Below are positions 1 through 37,868 of a stretch of 37,868 bases of DNA, in pieces; position 1 is the first letter of the stretch; each line of letters starts with the position of its first letter. This stretch comes from a virus. Location of the stretch: IMG/VR virus record IMGVR_UViG_3300010354_000229, positions 1-37,868 of that record; one strand, given 5' to 3'. The notes under the pieces were generated by a model. That model had not been told where the DNA came from. It was given only the letters and a program-made list of their open reading frames with translations, and did no database searches. The position numbers and the translations under genes are program-made.

Positions 1-876
1 ATTATAGAACATCATATAAGGACTGTCTGTTGTTTTTGGATATTGCTGAACTGGTCTTTCCTTATCAAAGAATTCAGGGTATCCATAAAACTCAGCAATT
101 GCCTTTGCTTTTTCTGTTTCAATTATGGTTGCAGTCACACTTTGAGTTCGATCTTTGGTTATTTGGTCATTTTCAACTATAGTATCATTACGAATAAGTG
201 AACCAAAATTCTCTCTACTTGCATTATAACCATATCTACTATTTGATGATTCCGTGTATATGTCTAAGTGTCGTTTGATTGCATCACTTTGTGCAGTTCT
301 GTTGTTGTAGTTATTCGACGCAACACCAGCAACCAAACTGCCAACTTGATTGTTGTGTATTTGATTTATTTCAGGATGATCGTTTTCAAATTTAAACAAA
401 TCTGGATTTTGTTGCATTATCTCAATTTGTCTATCATTTAAATTTGGAAATTGTTTTCTTATGTCTTCACTTGAGGATGCTGAATTAACTGTAGGTGATG
501 CTATTGGTGAACTTACAGTTGTTTTTTTGTCATAACCAGAAGAAGTTGGAGCAGCAGAGATAAAATTACTTGAGATATTTCCTTCTTGATAATTTCCTAT
601 GTAATTTTTTTTTACTTCTGTTGGGTTTGATGTTGTATTTAATATTCCTTCAACTGCTCGTTCAACTTCTCGCTGAATGACATTTTGTGTTATATTAACA
701 TTTACATTCAAATTGTTAGATGATTCTGGATTAGCAACATCAGAAGATTCTGTGCTTTTATTTGTGTTTGGCTGTATCATATCTGCTCTATTATTTGTTT
801 CTGGTATGAAACTTAACATAGAATCAGAGAATAAACCTTTAAGTGCTTCTTCTGTTTGTTGTTTTTTGTCTTCCAT
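1..876 (-). CDS. Low-complexity virion protein, N-terminal 292 residues (partial)
   Basis: The reading frame is open from an ATG at 876 to the left edge, so the C-terminus is missing. A ribosome binding site (GAAGG) lies 4-8 bases upstream, and the start sits two bases after the stop of the gp26 frameshift extension. The visible part is rich in Asn, Ser, Gln and Thr and looks largely disordered: a charged N-terminus (MEDKKQQTEE), a Ser/Asn linker near residues 50-70, a possible amphipathic patch near 70-85, and a more structured part after about residue 150 (DIRKQFPNLNDRQIEIMQQN). No signal peptide, membrane segment or enzyme motif is seen. I do not recognise the family. Its place directly after a frameshifted gp26-type assembly factor is where many tail operons keep the tape measure, and where T4 has hub genes 27-29, so a hub or tape-measure role is possible but not shown. 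Confidence 0.8.
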   Translation of the reverse strand, partial: MEDKKQQTEEALKGLFSDSMLSFIPETNNRADMIQPNTNKSTESSDVANPESSNNLNVNVNITQNVIQREVERAVEGILNTTSNPTEVKKNYIGNYQEGNISSNFISAAPTSSGYDKKTTVSSPIASPTVNSASSSEDIRKQFPNLNDRQIEIMQQNPDLFKFENDHPEINQIHNNQVGSLVAGVASNNYNNRTAQSDAIKRHLDIYTESSNSRYGYNASRENFGSLIRNDTIVENDQITKDRTQSVTATIIETEKAKAIAEFYGYPEFFDKERPVQQYPKTTDSPYMMFYN

Positions 877-877
877 T

Positions 878-1093
878 TTACCTTCTCATTCTGCTTTGGC
901 GACTGACTTCTTCTTGATTTCTTTCTAGTTCTTGCTTCTCAATATACTGCCCTAGTCGGTCTACATAAAGATCTCTTTCCCAAGGAATCATTTCGTTTAT
1001 TTCTGTCAAGCTTAGTTTGTGTATATACATCAAACTAAAATTTAACTCATATAACGAAAAGAGATTTATGTAGCTAAGGCTTAGCGAAAAAAA
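878..1093 (-). CDS. C-terminal frameshift extension of gp26 (gp51-like), -1 frame
   Basis: This frame opens immediately after a TGA (1096-1094) exactly at the slippery T TTT TTT heptamer and runs to TAA at 880-878. It has no credible start of its own: the first ATG is 21 codons in and lacks a Shine-Dalgarno sequence. A -1 slip at 1093-1087 would add 69 residues to gp26 residue 237, giving a 306-residue fusion. The extension is clearly coding-like and ends in a charged helix after the motif INEMIPWERDLYVDRL. Tail assembly chaperones of many phages (lambda G/GT, P2 E/E+E') are made this way, P2 using a T7 slippery run. In T4, gene 51 lies next to gene 26 and acts in hub assembly, so this may be the gp51 equivalent. 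The coordinates given are those of the open frame, not of an independent gene. Confidence 0.75.
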   Translation of the reverse strand, partial: FFSLSLSYINLFSLYELNFSLMYIHKLSLTEINEMIPWERDLYVDRLGQYIEKQELERNQEEVSRQSRMRR

Positions 1094-1797
1094 TCACGAA
1101 TCCCCTTGAATGTTATCTTTCGTTGTGTACCATCAGATGTTATATAAGGAACACTGTGTTCTATCTTTGGAATTTTTACAAAAAAGTTCAATATAAGTTG
1201 ATACTGTTGTTTTGTTAGACTGTCTATGAATTCCTTCAAAGTCTGTTTATTTAAATCTGTGATGAGTTCTGTTTTGGTCTGAACAGATTCAATTGAACTT
1301 AACACCATGTCAAATAAATCAATATTGCCGTCATTGTTTTGAACAGCATTCTCAATCAAATATTCAAAGGATGGGTATTTCATATTGACAATCAATTCAT
1401 CTGATATTTTAATATTTTTATTGTTCTCTTCGACTTTAACTTCTATATGTGGAATGAATACATCCACTTTAATTTTTTCTTTTGTTTCTGGACAGACAAA
1501 AGACACATTAATAACTTCCGACACTGATTTTTCTCTTATCTTAAGAAACATATACTCAACATCAAAAATTGGCAGTTTCTTTGAGTTAATTTTAATTGCA
1601 TTATCAGAAAAACAATTATCAATTATATCAGTTATTGTTACTAAAAAATCTGAATAATTTCCTGTGTCCTTTGCTACCAAAAGTGCTTTTTCTTCTTTCA
1701 CTGTAAATGGTCTATATGACAAGTTTTTTCCAGTTGACGGTTGTTTTGCTATGTACTTTGGATAAGAACTTTTCAAAGTCGCTATAATATCATTCAT
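1081..1797 (-). CDS. 26: Baseplate hub assembly protein gp26-like
   Basis: Gene of 238 codons starting at ATG 1797, with a strong ribosome binding site (GAGGT) five to six bases upstream and 11 bases after the stop of the gp54-like gene. The N-terminal pattern YRPFTVKEEKALLVA followed by an Ile-rich segment and a Cys (residues about 55-63) is typical of the T4_baseplate (gp26) family; T4 gp26 is about 208 residues. Family members are needed to assemble the central baseplate hub but are not firmly placed in the finished virion. The gene ends in GIRDFFR, whose last codons form a -1 slippery site leading to a 69-residue extension, so two products are likely, as for tail assembly chaperones. Assignment to the gp26 family is from sequence pattern and synteny. 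Confidence 0.75.
   Translation of the reverse strand: MNDIIATLKSSYPKYIAKQPSTGKNLSYRPFTVKEEKALLVAKDTGNYSDFLVTITDIIDNCFSDNAIKINSKKLPIFDVEYMFLKIREKSVSEVINVSFVCPETKEKIKVDVFIPHIEVKVEENNKNIKISDELIVNMKYPSFEYLIENAVQNNDGNIDLFDMVLSSIESVQTKTELITDLNKQTLKEFIDSLTKQQYQLILNFFVKIPKIEHSVPYITSDGTQRKITFKGIRDFFR
1087..1093 (-). promoter_or_regulatory. Programmed -1 frameshift site, T TTT TTT
   Basis: On the minus strand gp26 ends GAT TTT TTT CGC TAA, so the seven Ts sit in the correct X XXY YYZ phase for a -1 slip. An SD-like AAGGGG (1107-1102) lies eight bases upstream, as in the dnaX type of bacterial frameshift site. GCTAA-GCC-TTAGC (1085-1073) can form a short hairpin two bases downstream and includes the gp26 stop. 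The three elements are seen directly; their use is inferred. Confidence 0.75.
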
Positions 1798-1808
1798 ACT
1801 TTACCTCA

Positions 1809-2540
1809 TTAATAAGTTATCAAATTTGCAAATTTAAAGAATACTTTAAAGGGAGAATACCCAGTCTCTACTGATGTTAAATTCACTTGTGCTATTTGCG
1901 AAACATAAGCTTCCTCAAACATAATGGTTGATCTTGCTACAGGAGTATCATATTGTTCATTTAGTAGTTGTATGGTGAGTGTATCGTAATAGATTTCATC
2001 CATATAATTTGTTGCACCACCACTACCTTTTACAAATCCTTCAACATTGTTTGTGACTGGATCTGTAACGGATGTTAAAAATTCCGTGATTACACCGCCA
2101 GCAGCGACAAATGGATCGCCTGCAGCACTCGTAGGTGGTCCAACTTGCTCTACAGCTGAAGGAGAAACGCCATTTTGAGCAGCAAACTCCGTTAAATCTT
2201 GACCTTGACCTTGTTGACTACTACTAGTATTGTTTCCTCCTCGTACTGATGTAATCAATCCACTCCACCAACTTATCATGTTTTTATAATTTGAGTTGCC
2301 AACTATAAATGTGACTTCTACATCAGTAAATGTTTTTCTGAATGGAATTTTTCTTTGAATGCTCCAAATTGAATGGTCTATAAAATCATAACCTAAACCT
2401 GGTAATGTTATATTATATGGATATAGCAAATCACCTGAGATTGGTGGATAAAGCATAGCGTACCTGTTGGTTTGTTGAATACCTTGACCTAGAATGTTTG
2501 CTCTTGCTTGTGTAATTGATCCTGGGATCGGAAGTTTCAT
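1809..2540 (-). CDS. 54: Tail-tube-fold baseplate protein, gp54-like
   Basis: 243 residues. The N-terminal half has the tube-protein pattern: a start like TNRYAMLYPP, then a hydrophobic LPGLGYDF strand, RKIPFRKTFTDVEVTFI (about 64-80) and a Trp-containing segment ISWWSGLI. The C-terminus (AQVNLTSVETGYSPFKVFFKFAN) is the closing strand seen in T4 gp19, gp48 and gp54. Residues about 95-155 are a Ser/Gln/Gly-rich loop (QGQGQDL). The true tube gene gp19 starts at 37792, so this second tube-like protein, next to gp4 and close to gp48 and gp53, best fits the tube initiator gp54 (320 residues in T4). Its ATG overlaps the TGA of gp4 (ATGA), indicating translational coupling. A tube paralogue with another position in the baseplate is the alternative. 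Confidence 0.55.
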   Translation of the reverse strand: MKLPIPGSITQARANILGQGIQQTNRYAMLYPPISGDLLYPYNITLPGLGYDFIDHSIWSIQRKIPFRKTFTDVEVTFIVGNSNYKNMISWWSGLITSVRGGNNTSSSQQGQGQDLTEFAAQNGVSPSAVEQVGPPTSAAGDPFVAAGGVITEFLTSVTDPVTNNVEGFVKGSGGATNYMDEIYYDTLTIQLLNEQYDTPVARSTIMFEEAYVSQIAQVNLTSVETGYSPFKVFFKFANLITY

Positions 2541-2968
2541 TTAAATAGTTCCTTTTCTGTTAGTATCACAAATTCCCAATTATTATCTTCACACAATTTT
2601 TTTGCCGCTTTCCACTTAGCAGTATTTATAGAATAAGTTAGGGTTTCTTGCAACATTCCTCTTTTTGACTTTTTTTGTTTTGGTGGTTGTGTTTGTTTAT
2701 ATGGTTTTATTTCCACTACTATGGTTTTTACCTTTCCATCTTTTCCTTTTTTCTCTACTATAAAATCTGGGTGGTAGATGTGTACATCATTATCTTTGGG
2801 GGACAGGTATGGTATTTTTAAAGTTTCAAACGACCAACGTAAAACATTTATGTTTTCATCTAAATACTTACAAAATTTTCTCTCCCATAGAGATCTACAA
2901 ACTATTTTTGTAGAATCGCCTATATATTTAATAGGATTTTTAGGTAAAAATTTAGTTTTGTAGGGCAT
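2537..2968 (-). CDS. 4: Head completion protein gp4 (PD-(D/E)XK nuclease-like)
   Basis: 143 residues, close to the usual T4 gp4/50/65 length. The family is required to finish packaged heads so that tails can join, and it carries a TnsA-like restriction-endonuclease fold. Visible motifs: NPIKYIGDS (11-19), RSLWERKFCKYLD (25-37) with Glu29, YHPDF (65-69) with Asp68, and VVEIKP (84-89) with Glu86-x-Lys88; together they make a complete PD-(D/E)XK set. The C-terminus has the conserved N-x-AKWKAAKKLCEDN helix and the ILTEKEL end. In T4 gene 4 is also next to gene 53. The ATG at 2968 has no Shine-Dalgarno; a TATAAATA box lies only six bases upstream, suggesting a nearly leaderless late transcript. 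Confidence 0.9.
   Translation of the reverse strand: MPYKTKFLPKNPIKYIGDSTKIVCRSLWERKFCKYLDENINVLRWSFETLKIPYLSPKDNDVHIYHPDFIVEKKGKDGKVKTIVVEIKPYKQTQPPKQKKSKRGMLQETLTYSINTAKWKAAKKLCEDNNWEFVILTEKELFK
2623..2630 (-). promoter_or_regulatory. Possible internal late promoter TATAAATA inside gp4
   Basis: A second perfect TATAAATA on the minus strand lies inside gp4, about 83 bases before the ATG of the gp54-like gene. It could give a separate late transcript for gp54-gp26. In AT-rich coding DNA such an octamer can occur by chance, so this is tentative. Confidence 0.25.
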
Positions 2969-2974
2969 ACAAAA

Positions 2975-2982
2975 TATTTATA
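2975..2982 (-). promoter_or_regulatory. T4-type late promoter box TATAAATA before gp4
   Basis: A perfect TATAAATA, the T4 late -10 consensus read by the gp55-type sigma, lies on the minus strand in the 27-base gap between gp4 and gp48. The expected start would fall at or within a base or two of the gp4 ATG. The same gap holds AAGGA (2983-2986 region), the ribosome binding site of gp48 on the plus strand. Confidence 0.55.
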
Positions 2983-2995
2983 AGGAAAACACCAT

Positions 2996-3934
2996 ATGGG
3001 TTTTTTTGAAACAGGAGTACCAAATTTTACTGGTCTTTTAGAAGGAACTGACACTTTGATCTTTCCTGCTGAAAGCAGCATTCAAAAAGAAATACCTCTT
3101 TATTTAAGATTAGTATGCACTGAATATTCTATGAATGGAATAGCAAGATCTGGAATAAAATCAATAGGTGCTCAAAAGGCAAATATTTATGTTCCTGTTC
3201 CATCCAAACTTGTAACTCAAACAGCAATGAGATATAAACAAGAGGCAAATGAAGAATATATGAATCTTGCTCAACAAAAAGAATTTGAAAAGAATTTTCC
3301 AGTAAAGGTTGAAGGATTCATGACAGGATTAATGAATCCCCTAACAAGAGTTCTTCCTCCACAAGTTGCAGGAGCTGCAGGAGATTTAGGTAGAAATTTG
3401 GCAAGATCATTCAGTTCAATGATTGATACAGATTTTACTGAAACTATACTTCAATCTGGTTCAAAACGAAGTTTTACTATTTCTTTATACATGCCATGTT
3501 TAAATCAAGCTGACTCTTTAGCAGCTGCTAAAATTACAAGAGCATTTGAAGCTCTTGCATTACCATCAATGATTGGAGCTGGAGTTTCTGCTGTTGGTGG
3601 TGTTCAAATGCATTTTCACCCCCCGATGTGGTTTTTTGGAATAGGATCATTAAAATCAGTCAGATCTGATATTGATTGGACAAGTCAACCGCAAGCGTCA
3701 GTTTTAACAAATGTCGCTGTTTCAAGAACAGCGATTGATGCTTCTTCATTTACTGCTCTTGACGGAAATATTAAACCAGCAGCATACAGCGTCACTTTAA
3801 ATTTTCAAGAAATTGAGACTGCGTTTAGAATTCCAACTCCAGGACAAGCAACCTCATTTGGTATTAAAAATAGATCTGGTGCTGTATCTACTAGTGCAGG
3901 AGCAGCATTAGGACTTATAAGCGCACTTGGGTAA
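2996..3934 (+). CDS. 48: Baseplate tail-tube cap gp48-like
   Basis: 312 residues (T4 gp48 is 364). gp48 sits on the hub and, with gp54, starts tube polymerisation. Recognisable features: a start with FPAESSIQKEIPLYLRLVC (about 22-41); a Lys/Glu-rich helix near 80-100; a Gly/Ala-rich middle (AGAAGDLGRNLARSF); and the C-terminal tube-like part with WFFGIGSLKSVRSD, VLTNVAVSRTAID and YSVTLNFQEIETAFRIP, the family's closing strands. Start ATG 2996 has AAGGA seven to eight bases upstream. It is the first plus-strand gene and diverges from gp4; gp53 follows 13 bases later, as in related aquatic phages. Confidence 0.75.
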   Translation: MGFFETGVPNFTGLLEGTDTLIFPAESSIQKEIPLYLRLVCTEYSMNGIARSGIKSIGAQKANIYVPVPSKLVTQTAMRYKQEANEEYMNLAQQKEFEKNFPVKVEGFMTGLMNPLTRVLPPQVAGAAGDLGRNLARSFSSMIDTDFTETILQSGSKRSFTISLYMPCLNQADSLAAAKITRAFEALALPSMIGAGVSAVGGVQMHFHPPMWFFGIGSLKSVRSDIDWTSQPQASVLTNVAVSRTAIDASSFTALDGNIKPAAYSVTLNFQEIETAFRIPTPGQATSFGIKNRSGAVSTSAGAALGLISALG

Positions 3935-3947
3935 GAAAAGGAAATAA

Positions 3948-4895
3948 ATGTATTTTAATAAATTTTCAACTATAGAATATACAATAGGAAGTAGAAATTA
4001 TCAATTATTGGATATTTTTACAAAAGTTTCTATTCTTGGAGATTACACAACATCAAATGCCTTTGACCAATATGTTATACAAGAAGGAGAAACACCAGAT
4101 GATGTTGCTACTTTAGTTTACGGGGATCCAAATCTAAGTTGGTTGATTTTGCTTACAAATAACATTTACAGTGAGGACGAATGGTACTCTGGTGATTCTG
4201 CCTTTGCGACTTTATTGGATAAAAAATATGGTGGTGAAGCATATTATATAACAAATCTTCCAGATCTAAAAGAAGGCGATGTCATGGTTAAAGTCCTAAC
4301 AACCAGTGGACAGACTGTTTCATCTATCGATGAAACAAAGTATAGAATTATATCTGGATTTGATAAAACTTTTAGATCAGTTTGGGGCAAAGGTGGTGCT
4401 GGTACTTTTTCAGCGGGAGATACCGTCATGTTTGGTAGAAGAAATACCCAAACTGGTGCAGTAGATATACTTAATTTTGTAAGCAGTTCAGATATAACTT
4501 TGAATACTCAACATACAACTGTTAATTTTATAGAAGAAAAGAAAAACAGTCCATACTATTTATTGCAATATACAAATGATGTTGTGGTTCCTCCAAATGT
4601 GGTGTTTTCTGGTGGTGAGATACAAAGCACATATGTTCCATCTAATACAATTTTTACAGATCCATTGTCAACTGAAACAAATTTTGCAAATACTTTATTA
4701 TATTATTATATGACCAATTCGGGTGTTGTTCCTGGAATACAAAAATTTAGTTACTACACCAAAGAATTGAATAAATATCGGGAGAGGCAAATAATTTCAG
4801 TAATTAAGAGATATCTACTTCCTGATATTGTCTCTACAATACAAAATCTAGTCAAAACTAAGGAAATAGGAAGAAGGGTTGCTCTTGGATTATAA
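3948..4895 (+). CDS. 53: Baseplate wedge protein gp53
   Basis: 315 residues. gp53 is the wedge subunit that clamps neighbouring wedges together around the hub. The N-terminal half carries the family signature: FNKFSTIEYTI, then the LysM-like segment YVIQEGETPDDVATLVYGD followed by PNLSWLILLTNNI (about 42-73) and the acidic DEWY motif. T4 gp53 is only 196 residues; here an extra beta-rich region of about 100 residues (about 95-200) precedes a C-terminal helical part (LNKYRERQIISVIKRYLLPDI). The ribosome binding site AAAGGAAA is well placed before ATG 3948, and the stop is two bases before the giant hub gene. Confidence 0.85.
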   Translation: MYFNKFSTIEYTIGSRNYQLLDIFTKVSILGDYTTSNAFDQYVIQEGETPDDVATLVYGDPNLSWLILLTNNIYSEDEWYSGDSAFATLLDKKYGGEAYYITNLPDLKEGDVMVKVLTTSGQTVSSIDETKYRIISGFDKTFRSVWGKGGAGTFSAGDTVMFGRRNTQTGAVDILNFVSSSDITLNTQHTTVNFIEEKKNSPYYLLQYTNDVVVPPNVVFSGGEIQSTYVPSNTIFTDPLSTETNFANTLLYYYMTNSGVVPGIQKFSYYTKELNKYRERQIISVIKRYLLPDIVSTIQNLVKTKEIGRRVALGL

Positions 4896-4897
4896 TC

Positions 4898-7800
4898 ATG
4901 GATACTCAATTATTTAATAAAATTGCAAATAAATCTGTAGGTGACGCAAGTAAAAATATCTACAAGAGCATACTTGAAAGTAAAATACAGTTATTGTCTA
5001 TTGAAAAAGTAGACAAAGATGGAAATATAATTAAATTTGATCTAGTTCCATGGACTAAGCAAACTCAATTTAAACAAGGTAATCCTTTCATTCGAATGCA
5101 ATATGTGGAGTCTATTGAATCTACATTTATGTACGGATCGCTGTACCTTTATGATTATTTAAATTGGGGTGATGAATTTGTTTTGAATGGAACTGAAAAA
5201 ATTATTCTTGGATGTACTGAAAGTATTACATCTGGTGATTTTGCCGAAAACACAACTAAAGATACACCACAAGTTTGCGTATTGAATGAATTTAAAGTCT
5301 TCAGTGTTAAAAAAATAACAGACGATTCCAAAATTGACATTTACATGAATAAGGCAGAACCTTCTTCTATTTGGAAGATAGATTTTACCAGCGAAGATCT
5401 AATATTTAAAAACTACAACGAATCATTTTTAGAAGAGTTTCAAGACTTTGTTGGTTATATTGCTGTTGATTCAAATGAACAAACAGATGAAAATTCTCCA
5501 AAAGGTCTAGTTAACGAAATATTTACAAAATTTGATATATTAGGTGATATTGAAGCAACAAAAAATGGTGTTTGGTTAAAATACAATAGTTTATCATGGC
5601 CCTGGATGAAACAAAGAGGGCAGATGAGGGTTCTGCAATTATTAAACCATCTTACAAATTATGCACAATCAAAAGAAAATCCAAATGCCGTAAATTATTT
5701 CTTCTGGAGAGATCGATATGGTTGGAATTTTAAGAGTATTGATAAATTACTCAGAGATCAACCAAAAGCAGTTGACGGATTCTTAGTTACTTTTAAAAAT
5801 GACAATCCAAATAGAATATACAATATTGAACTTACAAAAGAATTTAGTATACCCCAACTATATGAAACTGGTGTTATTCACACAAATTACTACAGAACAG
5901 ATCCAAATTACAATGATCCGTATTTAGACTTTATCGATACAAATTATGGGTTTACATTTTCAACAATAATCTATGACTACAATAAAGATTATGATTCTTG
6001 GTTACATATCAATCCACAAAAATTGCTTAATGAAACTTTTGAGACTGGTGTAACTAATGATATAGGATTAGTCAAACCTTCCACCAAAACAGATGACATG
6101 ATTTATGGTTACATGAGTAAACAAGTGCAAAACACTCCGTTTCCTCAGTGGTGGGATCATTTAGGTAAAACTTATTCTGGTCCTTGGAGTGATATAGCAT
6201 GGCAACCACAATTTGATTTGACTGAGTTGCATATTAAAGAATTCTATACTATTCAAAAGAAAATTCGTGAACCTCTTAAGAAAAAGAGAGATGAATATAA
6301 TCGCAAGAAAAACATCAAACGAAGGTGGGAAACATATCGATGCACAGTTTGTTGTCATCAAGACGGTGCATTAGGTTCCACAGCAGACATTCAATTGTTT
6401 AATAATCCAGGACCAGTAGATGGAGCAACTTATGCTATGTTGTTTGGTCCGACTGGAATGTTTGCTGAATTTAATCAACAATACAAAATTGTTTCTGTTG
6501 GATCTTTTACGGATCAACTAAATTATGATTCTGGGTTGACCATGCTGAATGGTCTTACACAATCTTATGATTTAACAAAACCACCATACAATCAATCAAT
6601 AGGTGATTTTTTTAATCTTTCAGACGATCCAACAAATTATGTAAACGGTGTAATCAATAGAGCAATAAATCAATACCAGATATTAATTGATCGCTTAGAC
6701 GAAAGAACTGCTGATTTAAATAGTTTTCTTGGTAATGTGAAATCATACAAGCAGACTGCTGATAATATTTTCTTTTCTTCGTTAGTTCCAAAAAACTCAG
6801 ATTATAAACGACCAATTGATCTTATCCAAGGTTACAAATACGTCGGAGATGCAATACCAGGCGAAACAATACTTGAATGGCCTATTACAGAATATGAATA
6901 TGGAATGGTTCCATCTACAGCAATACCAAAAGATTTTGGTGTTGGTGTTCCTGTTTTCAGAGATTCATCTCAGCAACAACAAAACAATTCTCCTAGATCA
7001 ATAACTTTTAGAGCTGGTTCAAATACATGTGGTTGGTGCGTTTCTTGTGATTGTTTTAGAGATCCAATCGGTTCTTTTAGCGGAAGCGGAGAATGTACTG
7101 CACAGTGTACTGCTTCTGGTGGCGAATTTGTAACTTCATGTAATTCTGGAGAATTTTTTGTTTCTGCCCCATGCGATTCCACTGGAAATTCTATACTTGA
7201 AGCAGCAACAAATCAACAACTTGCTGCTCAACAATTAATTTGTTCTTCAAATCCAGGATGTCAAGCTGGACCACCAACTAAAGTTGCATGTTTACCTGGT
7301 CCTGGTGGTATAAATTATTGCACAAATGTGTTTGCAACTGATCCAAATGCTCAATGGGATACATTTGCTGAGTGCTATGCATCTGGTTGTAATGAAATGG
7401 GTGAACAATATATTCTTTGTTGTAGACAAGACAACGCTTGTGGATTGTCAACTTTAGACCAGTGTTTGAATGGTGTTAATGGTCGAGTAGTTTCATCATG
7501 TTCTGAATGCACTGGAGATCCTGATGGTGGCGGCAACGGTCCTGTGGGACCACCTGGACCTCCAGGCCCTCCAGGTCCACCTGGTCCCCCAGGACCAACT
7601 GGTCCAACAGGACCAACAGGGCCTACTGGTCCATCTGGATTGCCAACAGAAGAGGATATCGTAGAATTGGATGTTCCTGTTGAATGTTCAAAGGATAAGG
7701 TTGTAAGAGGATACATCCGTCACATTAGTGATGCTGCTGTTTCTGCATATTCTCCAATATATGTTTATGCTGCTCCATATCTCTGGGCAGCACAGGATGC

Positions 7801-10492
7801 TGTACCTCAAGATTGGTCTTTTTATGATTACGGAACAGATCCAAATTTAATTCCTGGAATAGTTGATAATTCAATAAGAACTACAACTCAAAACTGTATT
7901 AATTCTGGTAAATGCTATAACACTACATGTCTAAGTTCAACTGCACTAGAAGCATTAGCAAGAACATGTATTGCTGAATTACAGTTAATTGCAATTGAAA
8001 AAGAGTTACTTATTTCTCTAAGAAATACCGTAACTGATCAATATAGATTATTATGGCAGCAATTATATCAAGAATGGTATAACCGAAAAGCATTTTTCCA
8101 TTCCAAGAAACCAGGTGAAAGTGTATTCAATAATCCAAATACAGAGACTGGTTTAGTTTCTAAAAATTTCTTCAGTCTAGAAAATGTAAAAAAGATTACG
8201 CGAAAAGAAATTAGAGGAAGTAGATATGAAATATTATCCAAGTCCAAAGGAATAACTGGAGCATCCGCTGGTGAATGGTTATATAAAATATTTTTTGGAA
8301 ATAATGAAGGATCAACTGCACATCCATATTATGACCAAAAGTATACACAAACACCATTCATAACATCAAGAGAACCATATTCGTGGTATAGCGTTGAAGA
8401 TGTAGATTCCACTGATAATCCACAATATGATTTTGATGGAGAAAGAAGAAATTATTCTTCTACTGATATTTTACCAAAACAAGAATATGCTCCAGAGTTT
8501 AGAGGATCCGAACATGTAGAAGTTGGCGTAATGCATATACCTTCTACTGATATGGGAAATATTAACAATGTTTTATTAAACTTCAATGGCGGAATCGCCA
8601 ATGCTGTTTCACAATTTGCACAGGGAGATGTTACACCATCAAATGCTTTATCATTGAAGAACACATTTAATCTTTACGATATCAAACCAGAAAGCAAACC
8701 ACCAAATATAAAGAAAGAAGAAATAACATCATACTTCAGAATTGAATTTAACAACCCAATCGGTCTGGACAGAATTAAAGAATTCCCTGATGGATTTGTC
8801 AGAGATGCAGGAATTGAGTATTTCTTACCTTATATTGTACAATTAACACCAGGTCCATTTGGAAAACAATCAGTAAAATATAATGCAGCAGTCATAGGAA
8901 TGGATCCATATGGATTCGATGTTGCTGTTAAGAAAATTAAAGATGATATTCCTGCAAATAGAAAACTTGCTGGATTTGATCGCGGAAATTATTATTCTTG
9001 GTGGAATCATGACACTGGTTCTTTATTGTCCAAGACTCAATACTTAAGCACAGATTACAATGGAATGGATTTGTGGCCTGAACCTATATTTGAAACAGAA
9101 TACACTTATTATGCGTTCGACCACACACAAGAAGATATGCACGGTGGAAATTTAGACATGGATTTCCACAATGGTGGAGGATTTAATTTTGAAAACTCTT
9201 CTCAAGATTGGATGGAATCTTTATATGATTATGGAATGAGTTCTGGTAAGCAGTTTGATCCTCTCAGAAGAACTTCTTCTATGGGATCATATCTCCTGCC
9301 TAATAGTTACAGGAAAATGAAACCACATCGTTCTTGGTGGTCTATTTTTATTCCTAGAAATTTATTCATACCCGTAAGATTCTCCAATATGTTTAAGTCA
9401 CTAAGAAAGAAAGCAAGAGATTTGTTTGGTGGTAAAGGAATATTTACTGCTAATCCACAATATTGGAAAAATTGGTATGGAACAGAATTCCAAGACTGGA
9501 TTGCATTGGCAGATAAAAACAATCCAGATTTATCTGGTTTGTTAACCAATACCAGTCTTTCTATCTTTTTACAGGATACCGATGCTGGCACTTGTGTAAA
9601 TCCAGTAAAAACTGGAACTCTGCCAGCAGGAATCAAAAAATATTTTAACGATTCTTTAATGCATTATTTAAATGGATCTGCTCTTCTTTATAGACCATCT
9701 ATAGTTGCAGAAGATCTATGGAAGTATGACCTCAGCGGAGAGACTGACTATGGACTAATAACACCACCAGTTGACGCTGAATATGATTTCTTTGATCGTA
9801 ACTTCTCTATGCAATTTGTTGTTTTTGCCAGAGGAAGTAGATCATGCGAAGAACTTGGTCTAAAATGTGCTAACCCAAACACACCACCTTTAATAAGTTC
9901 AGAAGGTTGTGAACCAAACGATCCTTATTGTAACTGCCCAGCACAAGATAAGATGCCTACTGATTCCGAACCAACATATCTTGAACTATATAAACTATAT
10001 CAAGAATTGTCAGAATGTAAACTCATTGAAGAATATCTTGGAGAAGACTGGTTGGGATGTGAATGGTCGAACCCAGATTCCCCATGCAGTTGCAACTGCC
10101 CAGAACAAGGAAAAAATTTCAATAAGTATCTTGAATATAACAGGACTTATGCAACTTTCTGGGAAACTGACCATAAGACACCTTTATTGAGAATAGCACA
10201 AATCGGATTGCTATCTGCACAACAAATGACAATTGTTATTGGTCCAAATGACAAAGTTAAAGTTGGATCAATTATTGAAATTTTTGTACCAAACAGCGAA
10301 TTGGTTATTAAGAATAAATTTAAGAGATTTTCTGGGAAATGGTTAGTATCTTCAATCAGTCACGATTTCTCTACTTTGAGAAACTATTCTCTAACTTTAA
10401 GTTTAATTCGAGATTCTATTGATTATGACATAAACGAAAGTGAAGAACCAGTATCGATCTTCACTGTAAATTCATACGATAAAGCAAACTAA
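4898..10492 (+). CDS. Giant hub-like baseplate protein with cysteine-rich and collagen-like insertion
   Basis: 1864 residues, the largest gene here. The N-terminal about 400 residues look like a gp27-type hub barrel, including FFWRDRYGWNFKSIDKLL (about 268-285). The last about 100 residues (1762-1864) match the end of such hubs: GSIIEIFVPN, then a GKWLVSSISHDFS strand and LTLSLIRDS. Between them lie some 1350 inserted residues: a basic helix with a Cys pair (about 470-490), a cysteine-rich block (about 711-873, starting CGWCVSCDC), twelve collagen-like Gly-Pro-X triplets (881-916), long Tyr/Asp-rich regions, and two small Cys clusters near 1670-1745 (PYCNCP, CSCNCP). Its place between gp53 and gp25 matches hub/gp5 positions in related phages. 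No lysozyme motif was recognised. The hub role is inference from both termini and position. Confidence 0.6.
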   Translation: MDTQLFNKIANKSVGDASKNIYKSILESKIQLLSIEKVDKDGNIIKFDLVPWTKQTQFKQGNPFIRMQYVESIESTFMYGSLYLYDYLNWGDEFVLNGTEKIILGCTESITSGDFAENTTKDTPQVCVLNEFKVFSVKKITDDSKIDIYMNKAEPSSIWKIDFTSEDLIFKNYNESFLEEFQDFVGYIAVDSNEQTDENSPKGLVNEIFTKFDILGDIEATKNGVWLKYNSLSWPWMKQRGQMRVLQLLNHLTNYAQSKENPNAVNYFFWRDRYGWNFKSIDKLLRDQPKAVDGFLVTFKNDNPNRIYNIELTKEFSIPQLYETGVIHTNYYRTDPNYNDPYLDFIDTNYGFTFSTIIYDYNKDYDSWLHINPQKLLNETFETGVTNDIGLVKPSTKTDDMIYGYMSKQVQNTPFPQWWDHLGKTYSGPWSDIAWQPQFDLTELHIKEFYTIQKKIREPLKKKRDEYNRKKNIKRRWETYRCTVCCHQDGALGSTADIQLFNNPGPVDGATYAMLFGPTGMFAEFNQQYKIVSVGSFTDQLNYDSGLTMLNGLTQSYDLTKPPYNQSIGDFFNLSDDPTNYVNGVINRAINQYQILIDRLDERTADLNSFLGNVKSYKQTADNIFFSSLVPKNSDYKRPIDLIQGYKYVGDAIPGETILEWPITEYEYGMVPSTAIPKDFGVGVPVFRDSSQQQQNNSPRSITFRAGSNTCGWCVSCDCFRDPIGSFSGSGECTAQCTASGGEFVTSCNSGEFFVSAPCDSTGNSILEAATNQQLAAQQLICSSNPGCQAGPPTKVACLPGPGGINYCTNVFATDPNAQWDTFAECYASGCNEMGEQYILCCRQDNACGLSTLDQCLNGVNGRVVSSCSECTGDPDGGGNGPVGPPGPPGPPGPPGPPGPTGPTGPTGPTGPSGLPTEEDIVELDVPVECSKDKVVRGYIRHISDAAVSAYSPIYVYAAPYLWAAQDAVPQDWSFYDYGTDPNLIPGIVDNSIRTTTQNCINSGKCYNTTCLSSTALEALARTCIAELQLIAIEKELLISLRNTVTDQYRLLWQQLYQEWYNRKAFFHSKKPGESVFNNPNTETGLVSKNFFSLENVKKITRKEIRGSRYEILSKSKGITGASAGEWLYKIFFGNNEGSTAHPYYDQKYTQTPFITSREPYSWYSVEDVDSTDNPQYDFDGERRNYSSTDILPKQEYAPEFRGSEHVEVGVMHIPSTDMGNINNVLLNFNGGIANAVSQFAQGDVTPSNALSLKNTFNLYDIKPESKPPNIKKEEITSYFRIEFNNPIGLDRIKEFPDGFVRDAGIEYFLPYIVQLTPGPFGKQSVKYNAAVIGMDPYGFDVAVKKIKDDIPANRKLAGFDRGNYYSWWNHDTGSLLSKTQYLSTDYNGMDLWPEPIFETEYTYYAFDHTQEDMHGGNLDMDFHNGGGFNFENSSQDWMESLYDYGMSSGKQFDPLRRTSSMGSYLLPNSYRKMKPHRSWWSIFIPRNLFIPVRFSNMFKSLRKKARDLFGGKGIFTANPQYWKNWYGTEFQDWIALADKNNPDLSGLLTNTSLSIFLQDTDAGTCVNPVKTGTLPAGIKKYFNDSLMHYLNGSALLYRPSIVAEDLWKYDLSGETDYGLITPPVDAEYDFFDRNFSMQFVVFARGSRSCEELGLKCANPNTPPLISSEGCEPNDPYCNCPAQDKMPTDSEPTYLELYKLYQELSECKLIEEYLGEDWLGCEWSNPDSPCSCNCPEQGKNFNKYLEYNRTYATFWETDHKTPLLRIAQIGLLSAQQMTIVIGPNDKVKVGSIIEIFVPNSELVIKNKFKRFSGKWLVSSISHDFSTLRNYSLTLSLIRDSIDYDINESEEPVSIFTVNSYDKAN
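7538..7645 (+). repeat. Collagen-like Gly-Pro-X repeat DNA in the giant hub gene
   Basis: Twelve consecutive GGN-CCN-NNN nonamers: one GPV, five GPP, four GPT, GPS and GLP. The pattern also reads Gly-Pro-rich in antisense, creating a spurious minus-strand frame. Confidence 0.9.
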
Positions 10493-10500
10493 ATACTAAT

Positions 10501-10896
10501 ATGCTAAAATATAATTTTACATACAACGACATTCCTTTTATAATGACCAAAAATCCATTTACTGGGGATCTCAATTTAGTAAAGGATGTTAATGCTATTA
10601 AGCAGTCAGTTAAAAACATAATAATGACTATTCGAAAAGAAAAACCATTCAATATACTTTTTGGTGGTAATCCAAGAAACAGTCTGTTTGAAAATTTAAC
10701 AACAATGACTGAAATTGAATGTAAAAATCTACTTGCGAATGCAATTGACACATTTGAACCAAGAGTTGATTTAAAAGATATTGGCATAGAACAAAGCAAA
10801 GTAAATCCAAATAGAATAAATATATTGATTGTCTACACAATTGTTGATATAGGAATAGTTGACAGCATTACAGTATCATTAGAAAGGACAAGATAG
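10501..10896 (+). CDS. 25: Baseplate wedge protein gp25 (gpW/gp25 family)
   Basis: 131 residues, the usual size (T4 gp25 is 132). gp25 forms part of the inner wedge core with gp6 and gp7 and primes sheath assembly. The family marks are visible: an N-terminal strand with DIPFIMTKNPFTGDL, a run predicted to be helical (AIKQSVKNIIMTIRKEKPF), FGGNPRNSLFE and the near-invariant Glu-Pro-Arg at residues 86-88 (TFEPRVDL). The stop TAG shares its G with the GTG start of gp6, so the two wedge partners are translationally coupled. The gene starts eight bases after the giant hub gene. Confidence 0.93.
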   Translation: MLKYNFTYNDIPFIMTKNPFTGDLNLVKDVNAIKQSVKNIIMTIRKEKPFNILFGGNPRNSLFENLTTMTEIECKNLLANAIDTFEPRVDLKDIGIEQSKVNPNRINILIVYTIVDIGIVDSITVSLERTR

Positions 10897-12611
10897 TGGC
10901 ATCTCGTAAACCACCAACAACTCTGGGAAAATTAGAATTCCTTGATATAAAGCAAAGTTTTATAGACTATTTAAGAACTCAAAAAGAGTTTAGTGGTTAT
11001 GAATTTGAGGGATCTGCGCTCTCAACACTTATTGATGTCTTGTCATACAACACATACTACTATGCTTTATATTCTAATTTAATAACTAGTGAAGCATTTT
11101 TAGATTCAGCTCAACGAATTGAATCCTTAATATCTTTAACAAAACCTCTAGGATATACGATTCCATCTAAAACAGCAGCAAAAGCAAAAGTTGCTTTATC
11201 TGGGATAGATCCTACTACAACAATTATTCGTAAAAAATCAATATTTTATGGCAAAAATTCAGATGGCACTCAGTTTAGATTTTATAATCTAGAAGATGTC
11301 CCTGTTGCAGATTCACAGACAGATTATTTTTTGATATATGAAGGTAAAAACTTTGTTGAAGTTGAAGCAGTTGATTTGATTGATATAGAAAGACAAAGAG
11401 TAGTTATTGCTGATGATGATTTTGATTTAGAAACATTAAAAGTCACAGTAACTGATCCAGAGACAGGCGTAGATCAAGAATGGACAAGAATTAAAAGTGT
11501 TGGGTATTCCAACACTGTAGAAGAAAAAGTTTACTTTGTTGAAAGAGTCGAAACTGGATTTATAATTTCTTTCGGTCTTCTTAACTCAGTTGGAAAAAAC
11601 ATAACAGAAGATGTGCAATCTATAAAAATTTCTTACATAACCACAAATGGATCATTAGGAAATAACATAGGAATATTTACTTCGCTGTTAGGCACTGTTA
11701 CTACATTTGATGGTATTCCTAGTTCTAGTGGAAAAGACAATCCATCGCTTGATTCAATTAAATTTTTAGCACCAAAATGGTTTGCTTCACAGGAACGAGC
11801 AGTTACTACTAATGATTATAAAGCGTTAGTTGTCGATGCTGGGTTTTTTGGAAATCAATCAGAATTTAACATATATGGTGGAGAAGAAATAGTACCAAGA
11901 AGATATGGTAGAGTATTCATAACTTCCCAAAAACAACTAGCAGAAGTAACAGACATGATGAATTTCTTAAAAGAAAGAAGTGTTGTTACTGTACTACCCG
12001 AATATGTAAGTTCTGTTCCTATTTCTGTTTTTGTTGATTTTACTTTTAGATTTAATGACAGGGTTGCACGATCAGCAACACAGAAACAACAAATTGCTGA
12101 TCGAATAAAATCAATATTTAATGAAAGTTTTGCATCAAATAGAACTTATAATTTATATTTTAGCGCAAGTGATTTTATAGATGCTGTAAAACTTGTATTA
12201 CCACAAGTGGAAATGTCTCCAGATGATTTTGAATTATATGCTGAACAAGAAGTGAATGCAACTTTGACTGATTATGTGTTTAATTTACAAAATGCAATTG
12301 CATTAGGCGACGCAGCATCTTTAATATTTACAGATCCTTTTGATTCTAATCAAAGTCAACAACAAGTTGTTTATCTTGTCAAGAACGATACTATTTTTGC
12401 TGAAAAACCATTGCAGTTATGGACTTCTGATCTTGTAACACGAGTAAGCGAAAGTGTGGGTAGTGTTGATGTGGCCACAGGCACTATAACAATAAAATCT
12501 GGTGTTATGAAACAACCTGTCATATTTACAATACCATTTAAGCAAAAATCAATTAAAATTGGATTGAATAATCTTAGCACGTTCTCAATTAAAAACATAA
12601 CGATAGCATAA
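10896..12611 (+). CDS. 6: Baseplate wedge protein gp6 (baseplate J-like)
   Basis: 571 residues, starting at a GTG that overlaps the gp25 stop by one base; AAAGGAC gives a ribosome binding site. gp6 forms the dimeric inner ring that holds the baseplate together and is conserved in all contractile systems as the J-like protein. Signature regions: LEFLDIKQSFIDYLRTQKEF and YEFEGSALSTLIDVLSYNTYY (about 16-60), LGYTIPSKTAAKAKV (about 85-100), a central beta domain, and FLAPKWFASQERAVTTNDYKALV (about 290-312), the typical J motif. Length is close to the T4 protein (660) and to aquatic relatives. The next gene begins one base after its stop. Confidence 0.92.
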   Translation: MASRKPPTTLGKLEFLDIKQSFIDYLRTQKEFSGYEFEGSALSTLIDVLSYNTYYYALYSNLITSEAFLDSAQRIESLISLTKPLGYTIPSKTAAKAKVALSGIDPTTTIIRKKSIFYGKNSDGTQFRFYNLEDVPVADSQTDYFLIYEGKNFVEVEAVDLIDIERQRVVIADDDFDLETLKVTVTDPETGVDQEWTRIKSVGYSNTVEEKVYFVERVETGFIISFGLLNSVGKNITEDVQSIKISYITTNGSLGNNIGIFTSLLGTVTTFDGIPSSSGKDNPSLDSIKFLAPKWFASQERAVTTNDYKALVVDAGFFGNQSEFNIYGGEEIVPRRYGRVFITSQKQLAEVTDMMNFLKERSVVTVLPEYVSSVPISVFVDFTFRFNDRVARSATQKQQIADRIKSIFNESFASNRTYNLYFSASDFIDAVKLVLPQVEMSPDDFELYAEQEVNATLTDYVFNLQNAIALGDAASLIFTDPFDSNQSQQQVVYLVKNDTIFAEKPLQLWTSDLVTRVSESVGSVDVATGTITIKSGVMKQPVIFTIPFKQKSIKIGLNNLSTFSIKNITIA

Positions 12612-12612
12612 A

Positions 12613-13752
12613 ATGATTCCAACAATATCCACACAAATCTCAGTTGAAGAACAAAAGCAAAAAGTAGGATTTAAACTCACTAGTTTATATTCTAATCTTG
12701 AAGCACTCAGTGAGTTGTTCTATGGATCTTGTCAAGTCACAAAAGATATAACAAATCAAATTCCTCTTTGGATAATTTTCGAAAAAGAACAGTTGCAGGA
12801 ACAAGGGCAAACACCAATTACAATATTTGATTTTTTACAAAAATATTATAATTGGTTATATTGTGATACAGAAGAGGGATCTGGATATCAACTAGGATTA
12901 AAATTATTAGATCTAATTGATGTTGAAAAAACAAGAGATGAATATGTTCAAAGATTGGCGTATATCTATGCCAATGGAATAGAACCCCCAGTATTTGTTG
13001 AAAATGGCGGTAAAATTGAAACCGAAAGTGTTAGAAATTTTATTCATAATATCAGAAAGAATTTTTATCACAAAAAAACAACAATTGATGGTATAAGATA
13101 TTTTTTCAGAACTCTATTCAATATACCAGAGGAACAAGTTAAAGTAGAATATCCTAAAAAATATTTACTAAGATTAAATGGCGGAAGATTCAACAACAGC
13201 AATTTTTATTTTCCTGGGGGAACAGGTTCATATGAAGTTTTACAAACTTTAAGTGGTAGTTGTTTAAATTTTTCACGATTGCAAGACAGTAACTTTTTTC
13301 AAGACTATTCGTATCTACTTAAAGTTGGAATTGCTTCCAGTTATTATCAAGAAACATATAAAAATCTAGCACACCCTGCTGGGTTGAGAGTCATATACGA
13401 AAAAACACTTGAAGATTATGTTGGACCAGAAACAGATTATGATTTTTCTCAAATATGTGAAAGAACATATCTACGAAACTATGCTCCCTATGGCATTTCA
13501 TACGAATACACAACCGTTTTAGGTAATATTAATGGAACTACATATTATGGTCTGGATGTCTGTACAGGGTGTGATGGGTATACAGGATTTACTGGACCAA
13601 CACATACATTTCCTAATTGGAATAATCCAGGTGTGATTGGGTTTAACTTCAAAAATATCATATTAAGAGATTTCTTTGACATTTGCTATAACGCAAATGA
13701 AACAACAAGTCCAAATATTGGTCTTTCTTGCGATAATTGCAGTCCGTCATAA
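12613..13752 (+). CDS. Baseplate wedge protein, gp7-like by position
   Basis: 379 residues between gp6 and gp8, where T4 has gp7 (1032 residues). The protein is helical at the N-terminus, with a Cys-containing segment FYGSCQVTKD, then FLQKYYNWLYC (about 74-84) and a marked motif FRTLFNIPEEQVKVEYPKK (about 170-188) followed by YLLRLNGG. I recall this type of sequence in the gp6-gp8 interval of aquatic T4-like phages, and it is reminiscent of the I-like wedge proteins of simpler contractile tails. The C-terminus includes a GYTGFTGPTHTFP stretch, slightly like the collagen-style proteins downstream, and a Cys pair in the last residues. The wedge role is strong by context; equivalence to gp7 is inferred. 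Confidence 0.55.
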   Translation: MIPTISTQISVEEQKQKVGFKLTSLYSNLEALSELFYGSCQVTKDITNQIPLWIIFEKEQLQEQGQTPITIFDFLQKYYNWLYCDTEEGSGYQLGLKLLDLIDVEKTRDEYVQRLAYIYANGIEPPVFVENGGKIETESVRNFIHNIRKNFYHKKTTIDGIRYFFRTLFNIPEEQVKVEYPKKYLLRLNGGRFNNSNFYFPGGTGSYEVLQTLSGSCLNFSRLQDSNFFQDYSYLLKVGIASSYYQETYKNLAHPAGLRVIYEKTLEDYVGPETDYDFSQICERTYLRNYAPYGISYEYTTVLGNINGTTYYGLDVCTGCDGYTGFTGPTHTFPNWNNPGVIGFNFKNIILRDFFDICYNANETTSPNIGLSCDNCSPS

Positions 13753-13766
13753 TAGAGAGTAATTTC

Positions 13767-15506
13767 ATGAGCACTAAAACAGAAAATGTTAAAACTTTTA
13801 TCAATCAAACTGGAAAAGAAAATCAGTTATTTTTATTTGTGGGATCTAATAATACAAATTCGACAACAAATGCACCAATAACCGAGTTAGAAACTTGGAA
13901 ATATTCTGATTTTTCAATAAAGATAGGTAAAGACAATTTAGTACCTGTAGTCAAAAATGTAAAATGGGTTCAAAAAAGAACCTACACCCCATGGAGCGCA
14001 AATGTTGAAAACTATGGTAATTTTTACGCATATAATGAATCAAATGGATATGTTTATCTTTGTTTATCAGACAACAGAGAAAATAGAACAGATTTTATAG
14101 GCAAAAATGTCTCAAATAACATACCATCGCATGTTTCTGGTGATGTTACTTATCAGGATGGGTTTACTTGGAAAGCACTTTATAAAATAACACCAACAAT
14201 AGAAAGATTTGTAACAGAACAATGGATTCCTGTTGTAAGTTTTGATGTATTTGATGATTTAGACAAGTCAACCCCATTTGCTCAACTGCAATCGTTTTGT
14301 TCACCATCAGCAACTAAAACTGCTGGAACTTGTGCAATTTATTTTAAACAAAATATAAAATATTTATCACATACTGGTTCCTTTGTTGATGGGATCAAAG
14401 GAAATCTCTACGAAACATTTAGTATGGAATGTTTTGATTGCTATAACACATTTAAAGATCATCCTAACTTTGTTGTTGATTTTACAACAACAACGCCAAG
14501 TTCTACAATTGAAATCAAAGATACTTATGACATAGTAGGAGAACTGATTGATCAAAAGAAAATATCAACAGCATCTCCTTATTATTATCTTTATCAAGTG
14601 AACACAAATTCACCAGATGAAGGATATGTAGTTTCTGCCTTTATTAATTTAAACGGAATCGACCAAGATGATCTTGCAATCACAAAAGCAAACCCAGAAT
14701 TAACAGTATACAGTAATAGCGGTTCTGGAGCATCAATTCGTCTAAAAACTTTTACATCAGCAATAAACAATAAAATATATGTTTATGGCATTGAAGTTGT
14801 GTCTAGGGGGTCTGGGTATAAAGATATAACTGTAGAATTAGATTCTGCAAGTTTACTTGGTTCGTTAACTTCAACACAGTTAATGGCGTTAATTGATATA
14901 AATCTTGACGAAGTTGATGGTCTTGGGTTTGATCCGATGAAGGTGTTAAATTGTAAACACACAATGGTTGATGTTAGAGTTGATAAACCAACATTAAATT
15001 CTTCAAATTTATCAATTCCAAATCATATTAATTTTTACAGTTTAGTACAGAACCCAAAAAATGATACTTCATTTGACACAATTGCTGGTGCTACTGAGAA
15101 CAAATATCTTTCTACATTGTACCGCACAACAGTTAAATTGTCTGTAACTCCACCATCTGGTGTTGGAGGCAATCCTATACTTCCAACAGTTGATGAAAAT
15201 GGAGTTATGACTTTAACAAATGGAACTGTGCTCAAAAATATTAATATATCATCTATAATTCCTCCACAAACTGTTGGTGGCAGCGCAAAATTTGAAATAA
15301 AAAATGTTGAATATACACAAGCATCAACTCTAGTGGGTGCTAATTTTGTTGTTGATGGTGTTAACTATACTGTAAACGGAATTGACTCACAACCATCGTT
15401 AGTTCAGTATTCTGGTAAGGTGCTGTCAGCAAATAAAACAAATGATATTACTATACAAGATGTAGATACTGCATTGATTCGTATAAATATGGTTAAAGGA
15501 ATGTAA
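13767..15506 (+). CDS. 8: Baseplate wedge protein gp8
   Basis: 579 residues from ATG 13767, chosen because it has an AGAGAG ribosome binding site after the upstream stop; an alternative TTG start at 13737 would overlap the previous gene and lacks such a site. gp8 is a dimeric wedge protein contacting gp6, gp7 and gp10 in T4 (334 residues). Diagnostic segments: VQKRTYTPWSANVENYG, GYVYLCLSDNR, and DGFTWKALYKITPTIERFV followed by EQWIPV (about 125-160). The protein is longer than in T4; the extra part (from about residue 330) is beta-rich and Gly/Ser/Thr-rich. The next gene starts two bases later. Confidence 0.85.
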   Translation: MSTKTENVKTFINQTGKENQLFLFVGSNNTNSTTNAPITELETWKYSDFSIKIGKDNLVPVVKNVKWVQKRTYTPWSANVENYGNFYAYNESNGYVYLCLSDNRENRTDFIGKNVSNNIPSHVSGDVTYQDGFTWKALYKITPTIERFVTEQWIPVVSFDVFDDLDKSTPFAQLQSFCSPSATKTAGTCAIYFKQNIKYLSHTGSFVDGIKGNLYETFSMECFDCYNTFKDHPNFVVDFTTTTPSSTIEIKDTYDIVGELIDQKKISTASPYYYLYQVNTNSPDEGYVVSAFINLNGIDQDDLAITKANPELTVYSNSGSGASIRLKTFTSAINNKIYVYGIEVVSRGSGYKDITVELDSASLLGSLTSTQLMALIDINLDEVDGLGFDPMKVLNCKHTMVDVRVDKPTLNSSNLSIPNHINFYSLVQNPKNDTSFDTIAGATENKYLSTLYRTTVKLSVTPPSGVGGNPILPTVDENGVMTLTNGTVLKNINISSIIPPQTVGGSAKFEIKNVEYTQASTLVGANFVVDGVNYTVNGIDSQPSLVQYSGKVLSANKTNDITIQDVDTALIRINMVKGM

Positions 15507-15508
15507 AA

Positions 15509-16264
15509 ATGGCATTGACCCCCCTGAATACAGATAATAATAGTTTTCCTCTGAGTGATTCTCCTTTTTTAAGTAGAGTTTCTACTCATTATAATGATAA
15601 CAAAAACTACACAATGCTGTCATTTAATCCAGGATTTGCTCTTCAAGCAGCAGAGTTAAACGAAATTCAAGAATTATTTTTCATGAATCTAAATTTAACA
15701 CAAAGAATGAATGCAAATTGGATAAAGTTAAATACAACCCAAACAACACCATTCAGTGCTCCATTTTGGGAAGGACTAATACCATTAGACCCTTCGTACT
15801 TGACAATTAATAGTTATACCTATAATGCAACATCGAATACTGTTAATTTTACATATACACTATCTGCGGGATGGTATCTATATACAGACCCAACAAGTAA
15901 ATTAAGTTTTTGGGTTTACAATAAAACTGCATTCAGTGCATCAACAAGTGCAATTGGAAGTTCTTTAGTTTACTATGGAACAAAAACAGCAAAAGGTCAC
16001 ATAGGTTGTTGTCAGACAAATGACTCATGTATAAATCAAGATAGCACTTTAAGAGATGGATCTCAACAATCATATCAAGAATTTACATGTGGTGCTTCAA
16101 GATTCAAAGTAATAGTAAATACGTCCAGTAGTTCATTTTTAGATTCTTATTTAAATTTAACTGCTGCACCTGTAGATTTTTCACACATCTTTATAGTTGA
16201 TTTAGTATCTACTGTAAAATCAATAAGATATCCAAATGGATATATTGTACAAGAAATAATATAA
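15509..16264 (+). CDS. Baseplate-associated fibre connector protein, unassigned
   Basis: 251 residues. The N-terminal motif FNPGFALQAAELNEIQELF (about 39-57) recurs at the N-terminus of fibre and connector proteins of T4-like aquatic phages and suggests a baseplate attachment domain. A beta-rich middle follows (TYNATSNTVNFTYTLSAGWYLY), then a small Cys cluster, GCCQTNDSC (about 166-174), and a C-terminal strand region with SFLDSYLNLTAAPVDFSHIF. No catalytic motif is seen. It begins the adhesion block directly after gp8, where T4 has gp9/gp10, so a connector for the long or short fibres is plausible. Ribosome binding site AAAGGAA is well placed. Confidence 0.6.
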   Translation: MALTPLNTDNNSFPLSDSPFLSRVSTHYNDNKNYTMLSFNPGFALQAAELNEIQELFFMNLNLTQRMNANWIKLNTTQTTPFSAPFWEGLIPLDPSYLTINSYTYNATSNTVNFTYTLSAGWYLYTDPTSKLSFWVYNKTAFSASTSAIGSSLVYYGTKTAKGHIGCCQTNDSCINQDSTLRDGSQQSYQEFTCGASRFKVIVNTSSSSFLDSYLNLTAAPVDFSHIFIVDLVSTVKSIRYPNGYIVQEII

Positions 16265-16280
16265 CGGAGTTATCACTTAA

Positions 16281-18533
16281 ATGGCAATTTCACCACTAAC
16301 AGGATCTTCAAGTTTTTATGATTGGTATGTGAAAACCAATGATGAAATCATAGCACAATTGAATGCTATGACAATTTATGGTGCTACAAGTGGTGATGGC
16401 GTTCGAATGGATGTTAATGGCAGTGGTATATTAACTGGAACTATAGGTGGTACATCTGGAAATATAAAATCTGGATTGACCTTTAGCGGAAAGGTTGACT
16501 TCACTGGAGAGGCAGTAGTACCAAATATATCATTTAAGATATATGGAATAACATCTGGATCTTCTGGATATACATTTGGTTCAGTTATAAGAACAAACGG
16601 AATAAACGGATATACATTAGCATGTGCAGATAATCCAGACAATGCAGAATCGTTGGCGGTTATCTCTGCGATGAATTCAACATATTCTGTTGCATCTATG
16701 CTAGGAAAAATAACTGGCAATTTTAATACTGTTGCTGGTGGAACTCTTTTTTCTGGTTGCATTTACTTTTTAGATCCAACAAATCCAGGAAAAATAACAA
16801 CAACAGAACCAGTAACAGTTGGACAAGTCTCAAAACCAGTCATAATGGGATTGAGTGGTGATACTGGAATAATACTACAATACAGAGGTAATTACTTAAA
16901 CGGAACTTCCACTTTAGGTCTTTCGGGAAACAATCGAATTTATGTAATTTTACCTTCCTCATCATCATCAAATGGATTTACACCTGGTGCATTTGTTTCC
17001 TACTTACCTAATGTTGGTACAAAAGATGCTTTGTTTGATGCATATCTAGTGGGAACTGGCAGAACTGCTTATGATGGTTGGTTTGTCAGTCAATCGTCAT
17101 CTTCTACAGTTACATCGCCATTACCATTTGAAGAAGATTTTGTTGTTGGAATGATTGAAACTTCAATGAATTATGGATCAGATAAATTATATCAGGTTGT
17201 AACCAGAGGAGCATCTGAAATTGTTCCAACCAGTATTACGCCATCAGTTTATGGTTGGTGGACATTAAATGGAGTTACACTCCCACAACTAACACAATCA
17301 TCAAACAATATTGAAGAAAATAATCCTTATGAAAGATTATATGTTGGTTATAACTATAACAACACATCATTTGTTGTAGACATAAAACCACAAATAAGAA
17401 GTATATCTAGCAATAGATCAACAACAATTTCAACCAGTGCTCAAAATATTTCCACATTCAACAATGAAACATTTAATGGAGATTATAGCATTTGGCAAAG
17501 ATCAACTGGAAGAGATTCACAGTATACTTCAAATGTTTCAAAAGTATATTTTGCAGATCAATGGGTCAGAAGAACTTCTAGAACTTCATTAGTTTCTCAA
17601 TATTTACAAAGACAATCATTTAGTAAAACACAAACAACAGTTGAAGGTTCTCCACAATATTATGTTGATGTCAAATGCGTAGTTGATCCATCATCAATAT
17701 GGTTTGATGGACATCACTCAGTTGGTCACATATTACCAAATATAGAAGCATTGAATAATTCAGATATAACTGTAAGTTTCTACGCAAAGTGTTCACATTC
17801 TAACTATTCATTTAATGTTTACCTAGCAAGATACAATGGATCTACACTTGTAAGCAAAACAACAATAGGAACAGTCAATCCAACAACAAGTTGGGACAAG
17901 TATGTTATTAATTATACAGTTCCTGCGTTATCTGCTGGATCTTATTCTGATGATTATGTTGAGATTGGATTTGATATAGAACCAACAGTAAAAACTGCAT
18001 TTGATGCAAGTGTCTCTCTTGGTACAAATCTGTTTATGAGTTTTGCATCTCTATGTGTATATAATGGAACATATCTAAATCCAAAACATCTATTTGATTC
18101 CGACGAATCAAAAGCACTAAAAGCAAATAAATATTATTACACAACATACACAGGGTCACAGATAGAAGGTTCAGCAACACTTGCAACAAATGGTGGACCA
18201 GCACTCAATGCTCATGATATAACTTATGTTCCAAATTCAAATTATTCTTTAATTAAATTACCAGTTCGAATGCGAAAAACACCAACGATAACAACTTATT
18301 CTCCAGTAACTGGTGCTTTAAATGATGCGTTCAATGTTAGTGCTGGATTAGACTTAAGACAAACATCTGGAACTATTGGATATGACAGAAAAACAAGAAT
18401 TGCTCCCCTAAATTTAACAACAATTAGTTCAACATCAGATGAAACTAATGTTAAATTAACACTAGTAAATGGTATTGTTCCTTATGATGTAGTTAGTTGT
18501 CATGTAATAGCAGATGCGTCATATCCACTATAA
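16281..18533 (+). CDS. Tail fibre protein with carbohydrate-binding-like module
   Basis: 750 residues, preceded by CGGAG. Residues about 1-100 form an attachment and shaft-like part rich in Gly, Ser and Thr. Residues about 100-220 (GYTLACADNPDNAESLAVI, IYFLDPTNPGKI) form a module shared with the next gene. From residue 398 begins FNGDYSIWQRSTG, the hallmark opening of a phage fibre module, followed by YFADQWVRR and a jelly-roll-like region (ITVSFYAKCSHSNYSFNVYL) similar to carbohydrate-binding modules. The C-terminus is beta-rich and ends ASYPL. These features point to a receptor-binding fibre recognising host surface glycans. T4 gp10-gp12 positions correspond to this region, but the sequence is not like T4. 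Confidence 0.7.
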   Translation: MAISPLTGSSSFYDWYVKTNDEIIAQLNAMTIYGATSGDGVRMDVNGSGILTGTIGGTSGNIKSGLTFSGKVDFTGEAVVPNISFKIYGITSGSSGYTFGSVIRTNGINGYTLACADNPDNAESLAVISAMNSTYSVASMLGKITGNFNTVAGGTLFSGCIYFLDPTNPGKITTTEPVTVGQVSKPVIMGLSGDTGIILQYRGNYLNGTSTLGLSGNNRIYVILPSSSSSNGFTPGAFVSYLPNVGTKDALFDAYLVGTGRTAYDGWFVSQSSSSTVTSPLPFEEDFVVGMIETSMNYGSDKLYQVVTRGASEIVPTSITPSVYGWWTLNGVTLPQLTQSSNNIEENNPYERLYVGYNYNNTSFVVDIKPQIRSISSNRSTTISTSAQNISTFNNETFNGDYSIWQRSTGRDSQYTSNVSKVYFADQWVRRTSRTSLVSQYLQRQSFSKTQTTVEGSPQYYVDVKCVVDPSSIWFDGHHSVGHILPNIEALNNSDITVSFYAKCSHSNYSFNVYLARYNGSTLVSKTTIGTVNPTTSWDKYVINYTVPALSAGSYSDDYVEIGFDIEPTVKTAFDASVSLGTNLFMSFASLCVYNGTYLNPKHLFDSDESKALKANKYYYTTYTGSQIEGSATLATNGGPALNAHDITYVPNSNYSLIKLPVRMRKTPTITTYSPVTGALNDAFNVSAGLDLRQTSGTIGYDRKTRIAPLNLTTISSTSDETNVKLTLVNGIVPYDVVSCHVIADASYPL

Positions 18534-18544
18534 AGAGGTAAAAA

Positions 18545-19957
18545 ATGCCCAGTTGCAGTAACAGTTCAAATATATCATCAGCAATCAATTCATTAAACAT
18601 TACACAAGGGTCCGCTGGGTCTAGATTTTTTGTTCAAATTGATAGAGTCATAGGACTTACTGCTGGTGATGTAATTCGTTGGGACGTTCCAACGAATGGT
18701 TATACAGCATCAAAAGCAGACACTCCAGAAAATTCAGAAGTATTTGGAGTAATAGAATCATACAATCCAACTACTCAAAAATTTAATGTAGTTATGGGTG
18801 GTTCCGTGGATTTATCCGCATCTGCTCTTGCAGTCATTTCATCAAGTCCAACAGGTGGTGGTGGTGGAAATGATATTTATTTTTTAAGTGGTGTAACTGC
18901 TGGCAAATTACAAAACTTAGCACCAGATGATGTTACTCATATTATAAAACCAGTGTATCAAGTTGCACCCCATGGCACATACAGTGGAACTATTGTAAAT
19001 TATTCTGGATATAGACTTGGTGGCGAGGTTCAGGGTGGTCTTGACACAATCAGTGCTTTGTCAAAATTAGGATCAGTTCAACTTGTATTTGAAACCTATG
19101 AATATATGCCCCAAGAAGAACAATTGCTGAAAAGTTTTGGATTTGCATATAATGGAACTGGGGTTACTCCCATGTTTACTCTAAATCCAACTACAATTTA
19201 TGATTGGAAGTTAGAACATATTAGTTTAACAGACCCAACTCTAGTAAGATATGTAGATTTTAAAGATTTTTGTGATCGCGTAATGCCAACAATGAATGGT
19301 GGATGGGTTGAAAGAGTAAAAATTGATGCAGGATATAATGTTACAAGAGCAAATGTTCTTGGTAGAGCAGTACAGCAATTAAACCATGCATCATATGATG
19401 ATTCGATTATAAGTACATCTTGGTATGGTCAAGTTTTAGATTATGATCCAGATACAAGATATTTATTTATTCTAAGACCAGCATTTTTAAGTTCAGAATT
19501 AATAACAACAGTCATACCAACTTTAATTGCAGAGACAAACGTATCTTCAAATTCTGGAGCACTTTTAAATATAATGACTGGTGATGTTCAAAGTACAAAT
19601 TTTGGCACAGTTTTACAAACTGTAAAAATTTCTGAAACAAATACTAGTATTCAATTATTTGGGTTTGTGATTCCTTCTGTTACCTTTACATCAACAGGAA
19701 CTGGAACCCCAGAAGCATTTTATTTCCAAACCATATATGATCCATTTAATCAAAATGTTTACGAAACTACTGGAGTTTCACCAAAATTATACATGAGAAT
19801 CAAAAATAGAGGAATAAGTCTTGTTGTTCCAGATAATGTAACAGTAACTGAGTTATCATCAGATACGATTACTCTTGCAACACAAGATTTACAAACAATA
19901 ATAAACAATTTAACTGCAAGAATATCATGTTTAGAAAACGGTAGTGCCTGCCCATAA
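18545..19957 (+). CDS. Fibre or connector protein, paralogous module with the preceding fibre
   Basis: 470 residues, with AGAGG before ATG 18545. The N-terminal 30-160 residues mirror a module of the preceding protein: GYTASKADTPENSEVFGVI against GYTLACADNPDNAESLAVI, followed by IYFLSGVTAGKL against IYFLDPTNPGKI and a shared KPV...G...NY(R/S)G ending. A glycine run (GGGGG, about 109-113) forms a hinge. The remainder is unique, with aromatic and Thr-rich strands, and the C-terminus is a predicted short coiled coil (LATQDLQTIINNLTARISCLENG) that could trimerise. The role is likely a baseplate-distal connector or second fibre. Not recognised beyond that. Confidence 0.6.
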   Translation: MPSCSNSSNISSAINSLNITQGSAGSRFFVQIDRVIGLTAGDVIRWDVPTNGYTASKADTPENSEVFGVIESYNPTTQKFNVVMGGSVDLSASALAVISSSPTGGGGGNDIYFLSGVTAGKLQNLAPDDVTHIIKPVYQVAPHGTYSGTIVNYSGYRLGGEVQGGLDTISALSKLGSVQLVFETYEYMPQEEQLLKSFGFAYNGTGVTPMFTLNPTTIYDWKLEHISLTDPTLVRYVDFKDFCDRVMPTMNGGWVERVKIDAGYNVTRANVLGRAVQQLNHASYDDSIISTSWYGQVLDYDPDTRYLFILRPAFLSSELITTVIPTLIAETNVSSNSGALLNIMTGDVQSTNFGTVLQTVKISETNTSIQLFGFVIPSVTFTSTGTGTPEAFYFQTIYDPFNQNVYETTGVSPKLYMRIKNRGISLVVPDNVTVTELSSDTITLATQDLQTIINNLTARISCLENGSACP

Positions 19958-19969
19958 TGGAAGTAAAAA

Positions 19970-22900
19970 ATGATATACGGAAGTAGTCCACTTTTAGGTG
20001 TTAACACTGTTGGTATAACTGGCCCTACTGGACCAATAGGTCCAACAGGACCAGTTGGAAAAAGAGGTCCAACTGGTCCTGGTGCTACTGGATCTACAGG
20101 ACCGTCTATAACTGGAATGACACTAAACAGTCAGGGAAGAATAGCAAATCGATTTAGTGATAATATAATTTTTACTTCTGTTTCTGGAATAAAAGGCGAA
20201 ACTGGAAATTATTACATACCAGCAGATGCTGAACCACTTTCGACTCAGTTTAACATTGTTCACGGAGTATCATATTTTGAAGACGACGGCAATGGTGGTT
20301 TTCAAAACATAATCAGATTACGCGGATTTACTACGGCATCACCAGATGTTATTAGATTTAGTTTAAATGCACAAAATAATATTAATATTGATTATAGTAT
20401 TTTTAACTTAGCATATCTGGGAATATCAGGTGGTAGTTCTCCTCAATTAGCATATAATAAACCAGGCGACAAGCAATATGGTTTGACTGGAACAAACTAC
20501 GACACATCTATAAATTCAGTAAGCGCACAGATTGCAAATTATTCTGAAAAAATTGTTGTGGTAAATCCAACATATAAACCGTTTTCAACTGGTGGTGCTG
20601 TTGGGTTCTATTATTGGAATATAGATTGGGAACTTGGAAATATATTCAAGTTAAATTCATGGGCAAACGATCCAGGTGCTGCTGCATTAGATATTACAGC
20701 ACAACTGCTGAATATTCGTTCTCCTTCAAATGAATCTGTATCAAAAGGGTTGACTATAATTATTCCAAGTGGCATAACATCATCAAATAATTTTACTACA
20801 CTGTATGCTACAACTGATGATTTATCAATAGAACCAGATATAAATAATTTTGAAGAGGGTGTGTCGTGGCCTATAACTATACCACCATGCTTTACTGAAC
20901 ACATCGATGTGCTTAATCTAATTTCTGCTGGAGATGTATGGTATGCTTCATTTAGTCACTTAGGATACACATCTGGAGTTGCTGGTGATGTAGTTGGTGA
21001 TGTAAACAAAACGCCAACACTGATAAACATTGAAAATGTTAATTTTGATTGCGCAAGAGGAAATGCAATTACAGGTGTTTGCTGTCCAAGACAATGTGGT
21101 GTTACGGGATATGAAACCATAGAAGTTTTATGTGATGGTATTTTTTATATTGGTGTAACACTGGGTGGAACTTGTGATAACATTTGCAATCAACTTGGAG
21201 TTTGTTGTTTACAATTATCAGATCCGACAAATCCAATCTATAAAGCACCTGGATTTATTGCTCAATGTGAATGTGCAACGCTGGCAACAAACCAAGGTGC
21301 TCTTGATTACATATGGACACTAAAAGATGACAGCATATATTCAGTTGCAGATGTTAATTGCGAAAATGCATTTAACGATCTAGGATCTTGCTGTGACGGT
21401 CGTGGAAATTGCATACCAGATATATCAAGAGCAGATTGCATTTCGAGATCAGGATATTACCAAGGTGCTGGACTTGGTTGTGTTTCATCGAATAGTGTAA
21501 GACGATGTGTTGATGGAAATGGAGCGTGCTGCACACCATCACAAGAATTGTGTATAAATGGTTATACTGGATCAGAATGTATAGCAAACAATAATTTTTA
21601 CTTTGGGTATGGAACAAACTGTGTAGACTTTGATTGTACTAAATCTTGTTATCAAACACAAAGTGGTTTAGTTTTAACTCCTGGTTCTGAGTTTGCAGAT
21701 GGTATTGTGGTTGGTATATTTAATCCAAAGAATTCTATGTGCTATGGCAACACTGCATTCGGTGGAATTCCAACCTCACTACTTTCTGCTGGAAATTTAA
21801 CAACATCTACTGAAGTGTTTAATTTTTTAACTAATGGCGACGAAAGACAAGCAGAATTTTATAGCACAAAATACAATCAGAGTGGTTATGGATTTAATAG
21901 AACTTCCAATCACGCATGTGACAATGATTCTTGGATATTAATTGTTTCAAAGTATCCAGTGCTACTCAATGAAGATAGAACAAATATATTAACAACAGAA
22001 ATAACCGCAACATCATTAACAAACTTTACATGGAGTCATGGTGGTACTTATTTTGGTAACATAATGACAGACACAGGAGAAATTCCACAAAATAATGAAT
22101 CTGTACCACCATCTGATGGTGCATTTCCAGGTGACGCTACTCCAGATGAAGGATGGTATACCAGAAAATATTATGAATCTGAATTTATAAATGTTGGAGC
22201 AGATGGTCCTCTATATGGACCAATTCCCGCATTCCCAGCATCGTATTTTAAAAATATAGCAATTCCTGATGGGTTTGAACCTGGGGTATTAGGTATAAGT
22301 TATGACATGTTAACTGTCAAAGACAGACTTCAAGTTATATACCCAGCACCAATTGATCCAAATGCTGCATCTCCTAATATTATTTTTGATACAACCACAT
22401 ATGTCTCTGGCACTGGTCAATTCACATACAATCAATTAGACACAAATAAAACATCAGCAGATTGTGCAGCTTTGGGTTATGATTGCGATTGGAAACAAAT
22501 CAAAATTATATTATACAGAGATCCAGCAGATCAAAGCACAGTAACGTCAAATGCTCTAGTTTATTTTAGAGCAAACAAAACTAAATTTGATTATTATGGA
22601 AATGTATATTCATTCAACAATTGCTCAAATCAGTTTAATATTAATCCTGTTTGGAGAAGTGGGCATGGTCCATTTAGAGCAAGAACAACTTTAAATGGAA
22701 AGTGGAATTCAAACTGGGGTCTATACAACACAATAAGAATGATTTGTGCTGAGAGACATGCATATAATTTAGATTCTGGGTTTGATCCAATTTATTCTCA
22801 ATTCTATACATTTGGTGCAGGGTTTACGACAAATTACACAGCATGGAATTCTAGTCAACAAAGTTCCAGCGAGGCAATATCTGCATTTAATCAAATAAAA

Positions 22901-23395
22901 CTTTCCCAAACCGTGAACAACCCAGAGATGTCAAATTGGTATATTCCAAGTATTGATGAACTTTCATTCATTGCTGATAAAATTATTAATGAAAATTTAA
23001 ATGGGGTAATACAAGCAAGAGCTGGTATACCAATAGGAGATTCACGAATTGGAGCATCTGGATTGGTTTGGTCTTCAACTGGAACATTTAATGAAGGAAA
23101 TACAGCGGAGTATTGGCAACTAAATTCTATAAATGCATCAAATGATGTTTTAACATCCTATCCAGTAAAGCATGGAACTGAAGCATGGGGTCTTAAATTT
23201 GTGGATATTGTTAATGATTTAACAAATATCAAAGTAGGAAAATACAATAGATTGTCAAAAGCAGAAGTTCGTCCAGTTAGATTGGTAAGATGTGATGGAA
23301 ATTATTACACATCAACAAACAATCCAATAAAGTATTGGAGATTCTGGGGAATTCCTTCTTTGAGTATAGATAATATTATTAACGGACCACAATAA
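19970..23395 (+). CDS. Collagen-like, cysteine-rich adhesin with Lcl_C/DUF1566-type C-terminal domain (1)
   Basis: 1141 residues. Order: short N-terminus; collagen-like Gly-X-Y stretch (15-46, GPTGPIGPTGPVG); a beta domain (about 60-360); cysteine-rich repeats (369-562), where units of the type GxCC-x(n)-C-x(n)-C...G-x-C are seen four times, e.g. GSCCDGRGNCIPD and GACCTPSQELC; then a C-terminal half with an Lcl_C/DUF1566-like domain showing FADGIVVGIFNPKN at its start, WYIPSIDEL at 990, VWSSTGTF and VRPVR at 1100-1104. This domain ends the Legionella collagen-like adhesin and belongs to a C-type-lectin-like superfold. The protein is probably a trimeric host-binding fibre. Start ATG 19970 has only a weak ribosome binding site (GGAAG). 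Confidence 0.75.
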   Translation: MIYGSSPLLGVNTVGITGPTGPIGPTGPVGKRGPTGPGATGSTGPSITGMTLNSQGRIANRFSDNIIFTSVSGIKGETGNYYIPADAEPLSTQFNIVHGVSYFEDDGNGGFQNIIRLRGFTTASPDVIRFSLNAQNNINIDYSIFNLAYLGISGGSSPQLAYNKPGDKQYGLTGTNYDTSINSVSAQIANYSEKIVVVNPTYKPFSTGGAVGFYYWNIDWELGNIFKLNSWANDPGAAALDITAQLLNIRSPSNESVSKGLTIIIPSGITSSNNFTTLYATTDDLSIEPDINNFEEGVSWPITIPPCFTEHIDVLNLISAGDVWYASFSHLGYTSGVAGDVVGDVNKTPTLINIENVNFDCARGNAITGVCCPRQCGVTGYETIEVLCDGIFYIGVTLGGTCDNICNQLGVCCLQLSDPTNPIYKAPGFIAQCECATLATNQGALDYIWTLKDDSIYSVADVNCENAFNDLGSCCDGRGNCIPDISRADCISRSGYYQGAGLGCVSSNSVRRCVDGNGACCTPSQELCINGYTGSECIANNNFYFGYGTNCVDFDCTKSCYQTQSGLVLTPGSEFADGIVVGIFNPKNSMCYGNTAFGGIPTSLLSAGNLTTSTEVFNFLTNGDERQAEFYSTKYNQSGYGFNRTSNHACDNDSWILIVSKYPVLLNEDRTNILTTEITATSLTNFTWSHGGTYFGNIMTDTGEIPQNNESVPPSDGAFPGDATPDEGWYTRKYYESEFINVGADGPLYGPIPAFPASYFKNIAIPDGFEPGVLGISYDMLTVKDRLQVIYPAPIDPNAASPNIIFDTTTYVSGTGQFTYNQLDTNKTSADCAALGYDCDWKQIKIILYRDPADQSTVTSNALVYFRANKTKFDYYGNVYSFNNCSNQFNINPVWRSGHGPFRARTTLNGKWNSNWGLYNTIRMICAERHAYNLDSGFDPIYSQFYTFGAGFTTNYTAWNSSQQSSSEAISAFNQIKLSQTVNNPEMSNWYIPSIDELSFIADKIINENLNGVIQARAGIPIGDSRIGASGLVWSSTGTFNEGNTAEYWQLNSINASNDVLTSYPVKHGTEAWGLKFVDIVNDLTNIKVGKYNRLSKAEVRPVRLVRCDGNYYTSTNNPIKYWRFWGIPSLSIDNIINGPQ

Positions 23396-23397
23396 TT

Positions 23398-26300
23398 ATG
23401 AGTTCATCCAGAATTTTTTACCAACCCAAAGGAAGATCAAAACTTGCAGTTGGACCAACAGGTCCAACTGGACCAACAGGTCCAACTGGACCAAATGGTT
23501 TCACTGGACCAGGATATACTGGTCCGACAGGTAGTGGTATAACAGGAATTACTGGAAATAACGGAGCATTGTCTACTTCAATTTATTTTTATGGAAATAA
23601 TTTAACTTTTCCATTTATCAATGTAATAGGAAATGCAGGAACAAGTGCAAATTCATTTCAAACATTTGCAGTCAAATCATCAGGAATTGATAATGAAAAT
23701 TTATCAATAAGATTAGTAGATTTTGATTATAACGAATTTTTTGCAAATACCTTTGTTGACTTTAGACGAATAAACTTATCATCAAATGCTTTAAGTTTTG
23801 TTGGAAGTGTCAATAACAATAACTTTAGCATGTTTGGTGCTACAGTTTCTAATTTATTTCCACTAGGAAACACTGGTGAACTCCTATATTTAATAGGGTC
23901 AACAGCAGCAAGAGGTGCAAAAGATACAAAATGGAATCCACAAAGTTCACAAATGTACATAAACTTTGTGACTTTCAAAGAACCCCTTTTTCAAAATAAA
24001 AATTATCAAACAGTAAGAGGATCAAGCGGTGGATTTGAGTTTGCTCCCTATTTAAACTACGCACAGCACCCAACTTCATTTATTTTTTATGATTCATATG
24101 AAGGTGGATTAACTTTTGGTATTGGTAGTTTTGCAACTAAATTTGATCCAGAATTTGTAGCAAATGAAAATGATGTTTATGAATTAGATCCAAATAATAC
24201 CACTGTTACAAACATACCAAATAAAATTAATTTGTCTATGTATTTTGGAATGACTGGTGGTTCTCTTGTCAATCAAATTAATTTTATGAGTTTGTCTGGG
24301 TATACTGCAAAAGACAAATTTACACCTCAAAACTTTACAAGAGAGAAAATTGGATCTTGCTGTTTTTGTGAAAAAGAAACTAGCGATAAGATGTGTTTAG
24401 ATTATGTTTCTGAGGAATATTGCAATTCTATATTTGGAAATTTTAGCACAACTGCATGTCTTCAAAGAAATACATCAAGTGATTGTTATTTTGAAGGCAC
24501 TTGCTGTGTATATGATTCAGAACTCCAAACAACAAAATGCTTAAACACAACAGAAGCAAAATGCAACAAATATGGAGGATTATTTACAGTTGGAAAAGTT
24601 TGCAATGTATGGACAAGCGAATCTGACTATTTTGAATGTCCTACTAATTTTTGCACAGGATTTCAGATTGGAAAGTGTTGTGTAAAAGGAAGATGCTATA
24701 CGCTCAGAGAATATGAATGCAACGAAATACAAAGTGCTTTATTTTTCCCAGGACAAGGTTGTTCTGGTGAATTAACAGATCCTGTTTGTTGTTACGCAAA
24801 TAATTTTCTAGGAGCATGTTGCAAACCTGGAAATGTTTGCGAAGATGGCGTAAGACCACAAGATTGTACTGGCACATTTATGGGATTTGGGACTGATTGT
24901 GCAACTGTAAATTGTTGTGGCAACACATATCAATTGGATTACTTTACAGGCAATGAAGCAGTATCTTGCAAAGCACTAGGACCATCTCAAATAGTAAATT
25001 GTTTAAACATTGGAGATAAAATTGGTGGTGGTTATTTTGCTGGATTTATTGGTATGCCAAATCCATGTTCTTTCTATTCAACGCCACAAACTGCTTTTGG
25101 TGAACCACTTGAATGTATGATAAGTCCTAGAGGAAATGTAATATCAGATAGAAAATGGAGATGTCAAACTTGCAAAGGCAATGTTGCTGGAACAAATAAT
25201 GGCGGAATTGAATATTTTGCAAGAACATATCCAGAGACTTTACCAGTTCAATCATTACAATCAAAATGTTTGTTAAAAACAGGTGTTCCTTTTGTACAGC
25301 AAGTATATACACTAGATAATATCACATGGCCAGATGCAAGAATGTTTACTGGCAATCCACAATACATTCAAGAGAATGGAACATTTTCTTATAGTTTAGT
25401 CGATACTGGTATTGCCGTAGAATACATGGAATCTACTAATAATTTGTACAAATACTTAGCAACTAATGTTTATGGTGCAAATAAAATTCATATAATGTGG
25501 GCATTGATTGTTGCACCAGAAGATGTGGAAATAGAAGGAAACAAAAAATTGAGATGGGGAATGTCAGAAGGAAGACATATTCCAGATGCCCAAGGAAACC
25601 CTGTTGAAATTTTAATAGAGGAAGTAACAACATATCCAGTTGATGGTTTACTAAACACAAGAATTTATGACAAATCATCAACTCAAAACCCACAAAGATG
25701 GTTTAGAGATTTAGATTCTGATGGAATTGATGAAGGGGCATATACTAGATTCTCATTTGGTTCTAGAAAATATTGGAATGCATCTGTGGATAAAACATCA
25801 ATAACCACTGATATTAATAAATTCAAAACAGAATATACCAAAATATGGGAAGATAATAATCCTTTAGATTCTGCTATTCGTTCTATATCAAATATAAACG
25901 ATTCAAATCTTTATGGTTATAATGATTGGTATATCCCAAGCATAACTGAACTAAATTATATCTACAATTCTTCTACTGAATTAAATTCAGCAATGTTGAT
26001 TGATGGGTCAAGACCAATGACACAATCAGAATATTGGAGTTCCACAAGTGTTTGTAGACTAACTTCGTGGGATCCAATAAATCATTTAAATAAAGACTCG
26101 TACAGAGTTGAACAATTAAATTCAACATTAGAACCATCACTTGCTATTAAAAGATTAAAAAGCACAGATCAACCTTTCAACCTGACAGAAGATGATGCCT
26201 ACAAGTTCACAATGTCGGTTTGTAATGGTCAAAAAATGTTAACACAAGTATTCAATACAAACGTTATTGAAAATCAAGGAAAAATGTTAAGTAGAATGAG

Positions 26301-26463
26301 AAATGAAAAAACCGCATCATTAAGACCTGTCAGAAGAATACCAATACTGGTAACATGTAATGGGTTCTACTATTCTGAAACTATTATGAATGGTTCATAC
26401 TATAGCGATGAAACAAATAAATGCGCATCATGCATAGATATAATTGAAGGAATGTGTTCATAA
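23398..26463 (+). CDS. Collagen-like, cysteine-rich adhesin with Lcl_C/DUF1566-type C-terminal domain (2)
   Basis: 1021 residues, starting two bases after the preceding paralogue. Collagen-like stretch at 19-56, with four consecutive GPT triplets near its start; beta domain to about 310; cysteine-rich block 319-508 with units GSCCFCEKE, GTCCVYDSE, GKCCVKGRC and GACCKPGNVC; and a C-terminal Lcl_C/DUF1566-like domain starting at KIGGGYFAGFIG and containing WYIPSITELNYIY at 844, YWSST at 879 and LRPVRR near 975. The best-preserved lectin-like domain of the three in this window. It is likely a host-binding fibre; whether it assembles with its neighbours as a heterotrimer or replaces them is unknown. 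No strong ribosome binding site is visible, so coupling to the gene before is likely. Confidence 0.75.
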   Translation: MSSSRIFYQPKGRSKLAVGPTGPTGPTGPTGPNGFTGPGYTGPTGSGITGITGNNGALSTSIYFYGNNLTFPFINVIGNAGTSANSFQTFAVKSSGIDNENLSIRLVDFDYNEFFANTFVDFRRINLSSNALSFVGSVNNNNFSMFGATVSNLFPLGNTGELLYLIGSTAARGAKDTKWNPQSSQMYINFVTFKEPLFQNKNYQTVRGSSGGFEFAPYLNYAQHPTSFIFYDSYEGGLTFGIGSFATKFDPEFVANENDVYELDPNNTTVTNIPNKINLSMYFGMTGGSLVNQINFMSLSGYTAKDKFTPQNFTREKIGSCCFCEKETSDKMCLDYVSEEYCNSIFGNFSTTACLQRNTSSDCYFEGTCCVYDSELQTTKCLNTTEAKCNKYGGLFTVGKVCNVWTSESDYFECPTNFCTGFQIGKCCVKGRCYTLREYECNEIQSALFFPGQGCSGELTDPVCCYANNFLGACCKPGNVCEDGVRPQDCTGTFMGFGTDCATVNCCGNTYQLDYFTGNEAVSCKALGPSQIVNCLNIGDKIGGGYFAGFIGMPNPCSFYSTPQTAFGEPLECMISPRGNVISDRKWRCQTCKGNVAGTNNGGIEYFARTYPETLPVQSLQSKCLLKTGVPFVQQVYTLDNITWPDARMFTGNPQYIQENGTFSYSLVDTGIAVEYMESTNNLYKYLATNVYGANKIHIMWALIVAPEDVEIEGNKKLRWGMSEGRHIPDAQGNPVEILIEEVTTYPVDGLLNTRIYDKSSTQNPQRWFRDLDSDGIDEGAYTRFSFGSRKYWNASVDKTSITTDINKFKTEYTKIWEDNNPLDSAIRSISNINDSNLYGYNDWYIPSITELNYIYNSSTELNSAMLIDGSRPMTQSEYWSSTSVCRLTSWDPINHLNKDSYRVEQLNSTLEPSLAIKRLKSTDQPFNLTEDDAYKFTMSVCNGQKMLTQVFNTNVIENQGKMLSRMRNEKTASLRPVRRIPILVTCNGFYYSETIMNGSYYSDETNKCASCIDIIEGMCS
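23452..23496 (+). repeat. 18-bp tandem repeat encoding Gly-Pro-Thr
   Basis: Units GGACCAACAGGTCCAACT occur twice in tandem (23452-23487), followed by a partial third copy. The exact 18-bp period means recombination or slippage can change the repeat number in steps of six residues without shifting the frame. Confidence 0.85.
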
Positions 26464-26464
26464 T

Positions 26465-29400
26465 ATGAGTAGTAGCGCAATCACAAATATTAAAGTAGGT
26501 GGTCCAGTTGGTCCTATCGGTCCAGTTGGTTCTATCGGTCCAACTGGTTCAACTGGTCCTACTGGTGTTTCTGGATCAGTTGGAAACAGAGGATTATACT
26601 TCTTATCAGCAGAAGCATCTGGAAATAATATCATTGTGGAATTATCAGATGGTACAACTTACGAAATATTTGGTGCATTTAAGGGATCAACATATTTTGA
26701 TTCTGATGCAGTTAAAGGTCAAAACAAATCAGGATCAGGATTTACTTTATTCAGTCAAGTTGTAGGTGGAACATATTATTTTAGAGGGATAACCGCAACA
26801 GGTTCAATATATCTTTCATATACTGGACCTAAAAATGAATACATTTCCATAGACAGTATATACCATAATATTGATGTTCAAGGATCTTTGGATGCATTGT
26901 CTTTAATTAATTATGGACTCCTGTATCTTTCAACACCAACTACAGCATCTGGAGTTCCAGTTAAAATATTTCCAAATCAAGGGCAATTAGGTCTTGCTGG
27001 TGCTATTAATTTTATAAAAACAACTCTAGAGTCTGGATCATCTGGTGATTATGGATATGCATTAAATACTGGGTCATATACCAAAATAGTCGGTCCAGTA
27101 AACAGAGAACAATCTCCAATATATTTAAATCTATCCGAAGCAGGAACATTTGTTGTTGACACTCCAATTGGAATAGCAGGATTTACTGGATTATCTGCTT
27201 TTTCATCAAATGAAGTAATTTCATTTACAATTGTATTTGAATCCGAGGATGTTTGGTATTTTCCACAAAATGTATACTTTGAACAGGGAGAAAATTATTT
27301 AACTTGTGGAAAAAATATTGTTGGATTTATGTCATATGACGCTGGGCAAACTTGGTTAGCAACAGTCTCACAGAGAGGTCACAATGTAAGAAATCCAGAT
27401 ACACAATGCAAACCAAATTATCTTTACGGTTCATGCTGTTATCAAAATCCAGATGGAACATATGAATGTTCTGATTATATGACAAAAGCACAATGTGATT
27501 TTTATTTTGGTGTATTCAATCCACTAAAATCATGCGATGAGACATGCGGAAAAGGAAATGGAATCTGCTGCACTAATGGTAAATGCATCGAAGCAGCATC
27601 AGTTGCAGAATGCGATCTTTTTGGTGGTTCTTTTTACATTGGAATAACTTGTGGTACTTATCCAAACGATCCAGCAGGACCAAATTATGGAGAACCAATA
27701 CAAAATGGAAAATTGTGCTATGATCCATGCCTTGAACCTGTGGTTTGCTGTAAAAATGGAAAATGTTTAGGAGCATATTCTAGAATTCAATGTGAACAAA
27801 TTTTAGGTGGAGTTGCTATACAAAATCAAACATGCGCAACAGTAAATTGTTGTGATTATACAACAACTGTTGGTGCTTGTTGCGTATGCAATGGAGCAGC
27901 ACAACCATCATGTTTTGATAATATAACAAAAGAACAATGTGATGCTTTGTCTGGTATTTTTATGGGAGAAAATGAAAAATGTGACCAGATATCATGCAAT
28001 TGTGTTTGTAATGTTGGTGATGCGCCAAAATTATATGCATGTGTCGATGGCAATTGTGTTGAAAGTGTAACAGGAACATATACAGATCCAAACTGTTTAA
28101 ACCAATGTACATCGACACAAAGATATTCATGTGTTAATGGTATATGCCAATTAACACAGGGTGGAGAATATGGTGAACCAACATGTGGTGGAAATTGTCA
28201 ACAATCTCCTCCACCACCAGAGGGAGGATTTCAGTGTGTGTTTGGTTCATGCGTTGCAACTCCTGGTGGATCTTTGCCAGCAGGATGTAATGGATCATGT
28301 TTACCTGATATAGATGATCCCAATGAAAATGATGGTGGACCTAATGCAGATCCAGATGGTAATGGAATTGGTGGACCAGGGGGACCAAATGGTCCTGGCG
28401 GTCCTGGTGGTCCTGGCGGTCCACCAGCAGACCCCTGTGGTGCAACAGTAAGCGATTCTTGTGGATGTATGACCTATTATTGGTGTGAAGAATTTAGAAA
28501 TTCTACATCTGGACAAATTCAATTTATTGAACACGAAGTTAGAAGAAAAATTTGCAATTCTGTTGCAAGTATTGAACCAAGAGACATGTGTACAGTAATT
28601 GGTGAAGGGTTTGATTGTGGAGGTCAAACAGATCCACTAGTAGATTTTGCAAGATGTTGTTATAAGAGAAGAAATGGTAATGTGTGTGGAAGTGGAAATG
28701 CTAATGATTTATGCAACAAAAATTGCGACGATCCAAACATAAATTGGAATTTATGTAATCAATTAACAGATGATGAAATCTTTAATTTTATTGGAATTAA
28801 AACAAAATTATGCCGTCAATTTTTAACTGCTTGTACTGGTGCGGACAGAATTAAATTATTAATTTGTTGCAACAATAGTGGATCTGGATGTAGTAACATA
28901 AGCCTATGTCAATTCAATGATAATTGTTCTAATTCGTTTAGTCCAGTAAGTTGCAGTGAAGTGCAACGAAATGATCCTTCTTGCAGTTCATTGGGAGATC
29001 ATCCACCAGGAGATCCAGCTCCTCCCCCATATACTGGTGTTTGGTTACAATATGGTTATTGCGATGCTGAGGCAACTCCACCAAGGTGCAATTTTGTTGC
29101 TGCATATGATGCTTGTAGCGCACAGTGTGTTGCAATTCGAGATGCGTGCAGACGATATGAATGCACCAAACTTGGATTAACCGATTGTCCTGGAATATGG
29201 GCTTGGGATGGATGTGGGTGTCCATCACCAGGTGCTGGATTTGGTGGTTGTCCAGGTAGCGAACTAAATCCTGCACCTCCAGTACCTCCTTCTCCATTGA
29301 CTGATGGTTCACTGCCACCAGAAACACCTTCAGTAGCAGAATATGACATAAGTTTAATTAGACCAAAAGATCCCAATATAAAATTAGTTAAAATTAAACT

Positions 29401-29470
29401 AAATAATGAGGATACATGTATTCCAATTCTATGTGACGATGATTGTAATGGATATACTTTCTGCGAGTAA
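26465..29470 (+). CDS. Collagen-like, cysteine-rich adhesin (3), without lectin-like domain
   Basis: 1001 residues from ATG 26465, chosen over an upstream TTG (26444) inside the previous gene because it lies one base after that gene's stop and gives the same MSSS start as the paralogue upstream. Collagen-like stretch 12-43; beta domain to about 315; four Cys units from 322 (GSCCYQNPDG, GICCTNGKC, VVCCKNGKC, GACCVCNGA); then three shorter units of the form CVxGxCV...C...C; a proline hinge (QQSPPPPEGG); a second Gly-rich collagen-like stretch (about 636-655, GGPGGPNGPGGPGG); and a long Cys-rich tail to the end (YTFCE). It lacks the Lcl_C domain, which instead occurs in the next gene in the same reading frame. 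Confidence 0.72.
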   Translation: MSSSAITNIKVGGPVGPIGPVGSIGPTGSTGPTGVSGSVGNRGLYFLSAEASGNNIIVELSDGTTYEIFGAFKGSTYFDSDAVKGQNKSGSGFTLFSQVVGGTYYFRGITATGSIYLSYTGPKNEYISIDSIYHNIDVQGSLDALSLINYGLLYLSTPTTASGVPVKIFPNQGQLGLAGAINFIKTTLESGSSGDYGYALNTGSYTKIVGPVNREQSPIYLNLSEAGTFVVDTPIGIAGFTGLSAFSSNEVISFTIVFESEDVWYFPQNVYFEQGENYLTCGKNIVGFMSYDAGQTWLATVSQRGHNVRNPDTQCKPNYLYGSCCYQNPDGTYECSDYMTKAQCDFYFGVFNPLKSCDETCGKGNGICCTNGKCIEAASVAECDLFGGSFYIGITCGTYPNDPAGPNYGEPIQNGKLCYDPCLEPVVCCKNGKCLGAYSRIQCEQILGGVAIQNQTCATVNCCDYTTTVGACCVCNGAAQPSCFDNITKEQCDALSGIFMGENEKCDQISCNCVCNVGDAPKLYACVDGNCVESVTGTYTDPNCLNQCTSTQRYSCVNGICQLTQGGEYGEPTCGGNCQQSPPPPEGGFQCVFGSCVATPGGSLPAGCNGSCLPDIDDPNENDGGPNADPDGNGIGGPGGPNGPGGPGGPGGPPADPCGATVSDSCGCMTYYWCEEFRNSTSGQIQFIEHEVRRKICNSVASIEPRDMCTVIGEGFDCGGQTDPLVDFARCCYKRRNGNVCGSGNANDLCNKNCDDPNINWNLCNQLTDDEIFNFIGIKTKLCRQFLTACTGADRIKLLICCNNSGSGCSNISLCQFNDNCSNSFSPVSCSEVQRNDPSCSSLGDHPPGDPAPPPYTGVWLQYGYCDAEATPPRCNFVAAYDACSAQCVAIRDACRRYECTKLGLTDCPGIWAWDGCGCPSPGAGFGGCPGSELNPAPPVPPSPLTDGSLPPETPSVAEYDISLIRPKDPNIKLVKIKLNNEDTCIPILCDDDCNGYTFCE
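26501..26536 (+). repeat. 18-bp near-perfect tandem repeat in adhesin 3
   Basis: GGTCCAGTTGGTCCTATC is followed directly by GGTCCAGTTGGTTCTATC, 17 of 18 bases identical, encoding GPVGPI and GPVGSI at the start of the collagen-like stretch. Confidence 0.85.
28370..28429 (+). repeat. Second collagen-like Gly-Gly-Pro repeat DNA in adhesin 3
   Basis: GGTGGACCAGGGGGACCA and following nonamers encode GGP/GPN triplets. The composition (GGP rather than GPT) differs from the N-terminal stretch. Confidence 0.8.
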
Positions 29471-29476
29471 CCGCCT

Positions 29477-31027
29477 ATGTCTGTTCAATTCCGATCAAGA
29501 ATTAAATCTGTTGTGGACTACTCAAAAGTCTTAAATGGCATTGGGGTTTGCTGCGACAAGGATGGAAATAAATCATTGAAAGCATTTTATGATTGCTTCA
29601 ATGATGGTGGTAATTATTTTCCTTCCGAATCATTAGACGCAATTGAGTGTCCACCAGCGGATGCAGAAAAAGGATGTTGCTGTGCTTGTTCATTTGTAGA
29701 AAATTTAGAACTTTTACCCTATCCTTGGGATTTTACATTAAACACTCCAGCACTAGGAACCACCCCATATTACGAATCTGGTGTAATTTGTAATATTACA
29801 CGATGCGAATGCGACAGACTAAAAGGAAAATTTACACCATCAGGCGAGTCTGAAGTCATACTGTCATCAGACAACATTGAGCGATATTGCTATAAAGAAG
29901 TACCTGAATTTTTCAGTGGGGCATTAATAGATGCCAGATATCCAAGAGCGTGTTGTCATATTAGAAGAGATCCAGACACTGGATACCCAACAGAAGTTGT
30001 TTGTGATAATGTTTGCTCTCAGTCAGATTGTGCTGTATTAGGCAATTCACAAAATCCAGCAGTATATAGCGAAAAAGCATCTTGTGGAAATTATCTTTAT
30101 TTAGACGGTTCAGGACTGAATGGATTAGCACAATGTAATTCATCTCTTAAACTGTCACAGATGGTAAATAAGTCAACAGATTATACAGATGTTGAATATG
30201 GTTCTTGTTATGAATTAGAAAAGAACATATCTGGAAACTTAGAATATAATTGCAATATTAAACCAAAATCATTATGTAGCGGTTATTGGGTATTGCCAAA
30301 GAATGCAGCAAAATACTGCAATGATGTTTATACACCAAATGATCCAGTAAAAGTAAATAATGTATATGATGTTCAAAAAATGACATCAACTGAATTTAGT
30401 TCTTTAAATTTAAATATAGGACAAGAATATCAAGGTGGAATTTATATTGGAACATTTGAACCAGGAACACCAGTAAATCCAAAAGGATCTGCATTATTTG
30501 GAAATATTAATTTTGGTGATCCCGTAGTTTTTACTCCAGAAAATGTAGGAATTGGTGGATCTCATAAAAAGTGGGCATTGTTTGTTGATGAAACCCCATA
30601 TTCAGTTCCTTTCATAGAAGAAGATGAACAAGATGTAAATTACGAAACCTCTTTATGGGATGGGTATTATAATACTTATGGAGATCAAAAAACATTTGGT
30701 GGAATAAAAACAAAATTGACCAATAGTATTCGATATAAAAATAGAAATGGATTTATCGATTACTACTTGCCATCTATTCATGAAATATATTTCTATTGGA
30801 AATATTTGATTGCTGATAAAAAACCAATTGTCTTTGGAAACTACATAACATCAAGTATTTTTAATACAAAATACATTAACTCACAAACAAACAAATTTAA
30901 GATAAATAACAATGGACTGTTTTATGTTGGAAGAATGCTAGAAGACTACAGATACTCTACTGTACTGTCATTGAAAACAAAAACATTATACGCATTATTT
31001 TTTAGAAAAATTGTAATTGAGGATTGA
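29477..31027 (+). CDS. Cysteine-rich protein with degenerate Lcl_C/DUF1566-type domain
   Basis: 516 residues, starting six bases after, and in the same frame as, adhesin 3. There is no collagen stretch. The N-terminus has one Cys unit (GVCCDKDGN), a CCCAC cluster near residue 67-71, and further Cys pairs to about residue 280. The C-terminal part begins IGQEYQGGIYIGTFEPG, the same opening as the lectin-like domain upstream, and has YYLPSIHEIYFYWKYL at 429, but the later YWSST and VRPVR motifs have decayed to weak matches (YITSS, LYALFFRK). It may be the separated C-terminus of a once larger adhesin 3, or a partner subunit. Ends with TGA. Ribosome binding site not obvious. Confidence 0.65.
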   Translation: MSVQFRSRIKSVVDYSKVLNGIGVCCDKDGNKSLKAFYDCFNDGGNYFPSESLDAIECPPADAEKGCCCACSFVENLELLPYPWDFTLNTPALGTTPYYESGVICNITRCECDRLKGKFTPSGESEVILSSDNIERYCYKEVPEFFSGALIDARYPRACCHIRRDPDTGYPTEVVCDNVCSQSDCAVLGNSQNPAVYSEKASCGNYLYLDGSGLNGLAQCNSSLKLSQMVNKSTDYTDVEYGSCYELEKNISGNLEYNCNIKPKSLCSGYWVLPKNAAKYCNDVYTPNDPVKVNNVYDVQKMTSTEFSSLNLNIGQEYQGGIYIGTFEPGTPVNPKGSALFGNINFGDPVVFTPENVGIGGSHKKWALFVDETPYSVPFIEEDEQDVNYETSLWDGYYNTYGDQKTFGGIKTKLTNSIRYKNRNGFIDYYLPSIHEIYFYWKYLIADKKPIVFGNYITSSIFNTKYINSQTNKFKINNNGLFYVGRMLEDYRYSTVLSLKTKTLYALFFRKIVIED

Positions 31028-31049
31028 CAAATAATTAAAGGAATGTAGC

Positions 31050-31622
31050 ATGTCATGTGCGTGTGGAAAACAACAAAAATGTGGTTGTCGTAGGAGTGCA
31101 CTTATGGAAAATGAAAACATCGAATTTAGAAAAGACGAAATCAAAGAACAAGGCGGATTAAAGAAAAAACTAAGCATGATGCAAAGTTTTGCTTCTGCTA
31201 TCACATCAAGAGGTTTAAAAAATGAAAAAGTCACTAAACCAATAAAACAATTAAGAGTTTTATCTTGTTTTGGCGATAAAGCACAGGGTGGTGTTCTTCC
31301 ACCATGCGAACATTTAAAAAATAGCAGAACTCCTGGTAAGCATTTTTGTGGTGGGTGTGGGTGTGGCGATAGGCAGGGAACCTGGTTAGTCGCAGAAGGA
31401 GAACAATATTCAAAATTAGATTATCCAAGGTTATCATGTCCATTGCAGATGCCAGGATTTTCAAATTATGAACAATCAAAACCAGACGAATCAGTTAGTC
31501 CAATAACTAGAAGATATTATATTGAAAACTATCCATATGATAAATTAGAAAACATTAAAGTAAATACATTCGAACCACCCCCTCTTCCTGTCAAAAAGGA
31601 AGAACCAAAACAAGAAAATTGA
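31050..31622 (+). CDS. Small cysteine-rich protein, possible metal-binding
   Basis: 190 residues with a good ribosome binding site (AAAGGAATG). I do not recognise a named family. N-terminus MSCACGKQQKCGCRR has Cys at 3, 5, 11 and 13; a Lys/Glu-rich helix with Met/Phe follows (about 25-60); then a compact block with Cys73, Cys86, Cys100, Cys103, Cys105 and Cys130 around HFCGGCGCGDRQGTWL and YPRLSCPLQMPGFSNY. The C-terminal 50 residues are Pro/Glu/Lys-rich and probably disordered. CxxCxC spacing suggests zinc or an iron-sulfur cluster rather than disulfides in the cytoplasm. It closes the adhesin cluster and could be a structural partner or a chaperone for the cysteine-rich fibres; both are inference. 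Stop codons are tandem (TGA TAA). Confidence 0.7.
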   Translation: MSCACGKQQKCGCRRSALMENENIEFRKDEIKEQGGLKKKLSMMQSFASAITSRGLKNEKVTKPIKQLRVLSCFGDKAQGGVLPPCEHLKNSRTPGKHFCGGCGCGDRQGTWLVAEGEQYSKLDYPRLSCPLQMPGFSNYEQSKPDESVSPITRRYYIENYPYDKLENIKVNTFEPPPLPVKKEEPKQEN

Positions 31623-31628
31623 TAAAAT

Positions 31629-31661
31629 AAAATCTCCTTATAAATAATATAAGGAGATTTT
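31629..31661 (+). terminator. 14-bp perfect hairpin between the adhesin block and gp13
   Basis: AAAATCTCCTTATA (31629-31642), loop AATAA, and TATAAGGAGATTTT (31648-31661) form a perfect 14-bp stem followed by T. It can act as a Rho-independent terminator for the adhesin operon, but its 3' arm is also the gp13 Shine-Dalgarno (AAGGAG, 31651-31656), so read-through RNA would hide that site. Confidence 0.65.
31639..31646 (+). promoter_or_regulatory. T4-type late promoter TATAAATA before gp13
   Basis: A perfect T4 late promoter octamer spans the hairpin's 5' arm end and loop. The expected start is about six bases downstream, near 31652, so the late transcript would begin at the AGGAG of gp13 and lack the 5' arm of the hairpin. 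This would drive gp13-gp17 late. Confidence 0.75.
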
Positions 31662-31664
31662 TCT

Positions 31665-32471
31665 ATGTCTACAGCACAACCAAATTCAAGACAAACCCTA
31701 ATAGAGTACGCTCTTCGTTCTCTGGGGCATCCAGTTATACAGATTAACGTAGACTGGCAACAATGCGAAGATCGTCTTGATGAGGCGTTACAATTTTTCT
31801 CTGAGTACCATTTTGATGGTGTTCAGAAGTGCTACTTTAAATACCAATTAACACAACAAGACATAGACAATAAGTGCATTTCCATAAACAACATACAATC
31901 TCCAATTGGTGGAATAGATAGACCAAATGGCAGTGATATAGTTTCAGTTATTAGATTATTCCGATTTGGATATCTAACTGGAACTGATATGTTTAACATT
32001 AAATATCAATTAGCACTTACAGATTACTTTGGCATTAATCGTGGACTCAAAGGAAATACATCTCTTCCTCTTGCTGGTTATGATGCGACAATGCAATACA
32101 TTACATTGATTGAACAATTTTTTGATCCAGAAAAAGCAATTAGATTTAGTAAAGTATCAGATAAAATTTATATCGACAGCGATATGAAAGAAGCAACTGT
32201 TGGTGAATATGTAATTGTAGAAGCATATGCCGTTCTAGATCCAGATGAATATCCAAAAATATATAATGATCGTCTACTCAAACGATATGTGACTGCTCTT
32301 GTTAAAAAACAATGGGGAGCAAATATGTCTAAGTATGATGGAGTTCAACTGCCAGGTGGCATTACATTCAAAGGTGCTCAGATATATCAAGAAGCAATGC
32401 AAGAATTAGCAATGATCGAAAACGAATTAAGAGCAACACACGAATTGCCCGTTAATTTCATGATGGGATAA
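31665..32471 (+). CDS. 13: Neck protein gp13
   Basis: 268 residues (T4 gp13 is 309). gp13 and gp14 form the neck below the portal and are needed for head-tail joining. Family signature: YALRSLGHPVIQINVDWQQCEDRLDEAL at about 11-38, followed by FFSEYHFDGVQKCYFKYQLT; and a later acidic VGEYVIVEAYAVLDPDEYPKIYND (about 181-204) with the LLKRYVTALVKKQWGANMSKY helix, all typical of gp13. The ATG at 31665 lies eight bases after AAGGAG and a perfect late promoter; gp14 follows three bases after the stop. Confident family call. Confidence 0.92.
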   Translation: MSTAQPNSRQTLIEYALRSLGHPVIQINVDWQQCEDRLDEALQFFSEYHFDGVQKCYFKYQLTQQDIDNKCISINNIQSPIGGIDRPNGSDIVSVIRLFRFGYLTGTDMFNIKYQLALTDYFGINRGLKGNTSLPLAGYDATMQYITLIEQFFDPEKAIRFSKVSDKIYIDSDMKEATVGEYVIVEAYAVLDPDEYPKIYNDRLLKRYVTALVKKQWGANMSKYDGVQLPGGITFKGAQIYQEAMQELAMIENELRATHELPVNFMMG

Positions 32472-32474
32472 TAC

Positions 32475-33362
32475 ATGGCAGTAAATCCATTCTTTAAAAA
32501 TTACGTTGGAGAGCAAAGACTACTCAATGATTTGACTATAGAAACAATCAAATCAATGGGTCAAGATTTTATCTATATTCCAAGAGAATATTTTAAAATA
32601 GATCAAATTTTTGGAGAAGATCCAAAATCTAGATTTAAAAATGGATATACACTTGAAATGTATATCGTAGAAACATTAAAGTTTGGTGGTAGCAAAGATG
32701 TTATGACTAAGTTTGGAATTGCTATTACCAGTAGAGTTACTTTAACATTTTCAAAGACTAGATTTGCAGAAGAGATCACAGCAAAACAAGTTGATGTGAC
32801 TAGACCAAGAGAAGGCGATTTAATATACATGCCTCTCGCTAACATTCTTTTTGAAATTAATTATGTTAATGATGAGGAACCATTTTATCAGTTTGGTACA
32901 CTCACAACATATACAGTCACATGCGAACTCTTCACATACTCTCACGAAGAAATTGATACTGGCATTACAGAAATTGATTCAGTATTTGAGGAACGCAGCA
33001 CTGAATTTGCTACAGTCATTGGTGTAACTGGCAGCAGTCTTTCTGGTGTTACAGCATATAGCGGAGGAGAAACGGTGTATCAAGGAAATGCTTCTGGTTT
33101 GCTTATCGAAGCAACAACAAATGCTTCAGGGAAACCAGCAAATCTTTATATTACAAACATTACTGGAACATTTGTTTCTGGTGCTACCTTGTATGGTGCT
33201 CAATCAGGAGCTGTCTATACAGCAGCGAGTGTACAAGATACTATTGTAAATATACCACAAGATCCATTCACTAAAGCACCAGCGATGAATAATGATGAGT
33301 TACAAAAACAGGCATACACTATTCAATTTTCTACTGACAATCCATTTTCTGAGAACTGCTAA
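32475..33362 (+). CDS. 14: Neck protein gp14 with inserted GETV-type beta module
   Basis: 295 residues; T4 gp14 is 256. N-terminus NPFFKNYVGEQRLLNDLTIETIKSMGQDFIYIPREY and residues 61-160 (KFGGSKDVMTKFGIAI, RPREGDLIYMPL, FEINYVNDEEPFYQFG) are typical gp14. After FTYSHEEIDTGITEID (153-168) an extra module of about 75 residues (180-253) is inserted: SGGETVYQGNASG, ANLYITNITGTFVSGATLYG. This sequence style (GETVxG ... GTFxxGxTLxG) recurs in virion proteins of aquatic T4-like phages. The canonical C-terminus resumes at PQDPF. The stop overlaps the gp15 start by one base (TAATG). Confidence 0.9.
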   Translation: MAVNPFFKNYVGEQRLLNDLTIETIKSMGQDFIYIPREYFKIDQIFGEDPKSRFKNGYTLEMYIVETLKFGGSKDVMTKFGIAITSRVTLTFSKTRFAEEITAKQVDVTRPREGDLIYMPLANILFEINYVNDEEPFYQFGTLTTYTVTCELFTYSHEEIDTGITEIDSVFEERSTEFATVIGVTGSSLSGVTAYSGGETVYQGNASGLLIEATTNASGKPANLYITNITGTFVSGATLYGAQSGAVYTAASVQDTIVNIPQDPFTKAPAMNNDELQKQAYTIQFSTDNPFSENC

Positions 33363-34078
33363 TGATATCCATAGAAAACACATACTACAACGAATCTATA
33401 AGAAAAATGGTCACTGCTTTTGGTGCATTATTTAATTCAATATATTTGATTCGTAAAGAAAATAACACAATTACAGAAAAAATAAGAGTCCCACTAACAT
33501 ACGGACCAAAAGAAAAATTTATATACAAATTAACTTCTGAAAGTAATATCACAGACGAAACACACGTTCAGATCACACTACCAATCATTGGGTTTGACAT
33601 GACAAGCATACTCTATGACACAAATAGAAAAATTAACAGACTCACTAGAAAGATTGTTGATGGTAGATCATCGTATTCTGAAGTTCCATATAATATTAAC
33701 TTTGGAGTTTATGTGTTTACTCGTAATATAGATGATAATCTACAAATAGTAGAACAAATTCTTCCATACTTTGCTCCAGAATTTATGGTAACAATTTCTA
33801 TGGATGAAATATATCCAGCAGTTGATATTCCAATTGTCCTCAACAGCGTTGCTATGAATGAAGAATATGAAGGAACATTTGAAACCCGAAGAGCAGTTAC
33901 AAGTATGTTCGATTTTACCATGAAAGGGTATGTGTACAATAAGTTCTGTGAACCAACCAAAGGTATTATTAAAAATGCTGATCTATCGCTTGGAATTACA
34001 GGAGAAGCAGAAAGAACACATATTGATTATATTAGTGATTTTGGCGAACCAGTATATATTAATATAGAAGAGGTATAA
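33362..34078 (+). CDS. 15: Tail terminator / sheath stabiliser gp15
   Basis: 238 residues; T4 gp15 is 272. gp15 forms the hexameric ring that ends tail tube and sheath and docks the tail to the neck. Characteristic parts: YYNESIRKMVTAFGALFNSIYLIR (about 8-31), VPLTYGPKEKFIYKL, then THVQITLPIIGFDMTSILYD and NRKINRLTRKI (about 72-96), YNINFGVYVFTRNIDDNLQIVEQILPYFAPEFMVTI (about 108-143) and DIPIVLNSV. Starts on the A of the gp14 TAA; gp16 follows after one base. Strong family call from sequence and synteny. Confidence 0.93.
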   Translation: MISIENTYYNESIRKMVTAFGALFNSIYLIRKENNTITEKIRVPLTYGPKEKFIYKLTSESNITDETHVQITLPIIGFDMTSILYDTNRKINRLTRKIVDGRSSYSEVPYNINFGVYVFTRNIDDNLQIVEQILPYFAPEFMVTISMDEIYPAVDIPIVLNSVAMNEEYEGTFETRRAVTSMFDFTMKGYVYNKFCEPTKGIIKNADLSLGITGEAERTHIDYISDFGEPVYINIEEV

Positions 34079-34079
34079 T

Positions 34080-34538
34080 ATGAGTGATGATAAATTGTCA
34101 GAATTTTTAGATATTGAACCAACATTAAAAGAAGAACAAAAAGAAATAATACCTCAAGAAGTAAAATCAATAAAAAGACAAAAGAAAGAACTTGTCAGTC
34201 AAGATTTTAACGAAGCAAGAAAAAATATGAAAAACTTGATCTCGACTGGTTTTGATGCTATCGATGGAATGATGAAAGTTGCAGAAGCAAGTGATTCCCC
34301 AAGAGCATACGAAGTCGTTTCAATTTTGTTAAAAACAATGACAGAAATGAATACAGGTCTTATAGAACTTCATGAGAAAGCAAATAAAGCAGAACCACAA
34401 GCATCTAAAAATATAAACAATACAACAAATAATTCAATATTTGTTGGATCTACTAAAGATTTGCAAAATTTAATCAATCAATCTAGAAGTCAGTTAAAAG
34501 TTGTAAATAATGAAGAGTTGACAAATGACGAAACATAA
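34080..34538 (+). CDS. 16: Small terminase subunit gp16
   Basis: 152 residues; T4 gp16 is 164. The small subunit forms a ring that regulates gp17 and recognises DNA for packaging. An acidic/basic N-terminus (to about residue 40) precedes the conserved helical core DFNEARKNMKNLISTGFDAIDGMMKVAEASDSPRAYEVVSILLKTMTEMNTGLIELH (about 41-98), whose AxxSDSPRAYEV segment is diagnostic for the family; an Asn-rich linker (NINNTTNNS) and a final helix follow. It overlaps the gp17 start by 14 bases, so the two subunits are coupled. Confidence 0.93.
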   Translation: MSDDKLSEFLDIEPTLKEEQKEIIPQEVKSIKRQKKELVSQDFNEARKNMKNLISTGFDAIDGMMKVAEASDSPRAYEVVSILLKTMTEMNTGLIELHEKANKAEPQASKNINNTTNNSIFVGSTKDLQNLINQSRSQLKVVNNEELTNDET

Positions 34539-36279
34539 AGATGGTTATCTAGGCAATCCAAATCTTAAACCTGTTGGTGTGCAGCAACAGTTCACACCGA
34601 AACAAGTACAAGAATACATAAAGTGCTCAAATGATCCAATATATTTTATTCAAAATTACGTCAAGATTGTTTCAGTTGATAAGGGACTTGTTCCTTTTGA
34701 CATGTATGATTATCAACAAAATCTCATCAACACTCTTCACAGTAATAGATTCGTTATTGGCAAACTCCCCAGACAGACTGGCAAAACTACTACTGTTGGC
34801 AGTTATCTTTTACATTATCTTCTTTTTAATCAGAATGTAAACATTGCAATACTTGCAAACAAACAAGCAACTGCTATAGAAATTCTTAGTAGAATTAAAA
34901 TGGCATTTGAATATTTACCTAAATGGTTGCAACAGGGCGTTGTTGAGTGGAATAAGGGATCTATTGTTCTTGAAAATGGATCCAGAATATTAGCAGCAGC
35001 GACATCTTCCTCTGCTATTCGTGGTGGATCTTTTAATATTATTCTTCTTGATGAGTTTGCACACATCCCTATTCAAATTGCTGAAGACTTTTTCTCCTCG
35101 GTTTACCCAACAATTACTTCTGGTCAATCCACTAAAATGTTTATCATTTCAACCCCAAATGGGTTAAATATGTTTTACTATTACTGGAAGGGTGCAGTAA
35201 ATAAACAAAATGGTTATATTCCTGTAGAAGTACATTGGAGTCAGGTTCCAAAATATCCAGGTGGTCCACTTAGAGATGATAAGTGGAAAACCGAAATGAT
35301 TAGTAAAACTTCAGAAAAACAATTCCAAAGCGAATTTGAATGTGACTTTGTTGGTTCTTCTAATACATTAATATCATCTCAAAAATTACACACTATGGTT
35401 TTTAGTAAACCACTGCTAAGAACAAAAGAAGGTCTTACGATACACGAAGAACCCATAAGAGAAGATGATGAGAAAAAAACACAAGACCATATTTATTTTA
35501 TAACTGTAGACACAGCAAGAGGACAAGGAAAAGATTACAGTTCTTTTGTTGTAATTGATGTTACACAGTTTCCATATAAAGTAGTTGCTCAATATAAAAA
35601 TAATACGGTTTCTCCGTTACTCTACCCCTCAATAATAAAAACTGTTGCTAAAAAATATAATAATGCATATGTGATGATTGAGATTAATGACATTGGTTCT
35701 CAGGTAGCAGACATATTGCACACTGATTTAGAATACGAGTTTGTAGTCAAAACTAGTTTTCTTGGAAGAAAAGGACAAACAATTACTGAAGGGTTTGGTG
35801 GAGCAAAACAAAACCATTTAGGAATTAAAACATCAGTAGCAACAAAAAAGGTTGGTTGTGCCGTCCTTAAAAATTTAATTGAAGAAGATAAATTATTGAT
35901 TGAAGATTTTGATATAATTAATGAATTGACTACATTTGTTGCTAAGAAAAACAGTTATGAAGCAGATGATGGACACAATGATGATTTGGTTACATGTCTA
36001 ACTATTTTTGCTTGGTGTACTCGTCAAGATTTTTTTAGAAATTTAACAGACATGGATATTCGGTTAGCAATGTATCAAAAAGAAATAGACAAGATAGAGG
36101 ATGATCTTCTGCCTTTTGGATATTATGACGACGGAATACAAGAAATTACAGTAAAAGACGAAGATGACTGGACAGGTGACGGCGAAGATCGTTGGTTAAT
36201 TACAGAGAAAAAAGATATGAAAAATTGGTTTAAGATAAATACTTTTAGAAAAATTTATGATGACGGTGGCATTCTTTAA
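34525..36279 (+). CDS. 17: Large terminase subunit gp17 (packaging ATPase and nuclease)
   Basis: 584 residues; T4 gp17 is 610. The N-terminal ATPase has Walker A LPRQTGKTT (81-89, Lys87, Thr88), Walker B IILLDE (172-177, Asp176, catalytic Glu177) and the coupling motif STPNG (209-213). The C-terminal RNase-H-like nuclease has FITVDTARGQGKDYS (325-339, Asp329), YVMIEIND (382-389, Glu386) and HNDDLV (484-489, Asp486), matching T4 Asp401, Glu458 and Asp542. All catalytic residues are present, so the protein should be active in head-full packaging. It starts inside the end of gp16 and is followed by a 64-base leader before the sheath gene. Confidence 0.97.
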   Translation: MTKHKDGYLGNPNLKPVGVQQQFTPKQVQEYIKCSNDPIYFIQNYVKIVSVDKGLVPFDMYDYQQNLINTLHSNRFVIGKLPRQTGKTTTVGSYLLHYLLFNQNVNIAILANKQATAIEILSRIKMAFEYLPKWLQQGVVEWNKGSIVLENGSRILAAATSSSAIRGGSFNIILLDEFAHIPIQIAEDFFSSVYPTITSGQSTKMFIISTPNGLNMFYYYWKGAVNKQNGYIPVEVHWSQVPKYPGGPLRDDKWKTEMISKTSEKQFQSEFECDFVGSSNTLISSQKLHTMVFSKPLLRTKEGLTIHEEPIREDDEKKTQDHIYFITVDTARGQGKDYSSFVVIDVTQFPYKVVAQYKNNTVSPLLYPSIIKTVAKKYNNAYVMIEINDIGSQVADILHTDLEYEFVVKTSFLGRKGQTITEGFGGAKQNHLGIKTSVATKKVGCAVLKNLIEEDKLLIEDFDIINELTTFVAKKNSYEADDGHNDDLVTCLTIFAWCTRQDFFRNLTDMDIRLAMYQKEIDKIEDDLLPFGYYDDGIQEITVKDEDDWTGDGEDRWLITEKKDMKNWFKINTFRKIYDDGGIL

Positions 36280-36343
36280 ATGGTTGCAGTGAAAAATATT
36301 AATTTACTATATATCTTAAGGTAAACATTTAAAGGAGAGACTA

Positions 36344-37684
36344 ATGGCAAGACCTAATGTTACATTTAAACTTAATGACCAATCGTTAGTAGGACCACAA
36401 TCAGAATCAATTTCAGATGCCAAGATGATTGGCGCAATGCTTTCTGTTGATCAGCACAGCATAGCACTATCCCGTGAAGGCGAAACAGCGGAAGGCGTAA
36501 TGCTTGTCCCAAATATTAATGATTTATATGCTCGTTTATCAGCAATGATTACAAATTTTGCTGGTGGAGCAACATATATGGCAGGAATAACATTATACAG
36601 TGTTGGTTCTTGTGCATCATCATATCTTGATGGAACTTACACTGGAACTGCATTTGAAGGAGTATTTACCAAAGATGTAAATGTGAATGGTAAAACTTAT
36701 ACATATGGTCCATACACTGGTGGACGTACAGCATTCCGTCAAGAATTCTGGGCAATGAATAACTTCTTACAATACGGTGCACCACTTTATGTTGGATTTG
36801 GTGGAGTTACAAATGCAGCAATTCACGGAGCTTCTGGTTTTGAAGCAATTGCAGACTTTACTCTCTTTGACGTTATATTCCAAGGAATTTCATCCGATGC
36901 AGGACAACAAAATGTTATTAAAGTAGTAGAAGCAAAGAAAGCACAAGATCTTCCAGTATTTGGTGTTCTATACGTTCCTTCAACACAATTTGGTACTGAA
37001 GTTATAACTTCTTCAGGAATTACAACATTCCCAGGTTCAACATTTGATGATTTCCATTATGCAACAGTATTTGGTGAAAAAGTTCATCTTGGTCCAAATA
37101 ATTCTACAGATACACTTGTAACTACTATACTTACACCAGATGTCGCTGGTTGCATTGCAAGAACTGATAAACTTTACTTCCCATGGTATTCGCCAGCAGG
37201 ACTTAAGAGAGGCAGAATTCTTAATGTAACTAAACTAGCAAGAAACCTCAAGGCTGGAGAGCAAGATGCTCTCTATGATAAAGGAATTAATCCAGTAGTT
37301 ACTTTCCCAGGAGAAGGAACCTTCCTCTTTGGAGACAGAACTCTCAAGGGAACTACTTCTACACTTTCTAGAATTAACGTTGGTCGTCTGTTCATCAATC
37401 TTAAGAAGACCCTTGGTACTGTTGCTCGTAACACACTGTTCGAAGTTAACAATGCTGGCACAAGAGCAACATTTGTTGCTCAGTGTGATAAGATTCTAAG
37501 CAGAATAGTCTCACAAAACGGTCTTTCCGAATATAAGATTGTATGCGATGAGTCTAACAATCCAATAAGCGTAGTTGAGGCAAACCAATTCTTTGCTGAA
37601 GTTCTAATTAAACCACTAACTTCGATTAATTATATCACAATTACACTTACCAACGTTGATCTAGAAACTAATATAAACGGCTGA
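36344..37684 (+). CDS. 18: Tail sheath protein gp18 (short form)
   Basis: 446 residues, clearly shorter than T4 gp18 (659). The sheath contracts to drive the tube through the host envelope. The conserved C-terminal domain is intact: KLYFPWYSPAGLKRGRILNV (about 277-296, Pro280-Trp281), AGEQDALYDKGINPVVTFPG, GTFLFGDRTLKG, NVGRLFINLKKT, and the final strand YITITLTNVDLETN that links neighbouring subunits. The N-terminal arm is also present, so the missing part is most likely the outer, variable insertion domains of T4. A strong AAAGGAGAG precedes ATG 36344. Ends with TGA, after which the same frame stays open for 28 more codons. Confidence 0.92.
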   Translation: MARPNVTFKLNDQSLVGPQSESISDAKMIGAMLSVDQHSIALSREGETAEGVMLVPNINDLYARLSAMITNFAGGATYMAGITLYSVGSCASSYLDGTYTGTAFEGVFTKDVNVNGKTYTYGPYTGGRTAFRQEFWAMNNFLQYGAPLYVGFGGVTNAAIHGASGFEAIADFTLFDVIFQGISSDAGQQNVIKVVEAKKAQDLPVFGVLYVPSTQFGTEVITSSGITTFPGSTFDDFHYATVFGEKVHLGPNNSTDTLVTTILTPDVAGCIARTDKLYFPWYSPAGLKRGRILNVTKLARNLKAGEQDALYDKGINPVVTFPGEGTFLFGDRTLKGTTSTLSRINVGRLFINLKKTLGTVARNTLFEVNNAGTRATFVAQCDKILSRIVSQNGLSEYKIVCDESNNPISVVEANQFFAEVLIKPLTSINYITITLTNVDLETNING

Positions 37685-37771
37685 AGGGATCCTTTTATAC
37701 CTGGTACAAATATACCAGCAAGACCAACAGCAGAAAATAATTTTTCTTCAATCACAAATCAGATAGGTTAA
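37685..37771 (+). other. In-frame 28-codon extension beyond the sheath UGA
   Basis: Directly after TGA (37682-37684) the sheath frame continues for 28 sense codons to TAA (37769-37771), with phage-like codon choice and a Pro-rich start followed by FSSITNQIG. It has no start codon. It may be a read-through tail, a remnant of a longer sheath end, or chance. Confidence 0.4.
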
Positions 37772-37778
37772 ATAAATA
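37771..37778 (+). promoter_or_regulatory. Possible late promoter AATAAATA before gp19
   Basis: AATAAATA matches seven of eight bases of the T4 late box and lies 13 bases before the gp19 ATG, with GAGAGG (37781-37786) as ribosome binding site in between. A separate late promoter would fit the high demand for tube protein. Confidence 0.4.
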
Positions 37779-37791
37779 AAGAGAGGTAAAA

Positions 37792-37868
37792 ATGGCATTT
37801 CAACCCCCACAAAGACAATCAACTTTAGGTCCAATTGGATATTCAAATACTGTAACTAGTTTCAGAGA
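37792..37868 (+). CDS. 19: Tail tube protein gp19, N-terminal 25 residues (partial)
   Basis: Begins at ATG 37792 after a good ribosome binding site (GAGAGG) and runs off the right edge. Only MAFQPPQRQSTLGPIGYSNT and a few further residues are visible, too short for a family match on sequence alone. The call rests on its place directly after the sheath gene, which is invariant in T4-like phages. Confidence 0.65.
   Translation, partial: MAFQPPQRQSTLGPIGYSNTVTSFR

Follow-up and report, generated by a model that had tools for sequence, protein, structure and literature searches.

The G/GT mechanism of phage lambda has been described (PMC5009743) and shares with the locus reported here a short protein and a rare -1 extension located close to where the short gene ends, within a tail gene cluster. 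The hub assembly chaperones listed for T4 include gp26 and gp51, the latter being required yet absent from the finished particle (PMC3004832). Cyanophage gp51 has been reported to reach about 20% of its usual length, and Aeh1 to be the only phage in which gp51 is missing (PMC3037559). The chaperone genes of T4-like phages were identified by Vladimirov, Gautam & Davidson (2022, Virology 566:9-15), a study known here from two papers citing it, PMC10885494 for the two-gene solution and PMC12846349 for poly-T slippery sequences in the TAC-N genes of T4-like phages. Judging from the homology shown below, the genes in question are presumably gp26 and gp51, and they share with the present locus the occurrence of short and long tail assembly chaperone forms. 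The literature search, which reached this study by way of its citations, returned no text directly on a gp26/gp51 frameshift. Judged from the citing papers, the kind of system is thus already known, and the present locus and its lineage are new members of it.

The window, i.e. the whole stretch of viral DNA analysed here (37,868 nucleotides, IMG/VR record IMGVR_UViG_3300010354_000229), differs from each of these systems. T4 itself produces the two forms from two genes with no frameshift, whereas in the window one gene, with T TTT TTT in phase, would supply both. Lambda G and GT show no demonstrated sequence homology to the locus, whose extension resembles gp51 and not lambda T, and the slippery site of lambda is different as well. 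The chaperone locus of the Vandenendeviridae/Andersonviridae, exemplified by phage Adele, belongs to another phage clade and has a GTTTTT motif (PMC12846349).

Organization of the gp26 locus

The gp26 homologue lies on the minus strand, and its 3' end reads ...CGT GAT TTT TTT CGC TAA (Table 1). The PF12322 and phrog_150 profiles match across the whole protein, and the extension belongs to phrog_634, which comprises the baseplate hub assembly catalyst of the T4 gp51 family. When the extension was used as a protein query, matches were obtained in 509 phage records. The -1 reading after the TGA is FF SLSLSYINLFSLYELNFSLMYIHKLSLTEINEMIPWERDLYVDRLGQYIEKQELERNQEEVSRQSRMRR, with its stop at 880-878. 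A first-pass annotation made from the letters of the window had proposed a complete -1 frameshift cassette at this place, and most of its elements were recovered: the in-phase heptamer, the AAGGGG eight bases 5' of it, the TGA of the -1 frame abutting it, the 69 open codons (counted past the two shared Phe codons), the PWERDLY motif in the extension, and the recomputed product sizes of 238 aa for gp26 and 306 aa for the fusion. The -1 frame also has no start codon near its beginning, the earliest candidates being TTG at codon 20 and ATG at codon 21.

Table 1. Features of the gp26 locus in the window
Feature	Coordinates	Strand	Evidence
gp26 homologue, short tail-assembly-chaperone isoform, 238 aa	1081..1797	-	PF12322 E=1.6e-51; phrog_150 E=1.7e-52
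Slippery heptamer T TTT TTT, in phase with gp26	1087..1093	-	sequence and conservation in related loci
-1 frame stop TGA directly 5' of the heptamer	1094..1096	-	sequence
gp51-like extension in the -1 frame: two shared Phe codons, then 69 codons and a stop	878..1087	-	phrog_634 E=3.2e-17
AAGGGG, resembling a Shine-Dalgarno, 8 nt 5' of the heptamer; may stimulate weakly	1102..1107	-	sequence
GCTAA/TTAGC mini-hairpin, one base 3' of the heptamer	1073..1085	-	role as conserved stimulator unsupported
gp26 zero-frame stop, one codon past the heptamer	1081..1083	-	sequence
Next downstream gene, runs off the window	1..876	-	position by synteny
Upstream neighbour of gp26, tail-tube-like	1809..2540	-	weak match to phrog_45 tail tube, E=0.012

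Two further features of the window were noted. At 2537-2968 and 2996-3934, a homologue of the head-closure protein gp4 that carries a TnsA-like nuclease domain (PF08722) is divergent from the plus-strand genes, and the 27-base gap between the two stretches may hold promoters. A 1864-aa ORF at 4898-10492 contains a collagen-like GPPGPP/GPTGPT stretch and cysteine-rich segments.

Conservation of the slippery heptamer

Related gp26 loci were gathered from viral contigs and named phages, giving a set of 132 with the window included. An in-phase T TTT TTN was found at the end of gp26 in all 132, its last base being T in 76, C in 30, A in 22 and G in 4, and the zero-frame stop lay 0 or 1 codon past the heptamer in 128 of the 132. 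The -1 extension was complete in every one of the 128 loci with enough sequence, running for 58-72 codons from the heptamer. This comparison of gp26 ends and downstream frames, which the first-pass annotation had suggested as a check, lends good support to its proposal that a -1 frameshift yields both gp26 and the fusion.

Given the amino acids and codon usage, the chance of finding the heptamer in all 95 representatives (less than 85% nucleotide identity) was about 10^-40, a null that treats the representatives as independent and therefore overstates the exponent. The contrast with the internal F[FL] dipeptides of the same genes, just 10 of 185 of which are slippery, holds whatever the independence assumption. 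Among the 91 in-phase canonical heptamers in the main genes of the window, only that of gp26 has a -1 frame continuing far beyond the zero-frame stop, by 66 codons; at a single further heptamer the -1 frame reaches 1 codon past it. Under a dinucleotide Markov model, a -1 frame this open has P=0.003. Conservation is the decisive evidence that the heptamer and the open -1 frame exceed chance.

The pattern extends to 16 named phages of diverse hosts, six of which are also among the 132. T TTT TTN and the extension were kept together in 15 of them, and the heptamer site was retained across GC contents of 0.33-0.59 and ten host genera. The exception is Vibrio phage K476, which has no T6 run and shows a TAATG overlap. 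In Aeh1, the gp51 domain was located in the -1 frame, where the first start comes at codon 20; a profile search covering fifteen sequences gave it E=3.4e-17. A protein search of viral contigs with the gp26 of Vibrio K491 found no relatives. Extensions in the -1 frame that are gp51-like but not labelled as gp51 were noted in Acidovorax ACP17, Xanthomonas X1, Aeh1, Aeromonas 65, CC2 and Vibrio VmeM-32 (L154, L155, L158, L159, L160 and L162).

Entry into the extension

Gp26 and the extension very probably constitute one gene, from which a -1 ribosomal slip would give a presumed chaperone pair of 238 and 306 aa. Most ribosomes would end at the gp26 stop and release the short form. A minority, the slippage and its efficiency both being predictions, would slip at U UUU UUU as the two tRNAs re-pair one base back; these ribosomes would bypass the stop and complete the long form, whose last 69 residues would make up the gp51 domain.

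The TGA directly before the heptamer means that the extension is not enterable from further upstream in its own frame, and a -1 stop is likewise found right before the heptamer in 38 of 128 relatives. For extension codons 5-19, which lie ahead of any ATG in most loci, pN/pS was 0.23 in the -1 frame but 1.09 and 1.64 in the two others, indicating purifying selection in the -1 frame alone. Internal initiation at the ATG of codon 20 or 21 was rejected, because these ATGs have no Shine-Dalgarno (mean +0.17 kcal/mol versus -4.67 kcal/mol at gp26 starts) and the Met is not strictly conserved, being present at codon 21 in 58 of the 95 representatives. Frameshifting at the heptamer is the simplest route into the extension.

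A free-standing gp51 appears in deposited annotations, and most databases annotate the extension that way, so that it would be a separate small protein whose translation begins independently, through re-initiation or at an internal start, and the heptamer would be incidental. An ATG overlapping or adjoining the gp26 stop does occur together with the heptamer in 7 of the 15 named phages that keep it (Vibrio K491, Vibrio VH7D, the Stenotrophomonas, Rhizobium, Agrobacterium and Delftia phages, and phiM12), and Vibrio K476 has an ATG at the gp26 stop without a T6 run. The first-pass annotation had held that relatives whose extension has its own start and ribosome binding site would speak against frameshifting; several distant relatives do carry such an ATG (TGATG/TAATG), but all of them except K476 retain the heptamer. 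In the seven phages with both signals, some free extension may arise in addition by re-initiation. In most relatives and in the window itself, however, the first ATG lies at least 20 codons inside the conserved extension and has no Shine-Dalgarno, and the first 24 codons of the extension contain no start codon at all in L001, Aeromonas 65 and CC2. A separate gp51 also leaves the conserved heptamer and the single-frame gp51 of T4 unexplained, and it is a most improbable account of the locus. Slippage of RNA polymerase on the T run, instead of the ribosome, would fit the seven T of the window and the run of at least seven T in 76 of the 132 loci, but it is more improbable still, as the remaining 56 loci have six T only, followed by A, C or G, a run that is short for polymerase slippage, and the T run is always in the codon phase required for tandem slippage on the ribosome.

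Candidate stimulators

For ribosomal frameshifting at the heptamer, two nearby elements had been put forward in the first-pass annotation as parts of the cassette, and each was recovered with reservations. The GCTAA/TTAGC hairpin is present, but it is offset by one base, not two, and is weak (-3.2 kcal/mol). It is not kept in the two nearest relatives, L001 having a different fold of -1.4 kcal/mol and L002 none, and a role as a conserved stimulator is not supported. The Shine-Dalgarno-like AAGGGG exists as well but was over-read, its letters being largely forced by the E/K-G-L amino acids. A Shine-Dalgarno-like core is located 7-10 nt upstream of the heptamer in 80 of 95 relatives and exceeds what the amino acids impose by only a small margin (-0.55 +/- 0.17 kcal/mol).

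RNAalifold applied to 95 anchored sequences gave no consensus downstream structure, and no conserved stimulatory structure was found for the lineage of the window. Downstream folding was stronger than in synonymous shuffles (mean z -0.85), which is only suggestive because upstream control regions also fold, reaching -0.59. About one quarter of the relatives, the lineage of the window not among them, have a hairpin at 26-51 nt, counted from the start of the heptamer. Stems of at least 6 at the centre of this hairpin were counted in 26 loci versus 10.5 expected, a few of these lying at other positions, and the hairpin may be a lineage-specific stimulator. It was observed in L087, L106, L124 and L131 among others, with stems of up to 11 bp (AGTCTTGTAA...TTATAAGACT).

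One gene or two in T4-like phages

T4 gp51 offers a direct comparison for the fusion. Its residues 1-201 match PF12322 (E=3.9e-52) and are followed by the extension, and residues 16-246 of its 249 align to the profile of the frameshift fusion, unbroken across the junction. By these alignments, T4 gp51 is a paralogue of gp26 with the extension in frame, i.e. a one-frame version of the fusion. The extension of the window is unlike the free-standing gene of the T4 gp51 family in having no nearby start and a TGA before the heptamer. The heptamer is found in none of the 11 T4-type gp26 genes, in whose phages gp51 is a separate one-frame gene; these genes keep an F-F or similar end without it, e.g. 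GAG TTC TTT GAG. The T4-type phages are thereby a natural control for the slippery site. The paralogy of gp51 and the T4 gp26 without heptamer indicate that the short and long forms of T4 derive from two genes, while those of the phages related to the window would, under the frameshift reading, derive from one.

The frameshift group, T4 gp26 and T4 gp51 formed three separate clades in an unrooted tree. On balance, gp26 frameshifting is somewhat favoured as the ancestral state of T4-like phages, from which the T4 branch would have departed by a gene duplication, with the slippery site lost from one copy and the extension joined in frame to the other, although this direction from frameshift to duplication rests on distribution only, the tree giving no root. 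The 'truncated' gp51 of cyanophages and the 'missing' gp51 of Aeh1 would then be annotation artefacts.

Gp51 genes in two pieces were encountered as well. In one T4-like record (L146, 2501-3246), gp51 is spread over two ORFs of 120 and 123 aa with a one-base frame change near TTCAAAAACCCATAG, and the fold search showed gp51 of Klebsiella phage KPV15 likewise in two pieces. Such a split could be a sequencing error or a real break.

Fold, neighbours and proposed function

The model of gp26 has a pLDDT of 92.5, and its best match among solved structures is the HK97 tail assembly chaperone 2ob9 (Z 7.4), followed by 3fgx (Z 7.0), with the next chain at 2.5. The match to 2ob9 covers the first part of gp26 only (model residues 1-92) at 6% identity and, with its Z of 7.4 under 8, is suggestive but below the level at which fold alone convinces. 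A PDB sequence search with the gp26 profile gave nothing credible. The gp51 model found no chaperone match in the PDB (best Z 4.9), which excludes nothing.

The gene position upstream of gp26 is annotated as tail tube in phiM12, Vibrio K491 and Cronobacter S13. The position downstream is occupied by a large gene in related phages, tape-measure-like in a few; in Vibrio K491 alone does such similarity fall to the gene directly following the chaperone, and in phiM12 it falls two genes on. The downstream gene of the window itself had no family match and no recognisable tape-measure match.

The chaperone match of the gp26 model, together with the listing of T4 gp26 and gp51 as hub assembly chaperones, makes the lambda mechanism the best model, by analogy. 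The first-pass annotation had likened the T4 26/51 pair in this phage to lambda G/GT, and the likeness is well supported by the gp51 family membership of the extension, the one-frame fusion in T4 and the chaperone match. The two forms would accordingly resemble the gpG/gpGT pair in role: the domain common to both would attach to hub components or the tape measure, and recruitment of tail-tube or hub subunits would fall to the longer, rarer form.

Significance

The contributions of this work are the survey, the T4 control and the explanation of the Aeh1 and cyanophage annotations, some of which Vladimirov et al. (2022) may already contain. The frameshift reading accounts for the short gp51 of cyanophages and the absent gp51 of Aeh1 (PMC3037559), and for a gene that many T4-like phage records split or overlook it points to the probable true product. 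It also provides a clean natural comparison in which the same problem is solved by frameshifting in some phages and by gene duplication in others.

Follow-up and report, generated by a model that had tools for sequence, protein, structure and literature searches.

A gp27-type baseplate hub interrupted by a large conserved insert in T4-like phages from metagenomes

The unbroken open reading frame at positions 4898-10492 (plus strand) of a 37,868-base virus contig (IMG/VR record IMGVR_UViG_3300010354_000229), the whole of which is referred to here as the window, translates into 1864 amino acids, and sequence, synteny and a partial fold match identify its product as the hub, of the gp27 type, in a T4-like contractile tail. 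The two parts of this hub are held apart by an insert ~three times as large as the hub. The best explanation, which we hold at somewhat better than an even chance, is a platform mounted on the hub from which a collagen stalk extends, with a variable tip that contacts the host.

The hub and its place in the baseplate operon

In the window, this reading frame takes the position of the hub in a baseplate operon of T4-like order (gp54-gp53-HUB-gp25-gp6), and the genes flanking it are:

2996..3934, plus strand, gp54-like tail tube cap (phrog_230, E 3e-5)
3948..4895, plus strand, gp53-like baseplate wedge (phrog_232, E 2.5e-20; PF11246)
10501..10896, plus strand, gp25-like baseplate wedge (phrog_261, E 1e-33; PF04965)
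10896..12611, plus strand, gp6-like baseplate wedge (phrog_219, E 3e-79)

Before gp54 come a T4 baseplate protein (PF12322) and a further minus-strand gene where the Pelagibacter phage HTVC008M has its tube gene, and gp6 is followed by a short gp7-like protein and collagen-bearing fibres, with gp13, gp14, gp15 and the terminase small subunit 3' of these. HTVC008M encodes a 445-aa 'tail protein' after gp54 and gp53, which gives a full-length match to phrog_350. Across the family, gp53 lies immediately 5' of the hub at all 121 loci having >1 kb upstream and gp25 immediately 3' at 154 of the 159 having >450 bases downstream, these totals being loci rather than contigs, such that the loci of one contig may recur.

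Other features of these contigs were also recorded. A TnsA-like endonuclease gene (PF08722, E 1e-19; 2537-2968, minus strand) adjoins gp54 and is similarly placed in contigs G001, G008 and G007. The motif TATAAATA, which we take to be the T4 late promoter octamer, is found at 15482-15489, 31639-31646 and 2975-2982, being 19, 18 and 6 bases 5' of gene starts, respectively, and its total of five copies in the window is not above chance. On G001, a gene of ~400 aa (60703-61950) lies between terminase-like and portal-side genes, where T4 has its 659-aa tail sheath; if it encodes a sheath, this would be a short one.

Both ends of the protein had been predicted to be a gp27-type hub separated by about 1350 residues, and this was borne out. 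The T4-like 'tail protein' family phrog_350 matches three colinear pieces (residues 50-117, 242-387 and 1765-1845), and with hhalign residues 24-370 align to residues 3-288 of the HTVC008M hub (E 3e-15) and residues ~1740-1845 to its residues ~306-431 (E 7e-11), which leaves a gap of ~1,370 aa compared with about 20 aa in HTVC008M. Direct hhalign comparison of the two ends with T4 gp27, represented by four gp27 sequences, was weak (probability 5% and 2%), and the link to T4 gp27 runs through the HTVC008M hub family, which matches it at E 1e-6 in a profile comparison, and through the fold. Taken over its full length, an AlphaFold2 (AF2) model of residues 1-712 is of poor quality (mean pLDDT 51.5), although its hub portion is fair to good, and for residues 25-320, the part without the C-terminal barrel to which the fold match is confined, T4 gp27 ranks first (VIA Z 14.3, rmsd 3.3, 217 aligned). 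The four best Foldseek matches of the hub model are likewise T4 or Klebsiella phage KP1 tail chains (E 5e-7 to 6e-6), two of them from gp27-gp5 crystal entries. Furthermore, a hub profile search found no separate intact hub, which would have counted against the prediction, with one convincing hub locus each in the window, the related 118 kb contig G001 and the related 142 kb contig G007, the last consisting of two neighbouring genes. The gp27/phrog_350 hubs examined, which include HTVC008M (YP_007517895) and Synechococcus phages, have the same N- and C-terminal parts and gene position, but are 367 to 487 aa in length and have no insert.

A conserved platform and a variable cassette

IMG/VR scans with pieces of the protein yielded 3, 4, 34, 94 (80 kept) and 69 loci, with contigs recurring among these sets, and a domain map of all loci showed that 61 distinct IMG/VR proteins from many metagenomes have both halves of the insert. 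Scans of genome contigs found no relative and so gave no clue to the host. Using tblastn against cultured phages, no match was obtained for the whole window hub, L198 or the N-terminal gene of L166, and matches to the query L165 were confined to the N-terminal hub region of Synechococcus phage S-8S56 and two sisters. The hub of S-8S56, at 425 aa, has no insert and is followed by CP12 and gp5, and no cultured phage carrying the insert was found in these searches. A search of the available literature likewise found no published work on the inserted hub. The window hub protein can be divided into the following parts:

4898..6010, plus strand, gp27-like N-terminal hub part, residues 1-371 (phrog_350, hhalign and fold match)
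6203..6967, plus strand, insert domain A, residues 436-690 (family conservation and low dN/dS against L006)
7031..7537, plus strand, hypervariable Cys-rich block, residues 712-880, with 19 Cys (high dN/dS)
7418..7510, plus strand, CC-type disulfide-like module, residues 841-871 (recurs in fibre genes of the contig)
7538..7645, plus strand, collagen-like tract, residues 881-916, trimerising by analogy
7658..9967, plus strand, orphan platform module C, residues 921-1690 (conservation; no Pfam or PDB relative)
9845..10099, plus strand, re-entry Cys cluster: C1650, C1657, C1671, C1678, C1680, C1707, C1721, C1732 and C1734
10115..10447, plus strand, C-terminal hub part, residues 1740-1850 (phrog_350 positions 349-432; hhalign E 7e-11)

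Domain A, which starts with an exit helix and a CxxCC motif (C482-x2-C485-C486), and module C show the highest conservation within the protein, with module C exceeding the hub flanks in conservation among 20 full-length proteins. Comparison with the relative L006 gave dN/dS values of 0.07 for domain A, 0.10 for module C, 0.07 for the collagen-like tract, 0.16 for both the N- and C-terminal hub parts and 0.63 for the Cys-rich block, all of which are rough as synonymous sites are near saturation. These figures, rough as they are, argue for strong purifying selection acting on the insert platform, which also holds many invariant polar residues. Beyond the collagen-like tract the platform is nearly constant in length, whereas the lengths of the tract and the Cys-rich block vary. 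Searches with the platform gave no relative in Pfam, PHROG or the PDB. Among 25 members, six Pfam families were matched, each in a single member and none recurrently (best E 0.05), profile matches to the PDB look like chance (best E 0.08 and 0.02), profile A6 matched no PDB chain, and phmmer against the PDB returned only collagen and collagen-like chance matches. AF2 modelling of the post-collagen module (residues 913-1864, 25 sequences) gave a mean pLDDT of 35, and the domain A model was also weak.

The original prediction had described Cys-rich blocks and twelve Gly-Pro-X triplets. The former hold up, refined into two kinds of Cys, one being the hypervariable block (residues 712-880) and the other a strictly conserved set at 482-486, 930, 1011 and 1650-1734, while the latter are indeed collagen-like sequence but number 11. 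Fourteen Cys are kept at 97% or more among 51 fused proteins, a count that leaves out the four most divergent fused forms (L161, L165, L167 and L168). In 20 forms sampled across the tree, five of them with split hubs, C1707, C1721, C1732 and C1734 are kept without exception, the exit CC pair is visible in all and C1680 is present in 19. Since the exit pair and the four re-entry Cys are kept even with the two halves as separate genes, they probably lock exit and re-entry together, clasping the base of the insert through disulfides or a metal site. The latter is made plausible by lambda gpL, in which conserved Cys in the hub insertion region bind a [4Fe-4S] cluster, as described in the available part of PMC10721106.

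Within the variable part, 20 Cys fall in one 169-residue stretch (maximum of 14 in 2,000 shuffles), and the Pro-rich Gly-X-Y run comprises 13 triplets from residue 877, with Gly at every third residue (maximum of 5 in 5,000 residue shuffles). The tract is short and scores 17.6 bits against the Pfam Collagen family (PF01391), below the cut-off of 27.2. A collagen-like tract is present in 28 of the 61 distinct proteins (27 by script, and L031, whose tract has few prolines, by eye), and here the interval between the insert halves carries 12-30 Cys, compared with 0-10 in the 33 without a tract. Among the 20 full-length homologues the tract ranges from about 5 to 23 triplets in length, with the final triplets (GPTGPTGPS type) nearly constant. 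Tract length and the length of the variable block 5' of it are uncorrelated (Spearman -0.02; 18 rows, three of which, L044, L045 and L055, are mis-anchored as 1 triplet), and a simple out-and-back stalk is therefore not demanded; the fast evolution of the Cys block could also reflect weak constraint. In a 56-row tree, the rows with a tract group in a single 21-row clade (19 tract-bearing and 2 of unknown state; support 100/98), such that one gain explains the cassette of Cys block and collagen-like tract.

Three fibre genes on the contig also carry the CC-type module of this block. The fibre-like genes at 19970-23395, 23398-26463, 26444-29470 and 29477-31027 contain 33, 41, 80 and 23 Cys, respectively, and the first three have both a collagen-like run and CC-type modules. 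As the Cys module is common to the insert and the fibre proteins of the contig, the sequence comparison suggests that the insert is most likely a host-contacting device at the tail tip.

Hubs split within the insert

In five relatives (L023, L166, L162, L215 and L219) the hub is encoded by two genes, with the cut lying within the insert. In L023 (1079 and 291 aa) and L166 (917 and 221 aa) this is near the start of the conserved Cys cluster, and in L162 (713 and 267 aa) it is at the same place but with a 750-aa Cys-rich gene between the halves. In L215 (1305 and 358 aa) and L219 (1383 and 368 aa) the cut corresponds to a weakly conserved stretch of module C near window residues 1540-1580, with a 610-aa gene between the halves of L215, and 908-aa and 272-aa genes between those of L219. 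Cys-rich genes separate the halves in three of the five split relatives, and the matching arrangements of L215 and L219 come from different metagenome records. By eye, modules resembling the CC type are present in the separate gene of L215, and the extra 272-aa gene of L219 (11453-12271) ends in a fibre-like CC-type Cys module. At both of these loci, TATAAATA precedes two start codons by 4 bases, that of the first gene between the halves and that of the hub C-terminal gene; these copies are the only plus-strand matches there, and their total number is not above chance.

The tree requires at least two changes between fused and split hubs. Three split forms have long branches and adjoin the midpoint root (fork support 92/79), a placement compatible with either a split or a fused ancestor. 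No intron match was found with Rfam in the five split loci. A further locus, L049, appears as an L052-type hub broken into overlapping frames (2-3433 and 3195-5294) and was not counted as split, as this is probably a frameshift or an assembly error.

Possible roles of the insert

The alignment shows that the chain exits the hub after the second hub domain through the Cys-bearing helix, builds the large conserved platform, and returns through a segment with four Cys to complete the last hub barrel, with the exit Cys pair and the four re-entry Cys probably fastening the two crossings to one another. In the clade of the window, as the tree and sequences show, a cassette consisting of the hypervariable Cys-rich block and then the collagen-like tract was added once between the platform halves. 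T4 gp27 is a trimer, and by analogy the inserted hub would be one also, a threefold arrangement that a collagen stalk fits. The constant length of the platform beyond the tract, set against the variable tract and Cys block, indicates that the stalk most likely grows from the platform, which would remain at the hub while the trimeric stalk carried the Cys block away from it, and by analogy with collagen and gp27 biology this block most likely sits at the far end. A variable module resembling those of fibres, in such a position, would suggest contact with the host.

A real possibility, if on balance an unlikely one, is that the insert replaces the gp5/PAAR central spike, with platform and stalk forming a membrane-contacting axial tip in phages without gp5. 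Six T4-like records have gp5 directly, or within a few small genes, 3' of the hub (HTVC008M, S-H9-1, ACG-2014h, S-WAM2, phiN3 and S-8S56), whereas this position is taken by gp25 at nearly all loci of the present family. Profile searches of 18 family records point the same way: phrog_430 (gp5) was detected in 0/8 and 0/10 records (controls 2/2 and 3/3), PAAR in 0/8 and 0/10 (T4-like controls 3/3 each) and phrog_694 in 0/8 (controls 3/3), and custom gp5/OB profiles, of which that for gp5 is small and built from few records, gave no convincing match in the contigs of 118, 142 and 108 kb. On the 142 kb contig, one gp5 match (E 0.004) turned out to represent a fibre gene that is collagen-like. However, the 18 records are fragments, the largest being these three contigs, and none is known to be complete. 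In addition, PF04717 was detected in 0/7 family records, but two controls (T4 and HTVC008M) also stayed below its cut-off, and the hubs of Cygsa01, D504 and LIMEstone1 are likewise followed by an annotated gene other than gp5. On G001, a pair of minus-strand genes without an assigned function, which lie close to the baseplate cluster (20930-22012 and 21973-23232, tile L065) and are conserved in G008 and G007, could be an unrecognised tail protein or a cryptic spike. Pelagimyophage gp5 can also be very divergent, according to the available part of PMC7029224. We therefore treat loss of gp5 in this family as a lead resting on 18 incomplete records; because neither gp5 nor PAAR was detected in them, the expectation that a needle normally covers the hub may not apply here.

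Alternatively, the insert could be a peripheral structural enlargement bracing the hub to the wedges, with its tip pointing sideways or upward and an ordinary, diverged axial spike in place. The insertion site maps, through the HTVC008M alignment, near T4 gp27 residues ~281-300, in an outer domain of gp27, and the greater conservation of the insert relative to the hub would be expected for a part with many contacts. However, this would leave unexplained both the collagen tract with its hypervariable block and the failed gp5 and PAAR searches, and we regard it as possible but doubtful.

A more encompassing proposal, which we hold only tentatively and think rather unlikely as a whole, is that of a T4-like clade lacking the gp5 needle and PAAR tip, in which a giant insert borne by the hub is the tail tip, held by a cysteine or metal clasp across both hub halves even where these are two polypeptides, and with one lineage having gained a trimeric collagen stalk and a variable disulfide-rich binding head.

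The insert might also be an enzyme module, possibly of a new fold. The hub gp15 of the Anabaena myophage A-1(L) shows that a myophage hub can bear large extra domains, in that case lysozyme, endoglucanase and peptidase, although these can be recognised as enzymes, are located elsewhere in the hub and occur alongside a separate gp25 spike, as far as the available part of PMC10966104 describes. The many invariant polar residues of the platform would suit such a role, but with no recurring Pfam family among the 25 members and only chance-like PDB profile matches we consider it improbable, and the envelope-digesting role suggested by the original prediction is left without positive support. Finally, misassembly can yield a huge insert in a single metagenomic reading frame, but an artefact, chimera or spliced element is extremely improbable here, with misassembly, intein and intron disfavoured by the conserved arrangement of 61 distinct proteins from many metagenomes under strong purifying selection, by a whole-protein Pfam scan giving only Collagen at E <= 0.1 and no Hint domain, and by the Rfam result.

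A platform with a stalk and a host-contacting tip, the reading we prefer, can be set beside several known systems. The available part of PMC10721106 describes large hub insertions in T5 pb3, lambda gpL/gpI/gpJ and RcGTA gp13/gp15, and in lambda and RcGTA the hub is split at the insertion into two genes with a gene between them. These insertions lie in hub domain II, earlier than that of the window, no collagen or Cys-rich cassette is mentioned in that part of the source, and the systems are siphophages and a GTA rather than T4-like (PMC10721106). Likewise, the T5 chain 7zqp_b spans 10-717 for model residues 19-327, which puts its insertion before window residue ~327, whereas the window insertion starts after ~371 and the site is therefore different. 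A lambda-type split hub with a gene between its halves is absent in the window but present in L162, L215 and L219, although these splits lie in their own insert and not at the T5 site. A predicted collagen-like stretch is also known in a baseplate-associated protein, FibU of phage 80alpha, but this is a peripheral fibre while the tract of the window is inside the hub (PMC7048315, available part), and the phage Milano tail likewise has many structural disulfides, found in sheath, tube, wedges and receptor-binding proteins, with no inserted hub platform mentioned in the available part of PMC10811340.

Large hub insertions, split hubs and enzyme domains in hubs are thus already known, and the present hub departs from them in where its insertion lies, in its orphan platform and collagen cassette, and in its T4-like setting. 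Together, the insert and its split relatives point to a phage tail tip of an unusual kind. In contractile tails, whether of phages or of injection systems, the hub-spike unit ranks among the most conserved parts. The present hub holds a platform ~three times its own size, tolerates division into two genes at two places within the insert and may do without the standard needle, and so reveals points at which this machine is open to rebuilding. It also identifies natural permissive sites within a gp27-type protein. Furthermore, the series of fused genes, split genes, and split genes with a Cys-rich gene between them is reminiscent of the T5/lambda pair, and it opens the fusion and fission of hubs to direct testing.

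Follow-up and report, generated by a model that had tools for sequence, protein, structure and literature searches.

A syntenic four-gene set with collagen, cysteine-repeat and Lcl_C-like modules in the gp8-gp13 interval of uncultured T4-like phages

We analyzed a window of 37,868 bases, the whole of the linear virus record IMGVR_UViG_3300010354_000229 (possibly a fragment), and found that four adjacent plus-strand genes in it, g1 to g4, belong to a set whose members stay together and descend along with the core genes instead of being exchanged. The genes occupy positions 19970 to 31027 and encode 1141, 1021, 1001 and 516 residues, confirming a sequence-only reading of this DNA; the array, which that reading had put at over 11 kb and nearly a third of the window, measures 11.06 kb, or 29%. 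Phage receptor-binding parts are usually swapped first, whereas here a large set stays together over wide divergence, which points to one device that needs to be complete in order to work. The g1-g4 products are probably components of a single device for adsorption, which an uncultured T4-like lineage encodes in its gp8-gp13 interval. The region is a known kind of phage site, the host recognition cluster, in a new version as a fixed set.

The window has a T4-like gene order: gp53, a 1864-aa gene, gp25, gp6, gp7/gp8-like, the array region, gp13, gp14, gp15, gp16-like, gp17 and tail sheath. The array is flanked by baseplate genes (gp25, gp6 and gp8-like) on one side and by neck and tail genes (gp13, gp14, gp15 and gp17) on the other, and its genes run on the same strand with gaps of a few bases. 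The closest cultured phages by terminase are cyanophages, at ~57% identity. Identification as a cyanophage through the marker psbA was dropped, the gene being present in none of 10 related records, and two scans of genome contigs for host or cellular relatives returned no relative. A tblastn search of 50,697 phage records found nothing for g2, g4 or c190 (the gene that follows the array); the lineage is one of uncultured T4-like phages, with no cultured member detected in this collection at tblastn sensitivity. Among the baseplate genes we observe a TnsA-like endonuclease N-terminal domain (2537-2968, minus strand, E 1.1e-19). The 1864-aa gene between gp53 and gp25 (4898-10492) has a collagen run of 13 triplets at about 7529-7645 and a Cys-rich stretch with about 20 Cys at about 7031-7522, so these modules also occur outside of the array.

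We take the interval from the gp8-like gene to gp13 to be the place of T4 gp9-gp12 and wac. The proposal that the array had replaced T4 gp9-gp12 is borne out as to the site, and in the eight genes scanned neither Pfam nor PHROGs gives a hit to gp9-gp12 or wac. These findings stop short of a replacement event: the T4 gp9/10 model, without a match in the window, matched no control either, the array is accompanied in the interval by genes of 251, 750 and 470 aa, and this interval departs from that of T4 in cyano- and pelagimyophages as well. The 251-aa protein (15509-16264, plus strand) has an N-terminal DUF4815/VrlC-like motif (PF16075 E 0.0019; phrog_877 E 2.5e-5) and is a short version of a large cyano- and pelagimyophage protein, its profile matching HTVC008M VrlC weakly at 26 bits. 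Next on the same strand are f750 (16281-18533, 750 aa, family unassigned), which has no Pfam or PHROG match and is found 5′ of the array in all relatives whose sequence reaches that far and also in array-less sister lineages, and f470 (18545-19957, 470 aa, family unassigned), which has no family match and is syntenic in relatives. Between the array and gp13 lies c190 (31050-31622, plus strand), a 190-aa Cys-containing protein that adjoins gp13 with and without the array; its median pairwise identity among relatives is 0.65, yet it has no tblastn match in cultured phages.

In cyano- and pelagimyophages, this part of the structural operon is a hypervariable host recognition cluster, and tail fibers, collagen repeats and major-tropism-determinant-type domains have been reported for these phages (PMC7029224). 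The array has the corresponding position in the operon, close to the neck genes. However, the published cluster is a large, hypervariable island that lacks synteny and in which glycosyltransferases often occur (PMC7029224), whereas g1-g4 form a syntenic set of four genes; within the lineage we do not find the hypervariable, non-syntenic arrangement, and sister lineages are without the set.

The sequence-only reading had ascribed a shared set of modules to all four genes. We find collagen and Cys repeats in g1-g3 and Lcl_C-like ends in g1, g2 and g4, but g4 has neither collagen nor a called repeat, and g3 is without Lcl_C. The g1 gene (19970-23395, plus strand as all that follow; 1141 aa) encodes a collagen stalk with a Gly-X-Y stretch at 20012-20119 (8 uninterrupted triplets), a Cys-rich repeat region at 21074-21628 with two called repeats, and a divergent Lcl_C-like end whose core (22853-23140) matches PF07603 at residues 962-1057 (E 0.008). 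In g2 (23398-26463, 1021 aa), the collagen stalk (23452-23565, 7 uninterrupted triplets) is accompanied by a beta-type region, Cys repeats at 24352-24927 (three called 32-aa units) and an Lcl_C end with its core at 25864-26064 (PF07603 at residues 823-889, E 1.5e-7). A collagen stalk and beta-type region are also present in g3 (26465-29470, 1001 aa from ATG), with 11 uninterrupted triplets at 26501-26599, four called 32-aa Cys units at 27431-27985, and a variable, Cys/Gly/Pro-rich distal half (28022-29344) that changes faster than any other part of the array among close relatives. The collagen-less g4 (29477-31027, 516 aa) consists of an N-terminal QFRSRIK tag, a Cys-rich part and an Lcl_C-like end, with the Lcl_C-fold domain at 30383-31012.

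The three collagen runs are N-terminal and each was reached in 0 of 2000 shuffles, while the same triplet test found no Gly-X-Y run in g4. PF01391 is sub-threshold in g2 and g3, and the collagen parts of the array match phage tail-fiber PHROGs. In relatives, collagen opens the N-terminus of 37 of 37 g2, 44 of 45 g3 and none of 54 g4 proteins. The Cys repeat is a 32-residue unit with six Cys (consensus ACCYKNGKCLDNVTRAECDALGGVFGPGKTCN; 2 units in g1, 3 in g2 and 4 in g3) for which nothing was found in Pfam or PHROGs; the array therefore supplies a unit that has no model in either collection. The Cys-rich N-terminal part of g4 is separate, with 23 Cys and no called 32-aa unit. Among relatives, one g3-like protein, at L055 745-9981, has 3078 aa and 359 cysteines, and another, at L056 2142-9989, has 2615 aa and 279 cysteines. 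Our literature searches found no papers on Cys repeats with phage fibers or on T4-like phages that combine a C-type lectin with collagen.

Searches with PF07603, which had been proposed as a check on the C-terminal ends, matched g2 and, weakly, g1, and gave no match for g3 or g4. The g2 score is 32.1 bits for the whole protein (cut-off 34.9) and 36.3 bits, above cut-off, in a DNA-level search, and that of g1 is 16.9-20 bits. The profile matches 17 of 18 g2 orthologs, 6 of 15 g1 orthologs and none of 31 g4 orthologs; on contigs of 117, 108 and 123 kb, it matches g1 and g2 only. The ends of g1, g2 and g4 nevertheless align mutually in profile-profile comparisons (93-95%), centered on two motifs, one of DWYIPS type and the other WSST. 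In g3 orthologs, WSST occurs in one isolated case (L040), and most have a common conserved C-terminal tail instead; the g3 end is made up of the variable half plus this tail.

A lectin-like fold, which the sequence-only reading had anticipated, is seen in the AlphaFold model of g4 (pLDDT 86), whose top match is 8q4e_A, the C-terminal domain of Legionella Lcl (Z 10.2, rmsd 3.0, 121 residues), with C-type lectins ranked next at Z 5.9 and below. Foldseek against the PDB found nothing for this model at E 0.001; only a second structure comparison (VIA), by Z scores and for the g4 model alone, ranked 8q4e clearly. Among viral structures, the model is closest to DUF1566 phage proteins, namely the uncultured Caudovirales entries A0A6J5SL79 and A0A6J7WP33 in BFVD, which at about 170-400 aa differ in length from g4 and were compared with it by structure alone. 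The predicted fold of the g4 C-terminus is Lcl_C-like; the fold thus gains a phage setting, and an example that Pfam misses. An AlphaFold model of whole g2 was set aside (pLDDT 44.5), and the fold assignment of g2 therefore rests on the Pfam match. Against the PDB, the sequence profile of the g2 end reaches 8q4e only at E 0.43, that of g1 reaches 4eps at E 0.026, and that of g4 gives nothing useful.

The suggested resemblance to Legionella Lcl, in which collagen is followed by an Lcl_C/DUF1566 end (PMC11162425; PDB 8Q4E), holds at the domain level for g1 and g2, and the modeled g4 end shares its fold. The collagen of Lcl is long, whereas the array has about 7-12 triplets together with inserted Cys repeats and a beta region, and g4 has no collagen. 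With the adhesin_Lcl equivalog NF046116 (cut-off 500), g1 scores 11.5 bits and g2-g4 have no match, so the resemblance does not extend to the adhesin family itself. For the C-terminal domain of Lcl, its authors leave both carbohydrate recognition and/or trimer formation possible (PMC11162425).

Using three anchors, g2, a g4 profile (48 loci) and a g2-end profile (53 loci), we fetched relatives of the array from records that are all possibly fragments; loci fetched by g4 or g2 contain that gene by construction, which is not true of their neighbors. Wherever the flanks reach, and with all three anchors, the order is almost always g1-g2-g3-g4-c190-gp13. The non-redundant junctions in uncultured contigs number 36 for g1-g2, 42 for g2-g3, 31 for g3-g4 and 57 for g4-c190, with few exceptions, and the set is still syntenic at about 32% identity in the g2 end. 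Additionally, the pairwise identity of each array gene tracks the averaged identity of gp13, gp14 and gp15; r is 0.76 for g1, 0.88 for g2, 0.84 for g3 and 0.90 for g4, each reached in 0 of 300 label permutations. The fixed order and the core-gene-like divergence favor a single adsorption device of several parts over alternative receptors.

Array-less lineages were sought with gp13, an anchor outside the array, and the counts hold among the matches listed. Among these, c190 is beside gp13 in nearly all gp13 relatives of more than ~50% identity, and the genes 5′ of it differ. In four loci (L094, L104, L106 and L107), the gp8-like gene, the DUF4815 gene and c190 directly follow one another, and three (L076, L091 and L119) have f750- and f470-like genes only at the site. 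We also observe a reduced set without g4 (L078), some relatives in which other genes adjoin g4, a split g4 (L071, L073 and L103) and a second g3-like gene on one 156-kb contig. The array thus belongs to particular lineages, occupies a variable site and, where present, is stable. In the 117- and 156-kb relatives, a second cluster of collagen/fiber-like genes lies elsewhere, so g1-g4 need not be the sole adhesins and the main receptor-binding fiber may be encoded outside of the array.

Variation is unevenly distributed along the array. Across orthologs, the g2 end has ~0.5-0.65 identity with hardly any gaps, whereas the g3 distal half is mostly at 0.22-0.36 and g3 proteins are about 680 to 3078 aa long; the g4 end, like that of g2, ranks with the better-conserved parts. 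The closely related L018 and L023 have g1, g2 and g4 at 0.94-0.97 identity and the g2 and g4 ends at 0.95-1.0, while g3 shows indels and blocks of 0.40-0.70, compared to 0.9-1.0 in other parts of the array. Part of g1 is also fast-changing. The earlier idea that the lectin-like ends read the receptor is not the one that this pattern favors: the ends are conserved in close pairs and the hot spot is the g3 distal half. Judged by where the sequences vary, g3 is a better candidate for the host-contact tip than the Lcl_C ends, and it may be named as the likely fast-changing tip of the device; the Lcl_C ends may be caps, or binders of something constant. Looking for a diversity-generating retroelement, we found no PF00078 reverse transcriptase in 13 records, all possibly fragments, and the direct repeats are only collagen codons and short chance matches.

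In the adsorption device that we favor, g1, g2 and g3 would form trimeric fibers anchored at the baseplate of the virion through short N-terminal tags, with collagen of about 7-12 triplets serving as a spacer of near 10 nm and the Cys repeats forming a shaft stabilized by disulfides. The C-type-lectin-like Lcl_C ends of g1, g2 and the collagen-less g4 would hold the trimers and/or bind a conserved surface glycan, and the fast-changing Cys-rich end of g3 would most likely track changes of the host surface. A heteromeric fiber, raised by the earlier reading, is compatible with these results. A more specific version, for now tentative, is a heteromeric organelle in which three collagen-stalked fibers and a collagen-less lectin-fold partner, with a new disulfide repeat, form a fixed set whose g3 tip evolves against the host while the lectin ends stay on a constant glycan.

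Because the g2 and g4 ends are strongly conserved, a role in assembly only is possible. In the strongest competing explanation, the lectin-like ends serve mainly to cap trimers, the set forms a collar, whisker or baseplate skirt with a structural role, and tail fibers encoded elsewhere choose the receptor. The near identity of these ends in L018/L023, the fiber-like cluster elsewhere in the two long relatives and the position of the array beside c190 and gp13 are all consistent with it, but the fast change of the g3 distal half and part of g1 is as expected of an exposed contact, and the corresponding pelagimyophage island is linked to host recognition (PMC7029224); we consider this explanation rather doubtful, though a serious contender. 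Independent adhesins for several alternative receptors, as the earlier reading had suggested, would explain three or four differing distal ends in one array, the paralogous N-termini of g1 and g2 (hhalign 99%) and the related Cys-repeat regions of g2 and g3 (hhalign 99%), but the kept order, the divergence that follows the core genes and the lack of a diversity-generating reverse transcriptase in the 13 records make this improbable. A role outside of the virion, with the products exposed at the surface or secreted in the course of infection (for example in superinfection exclusion), has a precedent in Lcl, itself a bacterial surface protein (PMC11162425), but is very hard to reconcile with a closely spaced same-strand run between baseplate and neck genes and with collagen parts that match phage tail-fiber PHROGs.

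Outside of the array, at L007 10145-11951, a stretch of roughly 350 aa that weakly matches intein splicing breaks the gp17 terminase frame, together with an overlapping HNH/NUMOD3 frame, and gp17 is likewise long or split in L043 and L048. In an array-less relative (L096 8125-12180), the frame of the gp15 tail-sheath stabilizer extends to 1351 aa, with the gp15 match in the first 225 residues only. One part of the 156-kb relative (L199-L200; G016 120001-156711) has a G+C content of 0.42-0.45, compared to 0.30-0.36 in the remainder.
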